From assembly GCF_013520985.1 (NCBI RefSeq), contig NZ_JACDTY010000014.1:1-64000 (forward strand): a stretch of 64,000 nt of DNA. The letters are read 5' to 3'. Within the stretch, counting starts at the first letter, position 1, and each line of letters opens with the position of its first letter. This document shows positions 1 through 64,000 of the stretch, piece by piece. A program made the position numbers and the translations under genes. The notes below the pieces were generated by a model. The model did not search any database and was not told the DNA's origin. It was given only the letters and a program-made list of their open reading frames with translations. The stretch is from Mesorhizobium neociceri. Its GTDB lineage: Bacteria > Pseudomonadota > Alphaproteobacteria > Rhizobiales > Rhizobiaceae.

Positions 1-116
1 GGATGGTGGGGAGGGGCGGGTGAGGGGCGGCAGCTGTTGCGGGTTCCTTGAAGACAGAAAAGCACTAGAATAGAACGTATTCTGCCGACGACAATTAATT
101 CAACGCATTCCAAACG

Positions 117-1109
117 ATGTCGCAGTTTTGGTGGGTTAATCACAGTCAGACCGCCCGCCAGGAGATCGACGGGCAATATCTCTGGTCGCCCAAAACTCAA
201 AAGAATGGGGCACGCAGCGAGTTCTACAAAAATATGCGTCGGGCGTCGCCCGGCGACCTCGTTTTGTCCTTTTTCGATCAAGCCGTGCGTTACGTTGGCC
301 GGGTAACAGAATTCGCATTCACGGCACCAAAACCAATTGAGTTCAAAAACACAGGGGCTAATTGGAACCAGGAAGGTTGGCTTCTTCCAGTGTATTGGGC
401 ACCGCTCCTGCCGACAGTGCGCCCGACGGACATGATTGGCGAGTTGGGTCCGCTTCTACCGGAGCGGTACTCGCCCATCGACCCAAACTCCGGATCAGGC
501 CGTCAGAACGCCTATCTCGCGAGCGTATCGCAAGAGGCGTTTCACACCATTGTCGCGGGTACAGCATTCAACCGCGAAGCTTTGAGGCGTGGTGGCGCGA
601 ACAGTCTCACTTTCGAAGTCGTCAACGAAATTTTAGAGGACGCCGTTGAGCGCCGCATCCGAGAAGACCTCCAACTCGAGGACACTGTAAAGACGAGCGT
701 CATTCAAGCTCGTCGCGGCCAAGGTAAGTTTCGCGCGAATGTTGAGGCGGTGGAGCCCTCTTGCCGTCTTACCGGTGTCATCAACCCCTCACTCTTGATT
801 GCAAGCCATATCAAACCCTGGCGTTTATGTTCATCTGCGCAAGAACGGCTCGACGGCATGAACGGCCTACTACTCACACCGGACGCCGATCATCTGTTCG
901 ATCGTGGGTTCATCAGTTTTGAAGATGGCGGTGAGGTTCTTATTTCTCCGCGAGTCGACAAAGCAGATTTGCGGCGCCTGGGGTTCGAGCAGTTGGTGAT
1001 GCAGAGTTTTGGCTTTTCCGAAGCTCCGGCCGTCTGGCGCACCGAAGCCTTTGCTCCGCCACAGCAGAGTTACCTGGCTCATCATCGAGCTGATGTGTTT
1101 GTGGCTTAG
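117..1109 (+). CDS. HNH endonuclease with EVE-like N-terminal domain, putative modification-dependent restriction enzyme
   Basis: Probable DNA endonuclease of 330 aa. Residues 1-115 (WWVNHSQT near the N-terminus, SPGDLVLSFF near 44-53) resemble EVE/PUA-like domains that read modified bases. Residues 210-290 form an HNH_2-type nuclease with Cys216, the ASHIKPW block (His231), NGLLL (Asn249) and DADHLFD (His259). EVE-HNH fusions are typical of type IV-like restriction enzymes that cut DNA carrying modified cytosine; that role is inferred here. Base composition is visibly lower in GC than the neighbours and no methylase is adjacent, which suggests horizontal acquisition. No clear ribosome binding site precedes the ATG. 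Confidence 0.8.
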   Translation: MSQFWWVNHSQTARQEIDGQYLWSPKTQKNGARSEFYKNMRRASPGDLVLSFFDQAVRYVGRVTEFAFTAPKPIEFKNTGANWNQEGWLLPVYWAPLLPTVRPTDMIGELGPLLPERYSPIDPNSGSGRQNAYLASVSQEAFHTIVAGTAFNREALRRGGANSLTFEVVNEILEDAVERRIREDLQLEDTVKTSVIQARRGQGKFRANVEAVEPSCRLTGVINPSLLIASHIKPWRLCSSAQERLDGMNGLLLTPDADHLFDRGFISFEDGGEVLISPRVDKADLRRLGFEQLVMQSFGFSEAPAVWRTEAFAPPQQSYLAHHRADVFVA

Positions 1110-1143
1110 CTCGCATCAACTGAGCGGCCGGCTCTCAGATTCC

Positions 1144-3102
1144 CTACCTCCTCACCACCCTCTCAACCACCGCCTTCTCCACCGCCGGTTCCAGCGTCTC
1201 CGCGAACGGCGTCGCCAGGTGGTGCTGGTCGCGGTAGGCGATCTTGCCGTTGATGAAGACGTGGCAGGTTTTGGCGTCGCAGAACTGGTTGGTCAGGTCG
1301 ATGTAGCTGGCGCCGGGCACGGCACGCACGATGTCGCGCTCTATCGCCGCGCTAGAGTCGTTGGCGGCGTCTGCCCGCTTCTGGTCGCACAGCGACGGCC
1401 TCTGCCCGCGCCACAGCGCGCGCGACACGCAGGTGTCGACGTGATCGTCGTTGAACGGCACGTCGCGGATCACGGCAACCTTCAGCCCGGCCTGGCTGAA
1501 CGCGGTGAGCGTCGCGTGCAGGCCGGCGCGCCCATCTGTATCCTGGCTTTTGGGCGCCTGCGTGCCGGCTGACATCTTGTCCAGGCTGACCAGCGCGATC
1601 TCCGAGATCACCACCAGGTTCGGCCGCGCGGCGATGATCTGCCGGATCGACTGCGCGCGCCATTGATCGCATTCGGTATAATTGCGCTTCAGCTTGGTCG
1701 CCCATACCGTCAGCCGCGAGGCGCGGCAGCCGGATTTGAGCCAGGTGACGACCTTGGTGTCGTTCTTCTCTGCCGCCTCGATCAGCGGCGTCGACCAGTG
1801 GTCGGCATGCGAGTCGCCGAACAGCGCAATCGAGCGCCCGGCGTCCTTGTTGCCGAACACGCAGGCTTTTGGCGTCACTGTCTCATAGGAAAGAATACAG
1901 CCGGCCGCGCGTGCGGTGGAAGGTCGCGCGGCGCTAACGGCAATGCTGCGCTGCTGCGGATCGAGATCGCTGACGGCAAGCCTGGCGTTGGCGTAGGCGG
2001 CTGCGACGCCGGTGCCGGTGAGGAGGACGGCCGGCACCAGCGCCCGCGCCGCACTGGCCATCAGCCAGCCACTGCGGCGGATCGGGTTCTCGATGACATG
2101 GTAGGTGAAGACCGACAGCGCCAGCGTCAGCGCCAGGCAGCCGAGTCGCTCGAGCGGTGACAGTTCGGGCACCAGCATCGAGGCATAGACGATCACTGGC
2201 CAGTGCCAGAGATAGAGCGAGTAGGAGAGCTTGCCGACCCACTGCAGGGGCGGCAGCGCCAGGACGGCACTGGGGCCATTCCTGACGCCGGCCGCTCCCG
2301 CCAGCAGCAACAGCACGGTGCCGGCCACCGGCATCAGCGCCATGAAGCCGGGAAAGGGGGCGTCCTCGGTGAAGGAGAGATAGGCACCGGCAATCAGCGC
2401 CAGGCCGAGCCATGCCAGCGGCGCGGCGAGCTGCGGGCGCTCACGCCAGAATGTCTGCGGCACCATGGTCGCCAGTCCGCCGGCGGCGAACTCCCAGGCG
2501 CGCAGCGGCGAGAAATAGAAGGCCCAGGGCTGCGCCATGGTGGTAAGCCAGGCACAGACAGCGAATGACACAAGTCCAGCCAGCCCGATCACCAGGATTG
2601 CGCCGCGCTTGCCGGGGCGCAGCCACGCCGCCAGCAGCAGCAGCGCCGGCCAGGCGAGATAGAACTGTTCCTCCACCGACAGCGACCAGAAATGGATGAA
2701 AGGGTTGGTGGTCGCATCGGCCGCGAAATAGTCGAAAGACCAGCGGATCAGCCACAAATTGATCATGTAGGCCGAGGCGAACATGGCGCCCTTGGAATAG
2801 AGCGACTGTTCCTCCGGCGACAGGATGAAGGCGCCGGCGACGAGCGTAGCCAGGATGACGAACAACGACGCCGGCAAAAGCCGCCGCGCGCGCCTGGCGT
2901 AGAAGCGCCACAGGTCCAGCCGGCCGGTCTCGGTGATTTCGGCGAGCAGATGGCGGGTGATCAGATAGCCCGAGATGACGAAGAAGATGTCGACGCCGGT
3001 GAAGCCGCCAGGCAGCCCGGTGAAGCCGAAATGGAAGGCGATCACGCCCGCCACCGCCAGTGCACGCAACCCTTCGATATCAGGCCGGAACGATGCTGAC
3101 AC
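1144..3102 (-). CDS. acyltransferase 3 family protein with C-terminal SGNH domain (OafA-like)
   Basis: Integral membrane O-acyltransferase of 652 aa that would acylate a surface or periplasmic glycan. The N-terminal part begins with the family signature FRPDIEGLRALAV, followed by FFVISGYLIT and about ten hydrophobic segments up to residue about 370. The C-terminal third is a periplasmic SGNH hydrolase-like domain with the Ser block (LFGDSHADHW) and a DQHHLA block carrying the Asp/His pair. This two-domain layout is that of OafA-type O-antigen or exopolysaccharide acetyltransferases. The acceptor cannot be told from sequence. It is a stand-alone gene with its stop only 35 bp from the end of the convergent HNH gene. 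Confidence 0.88.
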   Translation of the reverse strand: MSASFRPDIEGLRALAVAGVIAFHFGFTGLPGGFTGVDIFFVISGYLITRHLLAEITETGRLDLWRFYARRARRLLPASLFVILATLVAGAFILSPEEQSLYSKGAMFASAYMINLWLIRWSFDYFAADATTNPFIHFWSLSVEEQFYLAWPALLLLAAWLRPGKRGAILVIGLAGLVSFAVCAWLTTMAQPWAFYFSPLRAWEFAAGGLATMVPQTFWRERPQLAAPLAWLGLALIAGAYLSFTEDAPFPGFMALMPVAGTVLLLLAGAAGVRNGPSAVLALPPLQWVGKLSYSLYLWHWPVIVYASMLVPELSPLERLGCLALTLALSVFTYHVIENPIRRSGWLMASAARALVPAVLLTGTGVAAAYANARLAVSDLDPQQRSIAVSAARPSTARAAGCILSYETVTPKACVFGNKDAGRSIALFGDSHADHWSTPLIEAAEKNDTKVVTWLKSGCRASRLTVWATKLKRNYTECDQWRAQSIRQIIAARPNLVVISEIALVSLDKMSAGTQAPKSQDTDGRAGLHATLTAFSQAGLKVAVIRDVPFNDDHVDTCVSRALWRGQRPSLCDQKRADAANDSSAAIERDIVRAVPGASYIDLTNQFCDAKTCHVFINGKIAYRDQHHLATPFAETLEPAVEKAVVERVVRR

Positions 3103-3504
3103 GATCGAAACCTCGTGTAGTTCGTTTAAAACCCACCCTGGCCAAGGGTCGACCCCATGCGCCGATATCGCAATGCAACAAATCTAACGCAGTGCAACAT
3201 AAGGGGAGATTCTTCCTTCTCCCCGTTCACGGGGAGAAGGTGCCGGCAGGCGGATGAGGGGCAGCGCCGACGCGGTTCCAGTATGGCCTGCGCCCTGTTT
3301 ATCTCTTGCGAAATTGGCAGAATGACGAGCGTTCGCGCCGCCCCTCATCTGGCTGCCGCCATCTTCTCCCCGTGAACGGGGAGAAGGACGCTCTCATCGC
3401 CACCTTCGCCAATCTCCGACATTTGCGGTCGGCCCTTGCGTTGCCCCTGTCATGCGCATCGGCTATCCAACCGGCAGCCAATGCAGTTCAAACGGAGCCA
3501 TCCC
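3103..3504. other. 402-bp intergenic region holding a paired palindromic repeat
   Basis: Region between the divergently oriented acyltransferase and cupin genes. It holds the promoters of both genes and the paired repeat annotated separately at 3215-3387. No other convincing coding sequence was seen. Confidence 0.5.
3215..3387. repeat. paired inverted palindromic repeat, family A (RIME/REPIN-like)
   Basis: Two 47-bp arms at 3215-3261 and 3341-3387 lie in inverted orientation around a 79-bp spacer. Each arm contains a palindrome with 10-bp stems (CCTTCTCCCC/GGGGAGAAGG) around GTTCAC, plus a tail ending GATGAGGGG. The tails face inward and the palindromes outward. The design matches rhizobial intergenic mosaic elements. 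The RNA could fold as two small hairpins or as one long one. Confidence 0.8.
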
Positions 3505-3858
3505 ATGACCAACACCACCATCCTCAAATTCGGCGCTGTCGAGCATGCCGATGGCGAAGACCTGCCGGGCTGGATCGTTGTCGAGGGCAGGCCGACCATG
3601 CAGACCGCCGTGCAGCACACCACCGCCGACGGCAAGGTGATGTCAGGCACCTGGCGGGCATCGCCCGGCACCTACCATGCCACCTACACCGACTATGAGT
3701 TCGTGCACATGATCGCCGGCCGCATCATCATCACGCCTGATGGCGGCACGCCGGTCGAGGTTGGCCCCGGCGATGCCTTTGTCGTCGAAGCCGATTTCAA
3801 GGGCACCTGGAAGATCATCGAGCCGGTGACCAAGCACTTCGTCGTCAAGGTTTCTTGA
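3505..3858 (+). CDS. cupin domain protein (ureidoglycine-type cupin_3 family)
   Basis: Small single-domain cupin of 117 aa. The body shows the double-stranded beta-helix pattern: GTWRASPGTYHATYTDYE, a glycine-rich turn, then GGTPVEVGPGDAFVVEADFKGTW. This resembles the cupin_3 (DUF861) group found in ureidoglycine aminohydrolase-like proteins. The start at MTNTT was chosen because GGAG lies about 10 bp upstream and the longer reading frame adds a low-quality arginine/proline-rich tail. No neighbouring pathway gene indicates its ligand. Confidence 0.8.
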   Translation: MTNTTILKFGAVEHADGEDLPGWIVVEGRPTMQTAVQHTTADGKVMSGTWRASPGTYHATYTDYEFVHMIAGRIIITPDGGTPVEVGPGDAFVVEADFKGTWKIIEPVTKHFVVKVS

Positions 3859-4629
3859 TCGACGTCGTCAGGGTCGCATGAGGCGGGGACGCTGCTGGCG
3901 CCTCGGGCCTAAAAATCGCCAGCGTCCCCCTCACCCGGTGAGGAGAAGAGGACGTAGCGAAGCGAATATCGGTTAAAGGGGGCGTCACCCGTTCGCTTCG
4001 AACCGATGCAGATCGAAGAGCCGAGACGATGGCGTTCTGCGGTGCCTAAAAGCAATTCCAGGAAAAGTGTGAAACGGTTTTCCGTCCGGAATTGCGTCTG
4101 CTTTAGTCGATGAGGTCGCCTGCCAGGATCGCCGCACCGCGCCGGGCGACCTTGCTGATTGTAAGCCAAGAGCGAGCGGCGCACTCTGCTGAGTGCATGC
4201 CGCCCGTCCGGCGCCGGGCCGTCAATGCTGTTGTAACGAAACCCCCCAGCCCCGTCTCAACCGCCACGACCATGGCGTGACCTATGACTTGGTATACGCA
4301 TGCAACCCCGCGGTCTGTCAACGCCGCCCAAAGGGGCACCGGAGCGCCGGTTTTTACCAATGCAAGAGGCTTTCCGACGCGCCACCGATGCGCTGTTCGC
4401 CGTCATAAAAATCGTTGTAAATAGCGGTTTTCCGGGCTTTCTCGCGGCTTCGGAGCGGAGCCGCCGGCGTCATACCGGTCGCGATCTAGGCGCTTGAATC
4501 GATTTGCCTTTCCCGGCTGAAACGTTTCAGGAGGCTGGTTTTCAACCTGACTTTTTTTGGGTGTAATTCCCCAACGTCCGTTCTGGGCTTTGCCAGCCGG
4601 TCTGGCCGGCCCGCCATCCGGCATTGCAA
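3859..4629. other. intergenic region without a convincing gene
   Basis: About 770 bp between convergent genes. Short open frames occur on both strands but none has a recognisable protein or good start site. It contains the mosaic palindrome annotated at 4053-4097 and a possible short hairpin-forming stretch (CCCCTCACCCGGTGAGGAG near 3925-3943). I see no tRNA or known small RNA. Confidence 0.45.
4053..4097. repeat. rhizobial mosaic palindrome with AAGTGTG..CGGTTT core
   Basis: A 45-bp imperfect palindrome running from CAATTCCAGG to CCGGAATTG, with a core of AAAAGTGTGAAACGGTTTT. Elements with this core are very common between genes in Rhizobiales. A related element lies at 37677-37719. No function is assigned. 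Confidence 0.65.
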
Positions 4630-5460
4630 TCAGGGATTGCCATCTGCCAATCTCGCCCTTGGCGCCGCGGCGGAGCGCCGAGCCATGCCGCTGACGACAT
4701 AGGCCGCAGCGCCCAGCGCCGTGATCCAGAAGCTTGTCGGCCAGTCGGTCAGGAAGGCGAGCGACAGGCTGATCCAGGCAATGACGACGGCAAGCGCGAT
4801 CGAGGTCAGCACGCCGGCGGCGACGCCGCTGGTCAGCCTGAGCGCGGTGGCGGCGGGCGCTACCATCAGCGCAAATACCAGCAGCACGCCGACGATCTGC
4901 ACCGCTTCGGATGTGGCGACGGCGACCAGCACCATGAAGAGGGTCGAGACGAGGTTGATCGGCACGCCACGCGCTTCGGCAAGTTCCGGCTGCAGGCTGG
5001 CAAACAGCAGCGGCCGCGCGATCAGCACCAGAGCCGCGAGGATCGCCACCGCCAGCACCGCCAGAACGATGACGGTGCGCAGGCTGATTCCCAGCACATT
5101 GCCGAACAGCACGTTGGTCGCCTGCGAGGCGAAGGCGGTGTAGAAATGCAGGAACAGCAAGCCAAGACCGAGCGACAGCGTCAGCACGATACCGATGGCG
5201 ACGTCGCGATGCGCGCGTTCGCCGAGCAGGCCGATGCCGATGCCGGCAACGATGGTGAACACGGTGAGGCCGAAGAACGGCGACAGGCCGATCAGGCCGG
5301 CGCCGGTGGCACCGGGAAAGCCGACATGGGCGAGCGCATGGCCGGCGAAGGTCTGGCCCCTGAGCACGAGGAAATAGCCGACCGCGCCGGAAACGATGCC
5401 GACAATGGTGCAGGCATAGAAGGCGTTGCGCATGAATTCATAGTCAAAGATCGTGGACAT
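4630..5460 (-). CDS. metal ABC transporter permease, ABC-3 family (ZnuB/AztB-like)
   Basis: Inner-membrane permease of 276 aa for zinc or manganese uptake. It has the ABC-3 pattern of about eight hydrophobic segments, with GQTFAGHALAHVGFPGATGA around residues 35-55 and a second conserved block GVPINLVSTLF. Length matches ZnuB/MntB proteins. Its ATG overlaps the end of the ATPase gene by 17 bp, so the two are translationally coupled, and it is the last gene of the binding protein-ATPase-permease operon. Regulation is likely by the Zur-like boxes upstream of the first gene. Confidence 0.9.
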   Translation of the reverse strand: MSTIFDYEFMRNAFYACTIVGIVSGAVGYFLVLRGQTFAGHALAHVGFPGATGAGLIGLSPFFGLTVFTIVAGIGIGLLGERAHRDVAIGIVLTLSLGLGLLFLHFYTAFASQATNVLFGNVLGISLRTVIVLAVLAVAILAALVLIARPLLFASLQPELAEARGVPINLVSTLFMVLVAVATSEAVQIVGVLLVFALMVAPAATALRLTSGVAAGVLTSIALAVVIAWISLSLAFLTDWPTSFWITALGAAAYVVSGMARRSAAAPRARLADGNP

Positions 5461-6238
5461 GCGCTCCGCTCTCCAGTTCGACGTCGTCGGCCATCACGAA
5501 GATGCGGCCGGCGACCCGCACCACATTGATGTGGGTGCCGTAAAGTTTCGACAGCACCGGGCCGCTGATGACCTCGTCGACGGAGCCGATCGCAGCCTTG
5601 CCATTGCCGAGATAGAGCACGCGGTCGACGGCGCGCAGCAGTGGGTTGATCTCGTGAGAGCAGAACAGCACCGCAATGCCCAGCCGCTCGCCGATCTCGT
5701 GCACCAGATCGATGATCGCGCGCTGATGCGCCGCGTCCAGGCTGATCAGCGGTTCGTCGAGCAGAAGCAATTGCGGATCGCCGATCAGCGATTGCGCGAT
5801 CAGGATGCGCTGGCGCTCGCCGCCGGAAAGTTCGGCCAGCGGCCGGCGCGCAAGGTCGGTGGCGCCGATCGCTTCGAGCGCCTTCCAGGCGGCTTCCTTC
5901 TCGGCGGCCGATGCAACCGGCCAGCCCCAGCGATGCCCACCGGCGGCGCTCAGCACAAAGTCGAGCCCGCTGATACCGACATCGTTGAGCGCGCGGCGCG
6001 CCTGCGGCATGTAGCCGATATCAGCATTGCCGCGCGTTGGCGGTTTGCCGAGCACCGAGATGGCGCCGCCGGCCGGCTTTATCAGGCCGAGGATGGCGCG
6101 CAGCATCGTCGTCTTGCCGGCGCCATTGGCGCCGAGCAGGCCGACAAAAGCGCCTTGCGGAATCGAAAAGGAGACGTCGGATAAAACCCGGCGTCCCCCA
6201 TAGGTCAGTGTGACCTTGTCGAATTCAATTGCGTTCAT
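5444..6238 (-). CDS. metal ABC transporter ATP-binding protein (ZnuC/AztA-like)
   Basis: Cytoplasmic ATPase of 264 aa powering the metal importer. It shows Walker A GANGAGKTT (about 36-44), Q-loop GYMPQARRALNDVGISG, ABC signature LSGGERQRI, Walker B LLLLDEPLISLD and the switch His in CSHEINPL. The C-terminal tail (VELESGAHVHDL) carries two histidines. It lies between the binding-protein gene, 42 bp upstream, and the overlapping permease gene. Confidence 0.92.
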   Translation of the reverse strand: MNAIEFDKVTLTYGGRRVLSDVSFSIPQGAFVGLLGANGAGKTTMLRAILGLIKPAGGAISVLGKPPTRGNADIGYMPQARRALNDVGISGLDFVLSAAGGHRWGWPVASAAEKEAAWKALEAIGATDLARRPLAELSGGERQRILIAQSLIGDPQLLLLDEPLISLDAAHQRAIIDLVHEIGERLGIAVLFCSHEINPLLRAVDRVLYLGNGKAAIGSVDEVISGPVLSKLYGTHINVVRVAGRIFVMADDVELESGAHVHDL

Positions 6239-6280
6239 TCAGTCACGTTCGTTGGCAATCAGGTTCACTGGCAGTCACGT

Positions 6281-7162
6281 TCATTGTGTGCGGGCGACGA
6301 GCGCCTTCTGGACCGCGTCGATCTGGCCGCCGAACCAGGTCTGGATCGTCTGTCCCGCCGGTTCCGTCTCGGTAACGCCGATGACGGTGACCTTGTTTTG
6401 CTTGGCGATGTCGAGCAGCCTTGTCGTTGCCTCGTCGGTCACCTGCGAATTGTAGAACAGGATCTTGGCCGAGCCGTCCTTCAGGCTGTTTTCGAATGCC
6501 GCCACCTGGGTGGCGCTCGGCTCGGCGTCGTTCATCAAGGCCACCTGGAAATCATAGTTCAGCATCTTGAGGCCGAGCGCTTCCGCCATGTAGCCGAACA
6601 CAGGCTCGGTGGCGGTCACCTCGGTGCCGGCATAGGTCTTTTTGACGTCGGCGATTTCCTTGTCAATGGCCTCGAGGGACGTCTGGAATGCCTTCAGGTT
6701 CGCCTCGTAGTGCGCGGCGTTGGCCGGATCGCGCTTCGACAGATCGGCGGTCAGTGTCTTGGCGATGGCCGGCAGCGTCGCCGGGTCGTACCACAGATGC
6801 GGATTGTCGCCCGACTTCTTGCCGATCAGGTCGGCGGCAATGATGGTCGTGCGGTCCTTGCTGGTTGAGGCCGACAGCAGCTTGTCCATCCACGGATCGT
6901 AGTCGGCGCCGTTGTAGATGATGATCTTGGCATCGGCGATGGTGCGCGCCGTCGACGGGCTGGTCTCGAACAGATGCGGATCGTCATCGGGATTGGCCAG
7001 GATGCTGGTGACGGTGACGTTGCTGCCGCCGATCTGGCGGGCAAGGTCGCCATAGAAATTCTCGGCCGCCACGATGGTCATCTTGTCTTCAGCGCGGGCA
7101 GCCGTGCCGGTCAAAAGCGGCACCGCAACCAGCAGCGCGGCGAGAAAGGGAAGGGAACGCAT
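6281..7162 (-). CDS. metal ABC transporter substrate-binding protein (cluster A-I, ZnuA/PsaA-like)
   Basis: Periplasmic metal-binding lipocalin-unrelated receptor of 293 aa. The signal peptide (MRSLPFLAALLVAVPLL, cleavage near AARAED) fixes the start; an AAGGAG ribosome site lies 8 bp upstream. Expected ligands are His63 (DPHLFE), His122 (NPHLWYDP) and Glu186 (TEPVFGYM), with an acidic residue near 265-267. Having Glu rather than His at the third position is the PsaA/MntC-like pattern, whereas classical ZnuA has a His, and there is no His-rich loop. The promoter looks Zur-regulated, so zinc is favoured by context and manganese by ligands. Confidence 0.87.
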   Translation of the reverse strand: MRSLPFLAALLVAVPLLTGTAARAEDKMTIVAAENFYGDLARQIGGSNVTVTSILANPDDDPHLFETSPSTARTIADAKIIIYNGADYDPWMDKLLSASTSKDRTTIIAADLIGKKSGDNPHLWYDPATLPAIAKTLTADLSKRDPANAAHYEANLKAFQTSLEAIDKEIADVKKTYAGTEVTATEPVFGYMAEALGLKMLNYDFQVALMNDAEPSATQVAAFENSLKDGSAKILFYNSQVTDEATTRLLDIAKQNKVTVIGVTETEPAGQTIQTWFGGQIDAVQKALVARTQ

Positions 7163-7211
7163 CCGTGGTCTCCTTGCAGTCTGGAAGGTAGGTCGCCGGA
7201 GAGGCGGTGGT

Positions 7212-7243
7212 GTAATTTTATAACAGTAACAATATAACGTTTG
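7212..7243 (-). promoter_or_regulatory. two overlapping Zur-like boxes upstream of the metal importer operon
   Basis: Box 1 at 7212-7229 (GTAATTTTATAACAGTAA) matches 15 of 18 positions of the alphaproteobacterial Zur palindrome GTAATGTTATAACATTAC as I recall it. Box 2 at 7226-7243 starts 14 bp later (GTAACAATATAACGTT) and is weaker, 12 of 18. They lie 50-80 bp upstream of the binding-protein start in a conspicuously AT-rich island. Binding is inferred. Confidence 0.6.
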
Positions 7244-7412
7244 CGTCGAAAATACGGTCGGTGTCAATGGGTTTTTTGAGCGGCGAACTTTTTCTCGCGC
7301 ACAAAAGTGTGAGCGGCCCACGCCGATCTGGCGGGGCCGCTCATGTCTGTCGGCGATGCACGAAGGGGGTGGGGCTCGGCGCACGGTCCCGGCCCGAGAT
7401 CAACGGCTGGAG

Positions 7413-8300
7413 TTAGCCTCTCGCCAGCACGAAATCGTGCTCGACCTCCCAGAACGGGCCGGCGAATTCGAGGTCCTTGGCGCGCGTCGGATCGTCGACG
7501 CGCTTGAACTCGGCGAGCAGGCTTTCCTTCACGCCGAACACAGCGTCCGAATTGATGTAGGGATCGTCGGGGTCGAAGATGTGGGTGGTCAACGTCTCGA
7601 ACCCGTCGGCCTTCAAGATGTAGTGGAGATGCGCCGGGCGGTATGGGTGGCGGCCAAGAGCGTCGAGCAGTTTGCCGACCGTGCCGTCAGCCGGGATCGG
7701 GTAGAATTTCGGTTTTACCGCGCGGAACCAGTAGCGTCCGTCGGCGCCGGTGCGGAAGACGCCGCGCAGGTTGAAGTCTGGCTGGATACCCTTTTGCTGC
7801 ACGTCGTAAAAACCCTCGTCATTGGCCTGCCAGACATCGAGCACGGCGTCGGCGATCGGTTTGCCTTCGGTGTCGAAGATGCGGCCATGGATGAACATAT
7901 CCTCGCCCTTCTGGTCGAGGCAGATATTGGCGCCCATCGGCAGCTCCGGCGCATCGGCGATGTGGAAGGGGCCGAGCACTGTCGATTCCGATGCGCCTGA
8001 AGGTTTGCGGTTGTTGATGGCGTCGACCAGCATCGAGACACCCAGCACGTCCGACAACAGGATGAACTCCTGCCGCCATTCAGTGGAGAGCTGGCCGGTT
8101 CTGGTCAAAAACAAAATGGCCTCGAACCATTCGTCCTGCGTCGGCTCGATCTCCTTGACCGCCTCATGCAGTTTGCGCGTGATGACCTCCATCACCGCTT
8201 TCAGCCGCGCGTCTTTGGCGTTCTTGTTGCGGCCGGTGACGACCTCGACCGAATTCGCCTCGGTGAAGAAGCCTTTTTCGTGCGCTTCCATATCTCTCAC
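7413..8300 (-). CDS. intradiol ring-cleavage dioxygenase, probable hydroxyquinol 1,2-dioxygenase (copy 2)
   Basis: Cytoplasmic Fe(III) dioxygenase of 295 aa expected to cleave hydroxyquinol (1,2,4-trihydroxybenzene) to maleylacetate. Residues 20-105 are the alpha-helical dimerisation domain; the beta-sandwich follows. All four iron ligands are visible: Tyr165 (GFYDVQ), Tyr200 (KFYPIP), His224 and His226 (PAHLHY). The ATG overlaps the stop of the upstream monooxygenase by 4 bp, so it is the last gene of the operon. It is clearly paralogous to, but distinct from, the first gene of the same operon. A catechol or chlorocatechol preference is not excluded. Confidence 0.88.
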   Translation of the reverse strand: MRDMEAHEKGFFTEANSVEVVTGRNKNAKDARLKAVMEVITRKLHEAVKEIEPTQDEWFEAILFLTRTGQLSTEWRQEFILLSDVLGVSMLVDAINNRKPSGASESTVLGPFHIADAPELPMGANICLDQKGEDMFIHGRIFDTEGKPIADAVLDVWQANDEGFYDVQQKGIQPDFNLRGVFRTGADGRYWFRAVKPKFYPIPADGTVGKLLDALGRHPYRPAHLHYILKADGFETLTTHIFDPDDPYINSDAVFGVKESLLAEFKRVDDPTRAKDLEFAGPFWEVEHDFVLARG

Positions 8301-10051
8301 CTGTCCAGGATTGATGTCAGGGCTTTGCGCAGATCCGCTGTCGGATCGTCGCTGATCGCATCCTTGCGCCAGCCGACATGCTGGTCCGGTCGCACCAAAA
8401 GCACGCCGCTGTCGCGGATTTCGCGGGCGCGCGCCCAGTCGCCGGAGAAATCCTGCCAGGGCTGGCGCGGGCCGACGAGATGGCTTGCAATGTCGATGCC
8501 CAGTTCCTTGCCGACTGTCTTGGCGGCATCAAGCCAGCCCTGGCCGCCAATGCCGGTCAGCACGGTAAATTTGCCATGGCCGGTCAGGTCGAGCGTCGAG
8601 ACCTTGTCGCCCTTGTCAGAATGCACCCAGACATGCGGCAACCGGGCGCCTGGCCAACTCGTGGGCTGATGGTGCAACTCGGCATCCTTCGCGAAGGCCG
8701 GCTCCTTCTGGCCGTCGGTGATGATGGCGTTCGAGATATAGCGCTGGTTCATCTCGACGCCATGGGCGTCGAATTCATAAACCTTGGCGGCGATGGTCTC
8801 GCGGATTTTTGCCCGCTGCGCCTCGGCCGCCGGCGTGTTGTCGCAGCGCGCGTCCATGTTCGACTGCATCTTCACCGGGTCGATGGAATCGAGCAGGCCG
8901 AGCGCCTTGAAGATCGGGCCGAATTCCTCGATCGACTTGTTGGCGCGGGTGACGATCTGTTTGGCCACAGGCGCGCGTTCCTGCGAATAGCTGTCGAGCA
9001 GTTTTGGGCCGGCCTTGCCATTGATGACATGGGCGAGCTTCCAGGCGAGGTTGAACCCGTCCTGGATCGAGGTGTTGGATCCCAGCCCATTCGATGGCGG
9101 ATGGCGATGGATGGCATCGCCCATGCAAAACACACGGCCCTTGGAGGTCTGCGTGGCGTACATGTTGTTGACGGTCCAGGTCGACACCGACTGGACCTCG
9201 ATTTCGAGGTCGGGATCGCCGACCAGGTCGCGCGCGACCTTTTTGGCGAAGGCATCGTCCACCTTGGGGGCCGGCTGGTTGATGTCGTAGCCCCAGACGA
9301 TCAGCCACTCGTTCCATGGCCGGATCATGCGCACCAGGCCCATGCCGATGCCGCCGACATCGGCGCCCGGCTGCACCACCCAGTAGAGCACCGACGGGCG
9401 GTGGGCGACGTATCTCGACAGGTCCGCCCTAAACAGGATGTTCATCGAGCCGCCGACGCCCATCTTGCCCTCGAAGGGCAGGCCCGCATGTTCGGCGACC
9501 AGCGAATTGCCGCCGTCGGCGCCGACCAGATACTTTGAGCGGATGGTGATGTCCTTGCCGGTCAGCCGATCGCGGCAGGTCGTCGTGACGCCGTCGGCAT
9601 CCTGCACATGCGAGAGATACTCCATCGACATGCGCGATTGCGTGCCGCGCGAACACGCCGTCTTGAACAGCAGCGGCTCCATGAAGGTCTGCGGCAAATC
9701 GTTCATGTGCGCGGGCGAGGAGAGTAGATGTTCGGCGCGGGACAGCGGGTGCTTGCCCCAGCTGCGCATGCGGCCGATCTCCTCGCCGGCAAGCGAGGTG
9801 CAGAACACGTTTTCGCCCATCAGATCCTGTTCGGTGGCGTGCATATAGGCCTCGTCCTCGACATCCCTGCCGAGGTCGCGCAGCACCTCCATGGTGCGCT
9901 GGTTGGTGATGTGGGCGCGCGGCGTCGCCGCCAGCCAGCGATACCGGTTGATGACCATGTTCTCGACACCATAGGTCGAAAGCAGCGCCGCGGTGGCCGA
10001 GCCGGCCGGCCCGGTGCCGATGGTCAGCACGTCGGTAGAAATGTCAGCCAT
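8297..10051 (-). CDS. FAD-dependent aromatic monooxygenase (PheA/TfdB family), probable resorcinol-type hydroxylase
   Basis: Flavoprotein of 584 aa that hydroxylates a phenolic ring using NAD(P)H. The N-terminal FAD fold shows GTGPAGSATAALL (residues 12-24), a GADGGNSLV block near 175-185 and the C-terminal FAD motif GDAIHRHPPSNGLGSN with the following DGFNLAWKLA helix. The last 150 residues form the thioredoxin-like domain of this family. Beside two hydroxyquinol dioxygenases and maleylacetate reductase, the likely role is making hydroxyquinol from resorcinol or a related phenol. The start overlaps the end of the livM-like gene by 8 bp. Confidence 0.88.
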   Translation of the reverse strand: MADISTDVLTIGTGPAGSATAALLSTYGVENMVINRYRWLAATPRAHITNQRTMEVLRDLGRDVEDEAYMHATEQDLMGENVFCTSLAGEEIGRMRSWGKHPLSRAEHLLSSPAHMNDLPQTFMEPLLFKTACSRGTQSRMSMEYLSHVQDADGVTTTCRDRLTGKDITIRSKYLVGADGGNSLVAEHAGLPFEGKMGVGGSMNILFRADLSRYVAHRPSVLYWVVQPGADVGGIGMGLVRMIRPWNEWLIVWGYDINQPAPKVDDAFAKKVARDLVGDPDLEIEVQSVSTWTVNNMYATQTSKGRVFCMGDAIHRHPPSNGLGSNTSIQDGFNLAWKLAHVINGKAGPKLLDSYSQERAPVAKQIVTRANKSIEEFGPIFKALGLLDSIDPVKMQSNMDARCDNTPAAEAQRAKIRETIAAKVYEFDAHGVEMNQRYISNAIITDGQKEPAFAKDAELHHQPTSWPGARLPHVWVHSDKGDKVSTLDLTGHGKFTVLTGIGGQGWLDAAKTVGKELGIDIASHLVGPRQPWQDFSGDWARAREIRDSGVLLVRPDQHVGWRKDAISDDPTADLRKALTSILDR

Positions 10052-11132
10052 GCGGCCCTCCCTTTTTGCTTGATGGTACTGGTCCGCCGGTCAATCGGCG
10101 GCGGACCGGAAAAAGCTGGATGCCGGTGCGCTCGGCAAACAGGCCCCACAGGCCGCGCGGCGCAAACAGCATGATGACGATGCCGATCAGTCCAAGGATC
10201 AGCAGATACCAGGAGCCGTAGTCGGCGAGCAGGTTCTGCAGGATGTAGAAGACGATGACGCCGACGATCGGCCCTTCGATGGTGCCGATGCCGCCGATGA
10301 CGACGATGAAGATGACATAGGCCGTCCAGTCGACGACGGAGAAAGCGGCGTCGGGTGAAATGCGAGCCTTCTGTACATAAATCAGCGCGCCGCAGAGGCC
10401 GGTACCGAAGGCGGCAGCGAGATAGACCAAGGTCTTCATGCGGCGGGCGTCGACGCCGACAGAGCGCGCCGCTTCCTGGTTGTCGCGCACGGCGGCGAGC
10501 CCCAGTCCTTGCTTCGAGCGCAGCAGCCGATAGACGAGGCCGATCGTGGCGATGGCAAGCAGCAGCGCCAGCCAGTAGGTCAGGATATCGCCGGCGCCCG
10601 AGGATTTGACGCCGAAGAGATCGCCGACCAGTTTCAGCGCCGGCATGTCGCGGGTCGCTTCGCGCGGCAAAGAGGTGCCGGTGCCGCCGCCCAGCATCTT
10701 CCATTGCGCCAGCGCCAGCCGTACCACTTCGGCGATGACCCAGCTGCCGATGGCGAAATAGGCGCCCTGCAGGCGAAACAGGAAGAAGGCGGTCGGGACG
10801 GCGAGCAAGGCGCTTGCAATGCCGGCAAGCAGGATAGCGATCAGCGGGTCGAGCCCGCCAAGGATGACGAGAGCGAACATGGCGTAGGCGCCGAAACCGA
10901 CAAAGGCCTGCTGTCCCACCGAGACCAGTCCGGCATAGCCGGCGAGCAGGTTCCAGTTCTGCGCCAGCACCAGCATGGTGAGGATGAAGAACAGATCCTG
11001 CTGCACGCTGCGCGAGGCAAAGAGCGGCGCGGCGAAGGCGAGCACGATGATGAGCCCGGCGACGATGGCGAAGGTCGCCGACGCCTTGGTCTTGGTTTCG
11101 ACTCTCCAGAGTGTGACGGCGGTGTCGGTCAT
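10044..11132 (-). CDS. livM: branched-chain-type ABC transporter permease (LivM-like)
   Basis: Inner-membrane permease of 362 aa. Around nine hydrophobic segments are visible and the LivM hallmark block NLLAGYAGLVSVGQQAFVGF lies near residues 57-76, with GGIGTIEGPIVG near 265-276. The start at MTDTAV was chosen because upstream codons lie within the palindromic repeat and encode a tryptophan/arginine-rich tail not seen in the family. In an aromatic degradation operon the cargo is more likely an aromatic acid or phenol than an amino acid; this is inference from context. Confidence 0.88.
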   Translation of the reverse strand: MTDTAVTLWRVETKTKASATFAIVAGLIIVLAFAAPLFASRSVQQDLFFILTMLVLAQNWNLLAGYAGLVSVGQQAFVGFGAYAMFALVILGGLDPLIAILLAGIASALLAVPTAFFLFRLQGAYFAIGSWVIAEVVRLALAQWKMLGGGTGTSLPREATRDMPALKLVGDLFGVKSSGAGDILTYWLALLLAIATIGLVYRLLRSKQGLGLAAVRDNQEAARSVGVDARRMKTLVYLAAAFGTGLCGALIYVQKARISPDAAFSVVDWTAYVIFIVVIGGIGTIEGPIVGVIVFYILQNLLADYGSWYLLILGLIGIVIMLFAPRGLWGLFAERTGIQLFPVRRRLTGGPVPSSKKGGPHG

Positions 11133-11142
11133 GCGCACGCTC

Positions 11143-11313
11143 GCATTCCTTCGCGCCCCCCTCTGTCCTGCCGGACATCTCCCCCACACGGGGGGAGATT
11201 GGCAGTTCCAGCCCAGGCGCTCATCTTGCGACGGTGAAGGTTGGCGAAAGCAGAGGCGAGAGCACAATCTCCCCCCTCGCGGGGGAGATGTCCGGCAGGA
11301 CAGAGGGGGGCGC
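11143..11313. repeat. paired inverted palindromic repeat, family B, inside the aromatic operon
   Basis: Arms at about 11143-11200 and 11267-11313 are inverted copies of a sequence with a hairpin core (ATCTCCCCC..GGGGGAGAT) and a tail CGCCCCCCTCTGTCCTGCCGG, the first extended by GCATTCCTTCG. The hairpin ends face each other, unlike the other pairs in the window, where tails face inward. It fills most of the 207-bp gap between livM and livH in an otherwise gapless operon. Confidence 0.85.
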
Positions 11314-11339
11314 CGTAGAGCACAATCATTGCCCGCCTC

Positions 11340-12203
11340 CTAATCCACCGCCCGCGGAAACAGCCCGCGCGGCCTGACCAGCAGCACCAGCAGGAAAGCC
11401 AGATGCCCGGCCAGGATCTGCCATTCCGGGTTGATGGCGGCGCCAAAGGTCTGGGCGATGCCGATGACGATGCCACCGGCAAGGGTGCCCCACAGCGAAC
11501 CGAGGCCGCCTATGATGACCGCCTCAAAGGCGTAGATCAGCCGCGCCGGTCCGATGGTCGGATCGAAATTGGCGCGCGTGCCGAGATAGAGAGCGGCGAT
11601 GGTCACCACCACCATGGCGATACCGGTGGCGGTGGCAAAAATCCGCTTCGGCTGAATGCCCATCAGCCCGGCCGTGACCGGATCGTCGGAGGTGGCGCGA
11701 AAGGCGCGGCCGAGCGAGGTACGATAGAACAGCTGGTTCAGCCCGATGATCACGGCGATGGCCGAGGCCAGGGTCAACAGCGGCATGACGCCGACACTGA
11801 TCGGGCCTAGCGCAACCGAGGCCGATTCCAATCCACCAATGGAGATGCGCCGGCTGTCGGCGGAAAAGCCTTCGAGCAGGCCATTCTGGATGACGATCGA
11901 CAGGCCGAAGGTGACCAGCAGCGGCGGCAGGATATCGGTGCCCAGCGTCCGGTTGAGCAGGAAGAACTGCAGCGCCCAGCCGATGGCGAACATCGCAGGC
12001 ATCGCCACCAGGGCTGCCGCGAACGGATTGAGCCCGAGCGCCGAGACCAGCATCAGGATCAGGAAGGCGGCGAGCACGATGAGGTCGCCATGCGCCAGGT
12101 TGACCAGCCGCATGATGCCGAAGACAAGGCTCAACCCCGCCGCGAAGAGCGCGTAGAGCCCGCCGAGCAGAATGCCCTGGATGATGGTGTCGAGCCACGC
12201 CAT
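11340..12203 (-). CDS. livH: branched-chain-type ABC transporter permease (LivH-like)
   Basis: Inner-membrane permease of 287 aa pairing with the LivM-like subunit. The family block GGLYALFAAGLSLVFGIMRLVNLAHGDLIVL lies near residues 13-43 and EAVIIGGLGSLWGTLAGG near 235-255. The ATG at MAWLDT lies 1 bp after the stop of the upstream ATPase gene, giving tight coupling and deciding the start. The downstream neighbour is separated by a repeat pair. Substrate is inferred to be an aromatic growth substrate. Confidence 0.9.
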   Translation of the reverse strand: MAWLDTIIQGILLGGLYALFAAGLSLVFGIMRLVNLAHGDLIVLAAFLILMLVSALGLNPFAAALVAMPAMFAIGWALQFFLLNRTLGTDILPPLLVTFGLSIVIQNGLLEGFSADSRRISIGGLESASVALGPISVGVMPLLTLASAIAVIIGLNQLFYRTSLGRAFRATSDDPVTAGLMGIQPKRIFATATGIAMVVVTIAALYLGTRANFDPTIGPARLIYAFEAVIIGGLGSLWGTLAGGIVIGIAQTFGAAINPEWQILAGHLAFLLVLLVRPRGLFPRAVD

Positions 12204-12204
12204 G

Positions 12205-12909
12205 TCAGGCCACCCCGAAATAGGCGCCGTGAATCTTTTCACGCGTCAGTACAGCCGGCGTGCCCGACAGCGTGATCCGCCCTTCCATCATGCAGTAGAC
12301 GCGGTCGGCGACCTTCAGCGCCTGGCCGATGTCCTGCTCGACCACGACGATCGAGGCGCCGGCTTGGCGGATGCGCGGAAAGGCGGCGTAGATATCCCTG
12401 ATCACGACCGGCGCCAGGCCAAGGCTGATCTCGTCGCACAGAAGCACACGCGGATTGGACATCAGCGCCCGGCCGATCGCCACCATCTGCTGCTGGCCGC
12501 CGGACAGCGCCGTGCCCGGATTGTGGCGTCTCTCCTTCAGGATCGGGAAGAGATCGTAGACGGTGTCGAGGCGCCAATATCCCTCGACCGCGCGGCCATA
12601 GCGGCCAATGAGCAGGTTCTCCTCGACGCTGAGCGAGGGGAAGAGTTTGCGCCCTTCCGGCACCATGGCAATGCCGCGCGCAACGATGTCGGGCGCGGGC
12701 AGGGCGCCGATCTCCGCGCCGTCGAAGAGCACGGCGTCCGGCAGGTTCGCCAATATGCCCGCAATCGAGCGCATCAGCGTCGTCTTGCCGGCGCCATTGG
12801 CGCCGATGATCGCGATGGTCTCACCTTGGTCGAGCGCGATGTCGACGCCGAACAGCGCCTGGAAATCGCCATAGCGCGCGGTGAGATTTTTGGTCTCGAG
12901 CAGCGCCAT
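12205..12909 (-). CDS. livF: branched-chain-type ABC transporter ATP-binding protein (LivF-like)
   Basis: Cytoplasmic ATPase of 234 aa. Walker A GANGAGKTTLM lies at about 36-46, the LivF-typical VPEGRKLFPSLSVEENL near 92-108, signature LSGGQQQMVAIGRAL, and Walker B VLLCDEISLGLAP. The Walker B Asp-Glu pair is intact. It overlaps the LivG-like gene by 1 bp, the normal LivG-LivF arrangement. Confidence 0.92.
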   Translation of the reverse strand: MALLETKNLTARYGDFQALFGVDIALDQGETIAIIGANGAGKTTLMRSIAGILANLPDAVLFDGAEIGALPAPDIVARGIAMVPEGRKLFPSLSVEENLLIGRYGRAVEGYWRLDTVYDLFPILKERRHNPGTALSGGQQQMVAIGRALMSNPRVLLCDEISLGLAPVVIRDIYAAFPRIRQAGASIVVVEQDIGQALKVADRVYCMMEGRITLSGTPAVLTREKIHGAYFGVA

Positions 12910-13628
12910 CAGACTTCGATCCCGAGATAGATCTCGCGGACCTCATGCGACGCCATGACGGCATCCGGCGCGCCCATGCCGATGATCTTGCCAAAGTTCA
13001 GAACCAGCAGCCGCTCGACCACCGAGTTCAGCGCATGCAGCACATGCTCGATCCAGATGATCGACATGCCGCCTTTGTGGATGCCTCTGATGGTGTCGAC
13101 CAGCATGCCGCATTCGCCTTCGGTCAAGCCGCCGGCGATCTCGTCCAGCAGCAGCAGTCTTGGTTCGGTCGCCAGGGCGCGGGCAAGTTCCAGCCGCTTG
13201 CGCTGCAAGAGGCTCAAGCCGCCGGCGGGATGGTTGGCACGGTCGATCAGCCCGGTCTCGACCAGGATCTCGGCGCAGCGCTCGCTAACCTCGGCTTCGG
13301 TCTTGCGCGCCCCGAAGGCGCCGGCGACCAGCAGGTTTTCGAACACGGTCAGTTTCTCGAAAGGCTGCGGAATCTGGAACGACCGGCCGACGCCGGCAAG
13401 GCAGCGCTGCATCGGCGGCAGTCTCGTCACGTCGTGGCCATCGAAGGTGATGGCGCCGGCATCGGCCGAAATGTTGCCGGTGATCAGGTTGAACAGCGTC
13501 GATTTGCCGGCGCCATTCGGGCCGATAATGCCAAGCGCCTCGCCCTCGCCAAGCTCGAACGAAACCGCGTCGGCGACCGTGAGGGCGCCGAAGCGTTTCG
13601 AGACATTGGCGAGCGCGAGGATAGGCAT
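12909..13628 (-). CDS. livG: branched-chain-type ABC transporter ATP-binding protein (LivG-like)
   Basis: Cytoplasmic ATPase of 239 aa, partner of LivF. Walker A GPNGAGKSTLFN (about 36-47), the LivG-type GRSFQIPQPFEKLTVFENLLVA near 81-103, signature region GGLSLLQRKRLELARAL (the canonical LSGGQ is replaced by LSLLQRK, as is common in LivG proteins) and Walker B LLLLDEIAGGLTEGE are present. It follows the binding-protein gene by 3 bp. Confidence 0.9.
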   Translation of the reverse strand: MPILALANVSKRFGALTVADAVSFELGEGEALGIIGPNGAGKSTLFNLITGNISADAGAITFDGHDVTRLPPMQRCLAGVGRSFQIPQPFEKLTVFENLLVAGAFGARKTEAEVSERCAEILVETGLIDRANHPAGGLSLLQRKRLELARALATEPRLLLLDEIAGGLTEGECGMLVDTIRGIHKGGMSIIWIEHVLHALNSVVERLLVLNFGKIIGMGAPDAVMASHEVREIYLGIEV

Positions 13629-13631
13629 GGC

Positions 13632-14912
13632 CTAGGCAATCGCTTCCATCGTCCCGCCGGTAGGAATGTTCGGCGCGGTCTTGTTGTCGGTGATGACGAG
13701 ATCGTAGCCGCCGCCATCCTTCAGCCGCCACTGGCCGCCGACCAGCGGCGTCTTGGCAATGTTCTTGGCGGCGAAGGGCGGCAGGTTGGCGCCGTCCCAG
13801 GCGATCGGTCCGACCACTGTGTCGAGCTTGGTCGCGGCGATCGCCGCCGCCACCTTGTCGCCGTCGCCGGGTTCACCGGCCCGCTTCATGACATCGACGG
13901 CGATCTCGAACAGCGCATGGACAAAGCCGATCGGCTGCGTCCATTGCCGGCCGGTGGCTTTGGTGAAGCCTTCGGCGACCTGCGCCGAGCTTTCGCCGGT
14001 CAGCGATGATTTGAACGGATGGTTCGGCGTCCACCAGACTTCCGACGACAGATTGTGGCCGGACTTGCCGAGCGCCTCGACCGACTGTGGGAACAGAAGC
14101 GCCTTGCCGATCGACGCCACCTTGGGCGCAAAACCCTGCTGCTTGGCCTGGTTCCAGAAGGTGGTGAAATCGGGCGGGATCATCACGCCGGTGATGATCT
14201 CGCAGGACGCACCCTTGAAGGCGTTGATCTGCGCCGAAAAGTCATCGGTCAGGTTCTGGTAGCGGCCGGTGTCGGTCAGCCCGTAGCCGCCCTTGGCCAG
14301 CACCGGCGGGAAGCCGACCGTGCCGTCGCCCCAGGCGTTGCCGTCGCCGTCATTGGGGAACAGGCCGCCGACCTTTTTGTTGGTCTCGACCTGCGCCCAC
14401 ATGTTGGTGAAGACGGCAATGACGTCCTCCAGCCCCCAGAAGAAATGGTAGGCGTAATTGAATGGCTTCCACGAGGCGGGGTCGCCGGGATTGCCTTGCT
14501 GGCCGATGAACCAGGGCTGCCACGGCGCCACGGTCGACAGGCACGGCACTTCCTCCGCCTCGCAGGTTGTGGCGACCGGATTGGTGGTCTCCGGCGTCGA
14601 GGCGACAAGCATCAAATTGACCTTGTCGTTGACGATCAGTTCCTTGGCGACTTCCGCCGCGCGGTTGGGATTGGACTGGCTGTCCTTGACCACGACCTCA
14701 TAGTTGAGGCCGGCGGCCTTGGTGGCGGCGAGAAAGCCGTCGATGATGAATTTATCGGCCTCGGCGAAGGCGGCCAGCGGGCCGGATTGCGGGCTGACAT
14801 AGCCGAGCTTGATCGGTGCATTCTGGGCGATCGCCGGCATGGCGATGCCCGATGTGCCGGCGAGCAAGCCGGTGGCGGCTGTGTTGCGGATGAATTCGCG
14901 TCTGGTAATCAT
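13632..14912 (-). CDS. ABC transporter substrate-binding protein, Peripla_BP_6 type, with Tat signal
   Basis: Periplasmic receptor of 426 aa for the Liv-type importer. The N-terminus MITRREFIRNTAATGLL has a twin-arginine motif and a hydrophobic stretch ending near MPAIAQNA, so Tat export of a folded protein is likely. The mature part starts IKLGYVSPQSGPLAAFAEAD, typical of the LivJ/AmiC-like fold. The ligand is unknown; operon context suggests an aromatic compound. It lies 22 bp after the maleylacetate reductase gene in the transcribed direction. Confidence 0.9.
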   Translation of the reverse strand: MITRREFIRNTAATGLLAGTSGIAMPAIAQNAPIKLGYVSPQSGPLAAFAEADKFIIDGFLAATKAAGLNYEVVVKDSQSNPNRAAEVAKELIVNDKVNLMLVASTPETTNPVATTCEAEEVPCLSTVAPWQPWFIGQQGNPGDPASWKPFNYAYHFFWGLEDVIAVFTNMWAQVETNKKVGGLFPNDGDGNAWGDGTVGFPPVLAKGGYGLTDTGRYQNLTDDFSAQINAFKGASCEIITGVMIPPDFTTFWNQAKQQGFAPKVASIGKALLFPQSVEALGKSGHNLSSEVWWTPNHPFKSSLTGESSAQVAEGFTKATGRQWTQPIGFVHALFEIAVDVMKRAGEPGDGDKVAAAIAATKLDTVVGPIAWDGANLPPFAAKNIAKTPLVGGQWRLKDGGGYDLVITDNKTAPNIPTGGTMEAIA

Positions 14913-14934
14913 TTTTGTTCCTCCCTTGTTGCCG

Positions 14935-15996
14935 TCAGTTCTGCGGACGTCTTCCCTCCCACGCGTCCTGCAACAGGGCGCGGATTGCGGCGCGATCGAA
15001 AGGCCGCGGATTCCAGTATGGGTTCTTGGTCGCGATCTCGGCGGCGCGGTCGAGATCGCTCTGTTTGAGACCGAGCTCTTTCAGTGTCAGCGGCGCGCTA
15101 ACGGACTTCGCGAAATCATGCAGACCGCCGCCGGCGCTGCCGCCAAAAATGTCGGCGACAGGCTTGAGCAGGTCGGGCACGGCGACGGCGTTGAAGCCGA
15201 TCGTGTGCGGCAGCATCACCGCATGCGTCTCCGCATGCGGCATGTCGAAGGAGCCGCCCAGCGTGTGGCAGATCTTGTGGTGCAGCGCCATGCCGACGGT
15301 GCCAAGCACGGTGCCACACAGCCAGGCGCCGTAGAGCGCATCGCCACGCGCGTCGAGATTTTTCGGCTCCTTGATCAACACCGGCAGCGCCGCCTTCAGC
15401 GCACGCAGCCCTTCGGTCGCCATCAAGGTCGAAATCGGATTGCGGTCCCGCGCGTAGAGCGCTTCCGCCGCGTGCGCCATGGCATTGAGGCCAGAGGTGA
15501 CGGACATCGCCACCGGCAGGCCGATGGTCAGTTCCGGATCGTAGATCACCACTTCCGGCAGGATCTTTGCGTCACGCACCGTGGTCTTTTCGCCGTTCTC
15601 GGTCTGGCCGAGGATCGGCGTCACTTCGGAGCCGGCATAGGTGGTCGGGATGACGATCTGCGGCAGGTCGGTGCGATAGGCGATTGCCTTGCCCAGCCCC
15701 GTGGTCGAGCCGCCGCCGAGCGCAACGACGCAGTCGGCTTTGACCTCTTGCGCCTTGCTCATGGCTGCTTCGGTGACCTCGACCGGCGTGTGCATGGCGG
15801 CGCCTGAAAACGTCCCCGCCGCCAGCGGTCCAAGCCTCTTCGCCAGCGCTTCGCCATCGGCCGCCTGGTGCGGTGTCGACAACACCAGCGCGCGCTTGCA
15901 GCCGAGCTTTTCGATCCAGGTGCCGACCTCGGTCGACGCGCCATTGCCGAAGACGATATGCGCCGGACTGCCGGAATAGGTGAACGTCCTTGTCAT
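14935..15996 (-). CDS. maleylacetate reductase, iron-containing alcohol dehydrogenase family
   Basis: Cytoplasmic NAD(P)H-dependent enzyme of 353 aa reducing maleylacetate to 3-oxoadipate, the step after hydroxyquinol ring cleavage. It shows the nucleotide-binding block VALGGGSTTGLGKAIA (about 91-106), PTTYAGSEVT, and the metal/active-site region MALHHKICHTLGGSFDMPHAETHAVMLPH near 230-258. The start MTRTFTY was chosen because it overlaps the stop of the preceding dioxygenase gene by 4 bp. Family assignment is firm; specificity follows from the neighbours. Confidence 0.9.
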   Translation of the reverse strand: MTRTFTYSGSPAHIVFGNGASTEVGTWIEKLGCKRALVLSTPHQAADGEALAKRLGPLAAGTFSGAAMHTPVEVTEAAMSKAQEVKADCVVALGGGSTTGLGKAIAYRTDLPQIVIPTTYAGSEVTPILGQTENGEKTTVRDAKILPEVVIYDPELTIGLPVAMSVTSGLNAMAHAAEALYARDRNPISTLMATEGLRALKAALPVLIKEPKNLDARGDALYGAWLCGTVLGTVGMALHHKICHTLGGSFDMPHAETHAVMLPHTIGFNAVAVPDLLKPVADIFGGSAGGGLHDFAKSVSAPLTLKELGLKQSDLDRAAEIATKNPYWNPRPFDRAAIRALLQDAWEGRRPQN

Positions 15997-16868
15997 GCCG
16001 CCCGGCTCCCCTTGCGCGCCATCACCATGACGAAGCCAAAATCGAGCGACCAGCTCTCGCCACCTTTGCCTGCGGTGCACTTGAAATCGCCGACCAGTTC
16101 CGGCTTGACGCCGAACAGCGCATCTTCGTCGAGGCGCGGATCGCCGCGCTCGAACACTTGCGTCGTCAGCGTCTCGAAATTGTCGGCGCGGATCAGGAAG
16201 TGAATGTGCGACGGTCGGCTGAGCGGATAGTTCAACTGCCCGAGCATCTGTCCGACCGGTCCGTCGTCGGGCACGCCGTAGCCGGCGGGCTTGACGGTTC
16301 GGTAGTTGAAGCAGCCATCCTTGTCGGTGGTGAAGACGCCGCGCAGGTTGAATTCAGGCTGCAGGTCGGGCTGCTGGTTTTCATAAAAGCCTTGCGCGTT
16401 GGCTTGCCACGTCTCGACCGTCGCGCCGGCGATCGGCAATCCGTCGAGGTCGGTTACCCGCCCCGTCACGGTCAGTGGTTTGCCGATACCGTCGAGTGAA
16501 ATGTCGGCGCCGAGAGCCAGCCTTGGGGCATCGGCGCGATAGAAGGGACCGCGTCCGGTGTTGGGTGTCGCGCCGTTCGGGCGGCGGGAGTTGATCTCCT
16601 CGACCAGTGCGGTGACGCCGAGCAGGTCGGACAGCAGGACCCATTCCTGCCGCTTGTCGTCGCTGGCATGGCCGATTTCGGTGAGGAAGGCGATCGCCTG
16701 GCGCCAGTCCGCCGCGGTCGGCCGGGTTTCCCGGACGATCTGGTGGAGATGGTCGACCACGGTCGCCAGAAAGCGCGGCAACGGCCCGGCCTTCGCCTTC
16801 AACAGCCGCTGGGCAACCATCTCCGCGGAGTTGGCCTCGTTGAACGACGGTATGCCGGACTGCGACAT
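15993..16868 (-). CDS. intradiol ring-cleavage dioxygenase, probable hydroxyquinol 1,2-dioxygenase (copy 1)
   Basis: Fe(III) dioxygenase of 291 aa at the head of the nine-gene operon. Iron ligands are complete: Tyr162 (GFYENQ), Tyr197 (GYGVPD), His221 and His223 (PSHIHF). The N-terminal helical domain (residues 12-95) matches that of copy 2 at the distal end of the operon, but overall the two have diverged widely, especially in the linker and C-terminus. Direct translational coupling to maleylacetate reductase makes this the more certain hydroxyquinol enzyme. It is divergent from the LysR gene. Confidence 0.9.
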   Translation of the reverse strand: MSQSGIPSFNEANSAEMVAQRLLKAKAGPLPRFLATVVDHLHQIVRETRPTAADWRQAIAFLTEIGHASDDKRQEWVLLSDLLGVTALVEEINSRRPNGATPNTGRGPFYRADAPRLALGADISLDGIGKPLTVTGRVTDLDGLPIAGATVETWQANAQGFYENQQPDLQPEFNLRGVFTTDKDGCFNYRTVKPAGYGVPDDGPVGQMLGQLNYPLSRPSHIHFLIRADNFETLTTQVFERGDPRLDEDALFGVKPELVGDFKCTAGKGGESWSLDFGFVMVMARKGSRAA

Positions 16869-16960
16869 GTTCCTCCCCGTTTTTCATCTCACGAGGGAAC
16901 ACTAACGCAGGCCAAACACAAAGATGATGATTTCTGCCCGATTTAATATACCATATCGTT
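16869..16960. promoter_or_regulatory. divergent promoter region of the aromatic operon and its LysR gene
   Basis: The 92-bp gap between divergently transcribed genes has an AT-rich stretch TTTAATATACCATATCGTTA just before the LysR start, an imperfect dyad of the sort bound by LysR proteins. The binding site itself is a guess. The LysR ATG has no clear Shine-Dalgarno sequence. Confidence 0.4.
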
Positions 16961-17911
16961 ATGAAGATCGATGAAAGGCATCTGATCCAACTGGCCGCCG
17001 TGGTGCAGGCCGGCGGCGTTACCGAGGGTGCGGCCCTTGTCGGCCTGTCGCAGCCGGCGGTGTCGCGCACTTTGTCGATGCTGGAGAAGCGACTGGGCGA
17101 ACCGCTGTTCCTCAAGGGGCGCCGTCCCTTGCAGCCGACGCCCCTTGGCCGGGCGCTTGCCGATCATGGCCAGGTGATGCTGGCAGCGTCGCGCAAGGCA
17201 TCCGACATCGTCGCCAATTTCAGCCAAGGCCGCTCCGGCGTGGTGCGGGTCGGCGGCACGCCGTTCTTCATGGATGCATTGATCTCCGGCATGATCGCCG
17301 ACTTCCAGAATGCCTACCCGGATGTCCGCGTCGACCAGAGCTATGGCTATCTCTCCGACCTGCGCGCCGCCATCAATGCCGACCGTATCGACCTTGCCGT
17401 CTGCCCCATCGACATTCTAGAGGAGGGGTCGGGGATGGAGTTCCGCGAGATCCTGCCGGGCCGCAATGTCGTCGCCTGCCGCGCCACGCATCCGCTGTTG
17501 CTGCGGCGTAAGCTGAGGACCAGCGACCTGCTCGACTATCCCTGGATCGCGCCGCCGCCCGGCAGCCCACTGCTGGAGGATCTGCGCAGCCTGCTTCTGT
17601 CGCTTGGCGCCACCGAGATCAAAATCCGCTATTCCGGCGGTTCGCTGACCAGCGCCATCAACTACATGAAGGAAACCGATGCGCTGACCGTACTGCCGCA
17701 CAGCGTGGTCTTTGCCTTTCGCAAGGATAAGTCGATCACCGCACTGCCAGTGGCCATCCCACATCCCGAGCGCGCGCTCGGCCTGCTGAGGCGCGCCGAC
17801 ACGCCGCGCGCGCCTGCCGTCGATGCGTTCGCCAAGCACATCCGCCAGAGCTTCGACAATTTGAAACACCTCATCAAGCGCCACGAACAAGCGGTCGTCT
17901 GGGGCGCCTGA
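16961..17911 (+). CDS. LysR family transcriptional regulator of the aromatic operon
   Basis: DNA-binding regulator of 316 aa. The N-terminal winged helix (residues 5-65) has the LysR pattern: LIQLAAVVQAGGVTEGAALVGLSQPAVSRTLSMLEKRLGEPLF. The substrate-binding-like effector domain follows from about residue 95 (VVRVGGTPFFMDALISGMIADFQ). Divergent orientation and the shared short intergenic region predict control of the dioxygenase-reductase-transporter operon with an aromatic intermediate as inducer, as in many LysR-controlled ring-cleavage operons. Confidence 0.9.
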   Translation: MKIDERHLIQLAAVVQAGGVTEGAALVGLSQPAVSRTLSMLEKRLGEPLFLKGRRPLQPTPLGRALADHGQVMLAASRKASDIVANFSQGRSGVVRVGGTPFFMDALISGMIADFQNAYPDVRVDQSYGYLSDLRAAINADRIDLAVCPIDILEEGSGMEFREILPGRNVVACRATHPLLLRRKLRTSDLLDYPWIAPPPGSPLLEDLRSLLLSLGATEIKIRYSGGSLTSAINYMKETDALTVLPHSVVFAFRKDKSITALPVAIPHPERALGLLRRADTPRAPAVDAFAKHIRQSFDNLKHLIKRHEQAVVWGA

Positions 17912-17926
17912 CCGTGAGCCGATGCC

Positions 17927-18244
17927 TCACCGTTCGCGGCGAAGGCGGCGATCTGCCACCACCTGCGCCAGGACCTCTGTCGGATCGCGGTCTACGGGCA
18001 AGGCGAGGGCGTTCTCGACATCGCAGCCGGTGAGACCGATATCGCGACGCTCGCATTCGCTCATGGCGGCCAGAAATGCGAGCTGGCTGCGCGCCTTCCA
18101 GAAGCGCGGCAACCACAGCAGCGCCCATTTCGCCGCCGCGTAGAGCCGGAAAAACAGGGAGAAGGAAGGGCGCCGCGCGTAGCCGGCTTCGGCACCGATG
18201 AAATGATCGGTCGTCGTCATGGCGTTTGTCTCCGTGCTGGACAT
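17927..18244 (-). CDS. small DUF1127-like protein
   Basis: Protein of 105 aa. The C-terminal half has the DUF1127 (YjiS-like) pattern, with FLAAMSECERRDIGLTGCDV around residues 57-76, preceded by a tryptophan-rich amphipathic stretch (LYAAAKWALLWLPRFW). In alphaproteobacteria some DUF1127 proteins bind RNA or affect phosphate and carbon responses; no role is assigned here. AGGAGG lies 6 bp before the ATG, fixing the start. It is divergent from the TPR-type regulator and convergent with the LysR gene. Confidence 0.75.
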   Translation of the reverse strand: MSSTETNAMTTTDHFIGAEAGYARRPSFSLFFRLYAAAKWALLWLPRFWKARSQLAFLAAMSECERRDIGLTGCDVENALALPVDRDPTEVLAQVVADRRLRRER

Positions 18245-18386
18245 GGTTGCCTCCTGTTGCGGCTTCGGTTTCTTGCCACCTTCATCGTTGAGTGCGAGAT
18301 TGCGCCTCTTCGAAACGCGTGTCCGGAAAGCGGCCTGAAAGAATGCTGACGTAGTCCTGAAAATTGCGGGGGAGCAGACAGTCGCA

Positions 18387-19934
18387 ATGAACGCTGAGCC
18401 ACAGCCGATCTACCGCTTCGCAGGCTTCAGCCTCGACACGCGCGCCGGCGTGTTGCGCGACGGTTCTGGCGAGATCGCGTTGCGGCCGAAATCGCTCGAT
18501 CTGTTGATTTTTCTTATCCGCAACTTCGGCAGGATGGTGTCGAAGGACGAGCTTCTGCGTGCGGTGTGGAGCGACGTGATCGTCACCGAAGATTCGCTCA
18601 CGCAATGCATCAGCGATATCCGGCGCGCACTGGGCGACAAGGAGCAGACGCTGATCCGCACCATGCCGCGCCGTGGCTACATGTTACCCGGCGAAGTACT
18701 GGAGGGATCGCAATCTGTCGATATGCGTCCGTCGCCTCAGCTCCCCGACAAGCCGTCGATCGTCGTGCTTCCGTTCGAGAACCTGTCGTCGGACCCGGAG
18801 CAATCCTACCTCGCCGACGGCACGGTGGAGGAGATCACGGCGGCGCTGGCGCGCATTCGCGGACTGTTCGTCATGTCGCGCAACTCGGCCTTTGCCTACC
18901 GCGGCCAGGCGCTCGACCTGCCGCGCATCGGCCGCGAGCTCGGCGTGCGCTACGTGCTGGAAGGAAGCGTGCGTCGGCAACTCGATCAGCTCCGAATCTC
19001 GGCCAGGCTGGTCGAGGCAGAGACCGGCAGCCTGATCTGGGCGGAAGGCTTCAAGGGTGACATCGCGGAAGCGTTTGCGCTGCAGGACAACGTGACGGCG
19101 GGTGTCGCGGGCGCCATTCTGCCGTCGATCCAGATGGCGGAAATCGAGCGTGTGCGCCGCAAGCGGCCGGGCGACCTGCAGACCTACGATCTCGTGATGC
19201 GCGCCCTGCCGCATGTCTGGGCGCTCGGCCGCCAGGACAACGCGATCGCCATCGAGGCGCTAGAGAAGGCTTTGCTGGGCGATCCCGACTATCCGCTGGC
19301 CCTGTCGCTGCTGTCCTGGTGCCATGCGCAGCGCAGAATCTACAGTTGGTCGACCTCGCCGGAGGCCGACCGGCGCCGTGCGCTGGAGCTGGCGGAGCGA
19401 TCTGCCGAACTCAACGGTGACGATCCATTTTCCCTCGCCGTGCTCGGCGCTGCCCACACCGTGTCGAGCAATTTCGTCACTGCGGGCGCGCTGCTTGAAA
19501 AGGCGTGTTCGATCGATCCCAATTCGGCCTTCGCCTGGAACAGGAGCGGCTGGGTTGCAGCCTACAGAGACGAGGTCGAGCGGGCGGTCGAATGCTTCGA
19601 GCGGTCGTTGCGATTGGGGCCGTTCGATCCCATGGTTTATACCTGCCATTTGGGCATGGCTGTCGTGCATTTCAGCGCTCGGCGGCCCGGTCAGGCGGCG
19701 GACCTGTATTTGCGTGTCCTGGCGGAGCATCCGAATGCGTTGTGGATTCTGCGTACGCTGATCCCGGCCCTTGTCGAAGCGGGACGCCTTGACGAGGCCC
19801 AGCAGCATATGGCGCGTTGTCGCCACGAATATCCGGAACTCACCTTACGGGCGGTTCGCGACTCGATGCCCTTTAGAGTTGAAATTCTCGACCGACACGA
19901 AAAAGCTCTGAGAAGCCTCGGAGTGCCGGAGTAG
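18387..19934 (+). CDS. winged-helix transcriptional regulator with TolB-like and TPR domains
   Basis: Protein of 515 aa in three parts. Residues 8-105 are an OmpR/PhoB-type winged helix (LRPKSLDLLIFLIRNFGRMVSKDELLRAVW, ending RTMPRRGYML) without a receiver domain, as in CadC/ToxR-like regulators. Residues 128-250 are the TolB-like N-terminal domain often fused to such regulators or to adenylate cyclases (VVLPFENLSSDPEQSYLADG). The rest is TPR-like helical repeats. No membrane segment was seen, so it should be cytosolic. The target is unknown; the divergent DUF1127-like gene is a candidate. Confidence 0.85.
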   Translation: MNAEPQPIYRFAGFSLDTRAGVLRDGSGEIALRPKSLDLLIFLIRNFGRMVSKDELLRAVWSDVIVTEDSLTQCISDIRRALGDKEQTLIRTMPRRGYMLPGEVLEGSQSVDMRPSPQLPDKPSIVVLPFENLSSDPEQSYLADGTVEEITAALARIRGLFVMSRNSAFAYRGQALDLPRIGRELGVRYVLEGSVRRQLDQLRISARLVEAETGSLIWAEGFKGDIAEAFALQDNVTAGVAGAILPSIQMAEIERVRRKRPGDLQTYDLVMRALPHVWALGRQDNAIAIEALEKALLGDPDYPLALSLLSWCHAQRRIYSWSTSPEADRRRALELAERSAELNGDDPFSLAVLGAAHTVSSNFVTAGALLEKACSIDPNSAFAWNRSGWVAAYRDEVERAVECFERSLRLGPFDPMVYTCHLGMAVVHFSARRPGQAADLYLRVLAEHPNALWILRTLIPALVEAGRLDEAQQHMARCRHEYPELTLRAVRDSMPFRVEILDRHEKALRSLGVPE

Positions 19935-20165
19935 GGGACCACTTGCCGGGGCGCAGGTGCGCCGCAGGAAACGCCGCCCTGTTCGCAACTGCGTTGCCTT
20001 GACCGCAAAAATGTCAAAAAAGTATCAGTGAGGTGGACACACCGTGGTGGCGGCGGCAAGGATTGCCGCCTAAGCTTTGATCACTGCAGAGAGCGGCAAA
20101 CGCGGCCTGCGGGAGAGGGCACTGCAACTGGTCGCATGACCGGACCGGCGCCGGGAGGAACCAAG

Positions 20166-21050
20166 ATGAATCCGGACTTGGAAGTCGTCCAGATCAGACG
20201 TGGCGAGTCGTTCAAGGCCTGGGCCCACGGCTATCCCTTCCATACCGTGCGCTGGCACTTCCATCCCGAATACGAAATCCATCACGTCGTCGCGACCACA
20301 GGTCATTATTTCGTCGGTGACTTCATCGGCGAGTTCGAGCCCGGCAATCTCGTTCTCACCGGTCCGAACCTGCCGCACAACTGGGTAAGCGACGTGCCGG
20401 CCGGCACCAGTGTGCCGCTGCGTGGCCGCGTCGTGCAATTCTCGCAAGAGTTCATCGCCGACGCCACCACCGCGCTGCCAGAACTTGCCGGTTGTGAAAA
20501 CATTCTCGAGCTCAGCCGCCGCGGCGCGCTGTTCTCCACGGCCACCGCTGAACTCGCCGCACCTGTGCTGGCCGAACTGGTCGAGGCGCAAGGCGTGCGC
20601 CGCATTGCGCTGTTCATGGAGCTCATCGACATTTTGAGCCGCGCCGCCGATGTGCGGACGCTGACCAGCGCCAGCTATCTGCCCGATCCCTCCGGCTTCA
20701 TGTCGGCCGGCGTCAACAAGGCGCTTGCTTACATCAACGCCAATCTGACCGAGCCATTCAGCGAAAGCGATTTGGCGGCAATTGCCGGGCGCAGCCCCAG
20801 CGCGTTTTCGCGCAGCTTCCGCCGCCACACCGGCATGGCGCTGGTGCAGTATGTCAACCGGCTGCGCATCAACCTCGCCTGCCAGTTGCTGATGAGCGAG
20901 GCCGACATGCCGATCACCGAGATCTGCTACGCCGCCGGCTACAACAACATCTCGAATTTCAACCGCCAGTTCCTGACGCAGAAAGGCATGTCGCCTTCGC
21001 GCTTCAGGGCCTTGCTGGCGGAAAACATCAGTGCGGAGATTGCCGCCTAA
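20166..21050 (+). CDS. AraC family transcriptional regulator, probable ribitol operon activator
   Basis: Regulator of 294 aa with an N-terminal cupin-like sensor (RWHFHPEYEIHHVVATTGHYFVGDF, residues about 23-47) and two C-terminal AraC helix-turn-helix units (EPFSESDLAAIAGRSPSAFSRSFRRHTG and ITEICYAAGYNNISNFNRQF). The start MNPDLE has GGAGG 8 bp upstream, which rules out the longer frame. It lies upstream of, and in the same direction as, the ribitol transport and catabolic operon, 231 bp away, so control of that operon by a pentitol is the simplest inference. Confidence 0.88.
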   Translation: MNPDLEVVQIRRGESFKAWAHGYPFHTVRWHFHPEYEIHHVVATTGHYFVGDFIGEFEPGNLVLTGPNLPHNWVSDVPAGTSVPLRGRVVQFSQEFIADATTALPELAGCENILELSRRGALFSTATAELAAPVLAELVEAQGVRRIALFMELIDILSRAADVRTLTSASYLPDPSGFMSAGVNKALAYINANLTEPFSESDLAAIAGRSPSAFSRSFRRHTGMALVQYVNRLRINLACQLLMSEADMPITEICYAAGYNNISNFNRQFLTQKGMSPSRFRALLAENISAEIAA

Positions 21051-21281
21051 CAGGGAGGACCGGGAGGAGCTTTAGACATTTTGGGAAGAAAGGACGCGGG
21101 GTGCGTTGGAGGTGCCCCGTGCTGGAGATCGCTTGTCCTGAAATCCAGCGATATCAAGAGGATGCGCAGCACGGATCAAGTGCGTCGTCATTCCTCGCAA
21201 CAGTTCGACTTGCAGTCAAGGCCCGGCGCGCCATGTGGTGGCAGGGCTTCGTGAAACATTCCTTGAAACGGAGATATCAGA

Positions 21282-22346
21282 ATGACCAGATTTGCTTGGA
21301 AATCAGCCGGTGCCGCAGCGCTGGCGCTTTCGCTTCTCGGCGGCACCGCCGCTTTTGCCGCCCCTGTTACCGACGCCACGGTCGCCTTCCTGATGCCCGA
21401 CCAGGCGTCGACGCGCTACGAGCAGCACGACTATCCCGGCTTTGCCGCCGAGATGAAAAAGCTCTGCCCCGGCTGCAAGGTGATCTACCAGAACGCCGAT
21501 GCCGACGCCTCGCGCCAGCAGCAGCAGTTCAATTCTGTGATCTCGCAGGGCGCCAAGGCGATCGTGCTCGACCCGGTCGACTCCACAGCCGCCGCCTCGC
21601 TGGTCAAGCTGGCGCAGAGCCAGGGCGTCAAGGTCATCGCCTATGACCGCCCGATCCCGACAGCACCGGCCGACTTCTACGTCTCGTTCAACAATGAAGG
21701 CATCGGCAAGGCCATTGCCGACTCGCTGGTCGAACACCTCAAGGCGCTGAAGGTCGATCCGGCCAGCGGCGGCCTGCTGCAGATCAACGGCTCGCCCACC
21801 GACGCGGCCGCCGGCCTGATCAAGAAGGGCATTCATTCCAGCCTCGACAACAGCGGCTACAAGATCCTGGCCGAATTCGACACGCCGGAATGGGCGCCGC
21901 CGAAGGCGCAGCAATGGGCAAGCGGCCAGATCACCCGCTTTTCCACGCAGATCGTCGGCGTTGTCGCCGCCAATGACGGCACCGGCGGTGGCGCCATCGC
22001 CGCCTTCAAGGCTGCCGGCGTCGATCCGGTGCCGCCGGTCACCGGCAATGACGCGACCATCGCCGCACTGCAGCTGATCATCGCCGGCGACCAGTACAAC
22101 ACCATCTCCAAGCCGAGCGAGATCGTGGCCGCGGCTGCCGCCAACGTCGCCGTCCAGCTCCTCTCGGGCGAGACGCCGAAGGCCGAAATGACCCTCTACG
22201 ACACCCCCTCGCAGCTGTTCACGCCGGCGGTGGTGACGCAGGAAAACCTCAAGGCCGAGATCATCGACAAGAAGATCAACACCGCCGAAGAGCTTTGCGT
22301 CGATCGTTACGCCGAAGGCTGCAAGAAGCTCGGCATCACCAACTGA
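21282..22346 (+). CDS. sugar ABC transporter substrate-binding protein (Peripla_BP_4, XylF-like), probable ribitol receptor
   Basis: Periplasmic receptor of 354 aa. The signal peptide is MTRFAWKSAGAAALALSLLGG..AFA with cleavage near residue 26. The mature domain has the sugar-receptor pattern VAFLMPDQASTRYEQHDYPGF and IVLDPVDSTAAASLVKLAQ, closest in style to xylose-type XylF proteins. GGAG lies 10 bp upstream of the ATG. The downstream ribitol dehydrogenase and sugar kinase suggest ribitol or a similar pentitol as ligand. A strong hairpin follows the gene. Confidence 0.88.
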   Translation: MTRFAWKSAGAAALALSLLGGTAAFAAPVTDATVAFLMPDQASTRYEQHDYPGFAAEMKKLCPGCKVIYQNADADASRQQQQFNSVISQGAKAIVLDPVDSTAAASLVKLAQSQGVKVIAYDRPIPTAPADFYVSFNNEGIGKAIADSLVEHLKALKVDPASGGLLQINGSPTDAAAGLIKKGIHSSLDNSGYKILAEFDTPEWAPPKAQQWASGQITRFSTQIVGVVAANDGTGGGAIAAFKAAGVDPVPPVTGNDATIAALQLIIAGDQYNTISKPSEIVAAAAANVAVQLLSGETPKAEMTLYDTPSQLFTPAVVTQENLKAEIIDKKINTAEELCVDRYAEGCKKLGITN

Positions 22347-22366
22347 TCGGACTATCCTGATCCTGC

Positions 22367-22395
22367 CTTCCGGCCGCCCTTGCGGCGGCCGGAAG
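22367..22395 (+). terminator. intra-operon hairpin after the binding-protein gene
   Basis: A perfect 12-bp stem (CTTCCGGCCGCC / GGCGGCCGGAAG) with a 5-nt loop lies between the receptor and ATPase genes. No T-run follows, so it is more likely a partial terminator or mRNA-stabilising structure that raises receptor level over membrane components, as in other ABC operons. Confidence 0.6.
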
Positions 22396-22438
22396 TTCGC
22401 AGTCACTCTTGACCGGTCATCCGGAAAGGTTTGCCACA

Positions 22439-23260
22439 ATGTCTGACATCTCTGACGGACCGGTTTCGGCAGGCGAGCTGGTGCTCAGCCTGCGCGGCAT
22501 CTCGAAGAATTTCGGCGCCGTTTCGGCGCTCACCGATATCGATCTCGATGTCCATGCCGGCGAGGTGGTGGCGCTGGTCGGCGACAATGGCGCCGGCAAG
22601 TCGACGCTGGTCAAGATCCTGGCCGGCGTCCACCAGCCGAGTTCGGGCACCATCGATTTCCGCGGCAAGCAAGTGACCATGCCCGACCCGAGCGCTGCGC
22701 TGACGCTCGGCATCGCCACCGTCTTCCAGGATCTGGCGCTGTGCGAGAACCTCGATGTCGTCGCCAACATCTTTCTCGGCAAGGAGCTCAACCCGCTGCG
22801 GCTGGACGAGGTGGCGATGGAGATCCGCGCCTGGACGCTGCTCAACGAATTGTCGGCGCGCATTCCAAGCGTGCGCGAAGCTGTTGCCTCGCTGTCCGGC
22901 GGCCAGCGCCAGACGGTGGCAATCGCCCGCTCGCTGCTGCTCGATCCCAAGGTCATCCTGCTCGACGAGCCGACCGCCGCCCTTGGCGTCGCCCAGACGG
23001 CGGAGGTGCTGAACCTCATCGACCGGGTCCGTGAACGCGGTCTCGGTGTGCTGATGATCAGCCACAATATGGAAGACGTGCGCGCCGTCGCCGACCGCAT
23101 TGTCGTGCTCAGACTCGGCCGCAACAACGGCGTCTTCGAACCCGACGCTTCGAACCAGGAACTGGTCAGCGCCATCACCGGCGCCGCCAACAATGCGGTG
23201 TCGCGCCGCGCCGAACGGCGCAAGGCAGCACAGGCGCAATCACAGGAGCAGCGGCCATGA
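22439..23260 (+). CDS. sugar ABC transporter ATP-binding protein, single-domain (FrcA-like)
   Basis: Cytoplasmic ATPase of 273 aa. Walker A GDNGAGKSTLVKIL lies near 44-57, the Q-loop region ATVFQDLALCENLDVVANIF near 90-109, signature LSGGQRQTVAIARSLL, and Walker B VILLDEPTAALG. It is half the length of the usual two-domain RbsA/XylG ATPases and thus of the FrcA single-domain type. The start MSDISDG was chosen over an upstream in-frame ATG because GGAAAGG lies close before it. It overlaps the permease gene by 4 bp. Confidence 0.9.
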   Translation: MSDISDGPVSAGELVLSLRGISKNFGAVSALTDIDLDVHAGEVVALVGDNGAGKSTLVKILAGVHQPSSGTIDFRGKQVTMPDPSAALTLGIATVFQDLALCENLDVVANIFLGKELNPLRLDEVAMEIRAWTLLNELSARIPSVREAVASLSGGQRQTVAIARSLLLDPKVILLDEPTAALGVAQTAEVLNLIDRVRERGLGVLMISHNMEDVRAVADRIVVLRLGRNNGVFEPDASNQELVSAITGAANNAVSRRAERRKAAQAQSQEQRP

Positions 23261-24516
23261 GCTCGGAGCCCAAGCAGGACACCTCCGCGTCGACGGCGCT
23301 CGACCGCAGCGACGTGCGCGTCAAGCACCAGGCCGGGGTCGGTGGCGCGATCAGCGCCTTCTTCGACCGCGTCCGCTCCGGCGACCTCGGCTCGTTGCCG
23401 GTGATCGTCGGCCTGGTCATCATCTGGAGCGTGTTCACTGCGCTTAATCCGGTGTTCGTCTCGTCGAGCAACCTCGTCAATCTGCTGTTCGACTGCTCGA
23501 CCGTCGGCGTCATCGCGCTCGGCATCGTCTGCGTGCTGATGGTCGGCGAGATCGACCTTTCGGTCGGCTCGATCAGTGGCTTTGCCTCGGCCATGGTCGG
23601 CACGCTGTGGGTCAACCAGGGCTGGCCGGTGGCGCTCGCCATTGTCGCCGCGCTCGCCGTCGGTGGCTTCATCGGCGCGCTCTATGCCTTGCTGTTCAAC
23701 CGGCTCGGCATGCCGAGCTTCGTCTCGACGCTGGCCGGCCTGCTCGCCGTTCTCGGCCTGCAGCTCTATATTCTTGGCTCTACCGGCTCGATCAATCTGC
23801 CCTATGGCTCGAACCTGGTGAATTTCGGCCAGCTGCTGGTCATGCCGGACTGGCTGTCCTATGCGCTGGCCGCTGTTCCCGGCATCGTCATGCTGATCAC
23901 CGGCCTGCGCACCGTCAGCCGCCGTCGCGCCGTCAATCTGTCGGCGCCGTCGGTCGGCGGTCTCATCGTGCGCGTCGCCGCCTTGACCATCCTGCTAGAG
24001 CTGATTGTCGGCTATCTCAACCAGGCGCGCGGCATACCGTGGATGTTCGGCCTGTTCGTCGGGCTGGTGGTGGCGATGAACTATGCGCTGACCCGCACCC
24101 AATGGGGCCGCTCGATGACTGCTGTCGGCGGCAACCGCGAAGCGGCGCGCCGCGCCGGCATCAAGGTCCGCTCCATCTATCTCAGTGCTTTCGTCATGTG
24201 CTCGATGTTTGCCGCCCTCGGCGGCGTGCTGTCGGCGGCACGCCTTGCCTCTGCCAGCCAGCAGGCCGGCACCGGCGACGTCAACCTCAATGCCATCGCG
24301 GCGGCTGTCATCGGCGGCACCAGCCTGTTCGGCGGCCGCGGCAGCGCCTACTCCGCGCTGCTCGGCATCATCGTCATCCAGTCGATCGCCAGCGGACTGA
24401 CCTTGCTCGATCTGTCATCGTCGCTTCGCTACATGATCACCGGCGCCGTGCTGGCGATCGCGGTCATCGTCGACTCCCTGGCACGCCGCTCGCGGGTTTC
24501 CCACGGCCGCGCCTGA
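23257..24516 (+). CDS. sugar ABC transporter permease (XylH/FrcC-like)
   Basis: Inner-membrane permease of 419 aa, BPD_transp_2 family. A 45-residue cytosolic N-terminus precedes about ten hydrophobic segments. Family blocks MVGEIDLSVGSISGFASAMVG (near 96-116), the cytoplasmic GGNREAARRAGIKV near 290 and AAAVIGGTSLFGGRGSAYSALLG near 347-369 are present. Length and the long insert between segments match XylH-type rather than RbsC-type permeases. It is coupled to the ATPase gene and followed 24 bp later by the ribitol dehydrogenase gene. Confidence 0.9.
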   Translation: MSSEPKQDTSASTALDRSDVRVKHQAGVGGAISAFFDRVRSGDLGSLPVIVGLVIIWSVFTALNPVFVSSSNLVNLLFDCSTVGVIALGIVCVLMVGEIDLSVGSISGFASAMVGTLWVNQGWPVALAIVAALAVGGFIGALYALLFNRLGMPSFVSTLAGLLAVLGLQLYILGSTGSINLPYGSNLVNFGQLLVMPDWLSYALAAVPGIVMLITGLRTVSRRRAVNLSAPSVGGLIVRVAALTILLELIVGYLNQARGIPWMFGLFVGLVVAMNYALTRTQWGRSMTAVGGNREAARRAGIKVRSIYLSAFVMCSMFAALGGVLSAARLASASQQAGTGDVNLNAIAAAVIGGTSLFGGRGSAYSALLGIIVIQSIASGLTLLDLSSSLRYMITGAVLAIAVIVDSLARRSRVSHGRA

Positions 24517-24540
24517 ACGCAATCATAATTCGAGGATAAA

Positions 24541-25269
24541 ATGGCTCAGGATTTGAGTGGAAAAGTCGCGGCGATCACCGGCGCTGCGTCGGGCATCGGG
24601 CTGGAATGCGCGAGAGCGCTGATTGCCGCCGGCGTCCGCGTCGTGCTCGTCGATCGCGCCGAAGACGCATTGAAGAGCGTTTGCGCCGAGCTCGGCCCCA
24701 ACGCTATCCCGCTGGTGATCGATCTGATGAAGCCGGCCAGCGTCGCCACGATGATGCCGCAAATCCTGGAGAAGGCCGGCCAGCTCGACATCTTCCACGC
24801 CAATGCCGGCGCCTATGTCGGCGGCCCGGTGCTCGACGGCGATCCCGATGTGTGGGACCGCGTGCTGAACCTCAACATCAACGCGGTGTTCCGCTCGGTG
24901 CACGCCGTGTTGCCGCATATGGTCGAACGCAAGACCGGCGACATCATCGTCACCTCTTCGATCGCCGGGCTGGTGCCGGTGGTCTGGGAGCCGATCTACA
25001 CCGCCTCCAAGCATGCCGTGCAGGCCTTCGTCCACACCGTGCGCCGGCAGGTCGCCCCGCACGGCCTGCGCGTCGGCGCGGTGCAGCCGGGGCCGGTGGT
25101 GACGGCGCTGATCAGCGATTGGCCGAAGGATAAGCTTGATGATGAACTGACCAAGGGCGGCCTGATTCAGCCGGTCGAGGTCGCCGAAGCCGTGATGTTC
25201 ATGCTGACGCGGCCACGGAATGTCACCATTAGGGATCTGGTGATCCTGCCGCAGAGCAATGATTTGTGA
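24541..25269 (+). CDS. rbtD: ribitol 2-dehydrogenase (short-chain dehydrogenase/reductase)
   Basis: Cytoplasmic NAD-dependent enzyme of 242 aa oxidising ribitol to D-ribulose. It has the SDR cofactor motif TGAASGIG (13-20), NAG (88-90), catalytic Ser139/140, and Tyr153-Lys157 in YTASK. The stretches [31 protein letters not shown] and the C-terminus [12 protein letters not shown] agree closely with Klebsiella ribitol dehydrogenase as I remember it, far beyond general SDR similarity. The following kinase and the preceding pentose-type transporter fit. Confidence 0.88.
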
Positions 25270-25273
25270 AAGA

Positions 25274-25355
25274 GCGAATAGGGAGTAGCGAATAGCGAAT
25301 AGGGGCGCAATTTCTATTCGCTATTCGCTATTCGCTATTCGCTATTCGCTATTCG
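25274..25355. repeat. heptamer tandem repeat (CTATTCG)n with inverted partner
   Basis: Six perfect tandem copies of CTATTCG at 25314-25355 face a shorter inverted set (GCGAATAG units at 25274-25303) across a short loop, GGGGCGCAATTT. The RNA can fold into a hairpin of variable register between the ribitol dehydrogenase and kinase genes. The copy number should be prone to slippage. It is not a CRISPR: units are 7 bp and there are no spacers. Confidence 0.85.
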
Positions 25356-25377
25356 CCAATTCCTTGAGGTTCTCCCC

Positions 25378-26985
25378 ATGCCCCACTTCCTCGGCATCGA
25401 CGTCGGCACCGGCAGCGCCAGGGCGGGGGTGTTCGATATCAAGGGCACCATGCTCGCCTCGGCGAAGCGAGACATCGCGCTTTTCCTCGAGCCCGGTGAA
25501 ATCGCCGAGCAGTCGAGCGAGGACATCTGGCGCGCGGTGTGCGCCAGTGTGCGCGAGGCCGTGACGAAGTCAGGGCTCGCCGGACGTGACATTGCCGGCA
25601 TAGGTTTCGACGCCACCTGCTCGCTGGTCGTCGTCGGGCAGGGGGGCGCGCCTTTGCCGGTTGGCCGGTCCGGCGACAGCCAGCGCAACATCATCGTCTG
25701 GATGGATCACCGCGCGCTCGAACAGGCGCAGCGCATCAATGACGGCAAGCACGCCGTGCTCGACTATGTCGGCGGCACCATCTCGCCGGAGATGGAAACG
25801 CCTAAGCTGTTGTGGCTGCGCGAGAACCTGCCCGCCACCTTCGCTGCAGCCGAGCATTTCTTCGACCTCACCGACTATCTGACCTGGCGCTCGACCGGCA
25901 GCCTGGCCCGCTCGATCTGCACGCTCACTTGCAAATGGACCTATCTCGGCCATGAGCGGCGCTGGGACGACGCCTATTTCCGTGCCATTGGCTTGGGCGC
26001 GCTAGCCGACGAAGGCTTTGTCCGAATCGGCACCGAAGTGGTCGAGGGCGGCACCGCGCTGGCGAAGGGCCTGACCGAAGCGGCCGCCGCCGATCTCGGC
26101 CTGCTGCCGGGAACGCCGGTCGCAGCCGGCCTGATCGATGCGCATGCCGGTGGCGTCGGAACGGTCGGCGGCCAGGGCTCCGTCGGCACGCTGCAGTCGC
26201 GCATGGCCTATGTCTTCGGCACCTCGGCCTGCACCATGGCCAGCACCAGCGAACCGGCCTTCGTGCCCGGCGTCTGGGGTCCGTACTTCTCCTCGATGGT
26301 GCCGGGGCTCTGGCTCAACGAAGGCGGCCAGTCAGCGGCAGGTGCCGCGATCGACCATCTCATCGGTTTGCATCCGGCCGCAGCAGAAGCCGCCGCGAAA
26401 GCCAAAGCGGAAGGGCTCAGCCTCGCGGCCTGGCTTGGCCAACAAGCGACAAAGCACGCGGCCGACATATCCTCGGCAGCGCACCTTGCCGAAGGGCTGC
26501 ATGTCGTGCCGGAATTCCTCGGCAACCGCTCGCCCTTCGCCGACCCCGAGGCCAAGGCGCTCATCGCCGGACTGGGCATGGACACGTCACTCGACAGTCT
26601 CGTCGCGCTCTATGTCGCCGGCCTGCTGGGCATCGGCTATGGCGTGCGCCAGATCCTTGCGGCGATGGCCAACAAAGGCATCGCCATCGACACCATCGTG
26701 GTCAGCGGCGGCGCGGCGCAAAGCGAACTGGTGCGCCAGCTGCTGGCCGACACGACGGGGCTGACCGTGGCCGGCTCGACCTCGCCCGAACCTGTGCTGC
26801 TCGGCTCGGCCATATTGGCGGCGGTGGCGGCGCAAAAATATCCCGACGTGATCGCGGCGATGACTGCAATGTCGCGCATCGGCGACATCTATCGCCCGGC
26901 CGGCGGCAATCTCGTGCCGTGGCACGACAGACGCTTCGCAGCCTTCGAACTGCTGCAGCAGGCGGGACGCGCGATCCGCGATTGA
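25378..26985 (+). CDS. FGGY-family carbohydrate kinase, probable D-ribulokinase
   Basis: Cytoplasmic kinase of 535 aa that should phosphorylate D-ribulose to D-ribulose 5-phosphate. The N-terminal ATPase fold begins FLGIDVGTGSARAGVFD (residues 4-20), with GFDATCSLVVV near 77-87, WMDHRA near 106-111 and the second-domain glycine block VVSGGAAQSELVRQLLADTTG near 441-461. Length and the DVGTGSARAG start match the ribulokinase/FGGY subgroup rather than xylulokinase or glycerol kinase. It follows ribitol dehydrogenase by 108 bp holding a heptamer repeat; GAGG lies 9 bp upstream. Confidence 0.88.
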   Translation: MPHFLGIDVGTGSARAGVFDIKGTMLASAKRDIALFLEPGEIAEQSSEDIWRAVCASVREAVTKSGLAGRDIAGIGFDATCSLVVVGQGGAPLPVGRSGDSQRNIIVWMDHRALEQAQRINDGKHAVLDYVGGTISPEMETPKLLWLRENLPATFAAAEHFFDLTDYLTWRSTGSLARSICTLTCKWTYLGHERRWDDAYFRAIGLGALADEGFVRIGTEVVEGGTALAKGLTEAAAADLGLLPGTPVAAGLIDAHAGGVGTVGGQGSVGTLQSRMAYVFGTSACTMASTSEPAFVPGVWGPYFSSMVPGLWLNEGGQSAAGAAIDHLIGLHPAAAEAAAKAKAEGLSLAAWLGQQATKHAADISSAAHLAEGLHVVPEFLGNRSPFADPEAKALIAGLGMDTSLDSLVALYVAGLLGIGYGVRQILAAMANKGIAIDTIVVSGGAAQSELVRQLLADTTGLTVAGSTSPEPVLLGSAILAAVAAQKYPDVIAAMTAMSRIGDIYRPAGGNLVPWHDRRFAAFELLQQAGRAIRD

Positions 26986-27039
26986 GCGGCGGGAATACTA
27001 GACCTGATGACGGTCCAGTAACCCTGCCATCGCAGAGCT

Positions 27040-28158
27040 CTACGGTTTTGGGGTGGCCGCTGCGCCTCCGAAGTCAAATTCCGCAGGGTCTCTCCCCAGC
27101 TTTTGGATGCCGCGGGCAAGTGCTGCCTGAACCGTGTCTCTCTCGCGATCGTCGATCTCGGACAAGCTTCTTCGAATGGCCTCCTTCCACGCGGGACCGC
27201 GGTCGGATGCCTCCATGAAAGCGTCGGCAAGGTCCTCTGTTTGCCGTTGTTCGATCATAGCTTCCATAATGGTGGCGGCCTGGATCTTATCCTTACGGCT
27301 TTTTGCGGTACCATCCTTGTCCGTCCGACGGCGGCTGGCGACGATGAGCTTGTGGATGGCGTATCGTTCGGGCGCCGGTACGTTCACTGGTATGCCGGCC
27401 CCGTGAAGGAGAACTGCCCGGATGGGCTGATGTATCAGGAAATCGAGAAACCGCAGGGGCTGCGCTGATGCGCCGCCAAGCGCGGGCATGGGTGTCGGAT
27501 GACTCTCGTAGTCGGCCGAACCGGTATTCGGTGTCAGGAACTCGACCTTGTATCCCGACCGAGACGAATATTTTGTGGTGAAGCGACCGTCGGCCTGATG
27601 TGGAATTTCCCGGAATGTCGGATCGACGGTCTTCAGCGTATCGAGCACAGGCGGCATCTTGTCGTCAACGGCCACCGAAATCGAATGAAACTGCGCGAAG
27701 TCAGCATCGCCTGTGACCATCGATGTACTCGGCAGGCGAACACCAAGGACGGCTGGATAGCATTGATAGGCGACGGTGCCTATCAGAACTCCGCGGAGCC
27801 GGAAGAAGCCTGCTTCGGCAAGTGCCCGTACAACATCACCGGTCTTGCCTTCTGGTCGCGGCAAATAGGCCTCGCGGACGAGCGTCGAAACCAGTTTTCG
27901 CCGCTCTCTCATATCGGCTTTCAGGTCTTTGAAATTTTCGACCCTCTTGGTGATTTCAGGATCGTCGACCGGGCCGACATATGTCCGTGTCTTGTTGCCG
28001 CCAGAATTGGGTACGTCAAAATACCAATAGCGGCGTCCTTTCACCTCGGCGGCGACAAACCTGCCGTCGATGTTGAACTCCGTCGTAAAGGAGGCGTCGA
28101 GCGATCGCTGTGCGAGCTCCGAATAGAGTGTCTGGTAAGTCAGAGGAATCTGCTGCAT
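27040..28158 (-). CDS. GSU2403-type nucleotidyltransferase fold protein
   Basis: Protein of 372 aa of the minimal-nucleotidyltransferase superfamily (NTP_transf_8/GSU2403-like as I recognise it). The N-terminal helical part is followed by the GT-A-type loop LIGTVAYQCYPAVLGV (126-140) and the catalytic pair Asp151/Asp153 in VTGDADFAQF. The C-terminus is helical with Lys/Arg-rich AIHKLIVASRRRTDKDG. Function is not established; related folds are toxins of AbiEii/MenT type or RNA-modifying enzymes. GC is lower than in flanking operons. Two palindromes precede it and no Shine-Dalgarno site is visible, so expression is probably tightly controlled. Confidence 0.75.
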   Translation of the reverse strand: MQQIPLTYQTLYSELAQRSLDASFTTEFNIDGRFVAAEVKGRRYWYFDVPNSGGNKTRTYVGPVDDPEITKRVENFKDLKADMRERRKLVSTLVREAYLPRPEGKTGDVVRALAEAGFFRLRGVLIGTVAYQCYPAVLGVRLPSTSMVTGDADFAQFHSISVAVDDKMPPVLDTLKTVDPTFREIPHQADGRFTTKYSSRSGYKVEFLTPNTGSADYESHPTPMPALGGASAQPLRFLDFLIHQPIRAVLLHGAGIPVNVPAPERYAIHKLIVASRRRTDKDGTAKSRKDKIQAATIMEAMIEQRQTEDLADAFMEASDRGPAWKEAIRRSLSEIDDRERDTVQAALARGIQKLGRDPAEFDFGGAAATPKP

Positions 28159-28162
28159 GCGC

Positions 28163-28252
28163 GTTGTTACCGTTTTCGCGAAAAGGGTAATAACACATTC
28201 CAGCGTTTGGCGCCATCATAGTTGTTACCGCTTTCGCGAGAGCGGTAACAAC
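28163..28252. promoter_or_regulatory. twin 32-bp palindromes upstream of the nucleotidyltransferase gene
   Basis: Palindrome 1 at 28163-28194 and palindrome 2 at 28221-28252 share GTTGTTACCG at their left ends, TTTCGCGA at their centres and TAAC(A)AC-type right ends. Each half-site is 16 bp; palindrome 2 has one mismatch per arm, palindrome 1 two. Centres are 58 bp apart. The first begins 4 bp from the ATG, covering the ribosome binding region, so binding of a repressor or folding in RNA would block expression. Confidence 0.75.
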
Positions 28253-28287
28253 TCTCCGATTTCGGTGTCGGCAAACCAAGCTCCCCC

Positions 28288-29229
28288 TCACACCGTCCAG
28301 AAATAGCGGACGATGTGGAAGAACACGGGGGCGGCAAAGACCAGGCTGTCGGCGCGGTCCATCATGCCGCCATGGCCCTCGATCAAATGGCCCCAGTCCT
28401 TGACGCCCTGGTCGCGCTTGATGGCCGACGCGACCAGCCCGCCGAGAAATCCCATCAGGCAGGCGATGAAGGCGACGCCTGCCGCCGCCAGCGGCGAGAA
28501 CGGCGTCAGGAACGACAACAACGCACCGAGCAGGCTCGACGCGACCAGTCCGCCGATCAGCCCTTCCCAGGTCTTTGACGGCGAGACGGAGGGCGACAGC
28601 AGATGCCGGCCGAACAGCTTGCCGAAAATGTATTGCAGCACGTCGCTGCCTTGCACGGTGATGATCAGGAAGGCGATGAGCAGGAGATTGCGACCTTCGG
28701 GCACGTTGAGCGTCAGCAGCGCCGGAACATGGCTGACGCAGTAGACGGAGATCATGACCGCCCATTGCTGCGCCGACACGCGCTCAAGGAAGCGCTCGGT
28801 GTCGCCGTTGAGCGCCGTGATCGCCGGCATCAAGAGGAAGCAGTAGACCGGGATGAAGATGGTGAACAGCCCATACCAGGCGGTCCACACCAGCCAGTAC
28901 TGGAAGGGGATGATGATGCCGAACATGCCGAGCAGCACCCAGTGATCGCTGCGCCGGCTGTGCGTCAGCGTCACGAATTCGCGCAGCGCTGCAAACGAGA
29001 TCAGCGCAAACAGGATGGTCATGCCGGTGCGGCCGAAGAAGAACGCGACAGTGATCGCCACCACCATCACCCACCAGGCGTTGATGCGCTGGTTGAGGTT
29101 GACGAGCGTCGAGGGCAGCGGCTTCGGCGCCCGCCACGATAGGATGCCGGCAACGATGCTCGCCGTTGTCAGCACGCCGACCAGGCCGACCAGCAGGATG
29201 ACGGTTTCATGCATTGGCGGCAGTGTCAT
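28288..29229 (-). CDS. CdsA-like phosphatidate cytidylyltransferase (YnbB-type)
   Basis: Integral membrane enzyme of 313 aa making CDP-diacylglycerol from phosphatidate and CTP. About eight hydrophobic segments are present. The C-terminal signature is intact: SAIKRDQGVKDWGHLIEGHGG followed by MMDRADSL, with the usual P of PGHGG replaced by E. It is the distal gene of a six-gene lipid operon and probably not the housekeeping cdsA, which normally sits with uppS, dxr and bamA. The order with PAP2/phosphatase, hydrolase-methyltransferase and CDP-alcohol transferase genes resembles E. coli ynbABCD. Confidence 0.88.
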   Translation of the reverse strand: MTLPPMHETVILLVGLVGVLTTASIVAGILSWRAPKPLPSTLVNLNQRINAWWVMVVAITVAFFFGRTGMTILFALISFAALREFVTLTHSRRSDHWVLLGMFGIIIPFQYWLVWTAWYGLFTIFIPVYCFLLMPAITALNGDTERFLERVSAQQWAVMISVYCVSHVPALLTLNVPEGRNLLLIAFLIITVQGSDVLQYIFGKLFGRHLLSPSVSPSKTWEGLIGGLVASSLLGALLSFLTPFSPLAAAGVAFIACLMGFLGGLVASAIKRDQGVKDWGHLIEGHGGMMDRADSLVFAAPVFFHIVRYFWTV

Positions 29230-29253
29230 GCGAAGTCTCTTGTGTAGTCATGG

Positions 29254-29922
29254 CTAGTCGTCTCGATCGGGGCGCGGATCGAGCGACAGCAGCGTCTGGC
29301 GCGCGCGCTCAAGGAAAGCGCGGCGCTCTTCGCCGGGACTTATCGCCACCGGCGGGCCGAAGACGACGCGGCACAGAAGCGGCACCGGCAGGAACTGCCC
29401 CTTGGGCAGCACGCGCGACATGTTCTCGATCCAGCACGGGATGAGTTCGACGTCGGGTCGCGCCATCGACAGATTGTAGAGACCGGAGCGGAACGGCAGC
29501 AGATCCGCCTCCGTCGTGTTGCGTGTGCCCTCCGGAAACAGGATCAGCGAATGGCCGTCATCGAGCACCGACAGCATGATCGAGATCGGGTTCTGCGTCT
29601 CGTCGGTCCACTGCCGGTGGATGAGCACGGAAGACAGCATGTCCTCGGCGATGAACCGGCGCAGCCGCGACTTGCCCCAATATTCGGCCGCCGCGACGGC
29701 ATGCGTACGTGCGCGCACCTTCTCGCTAAGGCAGGCCGACAACAGGATGAAATCGCCATGGCTGGCATGGTTGGCAAAGTAGATGCGCTGCCGCTCCGAA
29801 GGCTGGCTGCCGTTCCAGATTGGCCGCACACCGGTCACCACCCAGGCCGCCGCCGACAGGCCGACCGAGGTCACCGTCTGCAGCAAGGTGAAGGTGTTGG
29901 CGCGCAGGTGAAGTTTTGTCAT
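29254..29922 (-). CDS. plsC: 1-acyl-sn-glycerol-3-phosphate acyltransferase (PlsC family)
   Basis: Membrane-associated acyltransferase of 222 aa producing phosphatidate. The HX4D catalytic motif is His52-ASHG-Asp57 (NHASHGD) and the acceptor motif is FPEGTRN (Glu131). A hydrophobic N-terminal helix (residues 10-30) anchors it. Located between the CdsA-like gene and a small membrane-protein gene, it would supply phosphatidate to the CdsA-like enzyme. It is an addition to the ynbABCD set. Confidence 0.88.
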   Translation of the reverse strand: MTKLHLRANTFTLLQTVTSVGLSAAAWVVTGVRPIWNGSQPSERQRIYFANHASHGDFILLSACLSEKVRARTHAVAAAEYWGKSRLRRFIAEDMLSSVLIHRQWTDETQNPISIMLSVLDDGHSLILFPEGTRNTTEADLLPFRSGLYNLSMARPDVELIPCWIENMSRVLPKGQFLPVPLLCRVVFGPPVAISPGEERRAFLERARQTLLSLDPRPDRDD

Positions 29923-29925
29923 GGC

Positions 29926-30360
29926 TCAAACAAACGCTGCGAAAAGGGATGCCGCCACAAACACGGCGAGCGCCATGCGCTGCCTTGTCAGCAGGCGGCG
30001 TGTGCCTGCCATGCGATGGTCGAGCGAGCGGCCGCCGGCAGGGGTGGGCTTCAGGCGCATGCGCGCCAGTACATCGTCGACCACGGCGCCGCCGGCGGCT
30101 TCGCTGGCGTGGCTGGCCATCAGCCGGAACAGCAGCGCGTCGAATAAAAGCAACGCCGAAAGAGCCAGCGTGATCATGGCACTCGCCGCCGCGACCAGCC
30201 AGGCCGCCGCCGACAGCGCGGTCGTCTGCGGTCCGGTCACCAGGCCGATGACCGGCGCCGCCATCACGGCGGCCACCACCAGCAGGATCGGCCACACCGC
30301 CTGCACCATCAGCCCGGCGGCGAAAGCCTCTACCTTGTCGTGATAGGCCTCGTCGTTCAT
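29926..30360 (-). CDS. small membrane protein of unknown function in the lipid operon
   Basis: Hypothetical protein of 144 aa with three probable membrane segments (residues about 16-42, 48-75, and the C-terminal 125-144) separated by a basic cytosolic loop containing ARMRLKPTPAGGRSLDHRM. No known domain was recognised. It lies 3 bp upstream of plsC and 10 bp after the PAP2/phosphatase gene, so it is a true operon member. It could be a structural or chaperone subunit for a lipid enzyme. Confidence 0.72.
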   Translation of the reverse strand: MNDEAYHDKVEAFAAGLMVQAVWPILLVVAAVMAAPVIGLVTGPQTTALSAAAWLVAAASAMITLALSALLLFDALLFRLMASHASEAAGGAVVDDVLARMRLKPTPAGGRSLDHRMAGTRRLLTRQRMALAVFVAASLFAAFV

Positions 30361-30370
30361 GCCGGTCCAC

Positions 30371-31717
30371 TCATGTTGGTTCTTCCAGCCCGCTGTGAAG
30401 ATGCACAGGCCTGCCCGAAGCGGCGAGTTTCTTGCGCGCCTGTGCGGCTGTGTGCGCGCGCCCGGTCACCACCAGCCAGTCGGCGATGATGGCGGCGCTG
30501 CGCTGGAAGCCGAGCGCGCAGCAGACCAGCACGGTGCCGCGCCGGCGCGCCAGCTCGATCGCCGCCACCGCCCGCTCCAGCCGATCATGCGGCGGCTCCA
30601 CGAGGTCGAGCACGGCATAGCTGATCCAGCGGCAGGTCACGCCGCGTGGCCGTTCCAGCTCGCCGGCAAGGTCGATCACCGTGCCGAAGCGGTTGGCTTC
30701 GCCGGCGGTGGGAAACCGGCCGAAGAAAACGCCGTCGGTGATCTCTGCTTGCGGCGTCAGTCGGCGGGTCCATGCCCACACATTGATCCGGGCGCCAAGC
30801 CGGTAGGGCAGGAGCAGGATGCGGCTGGCAAGCGAGACGCTGCCATCGGCTGCCTTCTGGAACACTTTGGCGCCGGCCCCGGCATAGGCGAAGGCGACGA
30901 TGGCCAACGCGAGCGACGGCCATAGCAGGATGAGCGAGACGGCGGAGAAGAAGGCGCCCGCGGCAGCGGCCGCCAGGGCGAGGGCGGCACCGAGCGCATA
31001 ATATCCCGCCAGTCGGCGCGCCTTTGGGTCGGTGGTCGGTCGGAAGCCCCAGAAAGGCAATTCGCCCTTGCCCGGAAACAGCCACAGCGCAAAAAGACCT
31101 AGCAGCACGCCGGTCGGAATGTCGATGAAATGATGCTGCCAGGTCGTCATCACCGAAGCGCCGATGAGAAAGCACCAGACGTGCCAGACGGGTCCGAGAA
31201 TGGCGCCGAGACGGTGGCGTGCGATAACGTGACGCCAGTGATCCCAGATGATCATCAGGAGTGCGATGTGCAGGGATGGCGCCTGGTTGAACGGTTTGTC
31301 GAAACCGCCGAGCACCGCGAAGAGAAAACCCGGCAGGCCGGTGGTTGTCGGCCGTACGAAGGTCGCCGTCAGCGGAAACAGGATGAAGCAGATGACGGCA
31401 ATGATCTGTGCCGTGAGATAGCGGCCGGCGAGACGGTCGACGCCGCGCCTGCTCGTGTTGAGTAGCAGCGACAGGCCGTAGAAAAGATTGATCGACCAGT
31501 AGGGCACGATCGTCCAGGCGAGGAACGGGATGGCATGTTCCCAGGCAAATACGATGCTGCCGACATGACCGCGCCGCGATGCCAGCCAGTTGGCAAAGCC
31601 ATAGGTCGAATAGAAGAACGGCGCCAGCAGGGCCAGCCAAAGGGCGGCCCTCAGCACGATACCGGAATAAGGTTCCCGCGACGGGGCAGGGGCAGGGTCG
31701 GTGGCAGGCAGGGCCAT
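30371..31717 (-). CDS. PAP2-like membrane protein fused to dual-specificity phosphatase domain (YnbD-type)
   Basis: Protein of 448 aa. Residues 20-300 hold about eight membrane segments of the PAP2/AUR1-like type (FNQAPSLHIALLMIIWDHW with the SLH motif, then HHFIDIPTGVLLG). Residues 330-440 are a dual-specificity phosphatase with the CX5R loop Cys400-ALGFQ-Arg406 and a general-acid region near DLVEPP. The fusion matches E. coli YnbD in layout. It could dephosphorylate a phosphorylated lipid headgroup made by the CDP-alcohol transferase; this is inferred. It follows the hydrolase-methyltransferase gene by 4 bp. Confidence 0.85.
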   Translation of the reverse strand: MALPATDPAPAPSREPYSGIVLRAALWLALLAPFFYSTYGFANWLASRRGHVGSIVFAWEHAIPFLAWTIVPYWSINLFYGLSLLLNTSRRGVDRLAGRYLTAQIIAVICFILFPLTATFVRPTTTGLPGFLFAVLGGFDKPFNQAPSLHIALLMIIWDHWRHVIARHRLGAILGPVWHVWCFLIGASVMTTWQHHFIDIPTGVLLGLFALWLFPGKGELPFWGFRPTTDPKARRLAGYYALGAALALAAAAAGAFFSAVSLILLWPSLALAIVAFAYAGAGAKVFQKAADGSVSLASRILLLPYRLGARINVWAWTRRLTPQAEITDGVFFGRFPTAGEANRFGTVIDLAGELERPRGVTCRWISYAVLDLVEPPHDRLERAVAAIELARRRGTVLVCCALGFQRSAAIIADWLVVTGRAHTAAQARKKLAASGRPVHLHSGLEEPT

Positions 31718-31721
31718 CGTT

Positions 31722-33506
31722 TCAGACGCGCCGTGCGACTGAAACGGTGAAGATGCCCCATTGGTCGATGCGCTGGTCGATCTTCTCGAAACCGGCCGCC
31801 GTCACCAGCTGGTCCATCTCGCCTTGCGTGCGCCGCCGCATCACCCAGGCCTGGCCGCCGCGATGCGAGGTCAGGCTGCGCGCGATCATCTCCAGCTGCG
31901 GATGCCATGGCTGGTTGGTGTAGATCAGCAGGCTGCCGGGCTGCATGGCGCTGGCCAGTCCACCGAGCGAGCGCGAAATCATCGTATTGTCAGCGAACAA
32001 TTCGTAGAGGCCGGAGACGATGGCGAGGTCCGGCGCCGGCCTCAGCCCGGCCAGCATTTTGGCATCGAAGGCGTCGGCCCGGTGGAAGGTCACGCTGGTC
32101 GGCAGATTCCGCTCGGCGATGAGTTTCGAGCCCAGTCCGACATTGAGCTCGGAATAGTCCTGCAGGCGCACGCTCGCCGGCGGTTCGGCGCATTTGGCGA
32201 CGGCATCGAGCACATAGCGGCCATGGCCGGCGGCGATGTCGAGCATGTGGACGGGGCGGCCGCCAGCCTTCAGGCTGGCGACGGCGTTGCCGATCAGCTC
32301 TTCCAGATGCAGCTTGCGTTGGCGGATGCCACGCCAGCCGATAGCGTCGAGGAAGGTGCGGTCGATCATGCGGCCGATGAAGCCGGTGCCGCGCGCCTCG
32401 TTCTCGTAGACATAGTCGAGCGTCGAGCCGGAATCGAAGCCGGTGGCAATGCCCGTCTTCATGCCCGACGACAGCCAGGCGCCTATGCGGATCGAGGCGC
32501 GGCTCATCGCCCAGTAAAGGCCTTTTGGCGACAGCAGCGCCAGCGGCGAGGCCAGCTTCTCGGCCTCGTCGCGGGTGTAGCCGACGCGGTCGGCTGAGGT
32601 CAGGTCGATCGTCTTCTCCGGCGCTGCGAACTGCTTTTCGAGGAACGGCCGGATCAGGTCGAGCGCCTGCTTACGATCGCGCTCGCCCAGCGTGTCGTGG
32701 AAGAAGCCGGGCAGCACATGCCGCTCCTTGGCGCTGCTACCAAGATTGACGAAGAATTCGTGCTGCGGTGCGTGCCGCACCACCCAATCGCTACCAGAGA
32801 TCAGCAACTGCGTCGGCACGGTGATGGCGCGGGCGTCCGCGACGATGCGGGCGGCGTGGTCATAGAGTTCGACCAGGATGTTGGACGCGATCGGCCGGGT
32901 GATCAGCGGATCGGCATCGAAGGAAGCGATGCGCTCGGCATCATGCGTCAGGAACTTTGCCTTGACGTAGGAATTGACGAAGAAGCGGCCCTTGAGCTTC
33001 TGCCACAGTGCAATGCCCTCCTTGGCGAAGGGCACGTAGAGTTTCACCGAAAAGGCCGGCGAAGCCACCACCAGCGCGCGGATGTCGGGCGCATAGTCAT
33101 GCACCCAGGCGGCGGCGAGAACCGCGCCGAAGGATTGCGCAATCAGTGCGATGTCGTGCTGGCCAAAACCATCCCGGCCGATCTCTCGCACCAGGCAGTC
33201 GATGTCGCGCACCAGGGCGGCAAAGGATGGGGCATAGCCGCGTTCGCCGGCGGAGCGGCCATTGCCGCGCGCGTCCCAGGCGTAGAAGGCATGATCGGGC
33301 ATGGCGAGTTCGTCGACCAGATGCGCCATGCGGCCGCCATGCTCGTGACCGCGGTGGAATAGCAGGATCGCGCCCTTGGGCGTCGGCCCAAGAGCCGGCC
33401 AGCATCGGTAGAAGATCTCGGTGCCGTCGTGAGTTTTGAAGGTGCGCTCTTGCGCCACGCGCTCGAGGGTTGCCGGTGCTGCTGCGGCGATGGTCTGGTG
33501 GATCAT
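31722..33506 (-). CDS. bifunctional alpha/beta hydrolase and SAM-dependent methyltransferase (YnbC-type)
   Basis: Two-domain protein of about 594 aa. The N-terminal half (residues 15-290) is an alpha/beta hydrolase of the monoglyceride-lipase kind: LFHRGHEHGGRM, the nucleophile elbow AQSFGAV, and the C-terminal His in GFFHDTLGE. The rest is a class I methyltransferase with the SAM loop LDIAAGHGRYVLDA. Start MIHQTI was chosen because AGGGGGA lies 5 bp upstream; a start 39 bp earlier would overlap the preceding gene by 1 bp. The same fusion occurs as YnbC in E. coli. Its lipid or headgroup substrate is unknown. Confidence 0.85.
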   Translation of the reverse strand: MIHQTIAAAAPATLERVAQERTFKTHDGTEIFYRCWPALGPTPKGAILLFHRGHEHGGRMAHLVDELAMPDHAFYAWDARGNGRSAGERGYAPSFAALVRDIDCLVREIGRDGFGQHDIALIAQSFGAVLAAAWVHDYAPDIRALVVASPAFSVKLYVPFAKEGIALWQKLKGRFFVNSYVKAKFLTHDAERIASFDADPLITRPIASNILVELYDHAARIVADARAITVPTQLLISGSDWVVRHAPQHEFFVNLGSSAKERHVLPGFFHDTLGERDRKQALDLIRPFLEKQFAAPEKTIDLTSADRVGYTRDEAEKLASPLALLSPKGLYWAMSRASIRIGAWLSSGMKTGIATGFDSGSTLDYVYENEARGTGFIGRMIDRTFLDAIGWRGIRQRKLHLEELIGNAVASLKAGGRPVHMLDIAAGHGRYVLDAVAKCAEPPASVRLQDYSELNVGLGSKLIAERNLPTSVTFHRADAFDAKMLAGLRPAPDLAIVSGLYELFADNTMISRSLGGLASAMQPGSLLIYTNQPWHPQLEMIARSLTSHRGGQAWVMRRRTQGEMDQLVTAAGFEKIDQRIDQWGIFTVSVARRV

Positions 33507-33544
33507 GGTTTCCCCCTGGCGGTCGGGCTGCTGACGCTTCGGCA

Positions 33545-34147
33545 TCAGGTGCCGCCCGCTCTAAGGCCGCCGCGTATCCGGTTGATGGCGGTTACCACGG
33601 ACAGTGTAGCCAAGACCGGAAACACAAAGGGCGCGATCGCGTCGACCCATAGGCCGCAGGCGATGAGGAAGGCGATGACGCCGAGCGCCAGCGCCCGGTC
33701 GCTCTTGCCGAACGGCCCGGCATAGTTGCGCCCGCTGCCGGCGGCGACACCGAGCACGCCGGCGAACTCTACAAGCATGGCGGCAATGGCGAAGGCGACG
33801 ACGCCCCAGGCCGGGAACAGCGTGGCAAAGGCCAGGATCAGCGCCAGGTCGGAGACGACGTCGCAGAGTTCGTTGAGATACATGCCGAGCTTTGAGGCCT
33901 GTGCATGTTCCCTGGCCAGCATCCCGTCAATGGCGTTGAGCGCCATGCGCACGAACAGCACCACCGGCATCAAAAGGAAAACCAAGGGATAGCCGGCAAG
34001 GGCGACGACCACCAGGCCGGTGGCGATGGACAGCGCGGCGGCGAGAAGCGTGATCTGGTTGGCGGTGACGCCGGCGCCGGCCAGCCGGTCGGCCAGCGGC
34101 CGCAACCTGGCCTGAAAGGCCGGTTTCAGTGCATAGAGCGTAGGCAT
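33545..34147 (-). CDS. CDP-alcohol phosphatidyltransferase with Asn substitutions (YnbA-type)
   Basis: First gene of the lipid operon, 200 aa with about six membrane segments. The family motif DxxDGxxAR-x8-GxxxDxxxD appears as Asn71-AI-Asp74-Gly75-ML-Ala78-Arg79, Gly88-MYL-Asn92-ELC-Asp96. So the first and third metal-binding Asp are Asn. My recollection is that E. coli YnbA has the same changes, making this a subfamily trait, not decay. The enzyme would couple CDP-diacylglycerol to an alcohol or alcohol phosphate; headgroup identity is unknown. The operon promoter should lie in the 152 bp upstream. Confidence 0.85.
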   Translation of the reverse strand: MPTLYALKPAFQARLRPLADRLAGAGVTANQITLLAAALSIATGLVVVALAGYPLVFLLMPVVLFVRMALNAIDGMLAREHAQASKLGMYLNELCDVVSDLALILAFATLFPAWGVVAFAIAAMLVEFAGVLGVAAGSGRNYAGPFGKSDRALALGVIAFLIACGLWVDAIAPFVFPVLATLSVVTAINRIRGGLRAGGT

Positions 34148-34299
34148 ATGCGATCCCCCCGACCGCGGCTCATGACAGTGTCGGCGAGATTGGTCAATCG
34201 CGGGGTGAGACGCAAGGGGCGGGGAGGGGTTCTACACCGGCGAGGGCGAGGTGGCGCCTTCAAATCCGATCTACACAGCTTGATGAATTGGGGCCAAGG

Positions 34300-34791
34300 T
34301 CACACACTTTGACTTTGCTGCTCTTGATCTGCCTGCCAGAAAGTCAGCTGATAGTCATACAGATCTTCGGAATCGGGCAGGTCTTCGGAATCGGGAGTGA
34401 AAAACTCGACGACAAACCTTCGGTTCGGAAACTGCCACTGCAGCTTGGCCTGGTAGATCTCCTTGAGGATCGAGCCGAGGAACACCAGCTTGTCGCGCGA
34501 GATGTCGGCGGTGGCGTAGGCCTGAATGTCGGCTATGTGCAGGTGGTTCATCACCGCTTCGACGGATTCTCGTGTGGCCTTGGGGTTGTGTTCGAAACTT
34601 CTCAGACCCTCCTCGCTGAACCCTTTTATCAGCACGTAGCCTTCGAACTCTGTGAACTCCGGCCAGAAGACGGTGCTGTATCCTACCGCGAGCGCAAATC
34701 GGCCCTCGCAGCAAACCCAGCCTTGCAAATCGATGCCGTCGCCATTGTTCCTGGCTCCCAGCTCGGCCTTCATGCTGTCCGGAATGTTCAT
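34300..34791 (-). CDS. conserved-looking hypothetical protein
   Basis: Unrecognised protein of 163 aa from MNIPDS; a longer frame from 34887 would reach back to the divergent NADAR gene and is less likely. It is rich in aromatic and acidic residues with no signal peptide or membrane segment: GWVCCEGRFALAVGYSTVFWP and an acidic duplicated DLPDSEDLYDY (repeat of PDSEDL) near the C-terminus. GC is lower than in its neighbours. An immunity-protein-like or general cytosolic role is possible, but no function is claimed. Confidence 0.65.
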   Translation of the reverse strand: MNIPDSMKAELGARNNGDGIDLQGWVCCEGRFALAVGYSTVFWPEFTEFEGYVLIKGFSEEGLRSFEHNPKATRESVEAVMNHLHIADIQAYATADISRDKLVFLGSILKEIYQAKLQWQFPNRRFVVEFFTPDSEDLPDSEDLYDYQLTFWQADQEQQSQSV

Positions 34792-34885
34792 TCTGTTGTA
34801 TCCAGATTTCTCGTCAGACTCGGTTTTAGCGAATTCGATTGGTCGCGGACATGGGTCAAATATCCGAGGACTCAAAGGCGCTCCC

Positions 34886-35440
34886 ATGACCTACGACCGT
34901 TCGTGGCTCGAAGCAGCCTTCCGCGCAAAATCCCGCGCGAAGCTGCTGTTCTTCTGGGGACACCAGCCGTCGAAGGACGGACGCATCACCACGTCCTGCC
35001 TCAGCCAGTGGTGGCCGGCGCCGTTCAGCGTCGATGGCTTGACCTATCCGACGGCCGAACACTGGATGATGGCCGGCAAGGCGCGCCTGTTCGGCGACGA
35101 TCAGACGGCAACGCAGATCCTCAGCGCGGGCAGCCCCAGGCAGGCCAAGCAGCTCGGACGGCAAGTCAGCCGCTTCGATGCGGCGCGGTGGGATGCGGAG
35201 AAATACCGCCTCGTCACCGAGGGGAGTTTTGAGAAATTCCGCCAGCACGAGGCGCTCGGCGCGTTTCTGCTTTCGACCGGCGATCAGGTGTTGGTCGAAG
35301 CGAGCCCGGTCGACCGGATCTGGGGCATTGGCCTGGCCGCCGATGACGAGCGCGCGGGCAATCCGCTGTTGTGGCGCGGCGAAAACCTGCTTGGCTTCGC
35401 CCTGATGGAGGCGCGCGACCGGCTGCGCGGTCGAAAGTAG
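34886..35440 (+). CDS. NADAR family protein (YbiA-like N-glycosidase)
   Basis: Cytosolic protein of 184 aa. It has the NADAR/YbiA pattern: FFWGHQP near 23-29, LSQWWPAPFSVDGLTYPTAEHWMMAGKARLF near 41-71, and the C-terminal VDRIWGIGLAADD..NPLLWRGENLLGFALMEAR block. YbiA-like enzymes hydrolyse the N-glycosidic bond of early, reactive riboflavin intermediates, and other NADAR proteins act on ADP-ribose linkages or in phage conflict. The start MTYDRS was chosen from the conserved N-terminus. It is divergent from the hypothetical gene. Confidence 0.87.
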   Translation: MTYDRSWLEAAFRAKSRAKLLFFWGHQPSKDGRITTSCLSQWWPAPFSVDGLTYPTAEHWMMAGKARLFGDDQTATQILSAGSPRQAKQLGRQVSRFDAARWDAEKYRLVTEGSFEKFRQHEALGAFLLSTGDQVLVEASPVDRIWGIGLAADDERAGNPLLWRGENLLGFALMEARDRLRGRK

Positions 35441-35448
35441 GGGAGGCT

Positions 35449-35946
35449 TCAGTCTGCGTCGCCGGCTGAACCTTTGCCGCACTGCGCCAGCACCTTGCCA
35501 ATGGCGGCACTCGAGCCGGTCAGCGGAAAGCTGTTCTCGCCATATTTGTCGGCCGTAACCGTGACGTCGCCCTTGCCGCGCAGCAAAGCGAGCAGGGGGT
35601 CGGTCGCGCCTGACAATTCCAGCGTGAAATAATTATACATCGCCTCGAGGTCGAGCTTTTTGGTCACGGTCTTGTCGCCGCCCTTGAAGGTGAAGGAAGC
35701 GCTGATGCCGGGCTCCAGCTGCTGGCTGGCGGCGCCGAGATCGTAGCTCAGCATCGGCTTGTCGAAACAGACCAACATCAGATGCGCATCGGCTTTCGGC
35801 CCGCCGCACACCGAGGCCGTCAGCACGCTGCCGCCTTCGTCTTCCTCCATCTTCGCGGTCCAGCCGCACGGCGCCGCAAATGCCGGCTGCATGGCCTGCA
35901 GTGCGGCCGCGACGACCACGATGAGTTTCGTCAATCTGCCTCTCAT
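35449..35946 (-). CDS. periplasmic hypothetical protein with signal peptide
   Basis: Protein of 165 aa. Residues 1-25 (MRGRLTKLIVVVAAALQAMQPAFA) are a clear Sec signal peptide cleaved before APCGW, and GGGAGGC lies 6 bp before this ATG, which rejects a longer frame. The mature part has two or three cysteines (CGW, VCGG, LVCF, QCGKG), consistent with periplasmic disulfides. No named domain was recognised; the beta-rich pattern is like small periplasmic invasion-associated-type proteins, but that is only a resemblance. Confidence 0.75.
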   Translation of the reverse strand: MRGRLTKLIVVVAAALQAMQPAFAAPCGWTAKMEEDEGGSVLTASVCGGPKADAHLMLVCFDKPMLSYDLGAASQQLEPGISASFTFKGGDKTVTKKLDLEAMYNYFTLELSGATDPLLALLRGKGDVTVTADKYGENSFPLTGSSAAIGKVLAQCGKGSAGDAD

Positions 35947-36037
35947 GATTGCCTCCCAGGCCACCGAGGCATCCGCAGCACCGAATAAGTGATGCCGTGC
36001 CGTTACGCTGATAATTGGCGAAAACGGCTGAGCGCGC

Positions 36038-36208
36038 AATCTCCCCCCTCGTGGGGGAGATGCCCGGAAGAGGGGGCGCGAAGGAATGCCGGCCTATCAG
36101 TTACTTTTCTGCGACGACCTGACGTAGGGCGCAGTTGCAATTTGTTGAAATGTGCGGGGGACAGCCCCCTCTGGCCTGCCGGCCATCTCCCCCACGAGGG
36201 GGGAGATT
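36038..36208. repeat. paired inverted palindromic repeat, family B
   Basis: Arms at 36038-36080 and 36164-36208 are inverted copies of the hairpin ATCTCCCCC..GGGGGAGAT plus a GC-rich tail. Tails (with GCGCGAAGGAATGC on the left arm) face inward. It lies between the divergent periplasmic-protein and nfeD genes, in a 342-bp gap that otherwise holds only their promoters. Confidence 0.85.
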
Positions 36209-36288
36209 GCGCGCTCAACCGTCTCGCCAATGCCTCCTCATGGACTTCGCCAAAATACAACCCATATTGAATCCATGGAGCTTTGAGC

Positions 36289-37665
36289 GTGAAACTCGCG
36301 CATGTAGCCCTTCTTGCCGCGGCTTTCGTGGCCGCTGTGGTCGTTTGTCCCTCTACCGCAACCGGAGAGGCGAGCGGCCGGGAGAGGGTTGCGTTGAGCG
36401 TCGAGATAGACGGCGCCATCGGTCCGGCAAGCACCAGGCAGCTTGAGGAGGCGCTTGATGTCGCCGCCAAGCGGGACGCCGAGGTCCTCATCCTTCAGCT
36501 CGACACACCCGGCGGGCTGGTCACCTCGATGCGCGAGATGATCGCCGACATCCTCGCCTCGCCGGTTCCCGTCATCGGCTATGTCGCGCCGGCCGGCGGC
36601 CATGCGGCCAGCGCCGGCACCTACATCCTTTACGCGACCCATGTGGCGGCGATGGCGCCCGGCACCAATTTGGGGGCGGCAACGCCGATCGAACTCGGCG
36701 GGCCGCTGCCATCTCTTCCCGGTCCCGGCGGCGACAAGGACACCGGCAAGGACCAGAAGAACGCCACCGGACCACCGCCGGAGGGCGATGCAATGATGGC
36801 CAAGGTGACCAATGACGCGGTTGCCTTGATCCGTTCGCTGGCCGAACTGCGCGGGCGCAATGCCGACTGGGGCGAAAAGGCTGTGCGAGAGGCGGCGAGC
36901 CTCTCGGCCAATGCGGCGCTGCAGGAACATGTCATCGACTTCGTCGCCCGCGACACGACCGAACTGCTGCAGCTGGCCGACGGGCGGACGGTCGAGGTGT
37001 CAGGCAAGAAGCAGGTACTGGCGACGAAAGGGCTGCCGGTCGAGACGCTCGACCCCGGCTGGTTCATCCGGCTTCTCGCCGTCATCACCGATCCCAACAT
37101 CGCCGTCGTCCTGATGCTGGTCGGCGTCTACGGCATCGTCTTCGAGTTCACCAGCCCGGGCGCGGTCGCGCCGGGCGTGATCGGCACGATCTGCCTCGTG
37201 CTCGGGCTCTATGCACTCAATCTGTTGCCGGTCAACTATACCGGCCTTGCCTTGATGCTGCTCGGCATCGCCTTCCTCATCGTCGAGGCCTTCAACCCCA
37301 CCGTGGTGCTCGGGCTGGGAGGCGTGAGCGCCTTTCTGCTGGGGGCAGCCATGCTGCTCAAGGTCGAAGGCCCCGGCTTCGCGATGTCGTGGGCCGTCAT
37401 CGGCGCCGCCGCTGCCTTGACGCTTGGCTTGGCGCTGCTGACCGGCAGCTATCTGTGGACGGCGCGCAGGAGCCTTCCGCGCGTTGGCGCGCAGGCCATG
37501 CACGGACTGCCGGCCGAGATCCTCGACTGGTCGCAAGGCGAGGGCCATGTGCTGGCCCAGGGCGAGCGCTGGCGGGCGAAGGCCGACGAACCCCTTGCGC
37601 CGGGCGACAGCGTCGAGGTGGCCGAGGTCAAGGACCTCGTGCTGACGGTACGGCGCCGGAGGTGA
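36289..37665 (+). CDS. nfeD: NfeD family membrane serine protease
   Basis: Membrane protein of about 459 aa. After a signal-anchor (residues 5-25) comes a ClpP-like protease domain: LQLDTPGGLVTSMREMI and the Ser nucleophile in AGGHAASAGTYI, with Lys in WGEKAVREA as the likely partner. Four or five membrane segments (about 270-390) follow, then the C-terminal OB-fold NfeD domain ending GDSVEVAEVKDLVLTV. The GTG at 36289 has GGAG 8 bp upstream; TTG at 36283 is the alternative. NfeD long forms cleave the C-terminus of partner stomatins, and the slipin gene follows directly. Confidence 0.9.
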   Translation: MKLAHVALLAAAFVAAVVVCPSTATGEASGRERVALSVEIDGAIGPASTRQLEEALDVAAKRDAEVLILQLDTPGGLVTSMREMIADILASPVPVIGYVAPAGGHAASAGTYILYATHVAAMAPGTNLGAATPIELGGPLPSLPGPGGDKDTGKDQKNATGPPPEGDAMMAKVTNDAVALIRSLAELRGRNADWGEKAVREAASLSANAALQEHVIDFVARDTTELLQLADGRTVEVSGKKQVLATKGLPVETLDPGWFIRLLAVITDPNIAVVLMLVGVYGIVFEFTSPGAVAPGVIGTICLVLGLYALNLLPVNYTGLALMLLGIAFLIVEAFNPTVVLGLGGVSAFLLGAAMLLKVEGPGFAMSWAVIGAAAALTLGLALLTGSYLWTARRSLPRVGAQAMHGLPAEILDWSQGEGHVLAQGERWRAKADEPLAPGDSVEVAEVKDLVLTVRRRR

Positions 37666-37676
37666 GTCTTTGTTTT

Positions 37677-37719
37677 GAGCATGTCCCAAACCGCTGCGCA
37701 CTTTTTGGGCGGCATGTTC
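37677..37719. repeat. rhizobial mosaic palindrome in the nfeD-slipin gap
   Basis: A 43-bp imperfect palindrome from GAGCATGTCCC to GGCATGTTC with the core CCGCTGCGCACTTTTT, the reverse complement of the AAGTGCGCAGCGG type. It is related to the element at 4053-4097 and fills most of the 72-bp gap between two genes that normally form an operon. Confidence 0.65.
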
Positions 37720-37737
37720 TGATGATGGAGCAAGGCA

Positions 37738-38496
37738 ATGAGCATCGGTTATGTGGCCTATCTCGTTCTGGCGCTTGTCGTGGTCATGTTCCTGTCCGCG
37801 GCCATTCGCATCCTGAGGGAATACCAGCGCGGCGTGGTCTTCACGCTCGGCCGCTTCACCGGGGTCAAGGGGCCCGGCCTCATCATCCTGGTCCCCTTCG
37901 TGCAGCAGATGGTGAAGGTCGATCTACGGGTGGTGGTCCAGGACGTGCCGCCGCAGGACGTGATCTCGCGCGACAACGTCTCGGTCAAGGTGAACGCGGT
38001 GCTCTATTTTCGCATCGTCGACGCCGAGCGGGCGATCATCCAGGTCGAGGACTTCATGGCCGCGACCAACCAGCTGGCGCAGACCACACTGCGCTCGGTA
38101 CTCGGCAAGCACGAGCTCGATGAAATGCTGGCTGAACGTGACAAGCTCAACAGCGATATCCAGGAGATCCTCGATCAGCGGACCGATGCCTGGGGCATCA
38201 AGGTCTCCAATGTCGAGATCAAGCATGTCGATCTCAACGAGAGCATGATCCGCGCCATCGCCAAGCAGGCCGAGGCCGAACGGCTGCGGCGCGCGAAGGT
38301 GATCAACGCCGATGGCGAGCAACAGGCGGCGGCCAAGCTGGTCGAGGCGGGCCGGATGCTGGCGGCCGAGCCGCAGGCCATGCAACTCCGCTATTTCGAA
38401 GCCCTGCACGATATCGCCGGCGAGCGCTCGTCCACGGTGGTGTTCCCGCTGCCGGTGGACCTGCTGAGCCAGTTCATGAAGGGGCAGGGGAAGTAG
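37738..38496 (+). CDS. slipin, SPFH/stomatin-like membrane protein
   Basis: Protein of 252 aa with an N-terminal membrane anchor (residues 3-24) and the SPFH domain: [29 protein letters not shown] (29-57), [31 protein letters not shown] (70-100), then the helical [29 protein letters not shown] coiled-coil of Ala/Glu/Arg repeats ([13 protein letters not shown]) precedes the C-terminus. Slipins are scaffold proteins in membrane microdomains and substrates of their NfeD partner, whose gene is directly upstream. Confidence 0.92.
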
Positions 38497-38523
38497 GGGA
38501 GGAGCGGGAGCGTTGCGGCAACT

Positions 38524-39462
38524 TCACGCCCTCCACGGCGGCTCCGGCGAAAAGCGCTTGCCGATCCAGTCGGCGAACGCGCGGGTCTTGGCGGCTTGGC
38601 CCTTGGTTGACGGCATGACGACGTAGACCGCGCCTTCGTCGGCCAGCGTCCAATCCTCCAGGATCGGCACCAGCCGTCCGTCGGCGAGCTCGCGCCCGAC
38701 CAGCCAGTCGGTGCTCATCATCAGGCCGACGCCTTGCACGGCGGCCTCGACCAGCACCTCGGCATCGTCGGTGACGAGCGGCCCCGACACCTCGACGCGC
38801 ACACGGTGGCCCTCGCGGTCAGTCATCTCCCAGGCCGGGAAGCTCTGGAACCCGCTGAAGCCCAGGCAGGAATGTTCGAGCAATGCTTGGGGGGTTTCCG
38901 GCCTGCCATGGCGGGCGAGATAGGCGGGCGCGGCGCACAGCAGCCGGCGCCGCGTCGCTACCTTGCGCGCCACCAGGCGCGAATCCTCCAGCGCGCCGAG
39001 CCGCACGGCGACGTCGAAATTCTCGGTGACGAGATCGGCGAAGCGGTTGGAGAACTCGGCCTCGATGCGCACATCGGGGAATTCGGCGAGGAATTCAGGC
39101 AGCAGCGGCCCGATCCACATGCGCCCGAACGTACCGGGCAGCGCCAGCCTGAGCAGGCCGCGCGGCCCGCCGCCGGCATGCGCGGACGCGGCCGCCTCTG
39201 CCTCGTCGACCGAAGCGAGGATGGCGCGCACGCGCACCAGGAACTCCGCGCCCGCCTCGGTCAGCGACACGCTGCGCGTCGTGCGGTGAAGCAGCCTGAC
39301 ACCGAGCCGCTCTTCCAGCGATTGCAGGCGGCGCGACAGGATGGTGGCGTCGCGCCCAACCCGTGCCGCCGCCCTGGTAAAGGAGCGCGCCTCGGCGATG
39401 GCAGCGAAGGCCGCCATTTCGGCAAGCGTGGCCGGCTCATAGGATTGCGGCATAATACGCAA
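38524..39462 (-). CDS. LysR family transcriptional regulator
   Basis: Regulator of 312 aa. The winged helix at residues 12-72 reads AAFAAIAEARSFTRAAARVGRDATILSRRLQSLEERLGVRLLHRTTR, with SVSLTEAG following; an effector domain runs from about 95. A start at the second Met (MPQSYE, 39453) is equally possible. It is divergent from a zinc-type alcohol dehydrogenase-like oxidoreductase gene and the two share an 88-bp promoter region, so it most likely regulates that gene, as in the LysR/quinone-oxidoreductase pairs common in Rhizobiales. Confidence 0.9.
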   Translation of the reverse strand: MRIMPQSYEPATLAEMAAFAAIAEARSFTRAAARVGRDATILSRRLQSLEERLGVRLLHRTTRSVSLTEAGAEFLVRVRAILASVDEAEAAASAHAGGGPRGLLRLALPGTFGRMWIGPLLPEFLAEFPDVRIEAEFSNRFADLVTENFDVAVRLGALEDSRLVARKVATRRRLLCAAPAYLARHGRPETPQALLEHSCLGFSGFQSFPAWEMTDREGHRVRVEVSGPLVTDDAEVLVEAAVQGVGLMMSTDWLVGRELADGRLVPILEDWTLADEGAVYVVMPSTKGQAAKTRAFADWIGKRFSPEPPWRA

Positions 39463-39550
39463 TACTCAAATGTAAAAACCAAGGATTATCGAGGAATAGC
39501 GCAGCAGTTAGCTTCACTCAACCCATCAATCGTCTCACCGGAGTGAAACC
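39463..39550. promoter_or_regulatory. divergent promoter between LysR and oxidoreductase genes
   Basis: An 88-bp AT-rich region (AATACTCAAATGTAAAAACC near 39462-39481) in GC-rich surroundings separates the two divergent genes. A LysR site is expected here but no clear dyad was found. GGAGTGAAACC before the downstream ATG supplies its ribosome site. Confidence 0.4.
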
Positions 39551-40561
39551 ATGAAAGCCATCGAACTCAGCCAGCCCAGGCTGGACGCCTTCCGCGCCGC
39601 CTCTGTCGCCACCCCCGAGCCGCAGCGCGGCGAGGTGCTGATCCGCCAGCGCGCGGCGAGCCTGAACTTCGTCGATGTCGCGGTGGCGAGCGGCAATTAT
39701 CCCGGCCCGAGCTTCCCGCTCATTCCCATCGCCGACGGCGCCGGCGAGATCGTCGCGCTCGGCGAGGGCGTCACCAAATACGCCGTCGGCGATCGCGTCG
39801 TCGCCCATGCCAAGCCGCGCTGGATCGGCGGCCGGCCGCGTCCTTACGAGATGAGAGAGATGCGTGGCGTCTCGCTGCCCGGATCGCTCGCCGAATATGT
39901 CGCGTTGCCGGCCAATTCGATCGTGCCGATCCCGGCGTATCTCTCCTTCGAGGCAGCCTCCACGCTGCCGATCGCCGGCACCACCGCATGGAACGCCGTC
40001 CGCGCCGCCGATATCGGGCCGGGCTCGGTGGTCGTGCTGCTCGGCACCGGCGGTGTCTCGATCGTCACCCTGCAGCTTGCCAAGGCGGCCGGCGCCACCG
40101 TCATCATCACCTCCTCGTCGGACGAGAAGCTGGAGCGCGCCAAGGCGCTCGGCGCCGATCACCTGATCAATTACCGCGCGACCCCGGATTGGGACGGCAA
40201 GGTGCTGGAACTGACCGACGGCCTCGGCGCCGACCTCGTCGTCGAGACCGGCGGCACCGCCACCTTCGCCCGCGCCGTCAACGCCACGGCGCCTGGCGGC
40301 ACGCTGTTCACCATCGGCTTCGTCACCGGCGCCGAGGCGACCGTCAACCTGCTGCCGATCATCATCAAGGCGCTGAAGGTGATCGGCAACAACACCGGGT
40401 CGGTGTCGGACCTCAAGGACGCCACCCGCGCCATCGGCGCCGCCGGGATCGAACCGGTCGTCGACAAGGTGTTTTCACAGCATGAAGCGTCCGAAGCCTA
40501 CACCCACATGGCCGCCGGCGGCCTGCACTTCGGCAAGCTGGTGTTTGCCTTGGAGTGGTGA
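39551..40561 (+). CDS. NADPH:quinone reductase-like zinc-independent alcohol dehydrogenase (MDR family)
   Basis: Cytoplasmic oxidoreductase of 336 aa. It has the medium-chain dehydrogenase layout: a GroES-like domain (residues 25-130, ADGAGEIVALGEGVTKYAVGDRV), then a Rossmann domain with VVLLGTGGVSIVTLQLAKAAGATVI (158-182) and GADHLINYR. The zinc-ligand Cys/His of true alcohol dehydrogenases are not evident, so it fits quinone-reductase-like members. GGAGTGAAACC gives a good ribosome site. The substrate is unknown; it is probably controlled by the divergent LysR gene. Confidence 0.88.
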   Translation: MKAIELSQPRLDAFRAASVATPEPQRGEVLIRQRAASLNFVDVAVASGNYPGPSFPLIPIADGAGEIVALGEGVTKYAVGDRVVAHAKPRWIGGRPRPYEMREMRGVSLPGSLAEYVALPANSIVPIPAYLSFEAASTLPIAGTTAWNAVRAADIGPGSVVVLLGTGGVSIVTLQLAKAAGATVIITSSSDEKLERAKALGADHLINYRATPDWDGKVLELTDGLGADLVVETGGTATFARAVNATAPGGTLFTIGFVTGAEATVNLLPIIIKALKVIGNNTGSVSDLKDATRAIGAAGIEPVVDKVFSQHEASEAYTHMAAGGLHFGKLVFALEW

Positions 40562-40895
40562 TGGAAGGGTGAGGTTTGCGCCTGGCCGCCCCCTGCCAGC
40601 AGGCCGAGGCGTAGCGGCTGCGGCGCGCCAAGGAGGAGCCGAGGGTGGCGTTTTTTGTGAGGGAAATTGGCAGTCCTACCCATCCCAGGCGCGGTCCACC
40701 GCGCTGATTCCCACCGGTATTTCCGAGTATTTTGGAAATTCTGCTGGGCATACCGATAAAGTTCGGGCGAATTATTGTCTAGAACAGCAGTGAAATTGCC
40801 GCACGCGGCATAAATATTGCTCGCTCTGGACAAGCGGTGGACTGGTAAAATACATAGAACTGCCAAGTGAAGACGCGCGCGCAGAAAAGGCCCAG
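40562..40895. other. 334-bp intergenic region with a slipin-like relic
   Basis: No gene was found. At 40600-40633, 30 of 34 bases match the slipin coiled-coil codons at 38266-38299 (CAGGCCGAGGC..CGGCTGCGGCGCGC), but the copy contains an in-frame stop, so it looks like a decayed fragment of a slipin gene. The rest probably carries the promoter of the AraC gene. Confidence 0.4.
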
Positions 40896-41861
40896 TTGCC
40901 CTTGAAAAAGAACGTCTTCTCATCGGCCGACCTGCCTCCGCAGCTCGGCCACCAGGCACGGTTCGCGCTCTGGCAGGACATCCATGTCGCGGAGATATGG
41001 TCGGTGGAATATGCCATTTCCGGCAATCTGCCGTTCGAAGCGGCAATGGAAGCCACGCCCGTCGGGCCGCTGGTGCTCGGCCAGATGGCCGGGACGATCA
41101 AGCATGCCAGCCGCAGGGCGAGCAACATCGCCGCCGACGGCCGTGACGGCTATCTGCTGCTGGTCAACAATGGCGATACGATACTGAGTGGCACCCAGGT
41201 CGGTCGCGACTATCATGTCGGCAAGGGCGAAGCAGCGCTGGTCTCGGCTTCGGAAGCGCTGCAAATGACCGGCGGCGACAAGAATATCTGGGCGAATGTG
41301 GTGGTCCCCCGCGACGTACTGGAGAAAGCCTTCGCCCATGTCGACGACCGGCTGGCGTTGACCATCGGAGCCGACAATGAGGCGCTCGATATGCTCAAGC
41401 GCTATTGCCGCTTTCTGGAAGCAGGCCCCGCCTTGGTCTCGCCCGATCTTGTCACCCATGCCACCGAAACGGTCGTCGATCTGATCGGCCTTGCGACCGG
41501 CGCGAAAGGCGAAAACGCCGAGCTGGCTGGGTTGCGCGGCCTACGCGCTGCAAGGCTCCAGGCCATCCTGCAAAAAATGCGGAACAATTTCGCCGATCCC
41601 GCCATTTCGGCCCAGAGCGTTGCCCAGCAACTGCGGCTCTCCGTGCGCTATGTCCATGATCTCCTGCAGGAAACCGGGATGAGTTTTGCCGAGCGCATTC
41701 TCGAATCGCGCTTGCAGAGAGCCCATAGAATGCTCTCCGACAGGCGCAACGACCAGATGCGGATCAGCGAGATCGCATTGCTCAGCGGCTTCTCCGATGT
41801 CTCCTATTTCAATCGCTGCTTCCGCCGCCGCTTCGGCTCGACGCCGAGCGGCGCCAGGTAG
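40896..41861 (+). CDS. AraC family transcriptional regulator
   Basis: Regulator of about 321 aa. The N-terminal 200 residues form an AraC_binding_2-like sensor (GYLLLVNNGDTILSGTQVGRDYHVGKGEAALV). The C-terminal HTH region has DPAISAQSVAQQLRLSVRYVHDLLQETGMSFAERIL and ISEIALLSGFSDVSYFNRCFRRRFGSTPS. The start is a TTG with AAAAGG 5 bp upstream; no ATG lies near the expected N-terminus. No clear target lies beside it; the outer membrane protein gene downstream is separated by 227 bp. Confidence 0.85.
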   Translation: MPLKKNVFSSADLPPQLGHQARFALWQDIHVAEIWSVEYAISGNLPFEAAMEATPVGPLVLGQMAGTIKHASRRASNIAADGRDGYLLLVNNGDTILSGTQVGRDYHVGKGEAALVSASEALQMTGGDKNIWANVVVPRDVLEKAFAHVDDRLALTIGADNEALDMLKRYCRFLEAGPALVSPDLVTHATETVVDLIGLATGAKGENAELAGLRGLRAARLQAILQKMRNNFADPAISAQSVAQQLRLSVRYVHDLLQETGMSFAERILESRLQRAHRMLSDRRNDQMRISEIALLSGFSDVSYFNRCFRRRFGSTPSGAR

Positions 41862-42088
41862 TCTTACCGGCCACGAGTCCCGCCAAATGCATGGCGCGAC
41901 AATCGACTGCGGCTGAATGGCCACACCGGCCGAGAAAGTGCTGCGGCGCGCTCCACGACAATTCGGGTGCGGCTCAGCCCAAGACGCGGCCGACGGACAA
42001 TGCAACACCGGGGCGTCGACAACAGCTGGATCTCCGCGAAGCATTTCCGCGGCGGGGAACGCAACATTTCTGAGGCAGCAAATTGACA

Positions 42089-42808
42089 ATGAAAACAATT
42101 CTTCTCGCGACAGCTATCATTCTCGCGCCTGTCGGCATGGCGTGCGCGGCGGACATCGGTGAAACCTCGCCTGTTGCCTCCGCCTACGACTGGACCGGCC
42201 TCTATGCCGGCGTTCACATCGGCTATGCAGCCGGAAGATCCGATTTCTTCATCGCCGGCGGCGGCATCGGTGGGGCCACCGACCTCAACCTTCCCCTCGA
42301 TCCAGACGGTTTTATTGGCGGTATCCATATCGGCGCCAATTACGAAATGGCGAACCGCTTCGTCATCGGCGCCGAGGCTGACCTTACGTATAATAAGGCA
42401 GATGGAGTGATGCCCCTCGATGCCGGTGGCGGCGGTGGTTTCAGTACATTGCTTAAGAGCGAACTAAAGTGGTCGGGTGCGGCGCGGCTGCGAGCGGGCT
42501 ACGCTTTCGATCGGACTTTGCCCTACATCGCTGCCGGCGTGGCTGCGGCAAAGTATGAAGTGACTGCGATCGGCGTCGGTGGCGGCGGCGGCGCCATTGA
42601 AATACCATTCCACGACGAGACCCATATCGGCTGGACGGTTGGAGCCGGCGTCGAGCACGCCTTCACCGACAGGTGGATCGCGCGGGTCGAATATCGCTAC
42701 TCCGACTTCGGCAGCCAGGCTCTCTCGATAGCAGCCGGTCTTCCCACGGCGACGAGCGTCGATCTGCAGACGCACGATGTCCGGGCTGGCCTCAGCTACA
42801 AGTTCTGA
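42089..42808 (+). CDS. outer membrane beta-barrel protein (Omp25/Omp31-like)
   Basis: Outer membrane protein of 239 aa. The signal peptide is MKTILLATAIILAPVGMACA cleaved before ADIGE. The mature part begins with the rhizobial/Brucella motif YDWTGLYAGVHIGYAAGRSD, alternates hydrophobic and polar residues in barrel strands (GGIHIGANYEMANRFVIGAEADLTY, RWIARVEYRYSDFG), and ends in Phe (VRAGLSYKF), the BAM recognition signal. A TTG 6 bp earlier has the better-spaced GAGG, so that start is an alternative. A strong terminator follows. Confidence 0.9.
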   Translation: MKTILLATAIILAPVGMACAADIGETSPVASAYDWTGLYAGVHIGYAAGRSDFFIAGGGIGGATDLNLPLDPDGFIGGIHIGANYEMANRFVIGAEADLTYNKADGVMPLDAGGGGGFSTLLKSELKWSGAARLRAGYAFDRTLPYIAAGVAAAKYEVTAIGVGGGGGAIEIPFHDETHIGWTVGAGVEHAFTDRWIARVEYRYSDFGSQALSIAAGLPTATSVDLQTHDVRAGLSYKF

Positions 42809-42823
42809 TCTGACGGACTGAAC

Positions 42824-42850
42824 AAAACCCCGGGTGCGCCCCGGGGTTTT
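42824..42850 (+). terminator. rho-independent terminator after the outer membrane protein gene
   Basis: Perfect 11-bp stem AAAACCCCGGG / CCCGGGGTTTT with the loop TGCGC, starting 16 bp after the stop codon. The T-run is part of the stem, so it may work in both directions and also serve the convergent molybdoenzyme operon. Confidence 0.88.
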
Positions 42851-42898
42851 GGTTGCTTGAAGCGCATCTGCTCCACAATGCGGACGAAATACCTCAAC

Positions 42899-45214
42899 CT
42901 AAATCAACTTCTCCAGCGTGATCGGCAAATCCCGCACTCTCTTGCCCGTTGCATGGAACACCGCGTTGGCGATCGCCGGCGCGACGCCGACGATGGCTAG
43001 CTCACCCACACCCTTGCCGCCGAGCACCGAGGAGTGCAGGTCGGGAATGCCGACCGAGATCACCTCGATGTCAGGGATGTCGGCATTGGTCGGCACCAGA
43101 TAGTCGGCGAGGTTGTTGTTGACGATGCGGCCATGCCTGCGGTCGACGATGCCTTCTTCAAGCAGCGCCTGGCCGATGCCCATGATGATGCCGCCCTTCC
43201 ACTGGCTTTCTGCGAGCTTGGGATTGTAGAGCCGGCCGGAATCGAGCGCCGACACGACGCGCGACACGCGCACCGTGCCGAAATCCTCGTCGACGCGCAC
43301 CTCGATGAAATGCGCGCACCAGGAATGGCGGGAATAGTCACCCTCGGTGTGGGGCACCGACGTGGCGATGGTGGTGTAGTTCTTGTAGCGATCTTCGGCG
43401 GTTGAGTTCGCCGGCATGGTGTCGCCTGTGGCTTCGATGCGGTCGCGGCCGACGCTGGCGAGCAGCTCGGCGACCGAGACATCGGGACCGTCGCCGCGCG
43501 GCGCGGTGATGCGGCCATTGGCGACGACCAAAGTGTTGGCCTGCAGCGCATGGAAGGGCGAGCGCGGATCGCTGATCGCGAGCCCGACCAACTGGTCGAG
43601 CGCCGATGTCGCGGCTTTGTAGACCGCGCCCGTCATGACGCCGGCCAGTCGCGACCCGCCGGCGACGCCGGCGCGGGGATACCGGGAATCGCCAAGCTTC
43701 ACCACGACATCGTCGGCCGGCACGCCGACCGTCTCGGCCGCCGTCTGTGCCAGGATCGTGTAGGTGCCCTGGCCCATGTCGATCGAGGAGCTTTCGACCT
43801 CGACCGAACCGTCGGCGAGGATGCGCACAACAGCCTCGCCATAGGCGCGCCGCACCGGATAGGTGCCGGCCGCCACGCCCCAGCCGATGAGCTGCTTGCC
43901 GTCGCGCATCGAGCGCGGTTTGGGCGTGCGCCTGGCCCAGCCGAAGCGCTCGGCGCCGGCTGCAAAAGCCTCGCGCAACTGCCGGGTCGACCAGGGTTTG
44001 TTCACTTCCGGATCCTCTTCGGCATAGTTGATCAGCCGCATCTCCAGCGGATCGATGCCGAGCTCATGGGCGAGCTCGTCGATGGCGCTTTCGATGCCAA
44101 AGGCGCTGGGGTTTTCGCCGGGCGCCCGCTTGGCGCCCGGCACCACCGTATTCACCCGCACGACATTCTGCTTCGAGGAGAAGTTCGGCGTGGCGTACAT
44201 GATCGAAGTGACAGAGGCGAGCGGCTCGACCCACATGCCGTCGATCGCGGTCTCGTTGACGCCGCGATGCACGATCGACTGTATCTTGCCGTCACGGCCG
44301 GCGCCGATCGTCACCGTCTGGCGGGTGGCGGCGCGGCCACCATAGGAGGTGAAGTTCTGCGGCCTTGTCAGCACCAGCTTCACCGGCCGTCCGAGCATTT
44401 TCGCCGAGGCCGCCGCCACCGCGCTGTGGGCGAGCGCCAGCGCCTTCGAGCCGAAGCCGCCGCCAATATAGGGCGAGACCAGCCGCACATTCTCGAACGG
44501 CACGCCGAACCATTCGGCATAGGTGCGCGCCATGCCGTCCAGCCACTGGCTGGGCTCCCAGATGGTGAGCTCTTCGCCCTGCCAGCGCGCGATCAGCCCA
44601 TGCGGCTCCATCGCCGCCTGGTATTCGCGCTGCGTGTTGTAGGCGGCGCAGATGCGCAGCGGTGCGGCGGCGAACGCCGCTTCGGCGTCGCCCCATTCCT
44701 TGGTCATGGCATCGATCGGGATGCCGTCGCCGGCCTTGGGATCGCTGAGGTCGACGATGGCCGGCGTCTCGTCATAGCTGACCTCGACCAGGGCTGCGGC
44801 GGCGACCGCCTGCTCGAAGGTCTCGGCCACGACGGCAGCTATATGCTGGCCGGAATACGTGACCGTGCGGGCGAGCGGTGAGTATGTCTTCTGCGTTGGC
44901 GGATTGCCGAGCCAGTCCGACGCGCCCTTGATCTCCATGATGGTGTCGGGCGTCAGCACCAGAAGCACGCCCGGCGCGGTCTCCGCGGCCCGTGTGTCGA
45001 TCGCGCGCACCGTGCCGGCGGCGATGGTGGCCTCGACCATCACCGCATGCGCCAGCCCGTCGAGCTGCTGCTCGAAGGCGTATTTGGCAGCACCCGTGAT
45101 CTTGGCCGGGCCGTCGACGCGCGACAGCCGTCCGCCGACCGCGCCGTCGGAGGCGTCGCCATGTCTCGAATCGGCATGTCTTGTATTGGCATGTCTGATG
45201 TTGTGAGCGGTCAT
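42899..45214 (-). CDS. paoC: molybdopterin-binding subunit of aldehyde oxidoreductase (xanthine dehydrogenase family, PaoC-like)
   Basis: Catalytic subunit of 771 aa with the molybdenum cofactor, oxidising aldehydes. The start is MTAHNIRH, which overlaps the FAD-subunit stop by 4 bp; the longer frame is overlap with that gene. The N-terminal domain carries GGRLSRVDGPAKITGAAKYAFEQ, followed by SPYIGGGFGSKALALAHSAVAAASAKMLG and the catalytic Glu738 in GGKGVGELAIVG. Residues 4-22 are an odd repeat rich in His/Asp (RHANTRHADSRHGDAS). It is the third gene of the operon. Confidence 0.9.
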   Translation of the reverse strand: MTAHNIRHANTRHADSRHGDASDGAVGGRLSRVDGPAKITGAAKYAFEQQLDGLAHAVMVEATIAAGTVRAIDTRAAETAPGVLLVLTPDTIMEIKGASDWLGNPPTQKTYSPLARTVTYSGQHIAAVVAETFEQAVAAAALVEVSYDETPAIVDLSDPKAGDGIPIDAMTKEWGDAEAAFAAAPLRICAAYNTQREYQAAMEPHGLIARWQGEELTIWEPSQWLDGMARTYAEWFGVPFENVRLVSPYIGGGFGSKALALAHSAVAAASAKMLGRPVKLVLTRPQNFTSYGGRAATRQTVTIGAGRDGKIQSIVHRGVNETAIDGMWVEPLASVTSIMYATPNFSSKQNVVRVNTVVPGAKRAPGENPSAFGIESAIDELAHELGIDPLEMRLINYAEEDPEVNKPWSTRQLREAFAAGAERFGWARRTPKPRSMRDGKQLIGWGVAAGTYPVRRAYGEAVVRILADGSVEVESSSIDMGQGTYTILAQTAAETVGVPADDVVVKLGDSRYPRAGVAGGSRLAGVMTGAVYKAATSALDQLVGLAISDPRSPFHALQANTLVVANGRITAPRGDGPDVSVAELLASVGRDRIEATGDTMPANSTAEDRYKNYTTIATSVPHTEGDYSRHSWCAHFIEVRVDEDFGTVRVSRVVSALDSGRLYNPKLAESQWKGGIIMGIGQALLEEGIVDRRHGRIVNNNLADYLVPTNADIPDIEVISVGIPDLHSSVLGGKGVGELAIVGVAPAIANAVFHATGKRVRDLPITLEKLI

Positions 45215-46194
45215 GCCGTCTCTCCCAGTTTGAGGATGGCGCGCGCGACGACGCGCGGCGCGAGCTCGATCTTGTAGTGGTTGGCGCCATGGTCGACGGC
45301 GCCTTCCATGGCGAGCCCGCTCGCCTTGCGCACGGCGTCTTCGTCCAGGACCTTGCCTTTCAGCGCCTCTTCCACGGCGCGCGCCCGCCACGGTTTTGTG
45401 GCGACGCCGCCGAGCGCGACGCGCAGGTCGCGGATGGTGCGGCCATCGGTTTCCAGCTCCAGCCCGACAGCGGCACTTGCCGCGGCGAACTCGTAGGACT
45501 GGCGGTCACGCACCTTGAGATAGGTCGAGCGCCGCGCGGCGGCCGAACCGGGGATCTCGATCGCAGTGATCATCTCGCCGGCGCGGATGTCATGCTCGCG
45601 CTCAGGCGTGTCGCCCGGCTGCAGGAAGAAATCGTCGACCTTGAGCACGCGCTGGCCGAGATGGACCGTCGCATCGAAGGCGACGAGCGCGGTGGCCAGG
45701 TCGCCCGGATACATGGCGATGCAGGCCCGGCTGGTGCCGAGCACGGCGTGGCCCCGCGTCACGCCGCCGATCGCCGAGCAGCCGCTGCCGGGCTCACGCT
45801 TGTTGCAGGCGGAAAAGTTCGAGGGATCGCGGAAATAGGGGCAGCGCGTGCGCTGCATCAGATTGCCACCGACGGTCGCCATGTTGCGCAGCTGCGCCGA
45901 AGCCGCCTGCCACAGCGCCTCCGAGACGGCGGGAAAATGGCTCTTGATCCCGGCATGGTCGGCGACATGGCTCATTTTCGCCAGCGCGCCGAGCGTGGCA
46001 TGAGTTGCATCGACGCTGATTGTGTCCAGCCCCTTGAGATGGGTGATGTCGACCACGGTCTCAGGCTGGGCGACGCCGCATTTGGCGAGGTCGACCAGCG
46101 TCGTGCCGCCGGCAAGCAGCATGGCGCCGGGAAGCGCCGCCGCCTTGCGCGCGGCCTCGATGCTGTCGGCGCGAACGTAGGAAAAATCCCTCAT
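45211..46194 (-). CDS. paoB: FAD-binding subunit of aldehyde oxidoreductase with extra Fe-S motif (PaoB-like)
   Basis: Subunit of 327 aa passing electrons via FAD. MRDFSYVRADSIEAARKAAALPGAMLLAGGTTLVDL starts the FAD domain, with NLMQRTRCPYF following GG. The cysteine stretch CPYFRDPSNFSACNKREPGSGC is the [4Fe-4S] insertion diagnostic of PaoB, absent from ordinary xanthine dehydrogenase FAD subunits. The ATG overlaps the preceding Fe-S gene by 4 bp; the long upstream extension is shadow of that gene. Confidence 0.88.
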   Translation of the reverse strand: MRDFSYVRADSIEAARKAAALPGAMLLAGGTTLVDLAKCGVAQPETVVDITHLKGLDTISVDATHATLGALAKMSHVADHAGIKSHFPAVSEALWQAASAQLRNMATVGGNLMQRTRCPYFRDPSNFSACNKREPGSGCSAIGGVTRGHAVLGTSRACIAMYPGDLATALVAFDATVHLGQRVLKVDDFFLQPGDTPEREHDIRAGEMITAIEIPGSAAARRSTYLKVRDRQSYEFAAASAAVGLELETDGRTIRDLRVALGGVATKPWRARAVEEALKGKVLDEDAVRKASGLAMEGAVDHGANHYKIELAPRVVARAILKLGETA

Positions 46195-46685
46195 GATGCC
46201 ACCTCCAGGGCCGCCTGGCGCACGGCGGCGACGATGTTCGGATAGGCGCCGCAGCGGCAGAGATTGCCGGCCATGTATTCGCGGATCTCCTCGTCGGAAC
46301 CGGCATGGCCCTCGCGGATGCAGGCCACCGCCGACATGATCTGTCCGGGCGTGCAATAGCCGCACTGGAAGGCGTCCTGTTCGAGGAAAGCCGCCTGCAC
46401 GGCACTGAGCGTACCGTCGGCTCCGGCCAGCCCTTCGATGGTGGTGATCGAGCGGCCTTCGACTTGTGCGGCAAGTGTCAGGCAGGCAAGCACGCGCTCG
46501 CCGTCGACATGGACAGTGCAGGCACCGCACTGGCCGTGGTCACAGCCCTTCTTGGTGCCGGTCAGGTCGAGGCGATCACGCAAGGCGTCGAGCAGGGTGA
46601 CACGCGGCTCGACCTCGAGTTCGTGACGGTGTCCGTTGATGGTGAGATGGAGGGGGATGGTGGTGGATTTGGTTTGGTCGATCAT
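46191..46685 (-). CDS. paoA: [2Fe-2S] subunit of aldehyde oxidoreductase (PaoA-like), lacking a Tat signal
   Basis: Subunit of 164 aa carrying two [2Fe-2S] clusters: plant-type CDHGQCGACTVHVDG..LACL (about 49-70) and the second CGYCTPGQ..CRCGAY. Unlike E. coli PaoA, which has a twin-arginine leader, this protein starts directly with MIDQTKSTTIPLHLTINGHRHELEV, so the enzyme is probably cytoplasmic. It is the first gene of the three-gene operon; MoCD-type maturation genes were not found in the window. Confidence 0.9.
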   Translation of the reverse strand: MIDQTKSTTIPLHLTINGHRHELEVEPRVTLLDALRDRLDLTGTKKGCDHGQCGACTVHVDGERVLACLTLAAQVEGRSITTIEGLAGADGTLSAVQAAFLEQDAFQCGYCTPGQIMSAVACIREGHAGSDEEIREYMAGNLCRCGAYPNIVAAVRQAALEVAS

Positions 46686-46771
46686 GAGGCGTCTGGCTCC
46701 AGTTGCTTGACGCTAGGGGATGAAATGGGGCTTGGGCGGGTGAGGGCAAGAGAAGAGGCGAGGGTGCGCCT

Positions 46772-46955
46772 AATCTCCCCCCTTGTGGGGGAGATGCCCG
46801 GCAGGGCAGAGGGGGGCGCGAAGGAATGCGACGTTCCCGATTTACATGCTTCGAAATAAACCTTTTCCGAGTAGGGGTTGGTCAGGATCTGATAGGCTCG
46901 TGGGGCAGCGCCCCCCTCTGTCCTGCCGGACATCTCCCCCACGAGGGGGGAGATT
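46772..46955. repeat. paired inverted palindromic repeat, family B
   Basis: Arms at 46772-46819 and 46908-46955 share the hairpin core ATCTCCCCC..GGGGGAGAT and GCGC tails, with GCGCGAAGGAATGC following the left arm. They are inverted copies with tails facing inward across an 88-bp spacer. Confidence 0.88.
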
Positions 46956-47064
46956 GGCAGCTTTGGCGCCCCGACTCTCCAGCGGGCAGGGGATGCTTCA
47001 GTCTTCACACTCTCAGCACGTGACATACCGGCTCCCCTGATTATATGATAAGGCTGCTCCACTA

Positions 47065-47084
47065 AAGCGGAGGCGCCTCCGTTT
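47065..47084. promoter_or_regulatory. TetR-type operator palindrome
   Basis: AAGCGGAGGCGCCTCCGTTT is a 20-bp palindrome with one mismatch per arm, 40 bp upstream of the TetR start. It resembles CGGAGGC-type operators often seen before TetR/AcrR genes. It probably gives autoregulation and perhaps control of the divergent aldehyde oxidoreductase. Confidence 0.6.
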
Positions 47085-47124
47085 ATTTACGTGGGGGCTT
47101 ACCCCTCTGGGTTCAAGCCCCCAT

Positions 47125-47769
47125 ATGCCGACAGTGGAGAAAAAATTGGACGACCAGCAGACGGCAACCGCCCAAGGTCCACGCGAAGCCGCAGCGCCAA
47201 AGCCGCTGCGCGCCGACGCGCAGCGCAACCGTGACCGGCTGGTCGAGGTGGCGGCGACGGCGTTTGCCGAGCAGGGCGTCGATGCTTCGCTGGAGGAGAT
47301 CGCGCGCAAGGCCGGTGTCGGCATCGGCACGCTCTACCGGCATTTTCCGACCCGCGAGCATCTGGTCGAAGTGGTCTATCGGCGTGAAGTCGAGGCGCTC
47401 TGCGCGGCTGCCGATGACCTAGCCAGCCACCATCCGGCCGATGTGGCGCTGGAACAGTGGATGCAGCGCTTCGTCGATTACATCGCCACCAAGCGCGGCC
47501 TGGCCGCCAGCCTGCGCATCCTGTTCAACACCAATTCCGCCGTGTTTTCCGACATGTCGGGCCGGGTGTCGCTGGCCTTGCGGCAACTGGTCGAGGCGGC
47601 GGTGGCCGAAGGCTCGATCCGCAGCGACATCGACGCCTCCGATGTGCTGCATGCACTCGGGGGCATCTACTCGGCCCCCGACACCAAGGACTGGCGCGAC
47701 CGCTCGCGCCGGCTGGTCAAGCTGCTGATGGACGGGTTGCGGTTTGGGGCAGGGAAGGGTGGTGGGTAA
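47125..47769 (+). CDS. TetR/AcrR family transcriptional regulator
   Basis: Repressor-type regulator of 214 aa. The HTH at residues 32-80 reads DRLVEVAATAFAEQGVDASLEEIARKAGVGIGTLYRHFPTREHLVEVVY. The C-terminal ligand domain (YIATKRGLAASLRILFN) is like SbtR-type members. The ATG lacks a Shine-Dalgarno site; a TTG 21 bp later has GGAG 8 bp upstream and is an alternative. The gene is divergent from the aldehyde oxidoreductase operon with a TetR-type palindrome in between, so it probably regulates that operon. Confidence 0.88.
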   Translation: MPTVEKKLDDQQTATAQGPREAAAPKPLRADAQRNRDRLVEVAATAFAEQGVDASLEEIARKAGVGIGTLYRHFPTREHLVEVVYRREVEALCAAADDLASHHPADVALEQWMQRFVDYIATKRGLAASLRILFNTNSAVFSDMSGRVSLALRQLVEAAVAEGSIRSDIDASDVLHALGGIYSAPDTKDWRDRSRRLVKLLMDGLRFGAGKGGG

Positions 47770-48002
47770 GAAGGAAGGAAGTCTTCGCAAAAGTGAAGCC
47801 ACCGAAGGGCGCTGTGGCGCGGTTCGCACTATCCGTTCGTCGACAGCGGTTTCAAATAGTCCATATGGTAGCGCTATCTTTGCGATGAATTTGCCAAGCG
47901 GAATAGTGCGCACAAAAGTAGTTAGGAAGTCGGAGAGCGGAGTGGAAGGCCTCCTATTCTCAGTGATATGCTGCTCGTGAAAGTTTGCGCCTTGGGGGGG
48001 CC

Positions 48003-49763
48003 ATGTACGACCTTATTCAGAAGCAGATTACGTCCGATTATTTTCAGCAGAAGTTTCCCAATGATGGGCAGCGATTCGTTGCATGGTATCTTCGAAACAT
48101 TCTGTTCCGCGATATGAACGAAACTCGAGACGACATTACTGATGGGGCTGACGACAAGCAAATTGATGCGCTTATTGTAGACGACGACAAATCCTTGGTT
48201 CGCATCGTACAGGGCAAATTCATTCAAGCTGAAACGGTCGATGCGGAGCCGTTACGCGAAGTTCTGTCGTCATGGCTTCAGATTAAGGACCTTGCACGGC
48301 TCCAGAACGTAGCCAACCAGAAACTTGCCCGCAAGCTTCCCGAGTTAGCAGCGGCATTGGAGGAGGATTATGAAGTATCCTTTGAATTGATTACCACGGG
48401 CAGACTAACCGCGGCGGCGCAACACGATCTCAAGGCGTTCCAAGAGGAATTGGCGAAACTCAGTGAAAATGAGGCCTTTGACGCAAGTATTCACGTCATT
48501 GACGCCGACGAATTGAGGCGACGCTACGACTACGCCATTGAAGCAGAAAACCCTAGCATCAGCTATAAGCTCTCGCTCGCAGGCGTGAAGCACATGTACC
48601 ACGAAATCGCGGGGACGCCCGTACTCATCGCGGCCTTACCCCTCAAGGAATGCGTGAAGCTCCCGGGTATCAAGGACGGGACCCTTTTCCAAAAAAATGT
48701 GCGCCAGAGCCTTGGATCAAGCAACGTCGTCAATAAAGGAATTCGCAACACAATTTTGGGCGATAAGCGCAGTGATTTCTTTTTCTTCCATAATGGCGTA
48801 ACCGCGCTGTGCAACAAGATAAACTTGGAGGGTGATACGTTATCGTTAAGGGGATTGAGTATCGTTAACGGTTGCCAATCTTTAAACACGATCCTTTCTT
48901 GCAGTGAAACCGTAAAGAAGGTCGATGATGCGTTCATCCTATTCCGTTTCTATGAGATACCTCAGCGCGACCGGGCCGACAAGATTTCAATCTACACCAA
49001 CTCACAGAGCGCGGTGAAGGCGCGTGACCTTCGCAGCAACGACAAACGCGTCCTTGCCATCAAGAAGGCGTATGAGTTGCGGTATCCGACCGGCTATTTC
49101 ATCACAAAGCGCGGTGAAATAGCTCCTGCTGATAAGAGCAGAAAGCATATTATCGAACTTTCGTCTTTCGCCAAGAATCTCGTCGCGTGGCAGACGCTCC
49201 GCCCTAACCTTTCGTATGGCGAGACGAAGATATTTGATAAGTATTTTGAAACTTTATTTAAAAACAAGGATTATCCCCCAGAAAATGTATTTGCGCTGAA
49301 CGACTGGATGAATGAAGTTCAGGCGGCGTGGGTGCCGGATAACCCGCTTATGCTCAACGAGAGCCTTTTGGCAATGAAGGCCTATGCTCCCTATCATCAC
49401 CTCTATGCAGTAGCGGTGATATTCTCAATCTCGAGTAATCAGTCAGATCGCGTACCTAGCGCAAGTAAGTCTCTAGAGTTGGCTACGCGCTGCAGCATGA
49501 CTGAAGAAATTGTTCGCATCGCAGGAACTTGCTTGAACATGGCCCTTGAAGCAGCGGCAAACGAAACGCAACCTGCAAATCGTGTTTTTAGCCCTCAAAA
49601 CTGGGTCAAATCGAAGACTTGTTTGGCTGGTATCAACGGTGCGGTTCGAAATTACCTTAATATGTTGAAGGGTTTTCCTGGTGGTACCGAAGTAAAGAAG
49701 CGTCTGGACGAAGCGACGGTGCTGCCATTGGAGGCGTTCGAATATAGGCTCTCGGCAGACTAG
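48003..49763 (+). CDS. AIPR family protein (abortive infection phage resistance type)
   Basis: Protein of 586 aa of the AIPR family (PF10592 as I recognise it). The hallmark is FFFFHNGVTALCNKI around residue 258 with SIVNGCQSLNTIL soon after, and TNSQSAVKARDLRSND further on. AIPR proteins are annotated as abortive-infection phage-resistance factors and often accompany restriction systems; biochemical function is not clear. The gene is notably AT-rich relative to its neighbours with a different codon use, indicating recent transfer. No methylase or nuclease gene is adjacent. The start ATG follows a G-run (GGGGGGGCC). Confidence 0.87.
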   Translation: MYDLIQKQITSDYFQQKFPNDGQRFVAWYLRNILFRDMNETRDDITDGADDKQIDALIVDDDKSLVRIVQGKFIQAETVDAEPLREVLSSWLQIKDLARLQNVANQKLARKLPELAAALEEDYEVSFELITTGRLTAAAQHDLKAFQEELAKLSENEAFDASIHVIDADELRRRYDYAIEAENPSISYKLSLAGVKHMYHEIAGTPVLIAALPLKECVKLPGIKDGTLFQKNVRQSLGSSNVVNKGIRNTILGDKRSDFFFFHNGVTALCNKINLEGDTLSLRGLSIVNGCQSLNTILSCSETVKKVDDAFILFRFYEIPQRDRADKISIYTNSQSAVKARDLRSNDKRVLAIKKAYELRYPTGYFITKRGEIAPADKSRKHIIELSSFAKNLVAWQTLRPNLSYGETKIFDKYFETLFKNKDYPPENVFALNDWMNEVQAAWVPDNPLMLNESLLAMKAYAPYHHLYAVAVIFSISSNQSDRVPSASKSLELATRCSMTEEIVRIAGTCLNMALEAAANETQPANRVFSPQNWVKSKTCLAGINGAVRNYLNMLKGFPGGTEVKKRLDEATVLPLEAFEYRLSAD

Positions 49764-49950
49764 CGTATGTACTGAGCCAACGCTTCCGTTAGCAACAATT
49801 GGATAGCAGTAGTTGACGTCATCGGGATTTGTGTACACGCCGGTCGGCATCTATCTGCGCGCAACCGCCCTATGCCTGTGCAACCGCTGGCGGAGGCCGG
49901 TATCGCTCTAATCGTCGGGTCGGAATTTGGGGCAGGGAAGAGGTGACTTC

Positions 49951-50187
49951 GTGGACAAACTCACCTTGGCACTGACGAGGTTCATTAACGGAGAAGACAC
50001 CAGCCTGACTGCCGCCAACAGCCTGGAAGTGCTGCTCGATGAGGCCTATCCCGACGACGAGTTTGCTCAAAGCGCCGTCGTAGATCTCGCGAGCTGTAGC
50101 CCGGGTGGCGGGCCGTTTCTGCTCGACATGCCGGAAGTTCAACTCCGCCTGCTTCGCCTTCGCGATCATCTTTCGCCACCTAGCTGA
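49951..50187 (+). CDS. small hypothetical protein
   Basis: Possible protein of 78 aa starting at a GTG with AGAGGTG 6 bp upstream: MDKLTLALTRFINGEDTSLTAANS, then LLDEAYPDDEFAQSAVVDLASCSPGG. It has the look of a folded helical cytosolic protein and is near-identical in style to short rhizobial hypothetical proteins. No function recognised. It lies between the AIPR gene and a convergent large regulator gene. The frame opposite to it gives a less protein-like translation. Confidence 0.5.
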   Translation: MDKLTLALTRFINGEDTSLTAANSLEVLLDEAYPDDEFAQSAVVDLASCSPGGGPFLLDMPEVQLRLLRLRDHLSPPS

Positions 50188-50214
50188 CGACTGTCGGCTC
50201 TTGCGATTGGCGGC

Positions 50215-52329
50215 TCAAGCCGAATGCGTACCATCCACCGAAAAGAACTGAAGCGCGCCGGGCAGGCCGCTGGCTTGCATTTCGCCACGCTCCTCGAATG
50301 TCAGGCCGGAGCCGACCACCAGATCGCGCACCGTGCGCGACACGATGATCTCGCCTGGCCGCGCGTGGTCGAGCAGCCGCCAGGACAGTTCGACGGCGAT
50401 GCCGGAAAAGTCATCGCCGCGCTGCTCGCATTCGCCGATATGCACGGCTGAACGGACATCGAGACCGGATTGCCCCAGGCGATGGCGGATCGCGATCGCG
50501 CATTGGATCAATCGCGTCGGCCGCTGGAACACGGCGACCAGCCTGCTGCCCGATCGCTTGATTTCCCTGCCTCCGGCAGCGAGCAATTGCCCGCGGATTT
50601 CCTCTTCGTGCCGTTCGATCCGATCTTTGGCTGAGGTTGGTCGATCGAACGCCATGGACAGCACCGACACCAGCACGCGTTCGTTCGGAGCCGCCGGCAA
50701 GGCGCCGGTGACGAAAGCCTGGATTTCGTCGACAAGACGATCGGAGTTCTCGCCCCAGATCACGTGGTCGCGGCCGGCGAACTCGACGTATCTGGCGCCT
50801 TCGATATGTGTCGCCAGGTAGCGTCCTTCTTCCCGCTTTACCCAGCGGTCGCCGGTCGCCTGCACGATCAGCGTCGGAACATGGATGGCAGGCAGAATGT
50901 CGCGAACATCGATTTCGGTTCCCCAGCGCCACAGCGCGATCGCGTCTGCGGGCGAGGCGGAATTCCTGAGATAGGCGGCGAACCATTCCGTCTCGAACGT
51001 GTCGCTCATCAGACTGGGCGCCGCATTGCTCATATCCGCCGCCGCTCCCCACTCTCTCTCGACGAGCGTCAGATCTTCTTCCACCTGCTCGCTTGTCTTC
51101 GCCCAGGGATAGTCTTTCGACCATCTGCCGCGGGCGTAGGCCCCATTGAGCACGAGTGCCGCGGTGCGCTCGGGATAGGTCGCCGCGAACAGCATGCACA
51201 TCGGGCCGCCCTCGGAAGTGCCCAACAGCACCGTGCGCTTCGAGCCGACCGCATCCAGCACTGCCCGCACATCTTCCATCCGCTCTTCCAGCGTCGGCAG
51301 ACCGACATTGCGGTCCGAGAGCCCGGTGCCGCGCTTGTCCATGCGGATCAGGCGCGAGAACGTGCCGAGCCGCCGGTGCACGTGCGAAAGCCGCGGCGAG
51401 GCCCAGGCATGGTCGAGGTTGGAGACCCATCCCGGCACATGGATCAGGTCGACCGGCCCGTCGCCGGTCACCTGATAAGCGATGTTGATCCCGGCCGATT
51501 TGACATAGTGGGTCGGGGGGCGCGCCAGTTGGTGGCTGAAGCCGGAAGCGTCATCCGCATCGGTCGTGGGTGGCCGTGCCGGCGCTATCGTGCGGCGTGT
51601 CCGCAGCGTCTCGAACAATTGCCGCGTCTCCGGCTCCGGCTGCAGCTTGAGATCGCGTTGAAGTGCTGTGCGGCAGTGCTCATATTGCTTCAGCGCGAGA
51701 TTGGTCCTGCCTTGCGCCGCATAGGCGCGCATCAGGGCGCGGTGGACGTCCTCCCTCAGCGGCTCCATGGCCAGCAGGCGCGTCGCCGCACGCACGCATG
51801 CGGCAGGATCGTTCGTCGCGGCATAGTGCGCGACGAGCCTGTCGAGAGCGGCCACGGCCAAAGCCCGCAGCCGCTCGCGTTCGATCCTCAGCCAGTCCTC
51901 GAACGGCTCCTCCTTTAGGCCGAAGCCGTCGAGCAGGTCGCCGCGGTAGACATTGAGCGCCAGTTCAAGGTCTTCGGGTGCCGGGCTTGCGGCCAGCGCC
52001 TCGAACCGCGCGACATCGAAATCAAGGCCATCGAGATGCAGAGCGACGCTGTCGCCGTCGGTGAGGAAGCGGCCGCCGCCGCATGCCTGCATGGCCTTCC
52101 TGACGGACGATACCGCTTGGCGCAGGCTCATTCGCGCCTGCGCCTCGCTGTTGATGCCCCAGAGCAGGGTCGCCAGCTTCTCGCGCGACTGCGAATGCCC
52201 CGACTGTAGTGCGAGATAGGCAACCATCGCACGCGCCTTGCGGCTGATAGCCGGAACCGCGGCCCCGGCAAAGTCGAAACCACCCAAAAGGTGAAGATAA
52301 GGCCCGGTCATCGGATCCGCCACGGTCAC
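50215..52329 (-). CDS. BTAD transcriptional regulator fused to alpha/beta hydrolase and degenerate cyclase domain
   Basis: Fusion of 704 aa. Residues 10-105 are an OmpR-like winged helix and 105-245 a bacterial transcriptional activation (BTAD) domain, the AfsR/SARP-type pair (REKLATLLWG..QARMSLRQAVSSVRKA). Residues 275-540 are an alpha/beta hydrolase with an intact triad: Ser372 (GTSEGG), Asp494 (ATGDRW) and His522 (GRDHVIWG). Residues 550-700 match a class III cyclase domain, but the metal-binding Asp positions (FTDIVGS and GDG blocks) read LSMAFDR and SGSR, so it cannot cyclise nucleotides. It may sense a ligand hydrolysed by its middle domain. A divergent small gene is the likely target. 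Confidence 0.85.
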   Translation of the reverse strand: MTVADPMTGPYLHLLGGFDFAGAAVPAISRKARAMVAYLALQSGHSQSREKLATLLWGINSEAQARMSLRQAVSSVRKAMQACGGGRFLTDGDSVALHLDGLDFDVARFEALAASPAPEDLELALNVYRGDLLDGFGLKEEPFEDWLRIERERLRALAVAALDRLVAHYAATNDPAACVRAATRLLAMEPLREDVHRALMRAYAAQGRTNLALKQYEHCRTALQRDLKLQPEPETRQLFETLRTRRTIAPARPPTTDADDASGFSHQLARPPTHYVKSAGINIAYQVTGDGPVDLIHVPGWVSNLDHAWASPRLSHVHRRLGTFSRLIRMDKRGTGLSDRNVGLPTLEERMEDVRAVLDAVGSKRTVLLGTSEGGPMCMLFAATYPERTAALVLNGAYARGRWSKDYPWAKTSEQVEEDLTLVEREWGAAADMSNAAPSLMSDTFETEWFAAYLRNSASPADAIALWRWGTEIDVRDILPAIHVPTLIVQATGDRWVKREEGRYLATHIEGARYVEFAGRDHVIWGENSDRLVDEIQAFVTGALPAAPNERVLVSVLSMAFDRPTSAKDRIERHEEEIRGQLLAAGGREIKRSGSRLVAVFQRPTRLIQCAIAIRHRLGQSGLDVRSAVHIGECEQRGDDFSGIAVELSWRLLDHARPGEIIVSRTVRDLVVGSGLTFEERGEMQASGLPGALQFFSVDGTHSA

Positions 52330-52481
52330 AGCGTGACGACGATCCGCTCAAGCTTACTCCATTTCAACACTTATTCCGCTGCCGAGGCGCTTTTCACGAT
52401 TCCATCACGCCGGCTCCCACGCGTTTCTCACGACGCTTGAGGAGATTGTCCGCACTGGATCTCTTTTCGCAGGAGGACACC

Positions 52482-52772
52482 GTGCATCACCCCGGCTCGA
52501 CCGAATGGCCCATCTGGCATGACGACCCCACTCACGATCAGCAAGGGCAAGGCGCGCCACAGCGTCATGATATTGCGCTGGCCGGCTATCTCGAAAAGCA
52601 ACAGGCCTGGCGGGCATCTGCCGTTCGCAGATTCGACCTGTCGGCCGCCGTGGACCGTGCCCATGTGCTCGCCGCTCGTGCAGCGAAAAATGCGGTTCAA
52701 CTGATCGACGGCATCGGCTTGACGCTGTCGAAGGCTCATTCGCAATTCAGCAAGACGCTCTGGGGTCGTTGA
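52482..52772 (+). CDS. small hypothetical protein divergent from the BTAD fusion
   Basis: Protein of 96 aa from a GTG preceded by AGGAGGACACC, an excellent ribosome site that fixes this start. The N-terminus is rich in His, Pro and Trp (HHPGSTEWPIWHDDP); residues 40-96 form a likely amphipathic helix pair (FDLSAAVDRAHVLAARAAKNAVQLIDG). No family was recognised. It is transcribed away from the BTAD regulator across a 152-bp promoter region and is the obvious candidate for its control. Confidence 0.65.
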   Translation: MHHPGSTEWPIWHDDPTHDQQGQGAPQRHDIALAGYLEKQQAWRASAVRRFDLSAAVDRAHVLAARAAKNAVQLIDGIGLTLSKAHSQFSKTLWGR

Positions 52773-52804
52773 ACGCGGCGCTCGAAGCGCAGGGCGCTCT
52801 CCGC

Positions 52805-53077
52805 CTATCCCTTCGTCTCCACAAGGATCACCAGCGACTCCGGCACCACGCCATCGTGAGCCATCGCATCCGCGGCCGCCTTGCTCTGCATCATTGCCGC
52901 GAGCTTATCCATGTCCGGAACGTCCATCATGATCGCGACCCGTTTCGGGTTCTGCGGATCGACGAAGGTGCGGACGTTGGTGATCCCGAGTGAACCGAAA
53001 AGCTCCTGGCGCTTCGGTGAATTGAGCCAATGCTTGGTGTCTTTCGAGATGTTGTGATGGCCAATTACAGTCGGCAT
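52805..53077 (-). CDS. small hypothetical protein, probable dimeric alpha-beta barrel type
   Basis: Cytosolic protein of 90 aa from MPTVIGHHNI; GGGAGG lies 6 bp upstream, which rejects a start 33 bp earlier. The pattern of a His-containing first strand (VIGHHNI), a helix with the HWLNSPKRQELF segment and strands RVAIMMDVPDM and ESLVILVETKG is like dimeric ferredoxin-fold barrels seen in antibiotic-monooxygenase-like proteins. That assignment is a resemblance only. It is a single gene, convergent with the small gene upstream. Confidence 0.65.
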   Translation of the reverse strand: MPTVIGHHNISKDTKHWLNSPKRQELFGSLGITNVRTFVDPQNPKRVAIMMDVPDMDKLAAMMQSKAAADAMAHDGVVPESLVILVETKG

Positions 53078-53280
53078 GGCATCCTCCCGAGGTGACGCCG
53101 CGAGTCGCAATTGCCCGCTTGCTGCGGTCTACCTGCGCGAGCCAGTGAGCGCCGTTTCTCCCGGGCTGTCAATTAGCCACTTCTGATGTGCAGTCTCCGG
53201 TCGATTGCGGTTAGGGAGGGCAGACGCGCTACCCGCCTCACCAGGGGCGGCCCTGGCGTTGCCTTTGCTCAGGCCTGCTC

Positions 53281-53574
53281 TCATCCCCCCCAACCACCGC
53301 CACCGCCACCGCCTCCGCTGCCGCCGAGAGTGGGAATCACAGGCGGCTTTTGTGGGGTCTCCTCGGCCGGCTTCACCACTTTGCTGGTGGTCGCCTTCTT
53401 GTATCGGACCACCTTCGGCTGGGGCGCTACGCGAACCACCTTACGATGTTCCACCGGCGGCGCCGGCTCAAACATCGGCGACATCGAGGTGCAGCCCATG
53501 AGCCCGGCCAGAACGCCGGAGAAAATTGTCCCGATGAATGCCTGCTTCAATGCCTTGCCCACCATAGCCTCCAT
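53281..53574 (-). CDS. small Gly-rich lipoprotein downstream of the caspase-Sel1 gene
   Basis: Protein of 97 aa with a lipobox-type N-terminus (IFSGVLAGLMGC, Cys28) indicating lipidation and membrane anchoring. The mature part is basic and valine-rich (HRKVVRVAPQPKVVRYKKAT), then proline-rich, and ends in a run of nine glycines with tryptophan (LGGSGGGGGGGGWGG). No domain recognised. The start lies 3 bp after the stop of the caspase-Sel1 gene, so the two are cotranscribed. Confidence 0.72.
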   Translation of the reverse strand: MEAMVGKALKQAFIGTIFSGVLAGLMGCTSMSPMFEPAPPVEHRKVVRVAPQPKVVRYKKATTSKVVKPAEETPQKPPVIPTLGGSGGGGGGGGWGG

Positions 53575-53577
53575 TGT

Positions 53578-56127
53578 TCAAAACAAGTCCCGACGCGGAT
53601 TGGCTTCGTCCCAGACCCCCCGGGCCGCATTGACCAGTTGCGTGTCCAGCGAACCGGACAGGGGGGTCTTCGACTTGAGCTCTTGACGCAGCGCGTCCAG
53701 GGCTGCCGTTTTCGGCTTCGTCCCGAACTGCGCCAGGCCCTTTTTGGCGTCCGGAAGCTCCTTGCGCAGGTCGAGGGCGACGGCGAATGCCAGGAAACGC
53801 ACCGCGACAGCCTGATCGGCCGTGTCGCCTTTCGCCATTTCGAGCGCCGCGCGATCATAGGCGCTGGACGGATCGCCGCGCGTGGTCGCCAGTTCGAACA
53901 GTCTTTGCGCTTCCGCCGGATCCTGGCGCACGCCCACGCCATCCCTGTACATGCGGGCGAGACTGCCCGGAGCGTAGGGCTGGCCAAGATCGGTGGCCTG
54001 CTGGAACAGTGCCTGCGCCGTTTTCGGATCCTTGTCGATGCCCTGGCCGGCGAGGTAATTGCGGCCGAGCAGGTTCATCGAATACATGTCCTGGCGCTGC
54101 ACGCCCGCCTGCAGGAAGGCGACGGCGCGGGCCGGATCGGCAGGCACTCCATTGCGGCCCTCGGTGAAGATCGCGGCAAGATCGTTCATGGCATAGGTGT
54201 GCCCCATGGCCGCCGCCTTGAGCAGCAGGTCGAGGCCCTTGGCCGTATCGCGATTGACGCCATAGCCATTGAACAGGGCGCGGCCCCAGGATGTCATACC
54301 GTAGGGATCGCCCTTGTCGGCGGCAGCCTTGTAGAGAGCGTTGGCCTGGGTGCGGTCGATGGCCGTCCCGGTTCCCGTTGCGTTGAGATAGCCTAGTTCG
54401 AAGACAGCGCGTACGTGCCCTTTCTTGGCGGCGTCCTCAATGGCTGTTCTGGCCTCGGCAACCCTGCCGGCCGCAAGCAGCGCGCGGCCGAGCTCGTAGC
54501 GGAAGCGGGCGACGTCGGGATAGGTTTTCACAGCGGCCTCGCAGGCCGCCACCGCACCGGCGCCGATCTCGTTCGGCAGCAGGCCGGGCACCACCCCTTG
54601 CAGGTCGAGAGGTTCGCCGGCGGCGGTATCGCAAGCATCTACCGTCGGCGACAGCTTCATCGTCGCGGGCTTGGCCGAGCTGCTGTCGGCGCGGATTTCG
54701 AAACCGACCTCGACCGGCGCGCCGGCGCCGATCTGCGGCTCGTAGCGAAGATGGTCGACTTCACCGGCCAGAAGGCTGGATTGCGGCGACAAGGTTCGAT
54801 CCGGCAGCGACAGCGTTCCCGTTGCCGGATACCCCGAGACCTTCAGACTGACCGCCGGATCGTCGGTCGGGAAATCCAGATTGAGCGCAACCGGGCCGAC
54901 GCCGACGGGAATATCGATCTTGCGATTCTCGATCGCTTCGGCGGCACCGGTGATGTGGATGCCGCGCTCCAGCACCAGCTGCTTCTGCTCGGCCTCGAGC
55001 GAAGCCATGATCTGCTGGCCCGCGGCACCTTCGCCGCTCTTGACGCGGAATACCAATATGCCCTGGCTTCCGCCGCCCCAATTGTCGTGCGTGGCATAGG
55101 CCAGCATATCCACCTCGTCCTGCGTGGCGGTTCCCTTGGGGACATCCATTTGCAGGCGCGGCAGGTCCTTGCCCGCGATCGGTTCGCCCACCGCGACGTC
55201 CTTGCCGTCCAGCATCAGCCGGCCCATTGCGGGCGGCCTTTCGATGCTGACGCTGACCGTGCCACCATCGACATCGACCGGCTCCGGCAGGCCAAGCGCC
55301 ACGGGACCGACCCCCGACAGCACCACCTTCTCCAGCACTGGCGGCAGCGAAGGCCGGTTACTGCGGCGCACGAGCACCACGTCGTCGATCAGCGAGGAAT
55401 TTTCCCAAGGCACCTGCATACCATTGGTGGCCTCCACGACATCGCGGCGCACCGCCGACATGACCGTGCGTATCTCCTGGTTCGGCGCCAGCGCGCGCCG
55501 CGAAAACGCCGATGAAAACGGGCTGAGGTCGCCGCTGCCGTCATAGGCGACCGCGCCCGGTTCGGTGGCGAAGGCAATCAGCGTGTTGAGCGAGCTGCGC
55601 ACCTGCGCCAGCCCGGTGTTGCCGGCGGTGACAAGCTGGTCACGCAGCCAGTAATTGTTGCGCGGGAAGGGGTTGTTGCGGCAGGCATCGAGGATGATCA
55701 CCTGGATCTTCGACTTCGAGCGCAACTGCTCCAGCACATCGTTGAGCTTGATGGCCTGGACCTCGATGTCGGCCGCCTTTTTCAACGAGGCGTCGACCGG
55801 TATCAGGAAATTCTCGCCGCCGATCTGAAAGCCGTGGCCGGAATAATAGACGACGGCGAGATCGGCGCCGTCGACGGCAGCCAGATAGTCCCGGAACTGG
55901 CCTTCGAACTGCTGTTTGGTGAGATTCTCAGCGACGAAAACCTCGAAGCCGGCCAGCCGGAACGTGGCCGACACATCCTCGGCATCCTTGGCCGGGTTCT
56001 TCAGTGCCGGGATGTCGCGATATTTGGAATTGCCGATGACGAGAGCGACCCTTCGATCGGCGCAAGCCTCAAAGGTTGTGAGGCTAACGAGGATGAAGGC
56101 CACGATGAATCCGCAAAGTCGGAGCAT
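53578..56127 (-). CDS. secreted caspase-like (peptidase C14) protein with Sel1 repeats
   Basis: Exported protein of 849 aa. Signal peptide: residues 1-23 (MLRLCGFIVAFILVSLTTFEACA). Residues 24-250 are a caspase-fold domain: RRVALVIGNSKYRDIPALKNP, catalytic His98 in YYSGHGFQ and Cys149 in ILDACRNNPF. A middle part (about 270-490) contains three repeats of a beta-rich pattern (GVGPVALGLP, GVGPVALNLDFP). About six Sel1 repeats occupy 540-790 (YGMTSWGRALFNGYGVNRD type). Intact catalytic dyad predicts Arg/Lys-specific proteolysis in the periplasm or outside the cell. A Gly-rich lipoprotein gene follows. Confidence 0.88.
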   Translation of the reverse strand: MLRLCGFIVAFILVSLTTFEACADRRVALVIGNSKYRDIPALKNPAKDAEDVSATFRLAGFEVFVAENLTKQQFEGQFRDYLAAVDGADLAVVYYSGHGFQIGGENFLIPVDASLKKAADIEVQAIKLNDVLEQLRSKSKIQVIILDACRNNPFPRNNYWLRDQLVTAGNTGLAQVRSSLNTLIAFATEPGAVAYDGSGDLSPFSSAFSRRALAPNQEIRTVMSAVRRDVVEATNGMQVPWENSSLIDDVVLVRRSNRPSLPPVLEKVVLSGVGPVALGLPEPVDVDGGTVSVSIERPPAMGRLMLDGKDVAVGEPIAGKDLPRLQMDVPKGTATQDEVDMLAYATHDNWGGGSQGILVFRVKSGEGAAGQQIMASLEAEQKQLVLERGIHITGAAEAIENRKIDIPVGVGPVALNLDFPTDDPAVSLKVSGYPATGTLSLPDRTLSPQSSLLAGEVDHLRYEPQIGAGAPVEVGFEIRADSSSAKPATMKLSPTVDACDTAAGEPLDLQGVVPGLLPNEIGAGAVAACEAAVKTYPDVARFRYELGRALLAAGRVAEARTAIEDAAKKGHVRAVFELGYLNATGTGTAIDRTQANALYKAAADKGDPYGMTSWGRALFNGYGVNRDTAKGLDLLLKAAAMGHTYAMNDLAAIFTEGRNGVPADPARAVAFLQAGVQRQDMYSMNLLGRNYLAGQGIDKDPKTAQALFQQATDLGQPYAPGSLARMYRDGVGVRQDPAEAQRLFELATTRGDPSSAYDRAALEMAKGDTADQAVAVRFLAFAVALDLRKELPDAKKGLAQFGTKPKTAALDALRQELKSKTPLSGSLDTQLVNAARGVWDEANPRRDLF

Positions 56128-56400
56128 GGCAAAACCCCTGGCCGCTGCCTGACGCCGACGAGAACACCGCTTGCGGCATCAAGGTCTGTTGACGGGTATG
56201 CAACCTGCAACAGGATAAAGTGAAAGGCCCGTCACCGCCAGACCATAGCAGGTGATTCTTTTCCGCGCCGACTGACCGCAGGGTGCAAGTAGCACGCGCT
56301 TCAAGGTCGGGTATGTGACAAGTCTCACAGTTTGAAGCGACGTGCTGAATGCGCCGGGTGTGTCAACCGGGTGTTCGACCTTCAGCGCGCCTGAGGGAAC
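56128..56400. other. intergenic region, 273 bp
   Basis: Upstream region of the caspase gene and downstream region of the alcohol dehydrogenase gene. It presumably carries the promoter of the caspase operon. No gene or clear repeat seen. Confidence 0.4.
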
Positions 56401-57405
56401 TCAAAGCTCCAGGCAGACCTTGCCGAAATGCTTTTGCGCTTCGTAGTGCCTGAACGCCGCGGCGATGTCCTGCAGCGGAAAGCTGCTGTCGATGACGGGC
56501 CTCAGGCGGTTGACCTCTATCGCCCGGATCATGTCTTCCTGGTCGGCTTTGCTGCCGATGGAAATCCCGCTGATGCGGATCTGGTTAGAAAACAGCGCCG
56601 GGATCGAGACCTCAACTGCAAAACCGGTCAGGACGCCGATGAGCGCGATGTGCCCGCCTGTGCGGCAGGCCGCTATCGACTGCGTCAGCGTGGCGGGCCC
56701 GCCGACCTCGATCACATGATCGACGCCGCGTCCGTCCGTCAGATCCCTGGCCATGCCGCCCCAGTCCGGCACCGCCTTGTAGTTGATGACGCTGTCGGCG
56801 CCGAGGCGTCTCAGCTTCTCCAGCTTTTTTTCGTCGGACGACGTGGCGATGACCCGGGCGCCGGCGGCCTTGGCAAATTGCAGCGCAAACAGCGACACGC
56901 TGCCGGTGCCGAGGATCAGCACCGTGTCGCCGGGCTTCACCTTGCCGCAGGTCACCAGGCCTCGCCAGGCGGTGACGCCCGTGCAGGTGAGCGTTGCCGC
57001 CTCGAGATGCGTGTAGCCCGCCGGTGCCTTGGTGAAGGCCTGCGCCGGCATGCACACATATTCGCCGGCAAAGCCGTCGAAACTGTCTCCCGGAATGTCG
57101 CGCCTCGTATCGGGCGTCATATCGCCGCCCAGCCACCAGGGGTAGAAGGTGCTGACGACGTGGTCTCCTGACTTGAACGCATAGACGCCGTCGCCGACGG
57201 CAATCACCTCGCCGGCGCCGTCCGACAGCGGCACGCGCCCATCGGCGAGAGGCACCTTGCCTTGCACCGCGAAATCGTCGCGCATGTTGAGCGAGCAGGC
57301 GCGGATCCTGACCAGCACCTCACCTGGTCCACGCCGGGGCTGATCCTCCTCGACCAGGTCGAGCCTGTCCAACCCGCCCGGCGCTCTCAGCCTGACCAGC
57401 CTCAT
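56401..57405 (-). CDS. zinc-type/quinone oxidoreductase-like alcohol dehydrogenase (MDR family)
   Basis: Cytosolic oxidoreductase of 334 aa. The GroES-like domain (PGEVLVRIRACSLNMRDDFAVQGKVPLADGRVPLSDGAGEVIAVG) precedes a Rossmann fold (VLILGTGSVSLFALQFAKAAGARVIATSSDEKKL). True zinc ligands are not evident, so it is of the quinone-oxidoreductase type. The start MRLVRL was chosen from the family N-terminus; the upstream frame is shadow. It is distinct from the homologue at 39551-40561 but similar in architecture. Confidence 0.88.
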   Translation of the reverse strand: MRLVRLRAPGGLDRLDLVEEDQPRRGPGEVLVRIRACSLNMRDDFAVQGKVPLADGRVPLSDGAGEVIAVGDGVYAFKSGDHVVSTFYPWWLGGDMTPDTRRDIPGDSFDGFAGEYVCMPAQAFTKAPAGYTHLEAATLTCTGVTAWRGLVTCGKVKPGDTVLILGTGSVSLFALQFAKAAGARVIATSSDEKKLEKLRRLGADSVINYKAVPDWGGMARDLTDGRGVDHVIEVGGPATLTQSIAACRTGGHIALIGVLTGFAVEVSIPALFSNQIRISGISIGSKADQEDMIRAIEVNRLRPVIDSSFPLQDIAAAFRHYEAQKHFGKVCLEL

Positions 57406-57449
57406 TGTCTGTCTCCGGCGTGCGGTTGGAATGGCAGTGGCGAGCCGGA

Positions 57450-57722
57450 CTATTGCCGGACCGGCCGGCCGGAAATCACGCGCAACCATGGCGCCAGATG
57501 GAAGGCGCTCATCAAGAGATACATCACCGGCATGCCGGTGAGCAGGGAGGCATCGGCGCCCAAGCACGACATGACGCCGACGCCAGTGTGAATGCAGGTG
57601 AGCAGCGCCATCACAGCAAAAGTCGGCGCCGCGGCGAGGCACAGCCAGTCGGCGATGCCGAGCGGGGCCGCACCAGTGGTTTGAGGGATCTCACTGCCAG
57701 CGCCAATGCCGATGTCGCTCAT
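57450..57722 (-). CDS. small membrane-associated hypothetical protein
   Basis: Protein of 90 aa from MSDIGIGAG; GAGGA lies 8 bp before this ATG and is too near the earlier ATG. Residues 20-48 (GIADWLCLAAAPTFAVMALLTCI) and 60-80 (GMPVMYLLMSAFHLAPWLRVI) are hydrophobic, suggesting two membrane helices. The last, hydrophilic residues ISGRPVRQ are cytoplasmic or periplasmic. Not recognised. It lies in the same direction between DUF899 and the alcohol dehydrogenase genes. Confidence 0.65.
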   Translation of the reverse strand: MSDIGIGAGSEIPQTTGAAPLGIADWLCLAAAPTFAVMALLTCIHTGVGVMSCLGADASLLTGMPVMYLLMSAFHLAPWLRVISGRPVRQ

Positions 57723-57798
57723 GGTTCTCATCCTCGATGGTCAATGGCTGGGACTTGGTTCCTCGCCCTGCGGGGCGAGGAACCCAAGCTGGATAGTC

Positions 57799-58551
57799 CT
57801 ACTTGCCGTCCTTGTCCCGGAACGCGGCTTCGCCTGCGGCGGACACTTTTTCCCAGGTCTTGTCGGGTCCGGCATCGTAATTGTCGTGCCAGTTCCACCA
57901 GCCGTAGAGCTCGGTTTGCGGATAGCCTTCGGGTGAATCCTCCCAGACTTCCTGGCGGCCGAGCGGCGTGGCGTCGAGATAGCTCCAGACCGTGCCCATC
58001 CGCTCGTCGCCGCGGCTGTTGATGAAGTAGGTGCGATACACCTTTTTGCCGTCCTGGATGAAGACGTTGTGGCCGTGCCATTCGTCGACGCCGAAATCCT
58101 TGTCGAAGCTGTCGGTGATTGTGTACCAGGGCATCTCCCAGCCCATCCGCTGCTTCAGGCTGACAATGTCGGCCTGCGGCGCGCGCGAAGCATAGGCAAG
58201 CGTGGTGTTGCGGGCGTTGAGATGGGCGAGATGGCCGACCTGGTCGGCGCCGAGCGAACAGCCGCGGCAGGCATGTTCGGGCCAGCCATAGACGCCGGGT
58301 TCGTAGAAGGCGCGGTAGACGATCAATTGGCGTCGGCCCTCGAACAGGTCGAGCAGGCTTGCCTTGCCGTTGGGGCCTTCGAACACATAGGTCTTGTCCA
58401 CTTCCATCCACGGCATGCGCCGGCGCTCGGCCGACAGCGCGTCCCTGGCGCGCATCGTCGCCTTCTCCTTCACCAGCATCTTTTCGCGCTCGGCTTCCCA
58501 TTCCTGCCTTGAAACGACCGGTGGGGTCTTCATTGCCACGTGCTTGGTCAT
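57799..58551 (-). CDS. DUF899 family thioredoxin-like protein
   Basis: Cytosolic protein of 250 aa of the DUF899 (thioredoxin-fold) family. N-terminal helical segment (VVSRQEWEAEREKMLVKEK), then LIVYRAFYEPGVYGWPEHACRGCSLGADQVGHLAHLNARNTTLAYASRAP with a redox-like CxxC (CRGC), and a C-terminal WSYLDATPLGRQEVWEDSPEGYPQTELYGWWNWHDNY typical of the family. Molecular role is not known. It is divergent from the regulator at 58940 and carries a GTTACA..TGTGAC element about 94 bp before its start. Confidence 0.88.
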   Translation of the reverse strand: MTKHVAMKTPPVVSRQEWEAEREKMLVKEKATMRARDALSAERRRMPWMEVDKTYVFEGPNGKASLLDLFEGRRQLIVYRAFYEPGVYGWPEHACRGCSLGADQVGHLAHLNARNTTLAYASRAPQADIVSLKQRMGWEMPWYTITDSFDKDFGVDEWHGHNVFIQDGKKVYRTYFINSRGDERMGTVWSYLDATPLGRQEVWEDSPEGYPQTELYGWWNWHDNYDAGPDKTWEKVSAAGEAAFRDKDGK

Positions 58552-58641
58552 TGCTCGTCTCCTTTGCCAGTCATTACGCCGTTGCGGCGCGTCGTTGTCT
58601 GCTGATCGTGAGGTAGGGTAGGGCCGCGAGGCGGCGAGGGC

Positions 58642-58939
58642 GGAGTTACAAATGTGACGGGATTTGACGGAGGCCCACCGCAGCAGGGGTGGCGGGGCCG
58701 CGCAGTTTGCTCAAGATCCTCGGAAGCAGGCATTGTCAGTTTTCCCTTATGAGAAGCTTAAAAATACCATCTGAGATGCTCAGGCTAGTGAATGCCGATA
58801 TTGGCGTCAACGGCAGCCCGAGTGTCTCCTGCCAGCCCAGATGGCTAGGTTGCCGTCCCCGGCTTGCTGCTTGGCGGCAGTGACTTAAGTTAGGGCCATG
58901 ACCGGCGGGGGTGGGAGTTACAAGTGTGACAGGATTTGA
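58642..58939. promoter_or_regulatory. duplicated GTTACA-N2-TGTGAC element between DUF899 and the repeat-domain regulator
   Basis: Two direct 26-bp copies at 58642-58667 and 58914-58939 are identical at 24 positions. Each contains a 14-bp near-palindrome, GTTACAAATGTGAC at 58645-58658 and GTTACAAGTGTGAC at 58917-58930. The second copy ends at the ATG of the downstream gene. The stretch after the first copy also resembles the first codons of that gene (ACCGC..GCAGGG..TGGCG), so the first copy seems a truncated duplicate of the gene start. It may still act as an operator for DUF899. Confidence 0.65.
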
Positions 58940-60160
58940 ATGGACTCGCTGATCACCGCGGCAGGGCTGGCGCTGGCCGCGGGCGATCCGCTCGGCGCGC
59001 TCGACCGCGTCGCCTTGCGCGAGGATGCGCCGGCGCTGGCGTTGCGCGGCATTGCGATGGCGCAGCTCGGCGATCTCGACCGCGCCAAGGCACTGCTGCG
59101 TCGGGCCGGCCGCGCCTTCGGCCCAAAAGAGCCGGTGGCGCGCGCCAGATGCGTCGTCGCCGAGGCCGAGATCGCGCTGGTCTCGCGGGACCTCGGCTGG
59201 CCGGCCAAGGCGCTCGATGCGGCGCGGGCGACATTGGAAAAGCATGGTGACCGGCTGAACGCCGCGCATGCCGGGCATCTCAAGGTGCGCCGCCTGCTTT
59301 TGATTGGCCGCCTCGACGAGGCTGAAGACGTGCTGGCCGGGCTCGATCCGGCGCCGCTTCCGCCGGCCTCACGCGCCGCGCATGAATTGGCCGTTGCCGG
59401 CATCGCCATGCGGCGTCTCAAGACGAAAGCCGCGCGCCAGGCATTGGAATGGGCGCGCCATGCCGCCCGCCGAGCCGGCATTCCGGGCCTCCTGGCCGAG
59501 GTCGACAGCGCCTTTCTGTCACTCGAGACGCCGGCGGCGCGATTGATCGCGGCTGGCGCCGAACGCCCGCTGCTGCTCGAGGAGGTCGAGGCGCTGGTGG
59601 CGTCACCGGCGCTGGTCGTCGATACGTTCCGTTATGTCGTGCGCAAGCAGGAAATCGCTGTCTCTCTGGCCACGCGGCCGGTGCTGTTTGCGCTCGCACG
59701 TGCGCTCGCCGAAGCCTGGCCGGCGGATGTGCCACGGGCGACGCTGATTGCCCGCGCCTTTGGCGGCAGGCACGCGGATGAATCGCACCGGGCCAGGCTG
59801 CGGGTCGAGATCGGCCGGCTGCGCGCCGAGTTGCTGCAGCTGGCCGGCATCGAGGCGACGAGCCAAGGTTTTGCGCTGGCGCCGCGTCAGGCCGTCGCGG
59901 TGGCGGTGCTGGCGCGGCCGATCGAGGAGCGGCACGCGGCGGTGCTGGCCTTCCTGGCCGATGGCGAATCGTGGGCAAGCTCGGCGCTGGCATTGGCGCT
60001 CGGCGCCGGCCAGCGCAGCGTACAGCGGGCGCTCGAACAGCTCGCCGAGACCGGCAAGGTGCAGTCGTTCGGTCACGGCCGCGCGCGCCGCTGGATGACA
60101 CCGCCGGTGGCTGGTTTCACGACCACCTTGTTACTCCCGGCGCCGCTGCCGAACGGCTAG
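58940..60160 (+). CDS. helix-turn-helix regulator with repeat-like N-terminal part
   Basis: Cytosolic protein of 406 aa. The N-terminal 200 residues are TPR-like (ALALRGIAMAQLGDLDRAKALLRRAGRAFG, MAQLGDLDRAKALL). The central part (220-320) contains an OmpR-like segment (DVPRATLIARAFGGRHADESHRARLRVEIGRLRAEL). The C-terminus holds a winged helix: LADGESWASSALALALGAGQRSVQRALEQLAETGKVQSFGHGRARRWM. I read it as a transcriptional regulator. A GTTACA..TGTGAC element ends at its start, suggesting autoregulation. It is divergent from DUF899. Confidence 0.75.
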   Translation: MDSLITAAGLALAAGDPLGALDRVALREDAPALALRGIAMAQLGDLDRAKALLRRAGRAFGPKEPVARARCVVAEAEIALVSRDLGWPAKALDAARATLEKHGDRLNAAHAGHLKVRRLLLIGRLDEAEDVLAGLDPAPLPPASRAAHELAVAGIAMRRLKTKAARQALEWARHAARRAGIPGLLAEVDSAFLSLETPAARLIAAGAERPLLLEEVEALVASPALVVDTFRYVVRKQEIAVSLATRPVLFALARALAEAWPADVPRATLIARAFGGRHADESHRARLRVEIGRLRAELLQLAGIEATSQGFALAPRQAVAVAVLARPIEERHAAVLAFLADGESWASSALALALGAGQRSVQRALEQLAETGKVQSFGHGRARRWMTPPVAGFTTTLLLPAPLPNG

Positions 60161-60176
60161 GGAAGGTTCGGTGACC

Positions 60177-60827
60177 ATGATCGAGGACCAGGACATGAAA
60201 CATTCAGCCGCCGAAATCCTGCGCGAATACGGACCTTTTCCTGATGTCGATACGGTGCATGGCGTGAGCTTCGACGGACAAAATGTCTGGTTTGCCGACG
60301 GCGACAAGCTGACGGCTTTCGATCCGGTAAGCGGTGAAACAAAACGCTCGATCGATGTCGCTGCCCACGCCGGCACCGCCTATGATGGCCGGCATCTGTT
60401 TCAACTGGCCGGGGATCGCATCCAGAAGATCGATCCCGACACTGGCAAGGTGCTGGCCACCATTCCGGCGCCCGGCGGCGGTCGCGACTCCGGCATGACC
60501 TGGGCTGAAGGCACGCTCTGGGTAGGGGAGAACCGGGCGCGCAAGATTCACCAGATCGATCCCGAGACCGGGAAAATCCTGCGCACCATCGAATCCAACC
60601 GCTTCGTCACCGGGGTGACCTGGGTGGATGGCGAGCTGTGGCACGGCACCTGGGAAGGTGACCAGAGCGACGTGCGCCGGGTCGACCCGCAAACCGGAAA
60701 GGTGCTGGAGCGGCTCGACATGCCGGCGGGGAAGGGCGTGTCGGGGCTCGAATCCGACGGCGGCGACCGCTTTTTCTGCGGCAGCGGCCCCGGCGGCATG
60801 GTGCGGGCGGTGCGTCGGCCCAGGTGA
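60177..60827 (+). CDS. beta-propeller-like protein (YncE/glutaminyl cyclotransferase-like repeats)
   Basis: Protein of about 216 aa with no signal peptide, made of propeller-type repeats: HGVSFDGQNVWFADGDKLTAFDPVSGETKRSIDV, RIQKIDPDTGKVLATI, ARKIHQIDPETGKILRTIESN and VRRVDPQTGKVLERL. This is the DPxTGK blade pattern of YncE/Vgb and glutaminyl cyclotransferase-like proteins, but five blades only, so it may be an incomplete propeller. The start MIEDQD has GGAAGG 10 bp upstream; GTG at 60171 is possible. It follows the HTH regulator by 16 bp and may be cotranscribed. Confidence 0.75.
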   Translation: MIEDQDMKHSAAEILREYGPFPDVDTVHGVSFDGQNVWFADGDKLTAFDPVSGETKRSIDVAAHAGTAYDGRHLFQLAGDRIQKIDPDTGKVLATIPAPGGGRDSGMTWAEGTLWVGENRARKIHQIDPETGKILRTIESNRFVTGVTWVDGELWHGTWEGDQSDVRRVDPQTGKVLERLDMPAGKGVSGLESDGGDRFFCGSGPGGMVRAVRRPR

Positions 60828-60880
60828 GGCCGGCAGAGCATAAGGCCGGCAGCGTATTTCCTACGGTCGTCCTGCCGTCA

Positions 60881-61186
60881 TCATATTCCCGACCCATCGA
60901 GCAGAAGGACGTCTTCGCCTTCCCACGGGCTGGGCATGGAAGCCCGGCTCAGATTGGCCGTCGGCAGCGGCATCCAGCATTTCAGCTCCGGTTCGGGATA
61001 TTCGATCACCCGCCCCGGAGACGAATCGGAAGAGCGCCAGCCTTCCGTGCCGAACTGGTCGGCGCGCGACCAATAGGCGAGGTCGACCTCGGCCGGGCCC
61101 TGCTCCGACGGCCGCACCGTGACCAGGATGCGGCTGCCGTCCTTGGGCGCACTCGCCATGTGCCGCCAGCGATCGGGTTCGTCCAT
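60881..61186 (-). CDS. small hypothetical protein, DUF551-like
   Basis: Protein of 101 aa beginning MDEPDRWRHMASAPKDGSRILVTVR, a pattern like DUF551 proteins (W..I.xxPKDGxxILV). No signal peptide or membrane segment. Residue composition is rich in Trp, Pro and Ser. The gene is convergent with the propeller-like gene and divergent from the phosphopantetheinyl transferase gene. No function assigned. Confidence 0.6.
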   Translation of the reverse strand: MDEPDRWRHMASAPKDGSRILVTVRPSEQGPAEVDLAYWSRADQFGTEGWRSSDSSPGRVIEYPEPELKCWMPLPTANLSRASMPSPWEGEDVLLLDGSGI

Positions 61187-61428
61187 TGCATGTCCTCCTG
61201 CACGTTGCAGGGATAGTCGCCGCGCGCCCCACGGCGGTCAACCCGAACTTTGCGCAAGGGACGACATATCGTTGGCGGCCGCATATCGGACAGGCACCCG
61301 ACGCCGTCACTTTGTACGCCATGCCGCGAGACTGATATCTTGGGAGCGTGACCGTCTTGCGCGGATGATGGTGACGTGTTCACGATGGCGCGGCGAGGTG
61401 CGCAACAAGCATCGCAGCCGACGAGGGA

Positions 61429-62142
61429 GTGGCGTTGCCGAGCGAGCCGGAAGTCCGTAGCAACCGGTTGCCGGCCGATGTGGTGGCAGCCATTCGGCGG
61501 CTGGTTTCCGATGGCGTTGTCGTCGAAGGCGGCGATCTCGACATCGCCGACCAGGACTTGTCGGTCGCCGAAGAACAATCCCTGGGCAACATCGTGCCGG
61601 CGCGGCGCCGCGAGTTTCGTGCCGGGCGCATCTACGCAAGGCAGGCTTTACAAGCTTTGGGCATTCCCGCCTGCATCATCCCGGTAGGGCCTGATCGGGT
61701 CCCGGTCTGGCCGACAGCTATTGCCGGCTCGATTTCCCATACAAATAGCCTGTGCGCTGTCGCCGTCGGGCTTTCCGCCGACTGGACTGGGATCGGCATC
61801 GACATCGAGGACGATTCTTCGCTGTCGGACGAGTTGACAAAGCTGGTGTCGCGAGCCTCGGAGCTGGAACAGCGGCAAGCTATTGAAAAGCAGCTGGGCT
61901 ACGACCTGCCAAAGCTGCTGTTCGTGATCAAGGAAGCCTTCTACAAAATGCACTTTCCACTCCATCGGCAATTTTTGACGTTTCAGGACGTTTGTGTCGA
62001 ACTGGATGTGGACAATCGCACTGCCCAAGCCAGGATCGTTCCATCAGACCGCCTCGCGGTGGTCGGCAACATTTGTTTCGAAGGCCGCTTCGACAGTGTT
62101 CACGGGACGTTGTTCTCATGTTTCGAGGTCGCCGCGCATTGA
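61429..62142 (+). CDS. 4'-phosphopantetheinyl transferase (EntD/Sfp superfamily)
   Basis: Cytosolic transferase of 237 aa that attaches the phosphopantetheine arm of CoA to a carrier protein. It shows the family motifs AGSISHTNSLCAVAVG (about 98-113), the Mg-binding GIGIDIEDD (about 121-129) and FVIKEAFYKMHFPL (about 164-177). The start is a GTG at 61429, or a TTG 6 bp later with GAGGGAG at better spacing. The following gene encodes an adenylation domain with a carrier domain, so that carrier is the likely substrate. EntD-like length and arrangement suggest a dedicated biosynthetic cluster. Confidence 0.88.
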   Translation: MALPSEPEVRSNRLPADVVAAIRRLVSDGVVVEGGDLDIADQDLSVAEEQSLGNIVPARRREFRAGRIYARQALQALGIPACIIPVGPDRVPVWPTAIAGSISHTNSLCAVAVGLSADWTGIGIDIEDDSSLSDELTKLVSRASELEQRQAIEKQLGYDLPKLLFVIKEAFYKMHFPLHRQFLTFQDVCVELDVDNRTAQARIVPSDRLAVVGNICFEGRFDSVHGTLFSCFEVAAH

Positions 62143-62222
62143 CAGCCATGCTGTCAGCAAGCACTCACTGAACCCAGCATGGGCTCTTTGGACTGAACGG
62201 GTGGTTATTTCTGATCAACATC

Positions 62223-62240
62223 GATCCCGGAACCGGGATC
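62223..62240 (+). promoter_or_regulatory. palindrome overlapping the ribosome-binding region of the NRPS-type gene
   Basis: GATCCCGGAACCGGGATC is a perfect 18-bp palindrome (8-bp arms, AA centre) ending 2 bp before the ATG. It could be an operator, or fold in mRNA and block ribosome entry. No other Shine-Dalgarno sequence is visible. Confidence 0.5.
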
Positions 62241-62242
62241 TG

Positions 62243-64000
62243 ATGGACACGATACGTGGCCATGTGGACCGGCATGCGCGATCGCAGCAGGTGGCTCTGG
62301 TGGCCACGGGCTGTGCGCCTCTCACCTATGAAGGGTTGGGGCGCCAGATTCGTTATGTCGGCGAAAGGCTGGCGCTGGAAGGCGTCGGGCCGTCGGACCG
62401 CGTCGCCTTGCTGCTGCCAGAGGGCGCGCAAGCCGCGGTAGCGATCGTGACGGTTGCCGCCAATGCGGCATGCGCTCCTCTGAACCCCGGATGGCCCGTC
62501 TATGAGCTTGAAGCACAGCTGGCCGCGCTGCGTGCCAGGGTGCTGATCGTGCCGCATGGCTGGCAATCGCCGCTGCTTGACGTCGCGGCGTCGCTGAACA
62601 TGCGCATCCTGCACCTGCTTGCCGAGCCCGGCTTGGTGGCCGGGCTTTTCTCGCTGCAGGGCGAGGGTGGGGCGCATGGCGACGATCAGCCGTTGTCAGC
62701 ACCACAGGGTGCAGCAACGCCGGACGATGCCGCGCTGCTGCTGTTCACGTCGGGCACGTCGGCGCGCCCCAAGCTGGTGCCGCTGAGCCAGCGAAACCTC
62801 TGCGTTTCGGCACAGGACATCGCCGCGGCGCTGGGCCTTGGGCATGACGACCGCTGCCTGGGTGTGATGCCGCTGTTTCATATCCACGGCATCAGCTCCC
62901 TTCTGGCGTCGTTGGTTTCAGGCGGCTGCTACATCAGCATGGCCGGTTTTTCCGTCGACAGCTTCTTCGGTTGTCTCGGCGAGTTCAGGCCAAGCTGGTA
63001 TTCGGCGTCGCCGACCATTCATCGCGCGGTCCTCGATCAGATCCATCTGTGTCGCACCGACCAGCGCCAAAGCGGCTTGCGCTTCGTTCGCTCGGCTTCG
63101 GCACCCATGCCGTCGCAATTGATCGCGGATATCGAAGCCGTGTTCGACGTACCGTTCGTCGAGGCCTATGGGATGACCGAGGCGGCGCCGCAGATTGCGA
63201 GCAATCGCCTTCCTCCTTTCGAACGCAAGCCTGGCTCCGTCGGCAAGGCCGCGGGTCCGGAAGTCGCCATCATGGATGAGGCCGGGCATCTCCTGCCGCC
63301 CGGCGCCAGTGGCGAGGTGGTCATTCGCGGCGCCAATGTCATGCACGGCTACGATGGCGACCTTGCCGCCAACGAAACCGCGTTTGTCGATGGCTGGCTG
63401 CGGACAGGCGATATGGGCCATCTCGATGCCGAAGCCTATCTGTTCGTCACCGGCCGGTTGAAGGACACCATCAATCGCGGCGGCGAAAAGATATCGCCGA
63501 CGCTGGTGGAGCAGGTCTTGCTCGACCATCCGGCGATCGAACAGGCGGTTGTTTTCGGCGTCCCGCATCTGGTGCTCGGCGAGACCATAGAAGCGGCTAT
63601 CGTGCTCAAACCCGGGCAGGAGGCGTCGGCTCGGCAGATCCGTGGCTTTGTCGCCAAGCGGCTGGCTGGCTCGAAGGTGCCGCAGCGCATCGTTCTGGTG
63701 GGTGAACTGCCTGTCGATGCCAATGGAAAGCTCAATCGCCGGCATCTGGCCCTGGCGCTGGCTCCGCAGAACGGTCAATCCGATCGGTCGCAAGCCGGCG
63801 AGCCGGTTGCTCCCCGCACTGCCACCGAGCGCCGGGTGGCGGCGGTTCTGGCCGAAGTGCTGGGAAGCGAGCCGCCTGGCATCCATGACGACTTCTTCGA
63901 TCTCGGCGGCCATTCGTTGACCGCGATGCAGGTTCTCGCCCGACTGCGGTCGATCTTCCAGGTCGAATTGCCGGTCGATTGCATGTTTGACAGCCCGACG
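62243..64000 (+). CDS. NRPS-type adenylation and peptidyl carrier protein, partial at window end
   Basis: First 586 codons of a protein open at the window edge. Residues 1-500 form an adenylation domain (AMP-binding superfamily): LLLFTSGTSARPKLV (A3, about 165-179), AYGMTEAAP (A5, about 307-315), GWLRTGDMG (A7, about 383-391), GRLKDTINRGGEKISP (A8) and NGKLNRR (A10, Lys about 495). Residues 515-586 start a carrier domain with FDLGGHSLTAMQV, Ser near 558 being the phosphopantetheine site. The style is close to acyl-CoA-ligase-like loading modules rather than classic amino-acid A domains; substrate cannot be read. The preceding phosphopantetheinyl transferase should activate it. Confidence 0.88.
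   Translation, partial: MDTIRGHVDRHARSQQVALVATGCAPLTYEGLGRQIRYVGERLALEGVGPSDRVALLLPEGAQAAVAIVTVAANAACAPLNPGWPVYELEAQLAALRARVLIVPHGWQSPLLDVAASLNMRILHLLAEPGLVAGLFSLQGEGGAHGDDQPLSAPQGAATPDDAALLLFTSGTSARPKLVPLSQRNLCVSAQDIAAALGLGHDDRCLGVMPLFHIHGISSLLASLVSGGCYISMAGFSVDSFFGCLGEFRPSWYSASPTIHRAVLDQIHLCRTDQRQSGLRFVRSASAPMPSQLIADIEAVFDVPFVEAYGMTEAAPQIASNRLPPFERKPGSVGKAAGPEVAIMDEAGHLLPPGASGEVVIRGANVMHGYDGDLAANETAFVDGWLRTGDMGHLDAEAYLFVTGRLKDTINRGGEKISPTLVEQVLLDHPAIEQAVVFGVPHLVLGETIEAAIVLKPGQEASARQIRGFVAKRLAGSKVPQRIVLVGELPVDANGKLNRRHLALALAPQNGQSDRSQAGEPVAPRTATERRVAAVLAEVLGSEPPGIHDDFFDLGGHSLTAMQVLARLRSIFQVELPVDCMFDSPT

What the first reader, a model, noticed from the sequence alone, without database searches (positions are those of the whole stretch)
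28288..34147. ynbABCD-like lipid operon extended by PlsC and an unknown membrane protein
Order in transcription: CDP-alcohol transferase, hydrolase-methyltransferase fusion, PAP2-phosphatase fusion, small membrane protein, PlsC, CdsA-like. Four of them match the unusual domain fusions of E. coli ynbABCD, whose product is, to my knowledge, not established. With PlsC and CdsA in the same transcript the cell can make its own CDP-diacylglycerol pool for one particular headgroup lipid. I see this as the best candidate for an undescribed pathway here.
Basis: partly seen in the sequence, partly recalled or inferred. Interest (0 to 1): 0.75.

Follow-up and report, generated by a model that had tools for sequence, protein, structure and literature searches.

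The report
Arc1-type membrane-lipid operon in Mesorhizobium
Six neighbouring genes of a soil bacterium match, gene for gene, a known cluster that helps Pseudomonas survive lipid-cutting toxins from rival bacteria; what lipid it makes is still unknown, and its key enzyme family has an unusual rebuilt active site.

Summary
Six tightly packed minus-strand genes (28288-34147) encode, in order: a CDP-alcohol phosphotransferase-like protein (A), a hydrolase-methyltransferase fusion (B), a PAP2-dual-specificity-phosphatase fusion (C), a small membrane protein (D), a PlsC-like acyltransferase (E) and a CdsA-like protein (F). CdsA is not an addition to ynbABCD: it is ynbB. Only D and E are added.

The operon is not undescribed. 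Its order and content are those of Pseudomonas aeruginosa arc1A-F (PA2541-PA2536), named in 2022 as an antagonism resistance cluster and linked in 2025 to resistance against T6SS lipase effectors (PMC8926400, PMC12663445). Primer sequences from the 2022 paper place PA2541 and PA2536 on A and F of a syntenic Pseudomonas-type locus. The order is kept in 84 of 123 loci compared.

The lipid product remains unknown. B, C, E and F keep their catalytic motifs. In A, two of eight residues called absolutely conserved in CDP-alcohol phosphotransferases (metal ligands D1 and D3) are Asn in all 121 proteins that cover the motif, while the catalytic base and two phosphate-binding arginines are kept. I found no report of this. 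Most likely: a dedicated phosphatidyl-polyol-phosphate route to a modified, protective phospholipid.

The parts
33545..34147 (-). A: CDP-alcohol phosphotransferase-like protein (200 aa), orthologue of Arc1A/PA2541 and YnbA; signature N71xxD74G..AR..G88xxxN92E93xxD96 with Asn at D1 and D3
   Evidence: Pfam CDP-OH_P_transf 3.1e-7; nearest NCBIfam model archaetidylinositol-phosphate synthase 3.6e-22, below its cut-off; 48% identity to the PA2541-like protein and to YnbA; motif
31722..33545 (-). B: alpha/beta-hydrolase (monoglyceride-lipase-like) fused to class I methyltransferase Methyltransf_20 (607 aa; the start could also be 33506); orthologue of Arc1B and YnbC
   Evidence: Pfam; 59% to the Pseudomonas-type protein, 56% to YnbC; Ser138, Asp253, His283 and the SAM-motif residues D436, G440, G442 invariant or nearly so in 117 distinct rows
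30371..31717 (-). C: PAP2-type membrane domain fused to dual-specificity phosphatase (448 aa); orthologue of Arc1C and YnbD
   Evidence: Pfam over 16 family members; PSLH150, H195/H196, D199 and C400-x5-R406 invariant or nearly so; model whose C-terminal part matches dual-specificity phosphatases, Z up to 14.6
29926..30360 (-). D: small membrane protein (144 aa; model with three long helices and one short one), orthologue of Arc1D by position and profile; no Pfam family
   Evidence: No Pfam match; found directly after C in 109 of 116 loci with C; D74, L77, D95, L98, R116, G119 invariant in 21 diverse sequences; model pLDDT 86.5
29254..29922 (-). E: PlsC-like acyltransferase (222 aa), orthologue of Arc1E
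   Evidence: Pfam Acyltransferase 1.4e-15; H52-x4-D57 and FPEGTR near-invariant in 100 distinct rows, 50% identity to the Pseudomonas-type protein
28288..29229 (-). F: CdsA-like phosphatidate cytidylyltransferase (313 aa), orthologue of Arc1F/PA2536 and YnbB
   Evidence: Pfam CTP_transf_1 5.5e-65; CdsA-type signature near-invariant in 102 distinct rows; 55% to the PA2536-like protein, 39% to YnbB

Best explanation
The operon is the Mesorhizobium orthologue of the antagonism resistance cluster arc1A-F, of which E. coli ynbABCD is a shortened, rearranged relative. It makes a separate small pool of one modified phospholipid. E acylates lysophosphatidic acid (or a lysolipid) to phosphatidic acid; F turns it into CDP-diacylglycerol; A moves the phosphatidyl group to a phosphorylated polyol (inositol-phosphate or glycerol-phosphate type), giving phosphatidyl-X-phosphate; the phosphatase domain(s) of C remove the phosphate; B methylates the headgroup and its hydrolase domain trims or recycles acyl chains; D is a membrane partner or scaffold. 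The product, or the flux through the route, helps the membrane withstand phospholipase toxins delivered by neighbours. Shown here: orthology, gene order, which catalytic residues are kept. Shown in print for relatives: protection in P. aeruginosa, CDP-DAG synthesis by YnbB. Inferred: acceptor, order of steps, product, roles of B and D, and any defence role in Mesorhizobium.
For: Same six genes in the same order in the Pseudomonas-type locus L172, where stretches from the printed primers give the start and end of PA2541 on A and the start of PA2536 on F. 84 of 123 loci keep the order ABCDEF on one strand. arc1 protects P. aeruginosa against the T6SS of B. thailandensis, and arc1A against lipase effectors of V. 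cholerae and A. baylyi. Catalytic motifs of B, C, E and F are kept. A keeps the catalytic base D4, an N-x2-T nucleotide motif, and arginines R151 and R190, which align with the two inositol-phosphate-binding arginines R155 and R195 of PIP synthase, counted along the printed alignment. A phosphorylated acceptor fits a phosphatase in the same operon. Some relatives keep A, F and E without any B, C or D match (L244, L245, L247), or a methyltransferase without hydrolase with A, F and E (L203, L204), so A-F-E looks like the core. Genomes with Methyltransf_20 more often carry VipB of the T6SS: 19 of 27 against 69 of 371.
Against: Two of three metal ligands of A are Asn in every sequence covering the motif, so transfer from CDP-DAG is not assured. 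I found no reported lipid product, and saw no measurement of lipids made by arc1 in the passages I read of the two arc1 papers. arc1A is called auxiliary next to arc3A against V. cholerae. 8 of 27 genomes with Methyltransf_20 lack VipB, and the association is not corrected for kinship or genome size. The arc1 paper says Gac/Rsm is restricted to gamma-proteobacteria, so its control cannot be assumed here. The reduced A-F-E forms lack phosphatase, methyltransferase and D.
Confidence: 0.55

Rival explanations
1. Back-up synthesis or repair of ordinary phospholipids: the operon re-makes PG-type lipids after phospholipase damage. The hydrolase clears lysolipids, PlsC re-acylates, F and A rebuild phosphatidylglycerol phosphate, and C dephosphorylates it to PG.
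For: The arc1 paper states that four arc1 genes resemble enzymes required for phosphatidylglycerol synthesis; B's hydrolase is closest in sequence to monoacylglycerol lipases; PTPMT1 is among the structural neighbours of C's phosphatase (3rgq, Z 13.4); arc1A protects against lipases.
Against: The methyltransferase has no place in PG synthesis; A is far below the NCBIfam pgsA cut-off (21.9 against 109.1 bits) and lacks D1 and D3; YnbB does not replace CdsA for bulk lipids; PTPMT1 ranks below other dual-specificity phosphatases.
Confidence: 0.2
2. MPIase-type glycolipid branch: the CdsA-like F makes GlcNAc-PP-DAG or a related pyrophosphate lipid, and the rest of the operon modifies it.
For: Over-produced YnbB raises MPIase, and restores it when CdsA is depleted.
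Against: No glycosyltransferase domain in the six proteins; the ynbB knock-out has no significant change in MPIase; PlsC, A and C have no evident place in that route.
Confidence: 0.08
3. A is not a transferase any more: the Asn changes make it a CDP-DAG-binding or scaffold protein, and the product comes from the PAP2 domain of C acting as a headgroup phosphotransferase.
For: Asn at D1 and D3 in 121 of 121 proteins that cover the motif; C's PAP2 domain resembles PAP2_3 (13 of 16 members), with PSLH and HH-x2-D motifs that I recall (no call) from inositol-phosphorylceramide synthases.
Against: D4, D2, the glycines, the N-x2-T motif and the two acceptor arginines are invariant in 21 diverse A proteins, which a mere scaffold would not need; A is kept in forms that lack C.
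Confidence: 0.12

Closest known systems
arc1A-F (PA2541-PA2536) of Pseudomonas aeruginosa, antagonism resistance cluster 1 (Ting et al. 2022, PMC8926400)
   Same: Six genes, same order and strand; A 48%, B 59%, C 49%, F 55% and E 50% identity to the Pseudomonas-type locus L172; D by position and profile.
   Different: Host is a soil alphaproteobacterium; no Gac/Rsm control shown; defence not tested there. In Rhizobium and Shinella relatives A is divergently transcribed.
E. coli ynbABCD
   Same: A, F, B and C orthologous (48, 39, 56 and 39% identity). A match covering at least 80% of the locus occurs in 4242 of 5426 E. coli genomes.
   Different: Order A-F-B-C; no D and no PlsC. One E. coli conjugative plasmid carries A-F-E-B with only a remnant of C.
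Phosphatidylinositol-phosphate synthase and archaetidylinositol-phosphate synthase (class I CDP-alcohol phosphotransferases)
   Same: A's profile matches PIP synthase 6h53 (E 1.9e-11) over nearly its whole length; catalytic base and both phosphate-binding arginines kept.
   Different: Asn at D1 and D3, with an invariant Glu after the second Asn; scores far below the NCBIfam cut-offs.
LplT/Aas lysophospholipid repair and Arc3 (PF10101)
   Same: Same biological problem in print: surviving phospholipase toxins.
   Different: Arc3 and arc1 are different genes in print; no PF10101 match among the six proteins. The host has an Arc3A-like gene elsewhere (G000:C71).

Membership tests
arc1 cluster (arc1A-F) | Six genes in order CDP-alcohol transferase, hydrolase-methyltransferase, PAP2-phosphatase, small membrane protein, acyltransferase, CdsA-like, one strand | tested here: met
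   The content of arc1 itself is read from L172 and from the paper's text; its figure supplement was not seen
arc1 cluster (arc1A-F) | Orthology to PA2541 and PA2536 themselves | tested here: met
The other 4 (both outer flanks of PA2541, the end and outer flank of PA2536) do not match exactly, so it is a near relative of PAO1, not PAO1
arc1 cluster (arc1A-F) | Gac/Rsm-controlled expression | not tested
   Only a sigma-70 scan was run, 0 sites, which says little for Mesorhizobium
arc1 cluster (arc1A-F) | Protection against T6SS or lipase effectors | not testable with these tools
   Needs competition assays; only a genome-level association with T6SS was computed
ynbABCD | The four ynb genes and nothing else, CdsA-like gene second | tested here: not met
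   All four orthologues present, but the order differs and D and PlsC are added
Orthodox class I CDP-alcohol phosphotransferase | Profile homology to the family | tested here: met
   Pfam above cut-off; PDB profile matches
Orthodox class I CDP-alcohol phosphotransferase | Signature D1xxD2G1xxAR...G2xxxD3xxxD4 (eight residues called absolutely conserved in PMC4634129) | tested here: not met
   Asn at D1 and D3 in 121 of 123 A proteins; the other 2 are fragments without the motif. The four paralogues in the same genome have Asp at D1-D4 (three by pattern; one read by eye from the translation)
PgsA, PssA, PIP synthase or archaetidylinositol-phosphate synthase as equivalogs | NCBIfam cut-off | tested here: not met
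   21.9/109.1, 19.7/107, 43/170 and 79.2/180 bits
CDP-diacylglycerol synthase (CdsA/YnbB) | C-terminal signature K-R-D-x-G-x-K-D ... G-H-G-G ... D-R-x-D-S (recalled) | tested here: met
   activity itself not testable here
PlsC acyltransferase | HX4D and FPEGTR motifs (recalled) | tested here: met
Known solved fold for D | Foldseek match to a solved structure | tested here: inconclusive
   Best E 0.48; 0 of 202 matches at E <= 0.001

The most novel reading that the evidence does not exclude
Arc1A/YnbA is a separate class of CDP-alcohol phosphotransferase with a rebuilt metal site (Asn-Asp-Asn-Asp plus an invariant Glu after the second Asn). With PlsC, a slow CdsA and a methyltransferase-lipase fusion it makes a not yet seen methylated phospholipid that resists phospholipase toxins. 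The same unknown lipid would then be made by ynbABCD in most E. coli.
Probability: 0.35. Interest if true: 0.8.

Novelty: new member of a known kind. Interest (0 to 1): 0.5.

Why it matters
Joining the operon to arc1 gives an uncharacterised E. coli gene set, present in 4242 of 5426 complete genomes, a concrete, testable role in withstanding lipase toxins. The family-wide double Asn in Arc1A/YnbA is a precise clue for the missing chemistry: it tells biochemists which enzyme to assay, which residues to mutate and which acceptors to try (phosphorylated polyols). The reduced A-F-E forms suggest the minimal set to express.

Tried and rejected
Fold search of D (Foldseek, PDB): 202 matches at E <= 10, 0 at E <= 0.001. 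Fold search of whole C: only the phosphatase domain was tested, as it fills the list; the PAP2 half, of low confidence in places, was not. PADLOC: 0 matches for the six proteins and two flanking ones. NTP_transf_8 gene at 27040-28158 as a seventh gene: rejected; 129-base gap, GC3 0.64 against 0.79-0.88, found near the operon in 2 of 80 related loci. Upstream frame 34300-34887: found in 0 of 80. Genes next to reduced or rearranged forms (NnrS, MeaB, citrate transporter, TetR, WG-repeat protein, Bax1-I and others; 10 proteins) gave no shared hint. Promoter scan: 0 sites, 1.1 expected; terminator scan: 10, 5.1 expected, none used. My first gene-order runs mislabelled D because of long antisense frames; replace them. 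In one search the frame of E in L172 was wrong and gave no hit; one search corrects it. A second primer stretch found no locus. In one search, 14 strong A hits (over 120 bits) all carry Asn-Asp-Asn-Asp, one of them with a stop inside; of 23 weak hits, 9 loci hold a four-Asp pattern, 7 loci fitted no pattern and stayed unresolved, and 7 had no locus and were not examined.
Full report
What is there. The window lies in a Mesorhizobium-type genome: the 80 best of 472 related loci kept are mostly Mesorhizobium; the closest are an unplaced Rhizobiales isolate (95% over protein B), M. caraganae (94%) and Mesorhizobium sp. WSM4306 (93%). On the minus strand six genes run from 34147 down to 28288 with gaps of -1, 4, 10, 3 and 24 bases, then 129 bases to the next gene.

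It is arc1. A search for six PA25xx gene names (recalled by me as the Pseudomonas counterpart) gave one paper holding at least two of them: Ting et al. 2022, PMC8926400, which names PA2541-PA2536 as arc1A-F, antagonism resistance cluster 1. I read its sections 5 and 6 and passages elsewhere. They report that the cluster is needed for full survival of P. aeruginosa under T6SS attack by B. thailandensis, that it is induced through Gac/Rsm, and that five of six genes look like phospholipid metabolism, four of them resembling phosphatidylglycerol synthesis. To tie sequence to name, I used stretches of the printed deletion primers. One locus of 171 held the start of PA2541; another stretch found none. 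These fall on genes A and F, with B, C, D and E between. Identities to the window are A 48%, B 59%, C 49%, F 55% and E 50%. D is too diverged for a full pairwise alignment (a 37-residue match) but scores 128 bits with the D profile. A second paper, PMC12663445 (2025; passages only), finds arc1A needed for full resistance to lipase effectors of V. cholerae and A. baylyi, and calls it auxiliary next to arc3A against V. cholerae.

Conservation. Nearly all were found through B, and most of the named ones are Mesorhizobium, so counts are not independent. In 67 the profiles find A-B-C-D-E-F in order on one strand (four of them with an extra copy of D, E or F). In 17 more, D was missed by that profile but found by position and a broader one. 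Together 84 of 123; among the 35 unnamed stretches, 28. In 12 A is divergent; in 11 A is divergent and E and F are not within reach; 16 are truncated or rearranged. D follows C in 109 of 116 loci that have C; the 7 without it are four cut-off contigs, E. coli K-12, an E. coli plasmid and a Moraxella plasmid. Reduced forms exist: a methyltransferase without hydrolase plus A, F and E (L203, where A is split over two frames, and L204), and A, F and E with no match to B, C or D (L244, L245, and L247 with a second PlsC-like gene). A fourth stretch (L246) holds only broken pieces of A and F. The operon is accessory: full-length B in 22 of 37 genomes of the genus and Methyltransf_20 in 27 of 398 sampled genomes of the phylum. 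Eight flanking genes are found near the operon in only 0 to 5 of 80 related loci, so the six genes keep together where their surroundings do not; loci reach at most 7 kb to each side.

The odd enzyme. Two structural papers give the signature D1xxD2G1xxAR...G2xxxD3xxxD4. PMC4634129 (passages) calls its eight residues absolutely conserved, with D1 to D3 holding metal and D4 the base, and reports that D4-to-Asn nearly abolishes activity. PMC6506517 (passages) shows all four Asp at a two-metal site. In A, D1 and D3 are Asn. This holds in 121 of 123 A proteins, and the other two are fragments lacking the motif. It spans Alpha-, Beta- and Gammaproteobacteria and Fusobacterium. D2, both glycines, the catalytic base and a Glu after the second Asn are invariant in 21 diverse sequences; the Arg of AR is replaced in 2 of 121. 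The printed alignment to PIP synthase 6h53 (recalled as the M. tuberculosis enzyme; numbering counted by me) places the Asn residues on D1 and D3, and the invariant R151 and R190 on the two inositol-phosphate-binding arginines R155 and R195. Controls: the four other CDP-alcohol phosphotransferases of the same genome have Asp at D1 to D4 (three by pattern; one by eye). In a 200-genome search with A, 14 of 14 strong hits are Asn-Asp-Asn-Asp; of 23 weak hits, 9 loci hold a four-Asp pattern, 7 fitted no pattern and 7 were not examined. By contrast the catalytic residues of B, C, E and F are near-invariant, so this is not decay. I found no mention of the change in searches, which cover only held open-access papers.

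How it may work. E, F and A give PA, CDP-DAG and then a phosphatidyl product; the kept phosphate-binding arginines suggest a phosphorylated acceptor, and C supplies a phosphatase. This is the logic of PGP to PG or PIP to PI. B adds a methyltransferase and a monoacylglycerol-lipase-like hydrolase. That F feeds a special pool fits YnbB, which makes CDP-DAG in vitro but does not replace CdsA. The defence role in Mesorhizobium is inferred. The host has a VipB gene of a T6SS and an Arc3A-like gene. Across 398 genomes, Methyltransf_20 goes with VipB (19 of 27 against 69 of 371, Fisher p 3e-8) and with Arc3A over its cut-off (14 of 27 against 70 of 371, p 2e-4). Kinship and genome size are not corrected, and Methyltransf_20 is not always the full operon, so I give this little weight.

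Verdict. A known kind of operon in a new host, correctly spotted, wrongly called undescribed. The open question, what lipid it makes, is real, and the double Asn makes it sharper. The link between ynbABCD and arc1 is not made in either arc1 paper ('ynb' occurs 0 times in the main text of each), and one search listed no paper holding both names among the ten it showed.

Noticed in passing
window 47985-49763 (+): A 592-residue protein with an AIPR domain (Pfam 1.2e-34) lies in the only low-GC stretch of the window (49.7% against 60-68% elsewhere, 2-kb steps), next to a TetR-type regulator at 47125-47769. AIPR is recalled as an abortive-infection phage-resistance family; possibly a recent insertion.
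   Followed up: partly
window 34652-35440 (+): NADAR-domain protein (Pfam 8.3e-55) on the opposite strand upstream of the operon, overlapping the minus-strand frame 34300-34887.
   Followed up: no
L137 (E. coli plasmid NZ_CP045714.1) 6839-10979: A plasmid typed as conjugative carries an arc1-like set A-F-E-B, with the PlsC that ynbABCD lacks and only a remnant of C, about 5 kb from colicin M and its immunity gene.
   Followed up: partly
L139 (Moraxella osloensis plasmid) 8296-16272: A and B stand beside a patatin-like phospholipase and a short-chain dehydrogenase, with CdsA-like and PAP2 genes on the other strand.
   Followed up: no
L141 (Kosakonia cowanii plasmid) 4931-10656: A Methyltransf_20-type fusion sits at the end of a cluster with an acyl-carrier-type protein, ketosynthase, MaoC-type and FabG genes; no A, F or E found in the stretch.
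   Followed up: no
L244, L245, L247: Reduced A-F-E sets without a match to hydrolase-methyltransferase, PAP2-phosphatase or D, in two alphaproteobacteria and one genome of the Pseudomonas-type family.
   Followed up: partly
E. coli genomes, hits H30-H34: The five ynbABCD matches listed carry an insertion element within the locus (IS4, IS1, IS1, IS5 and IS3 family). The ranking may favour such split matches, so the rate of interruption is unknown.
   Followed up: no
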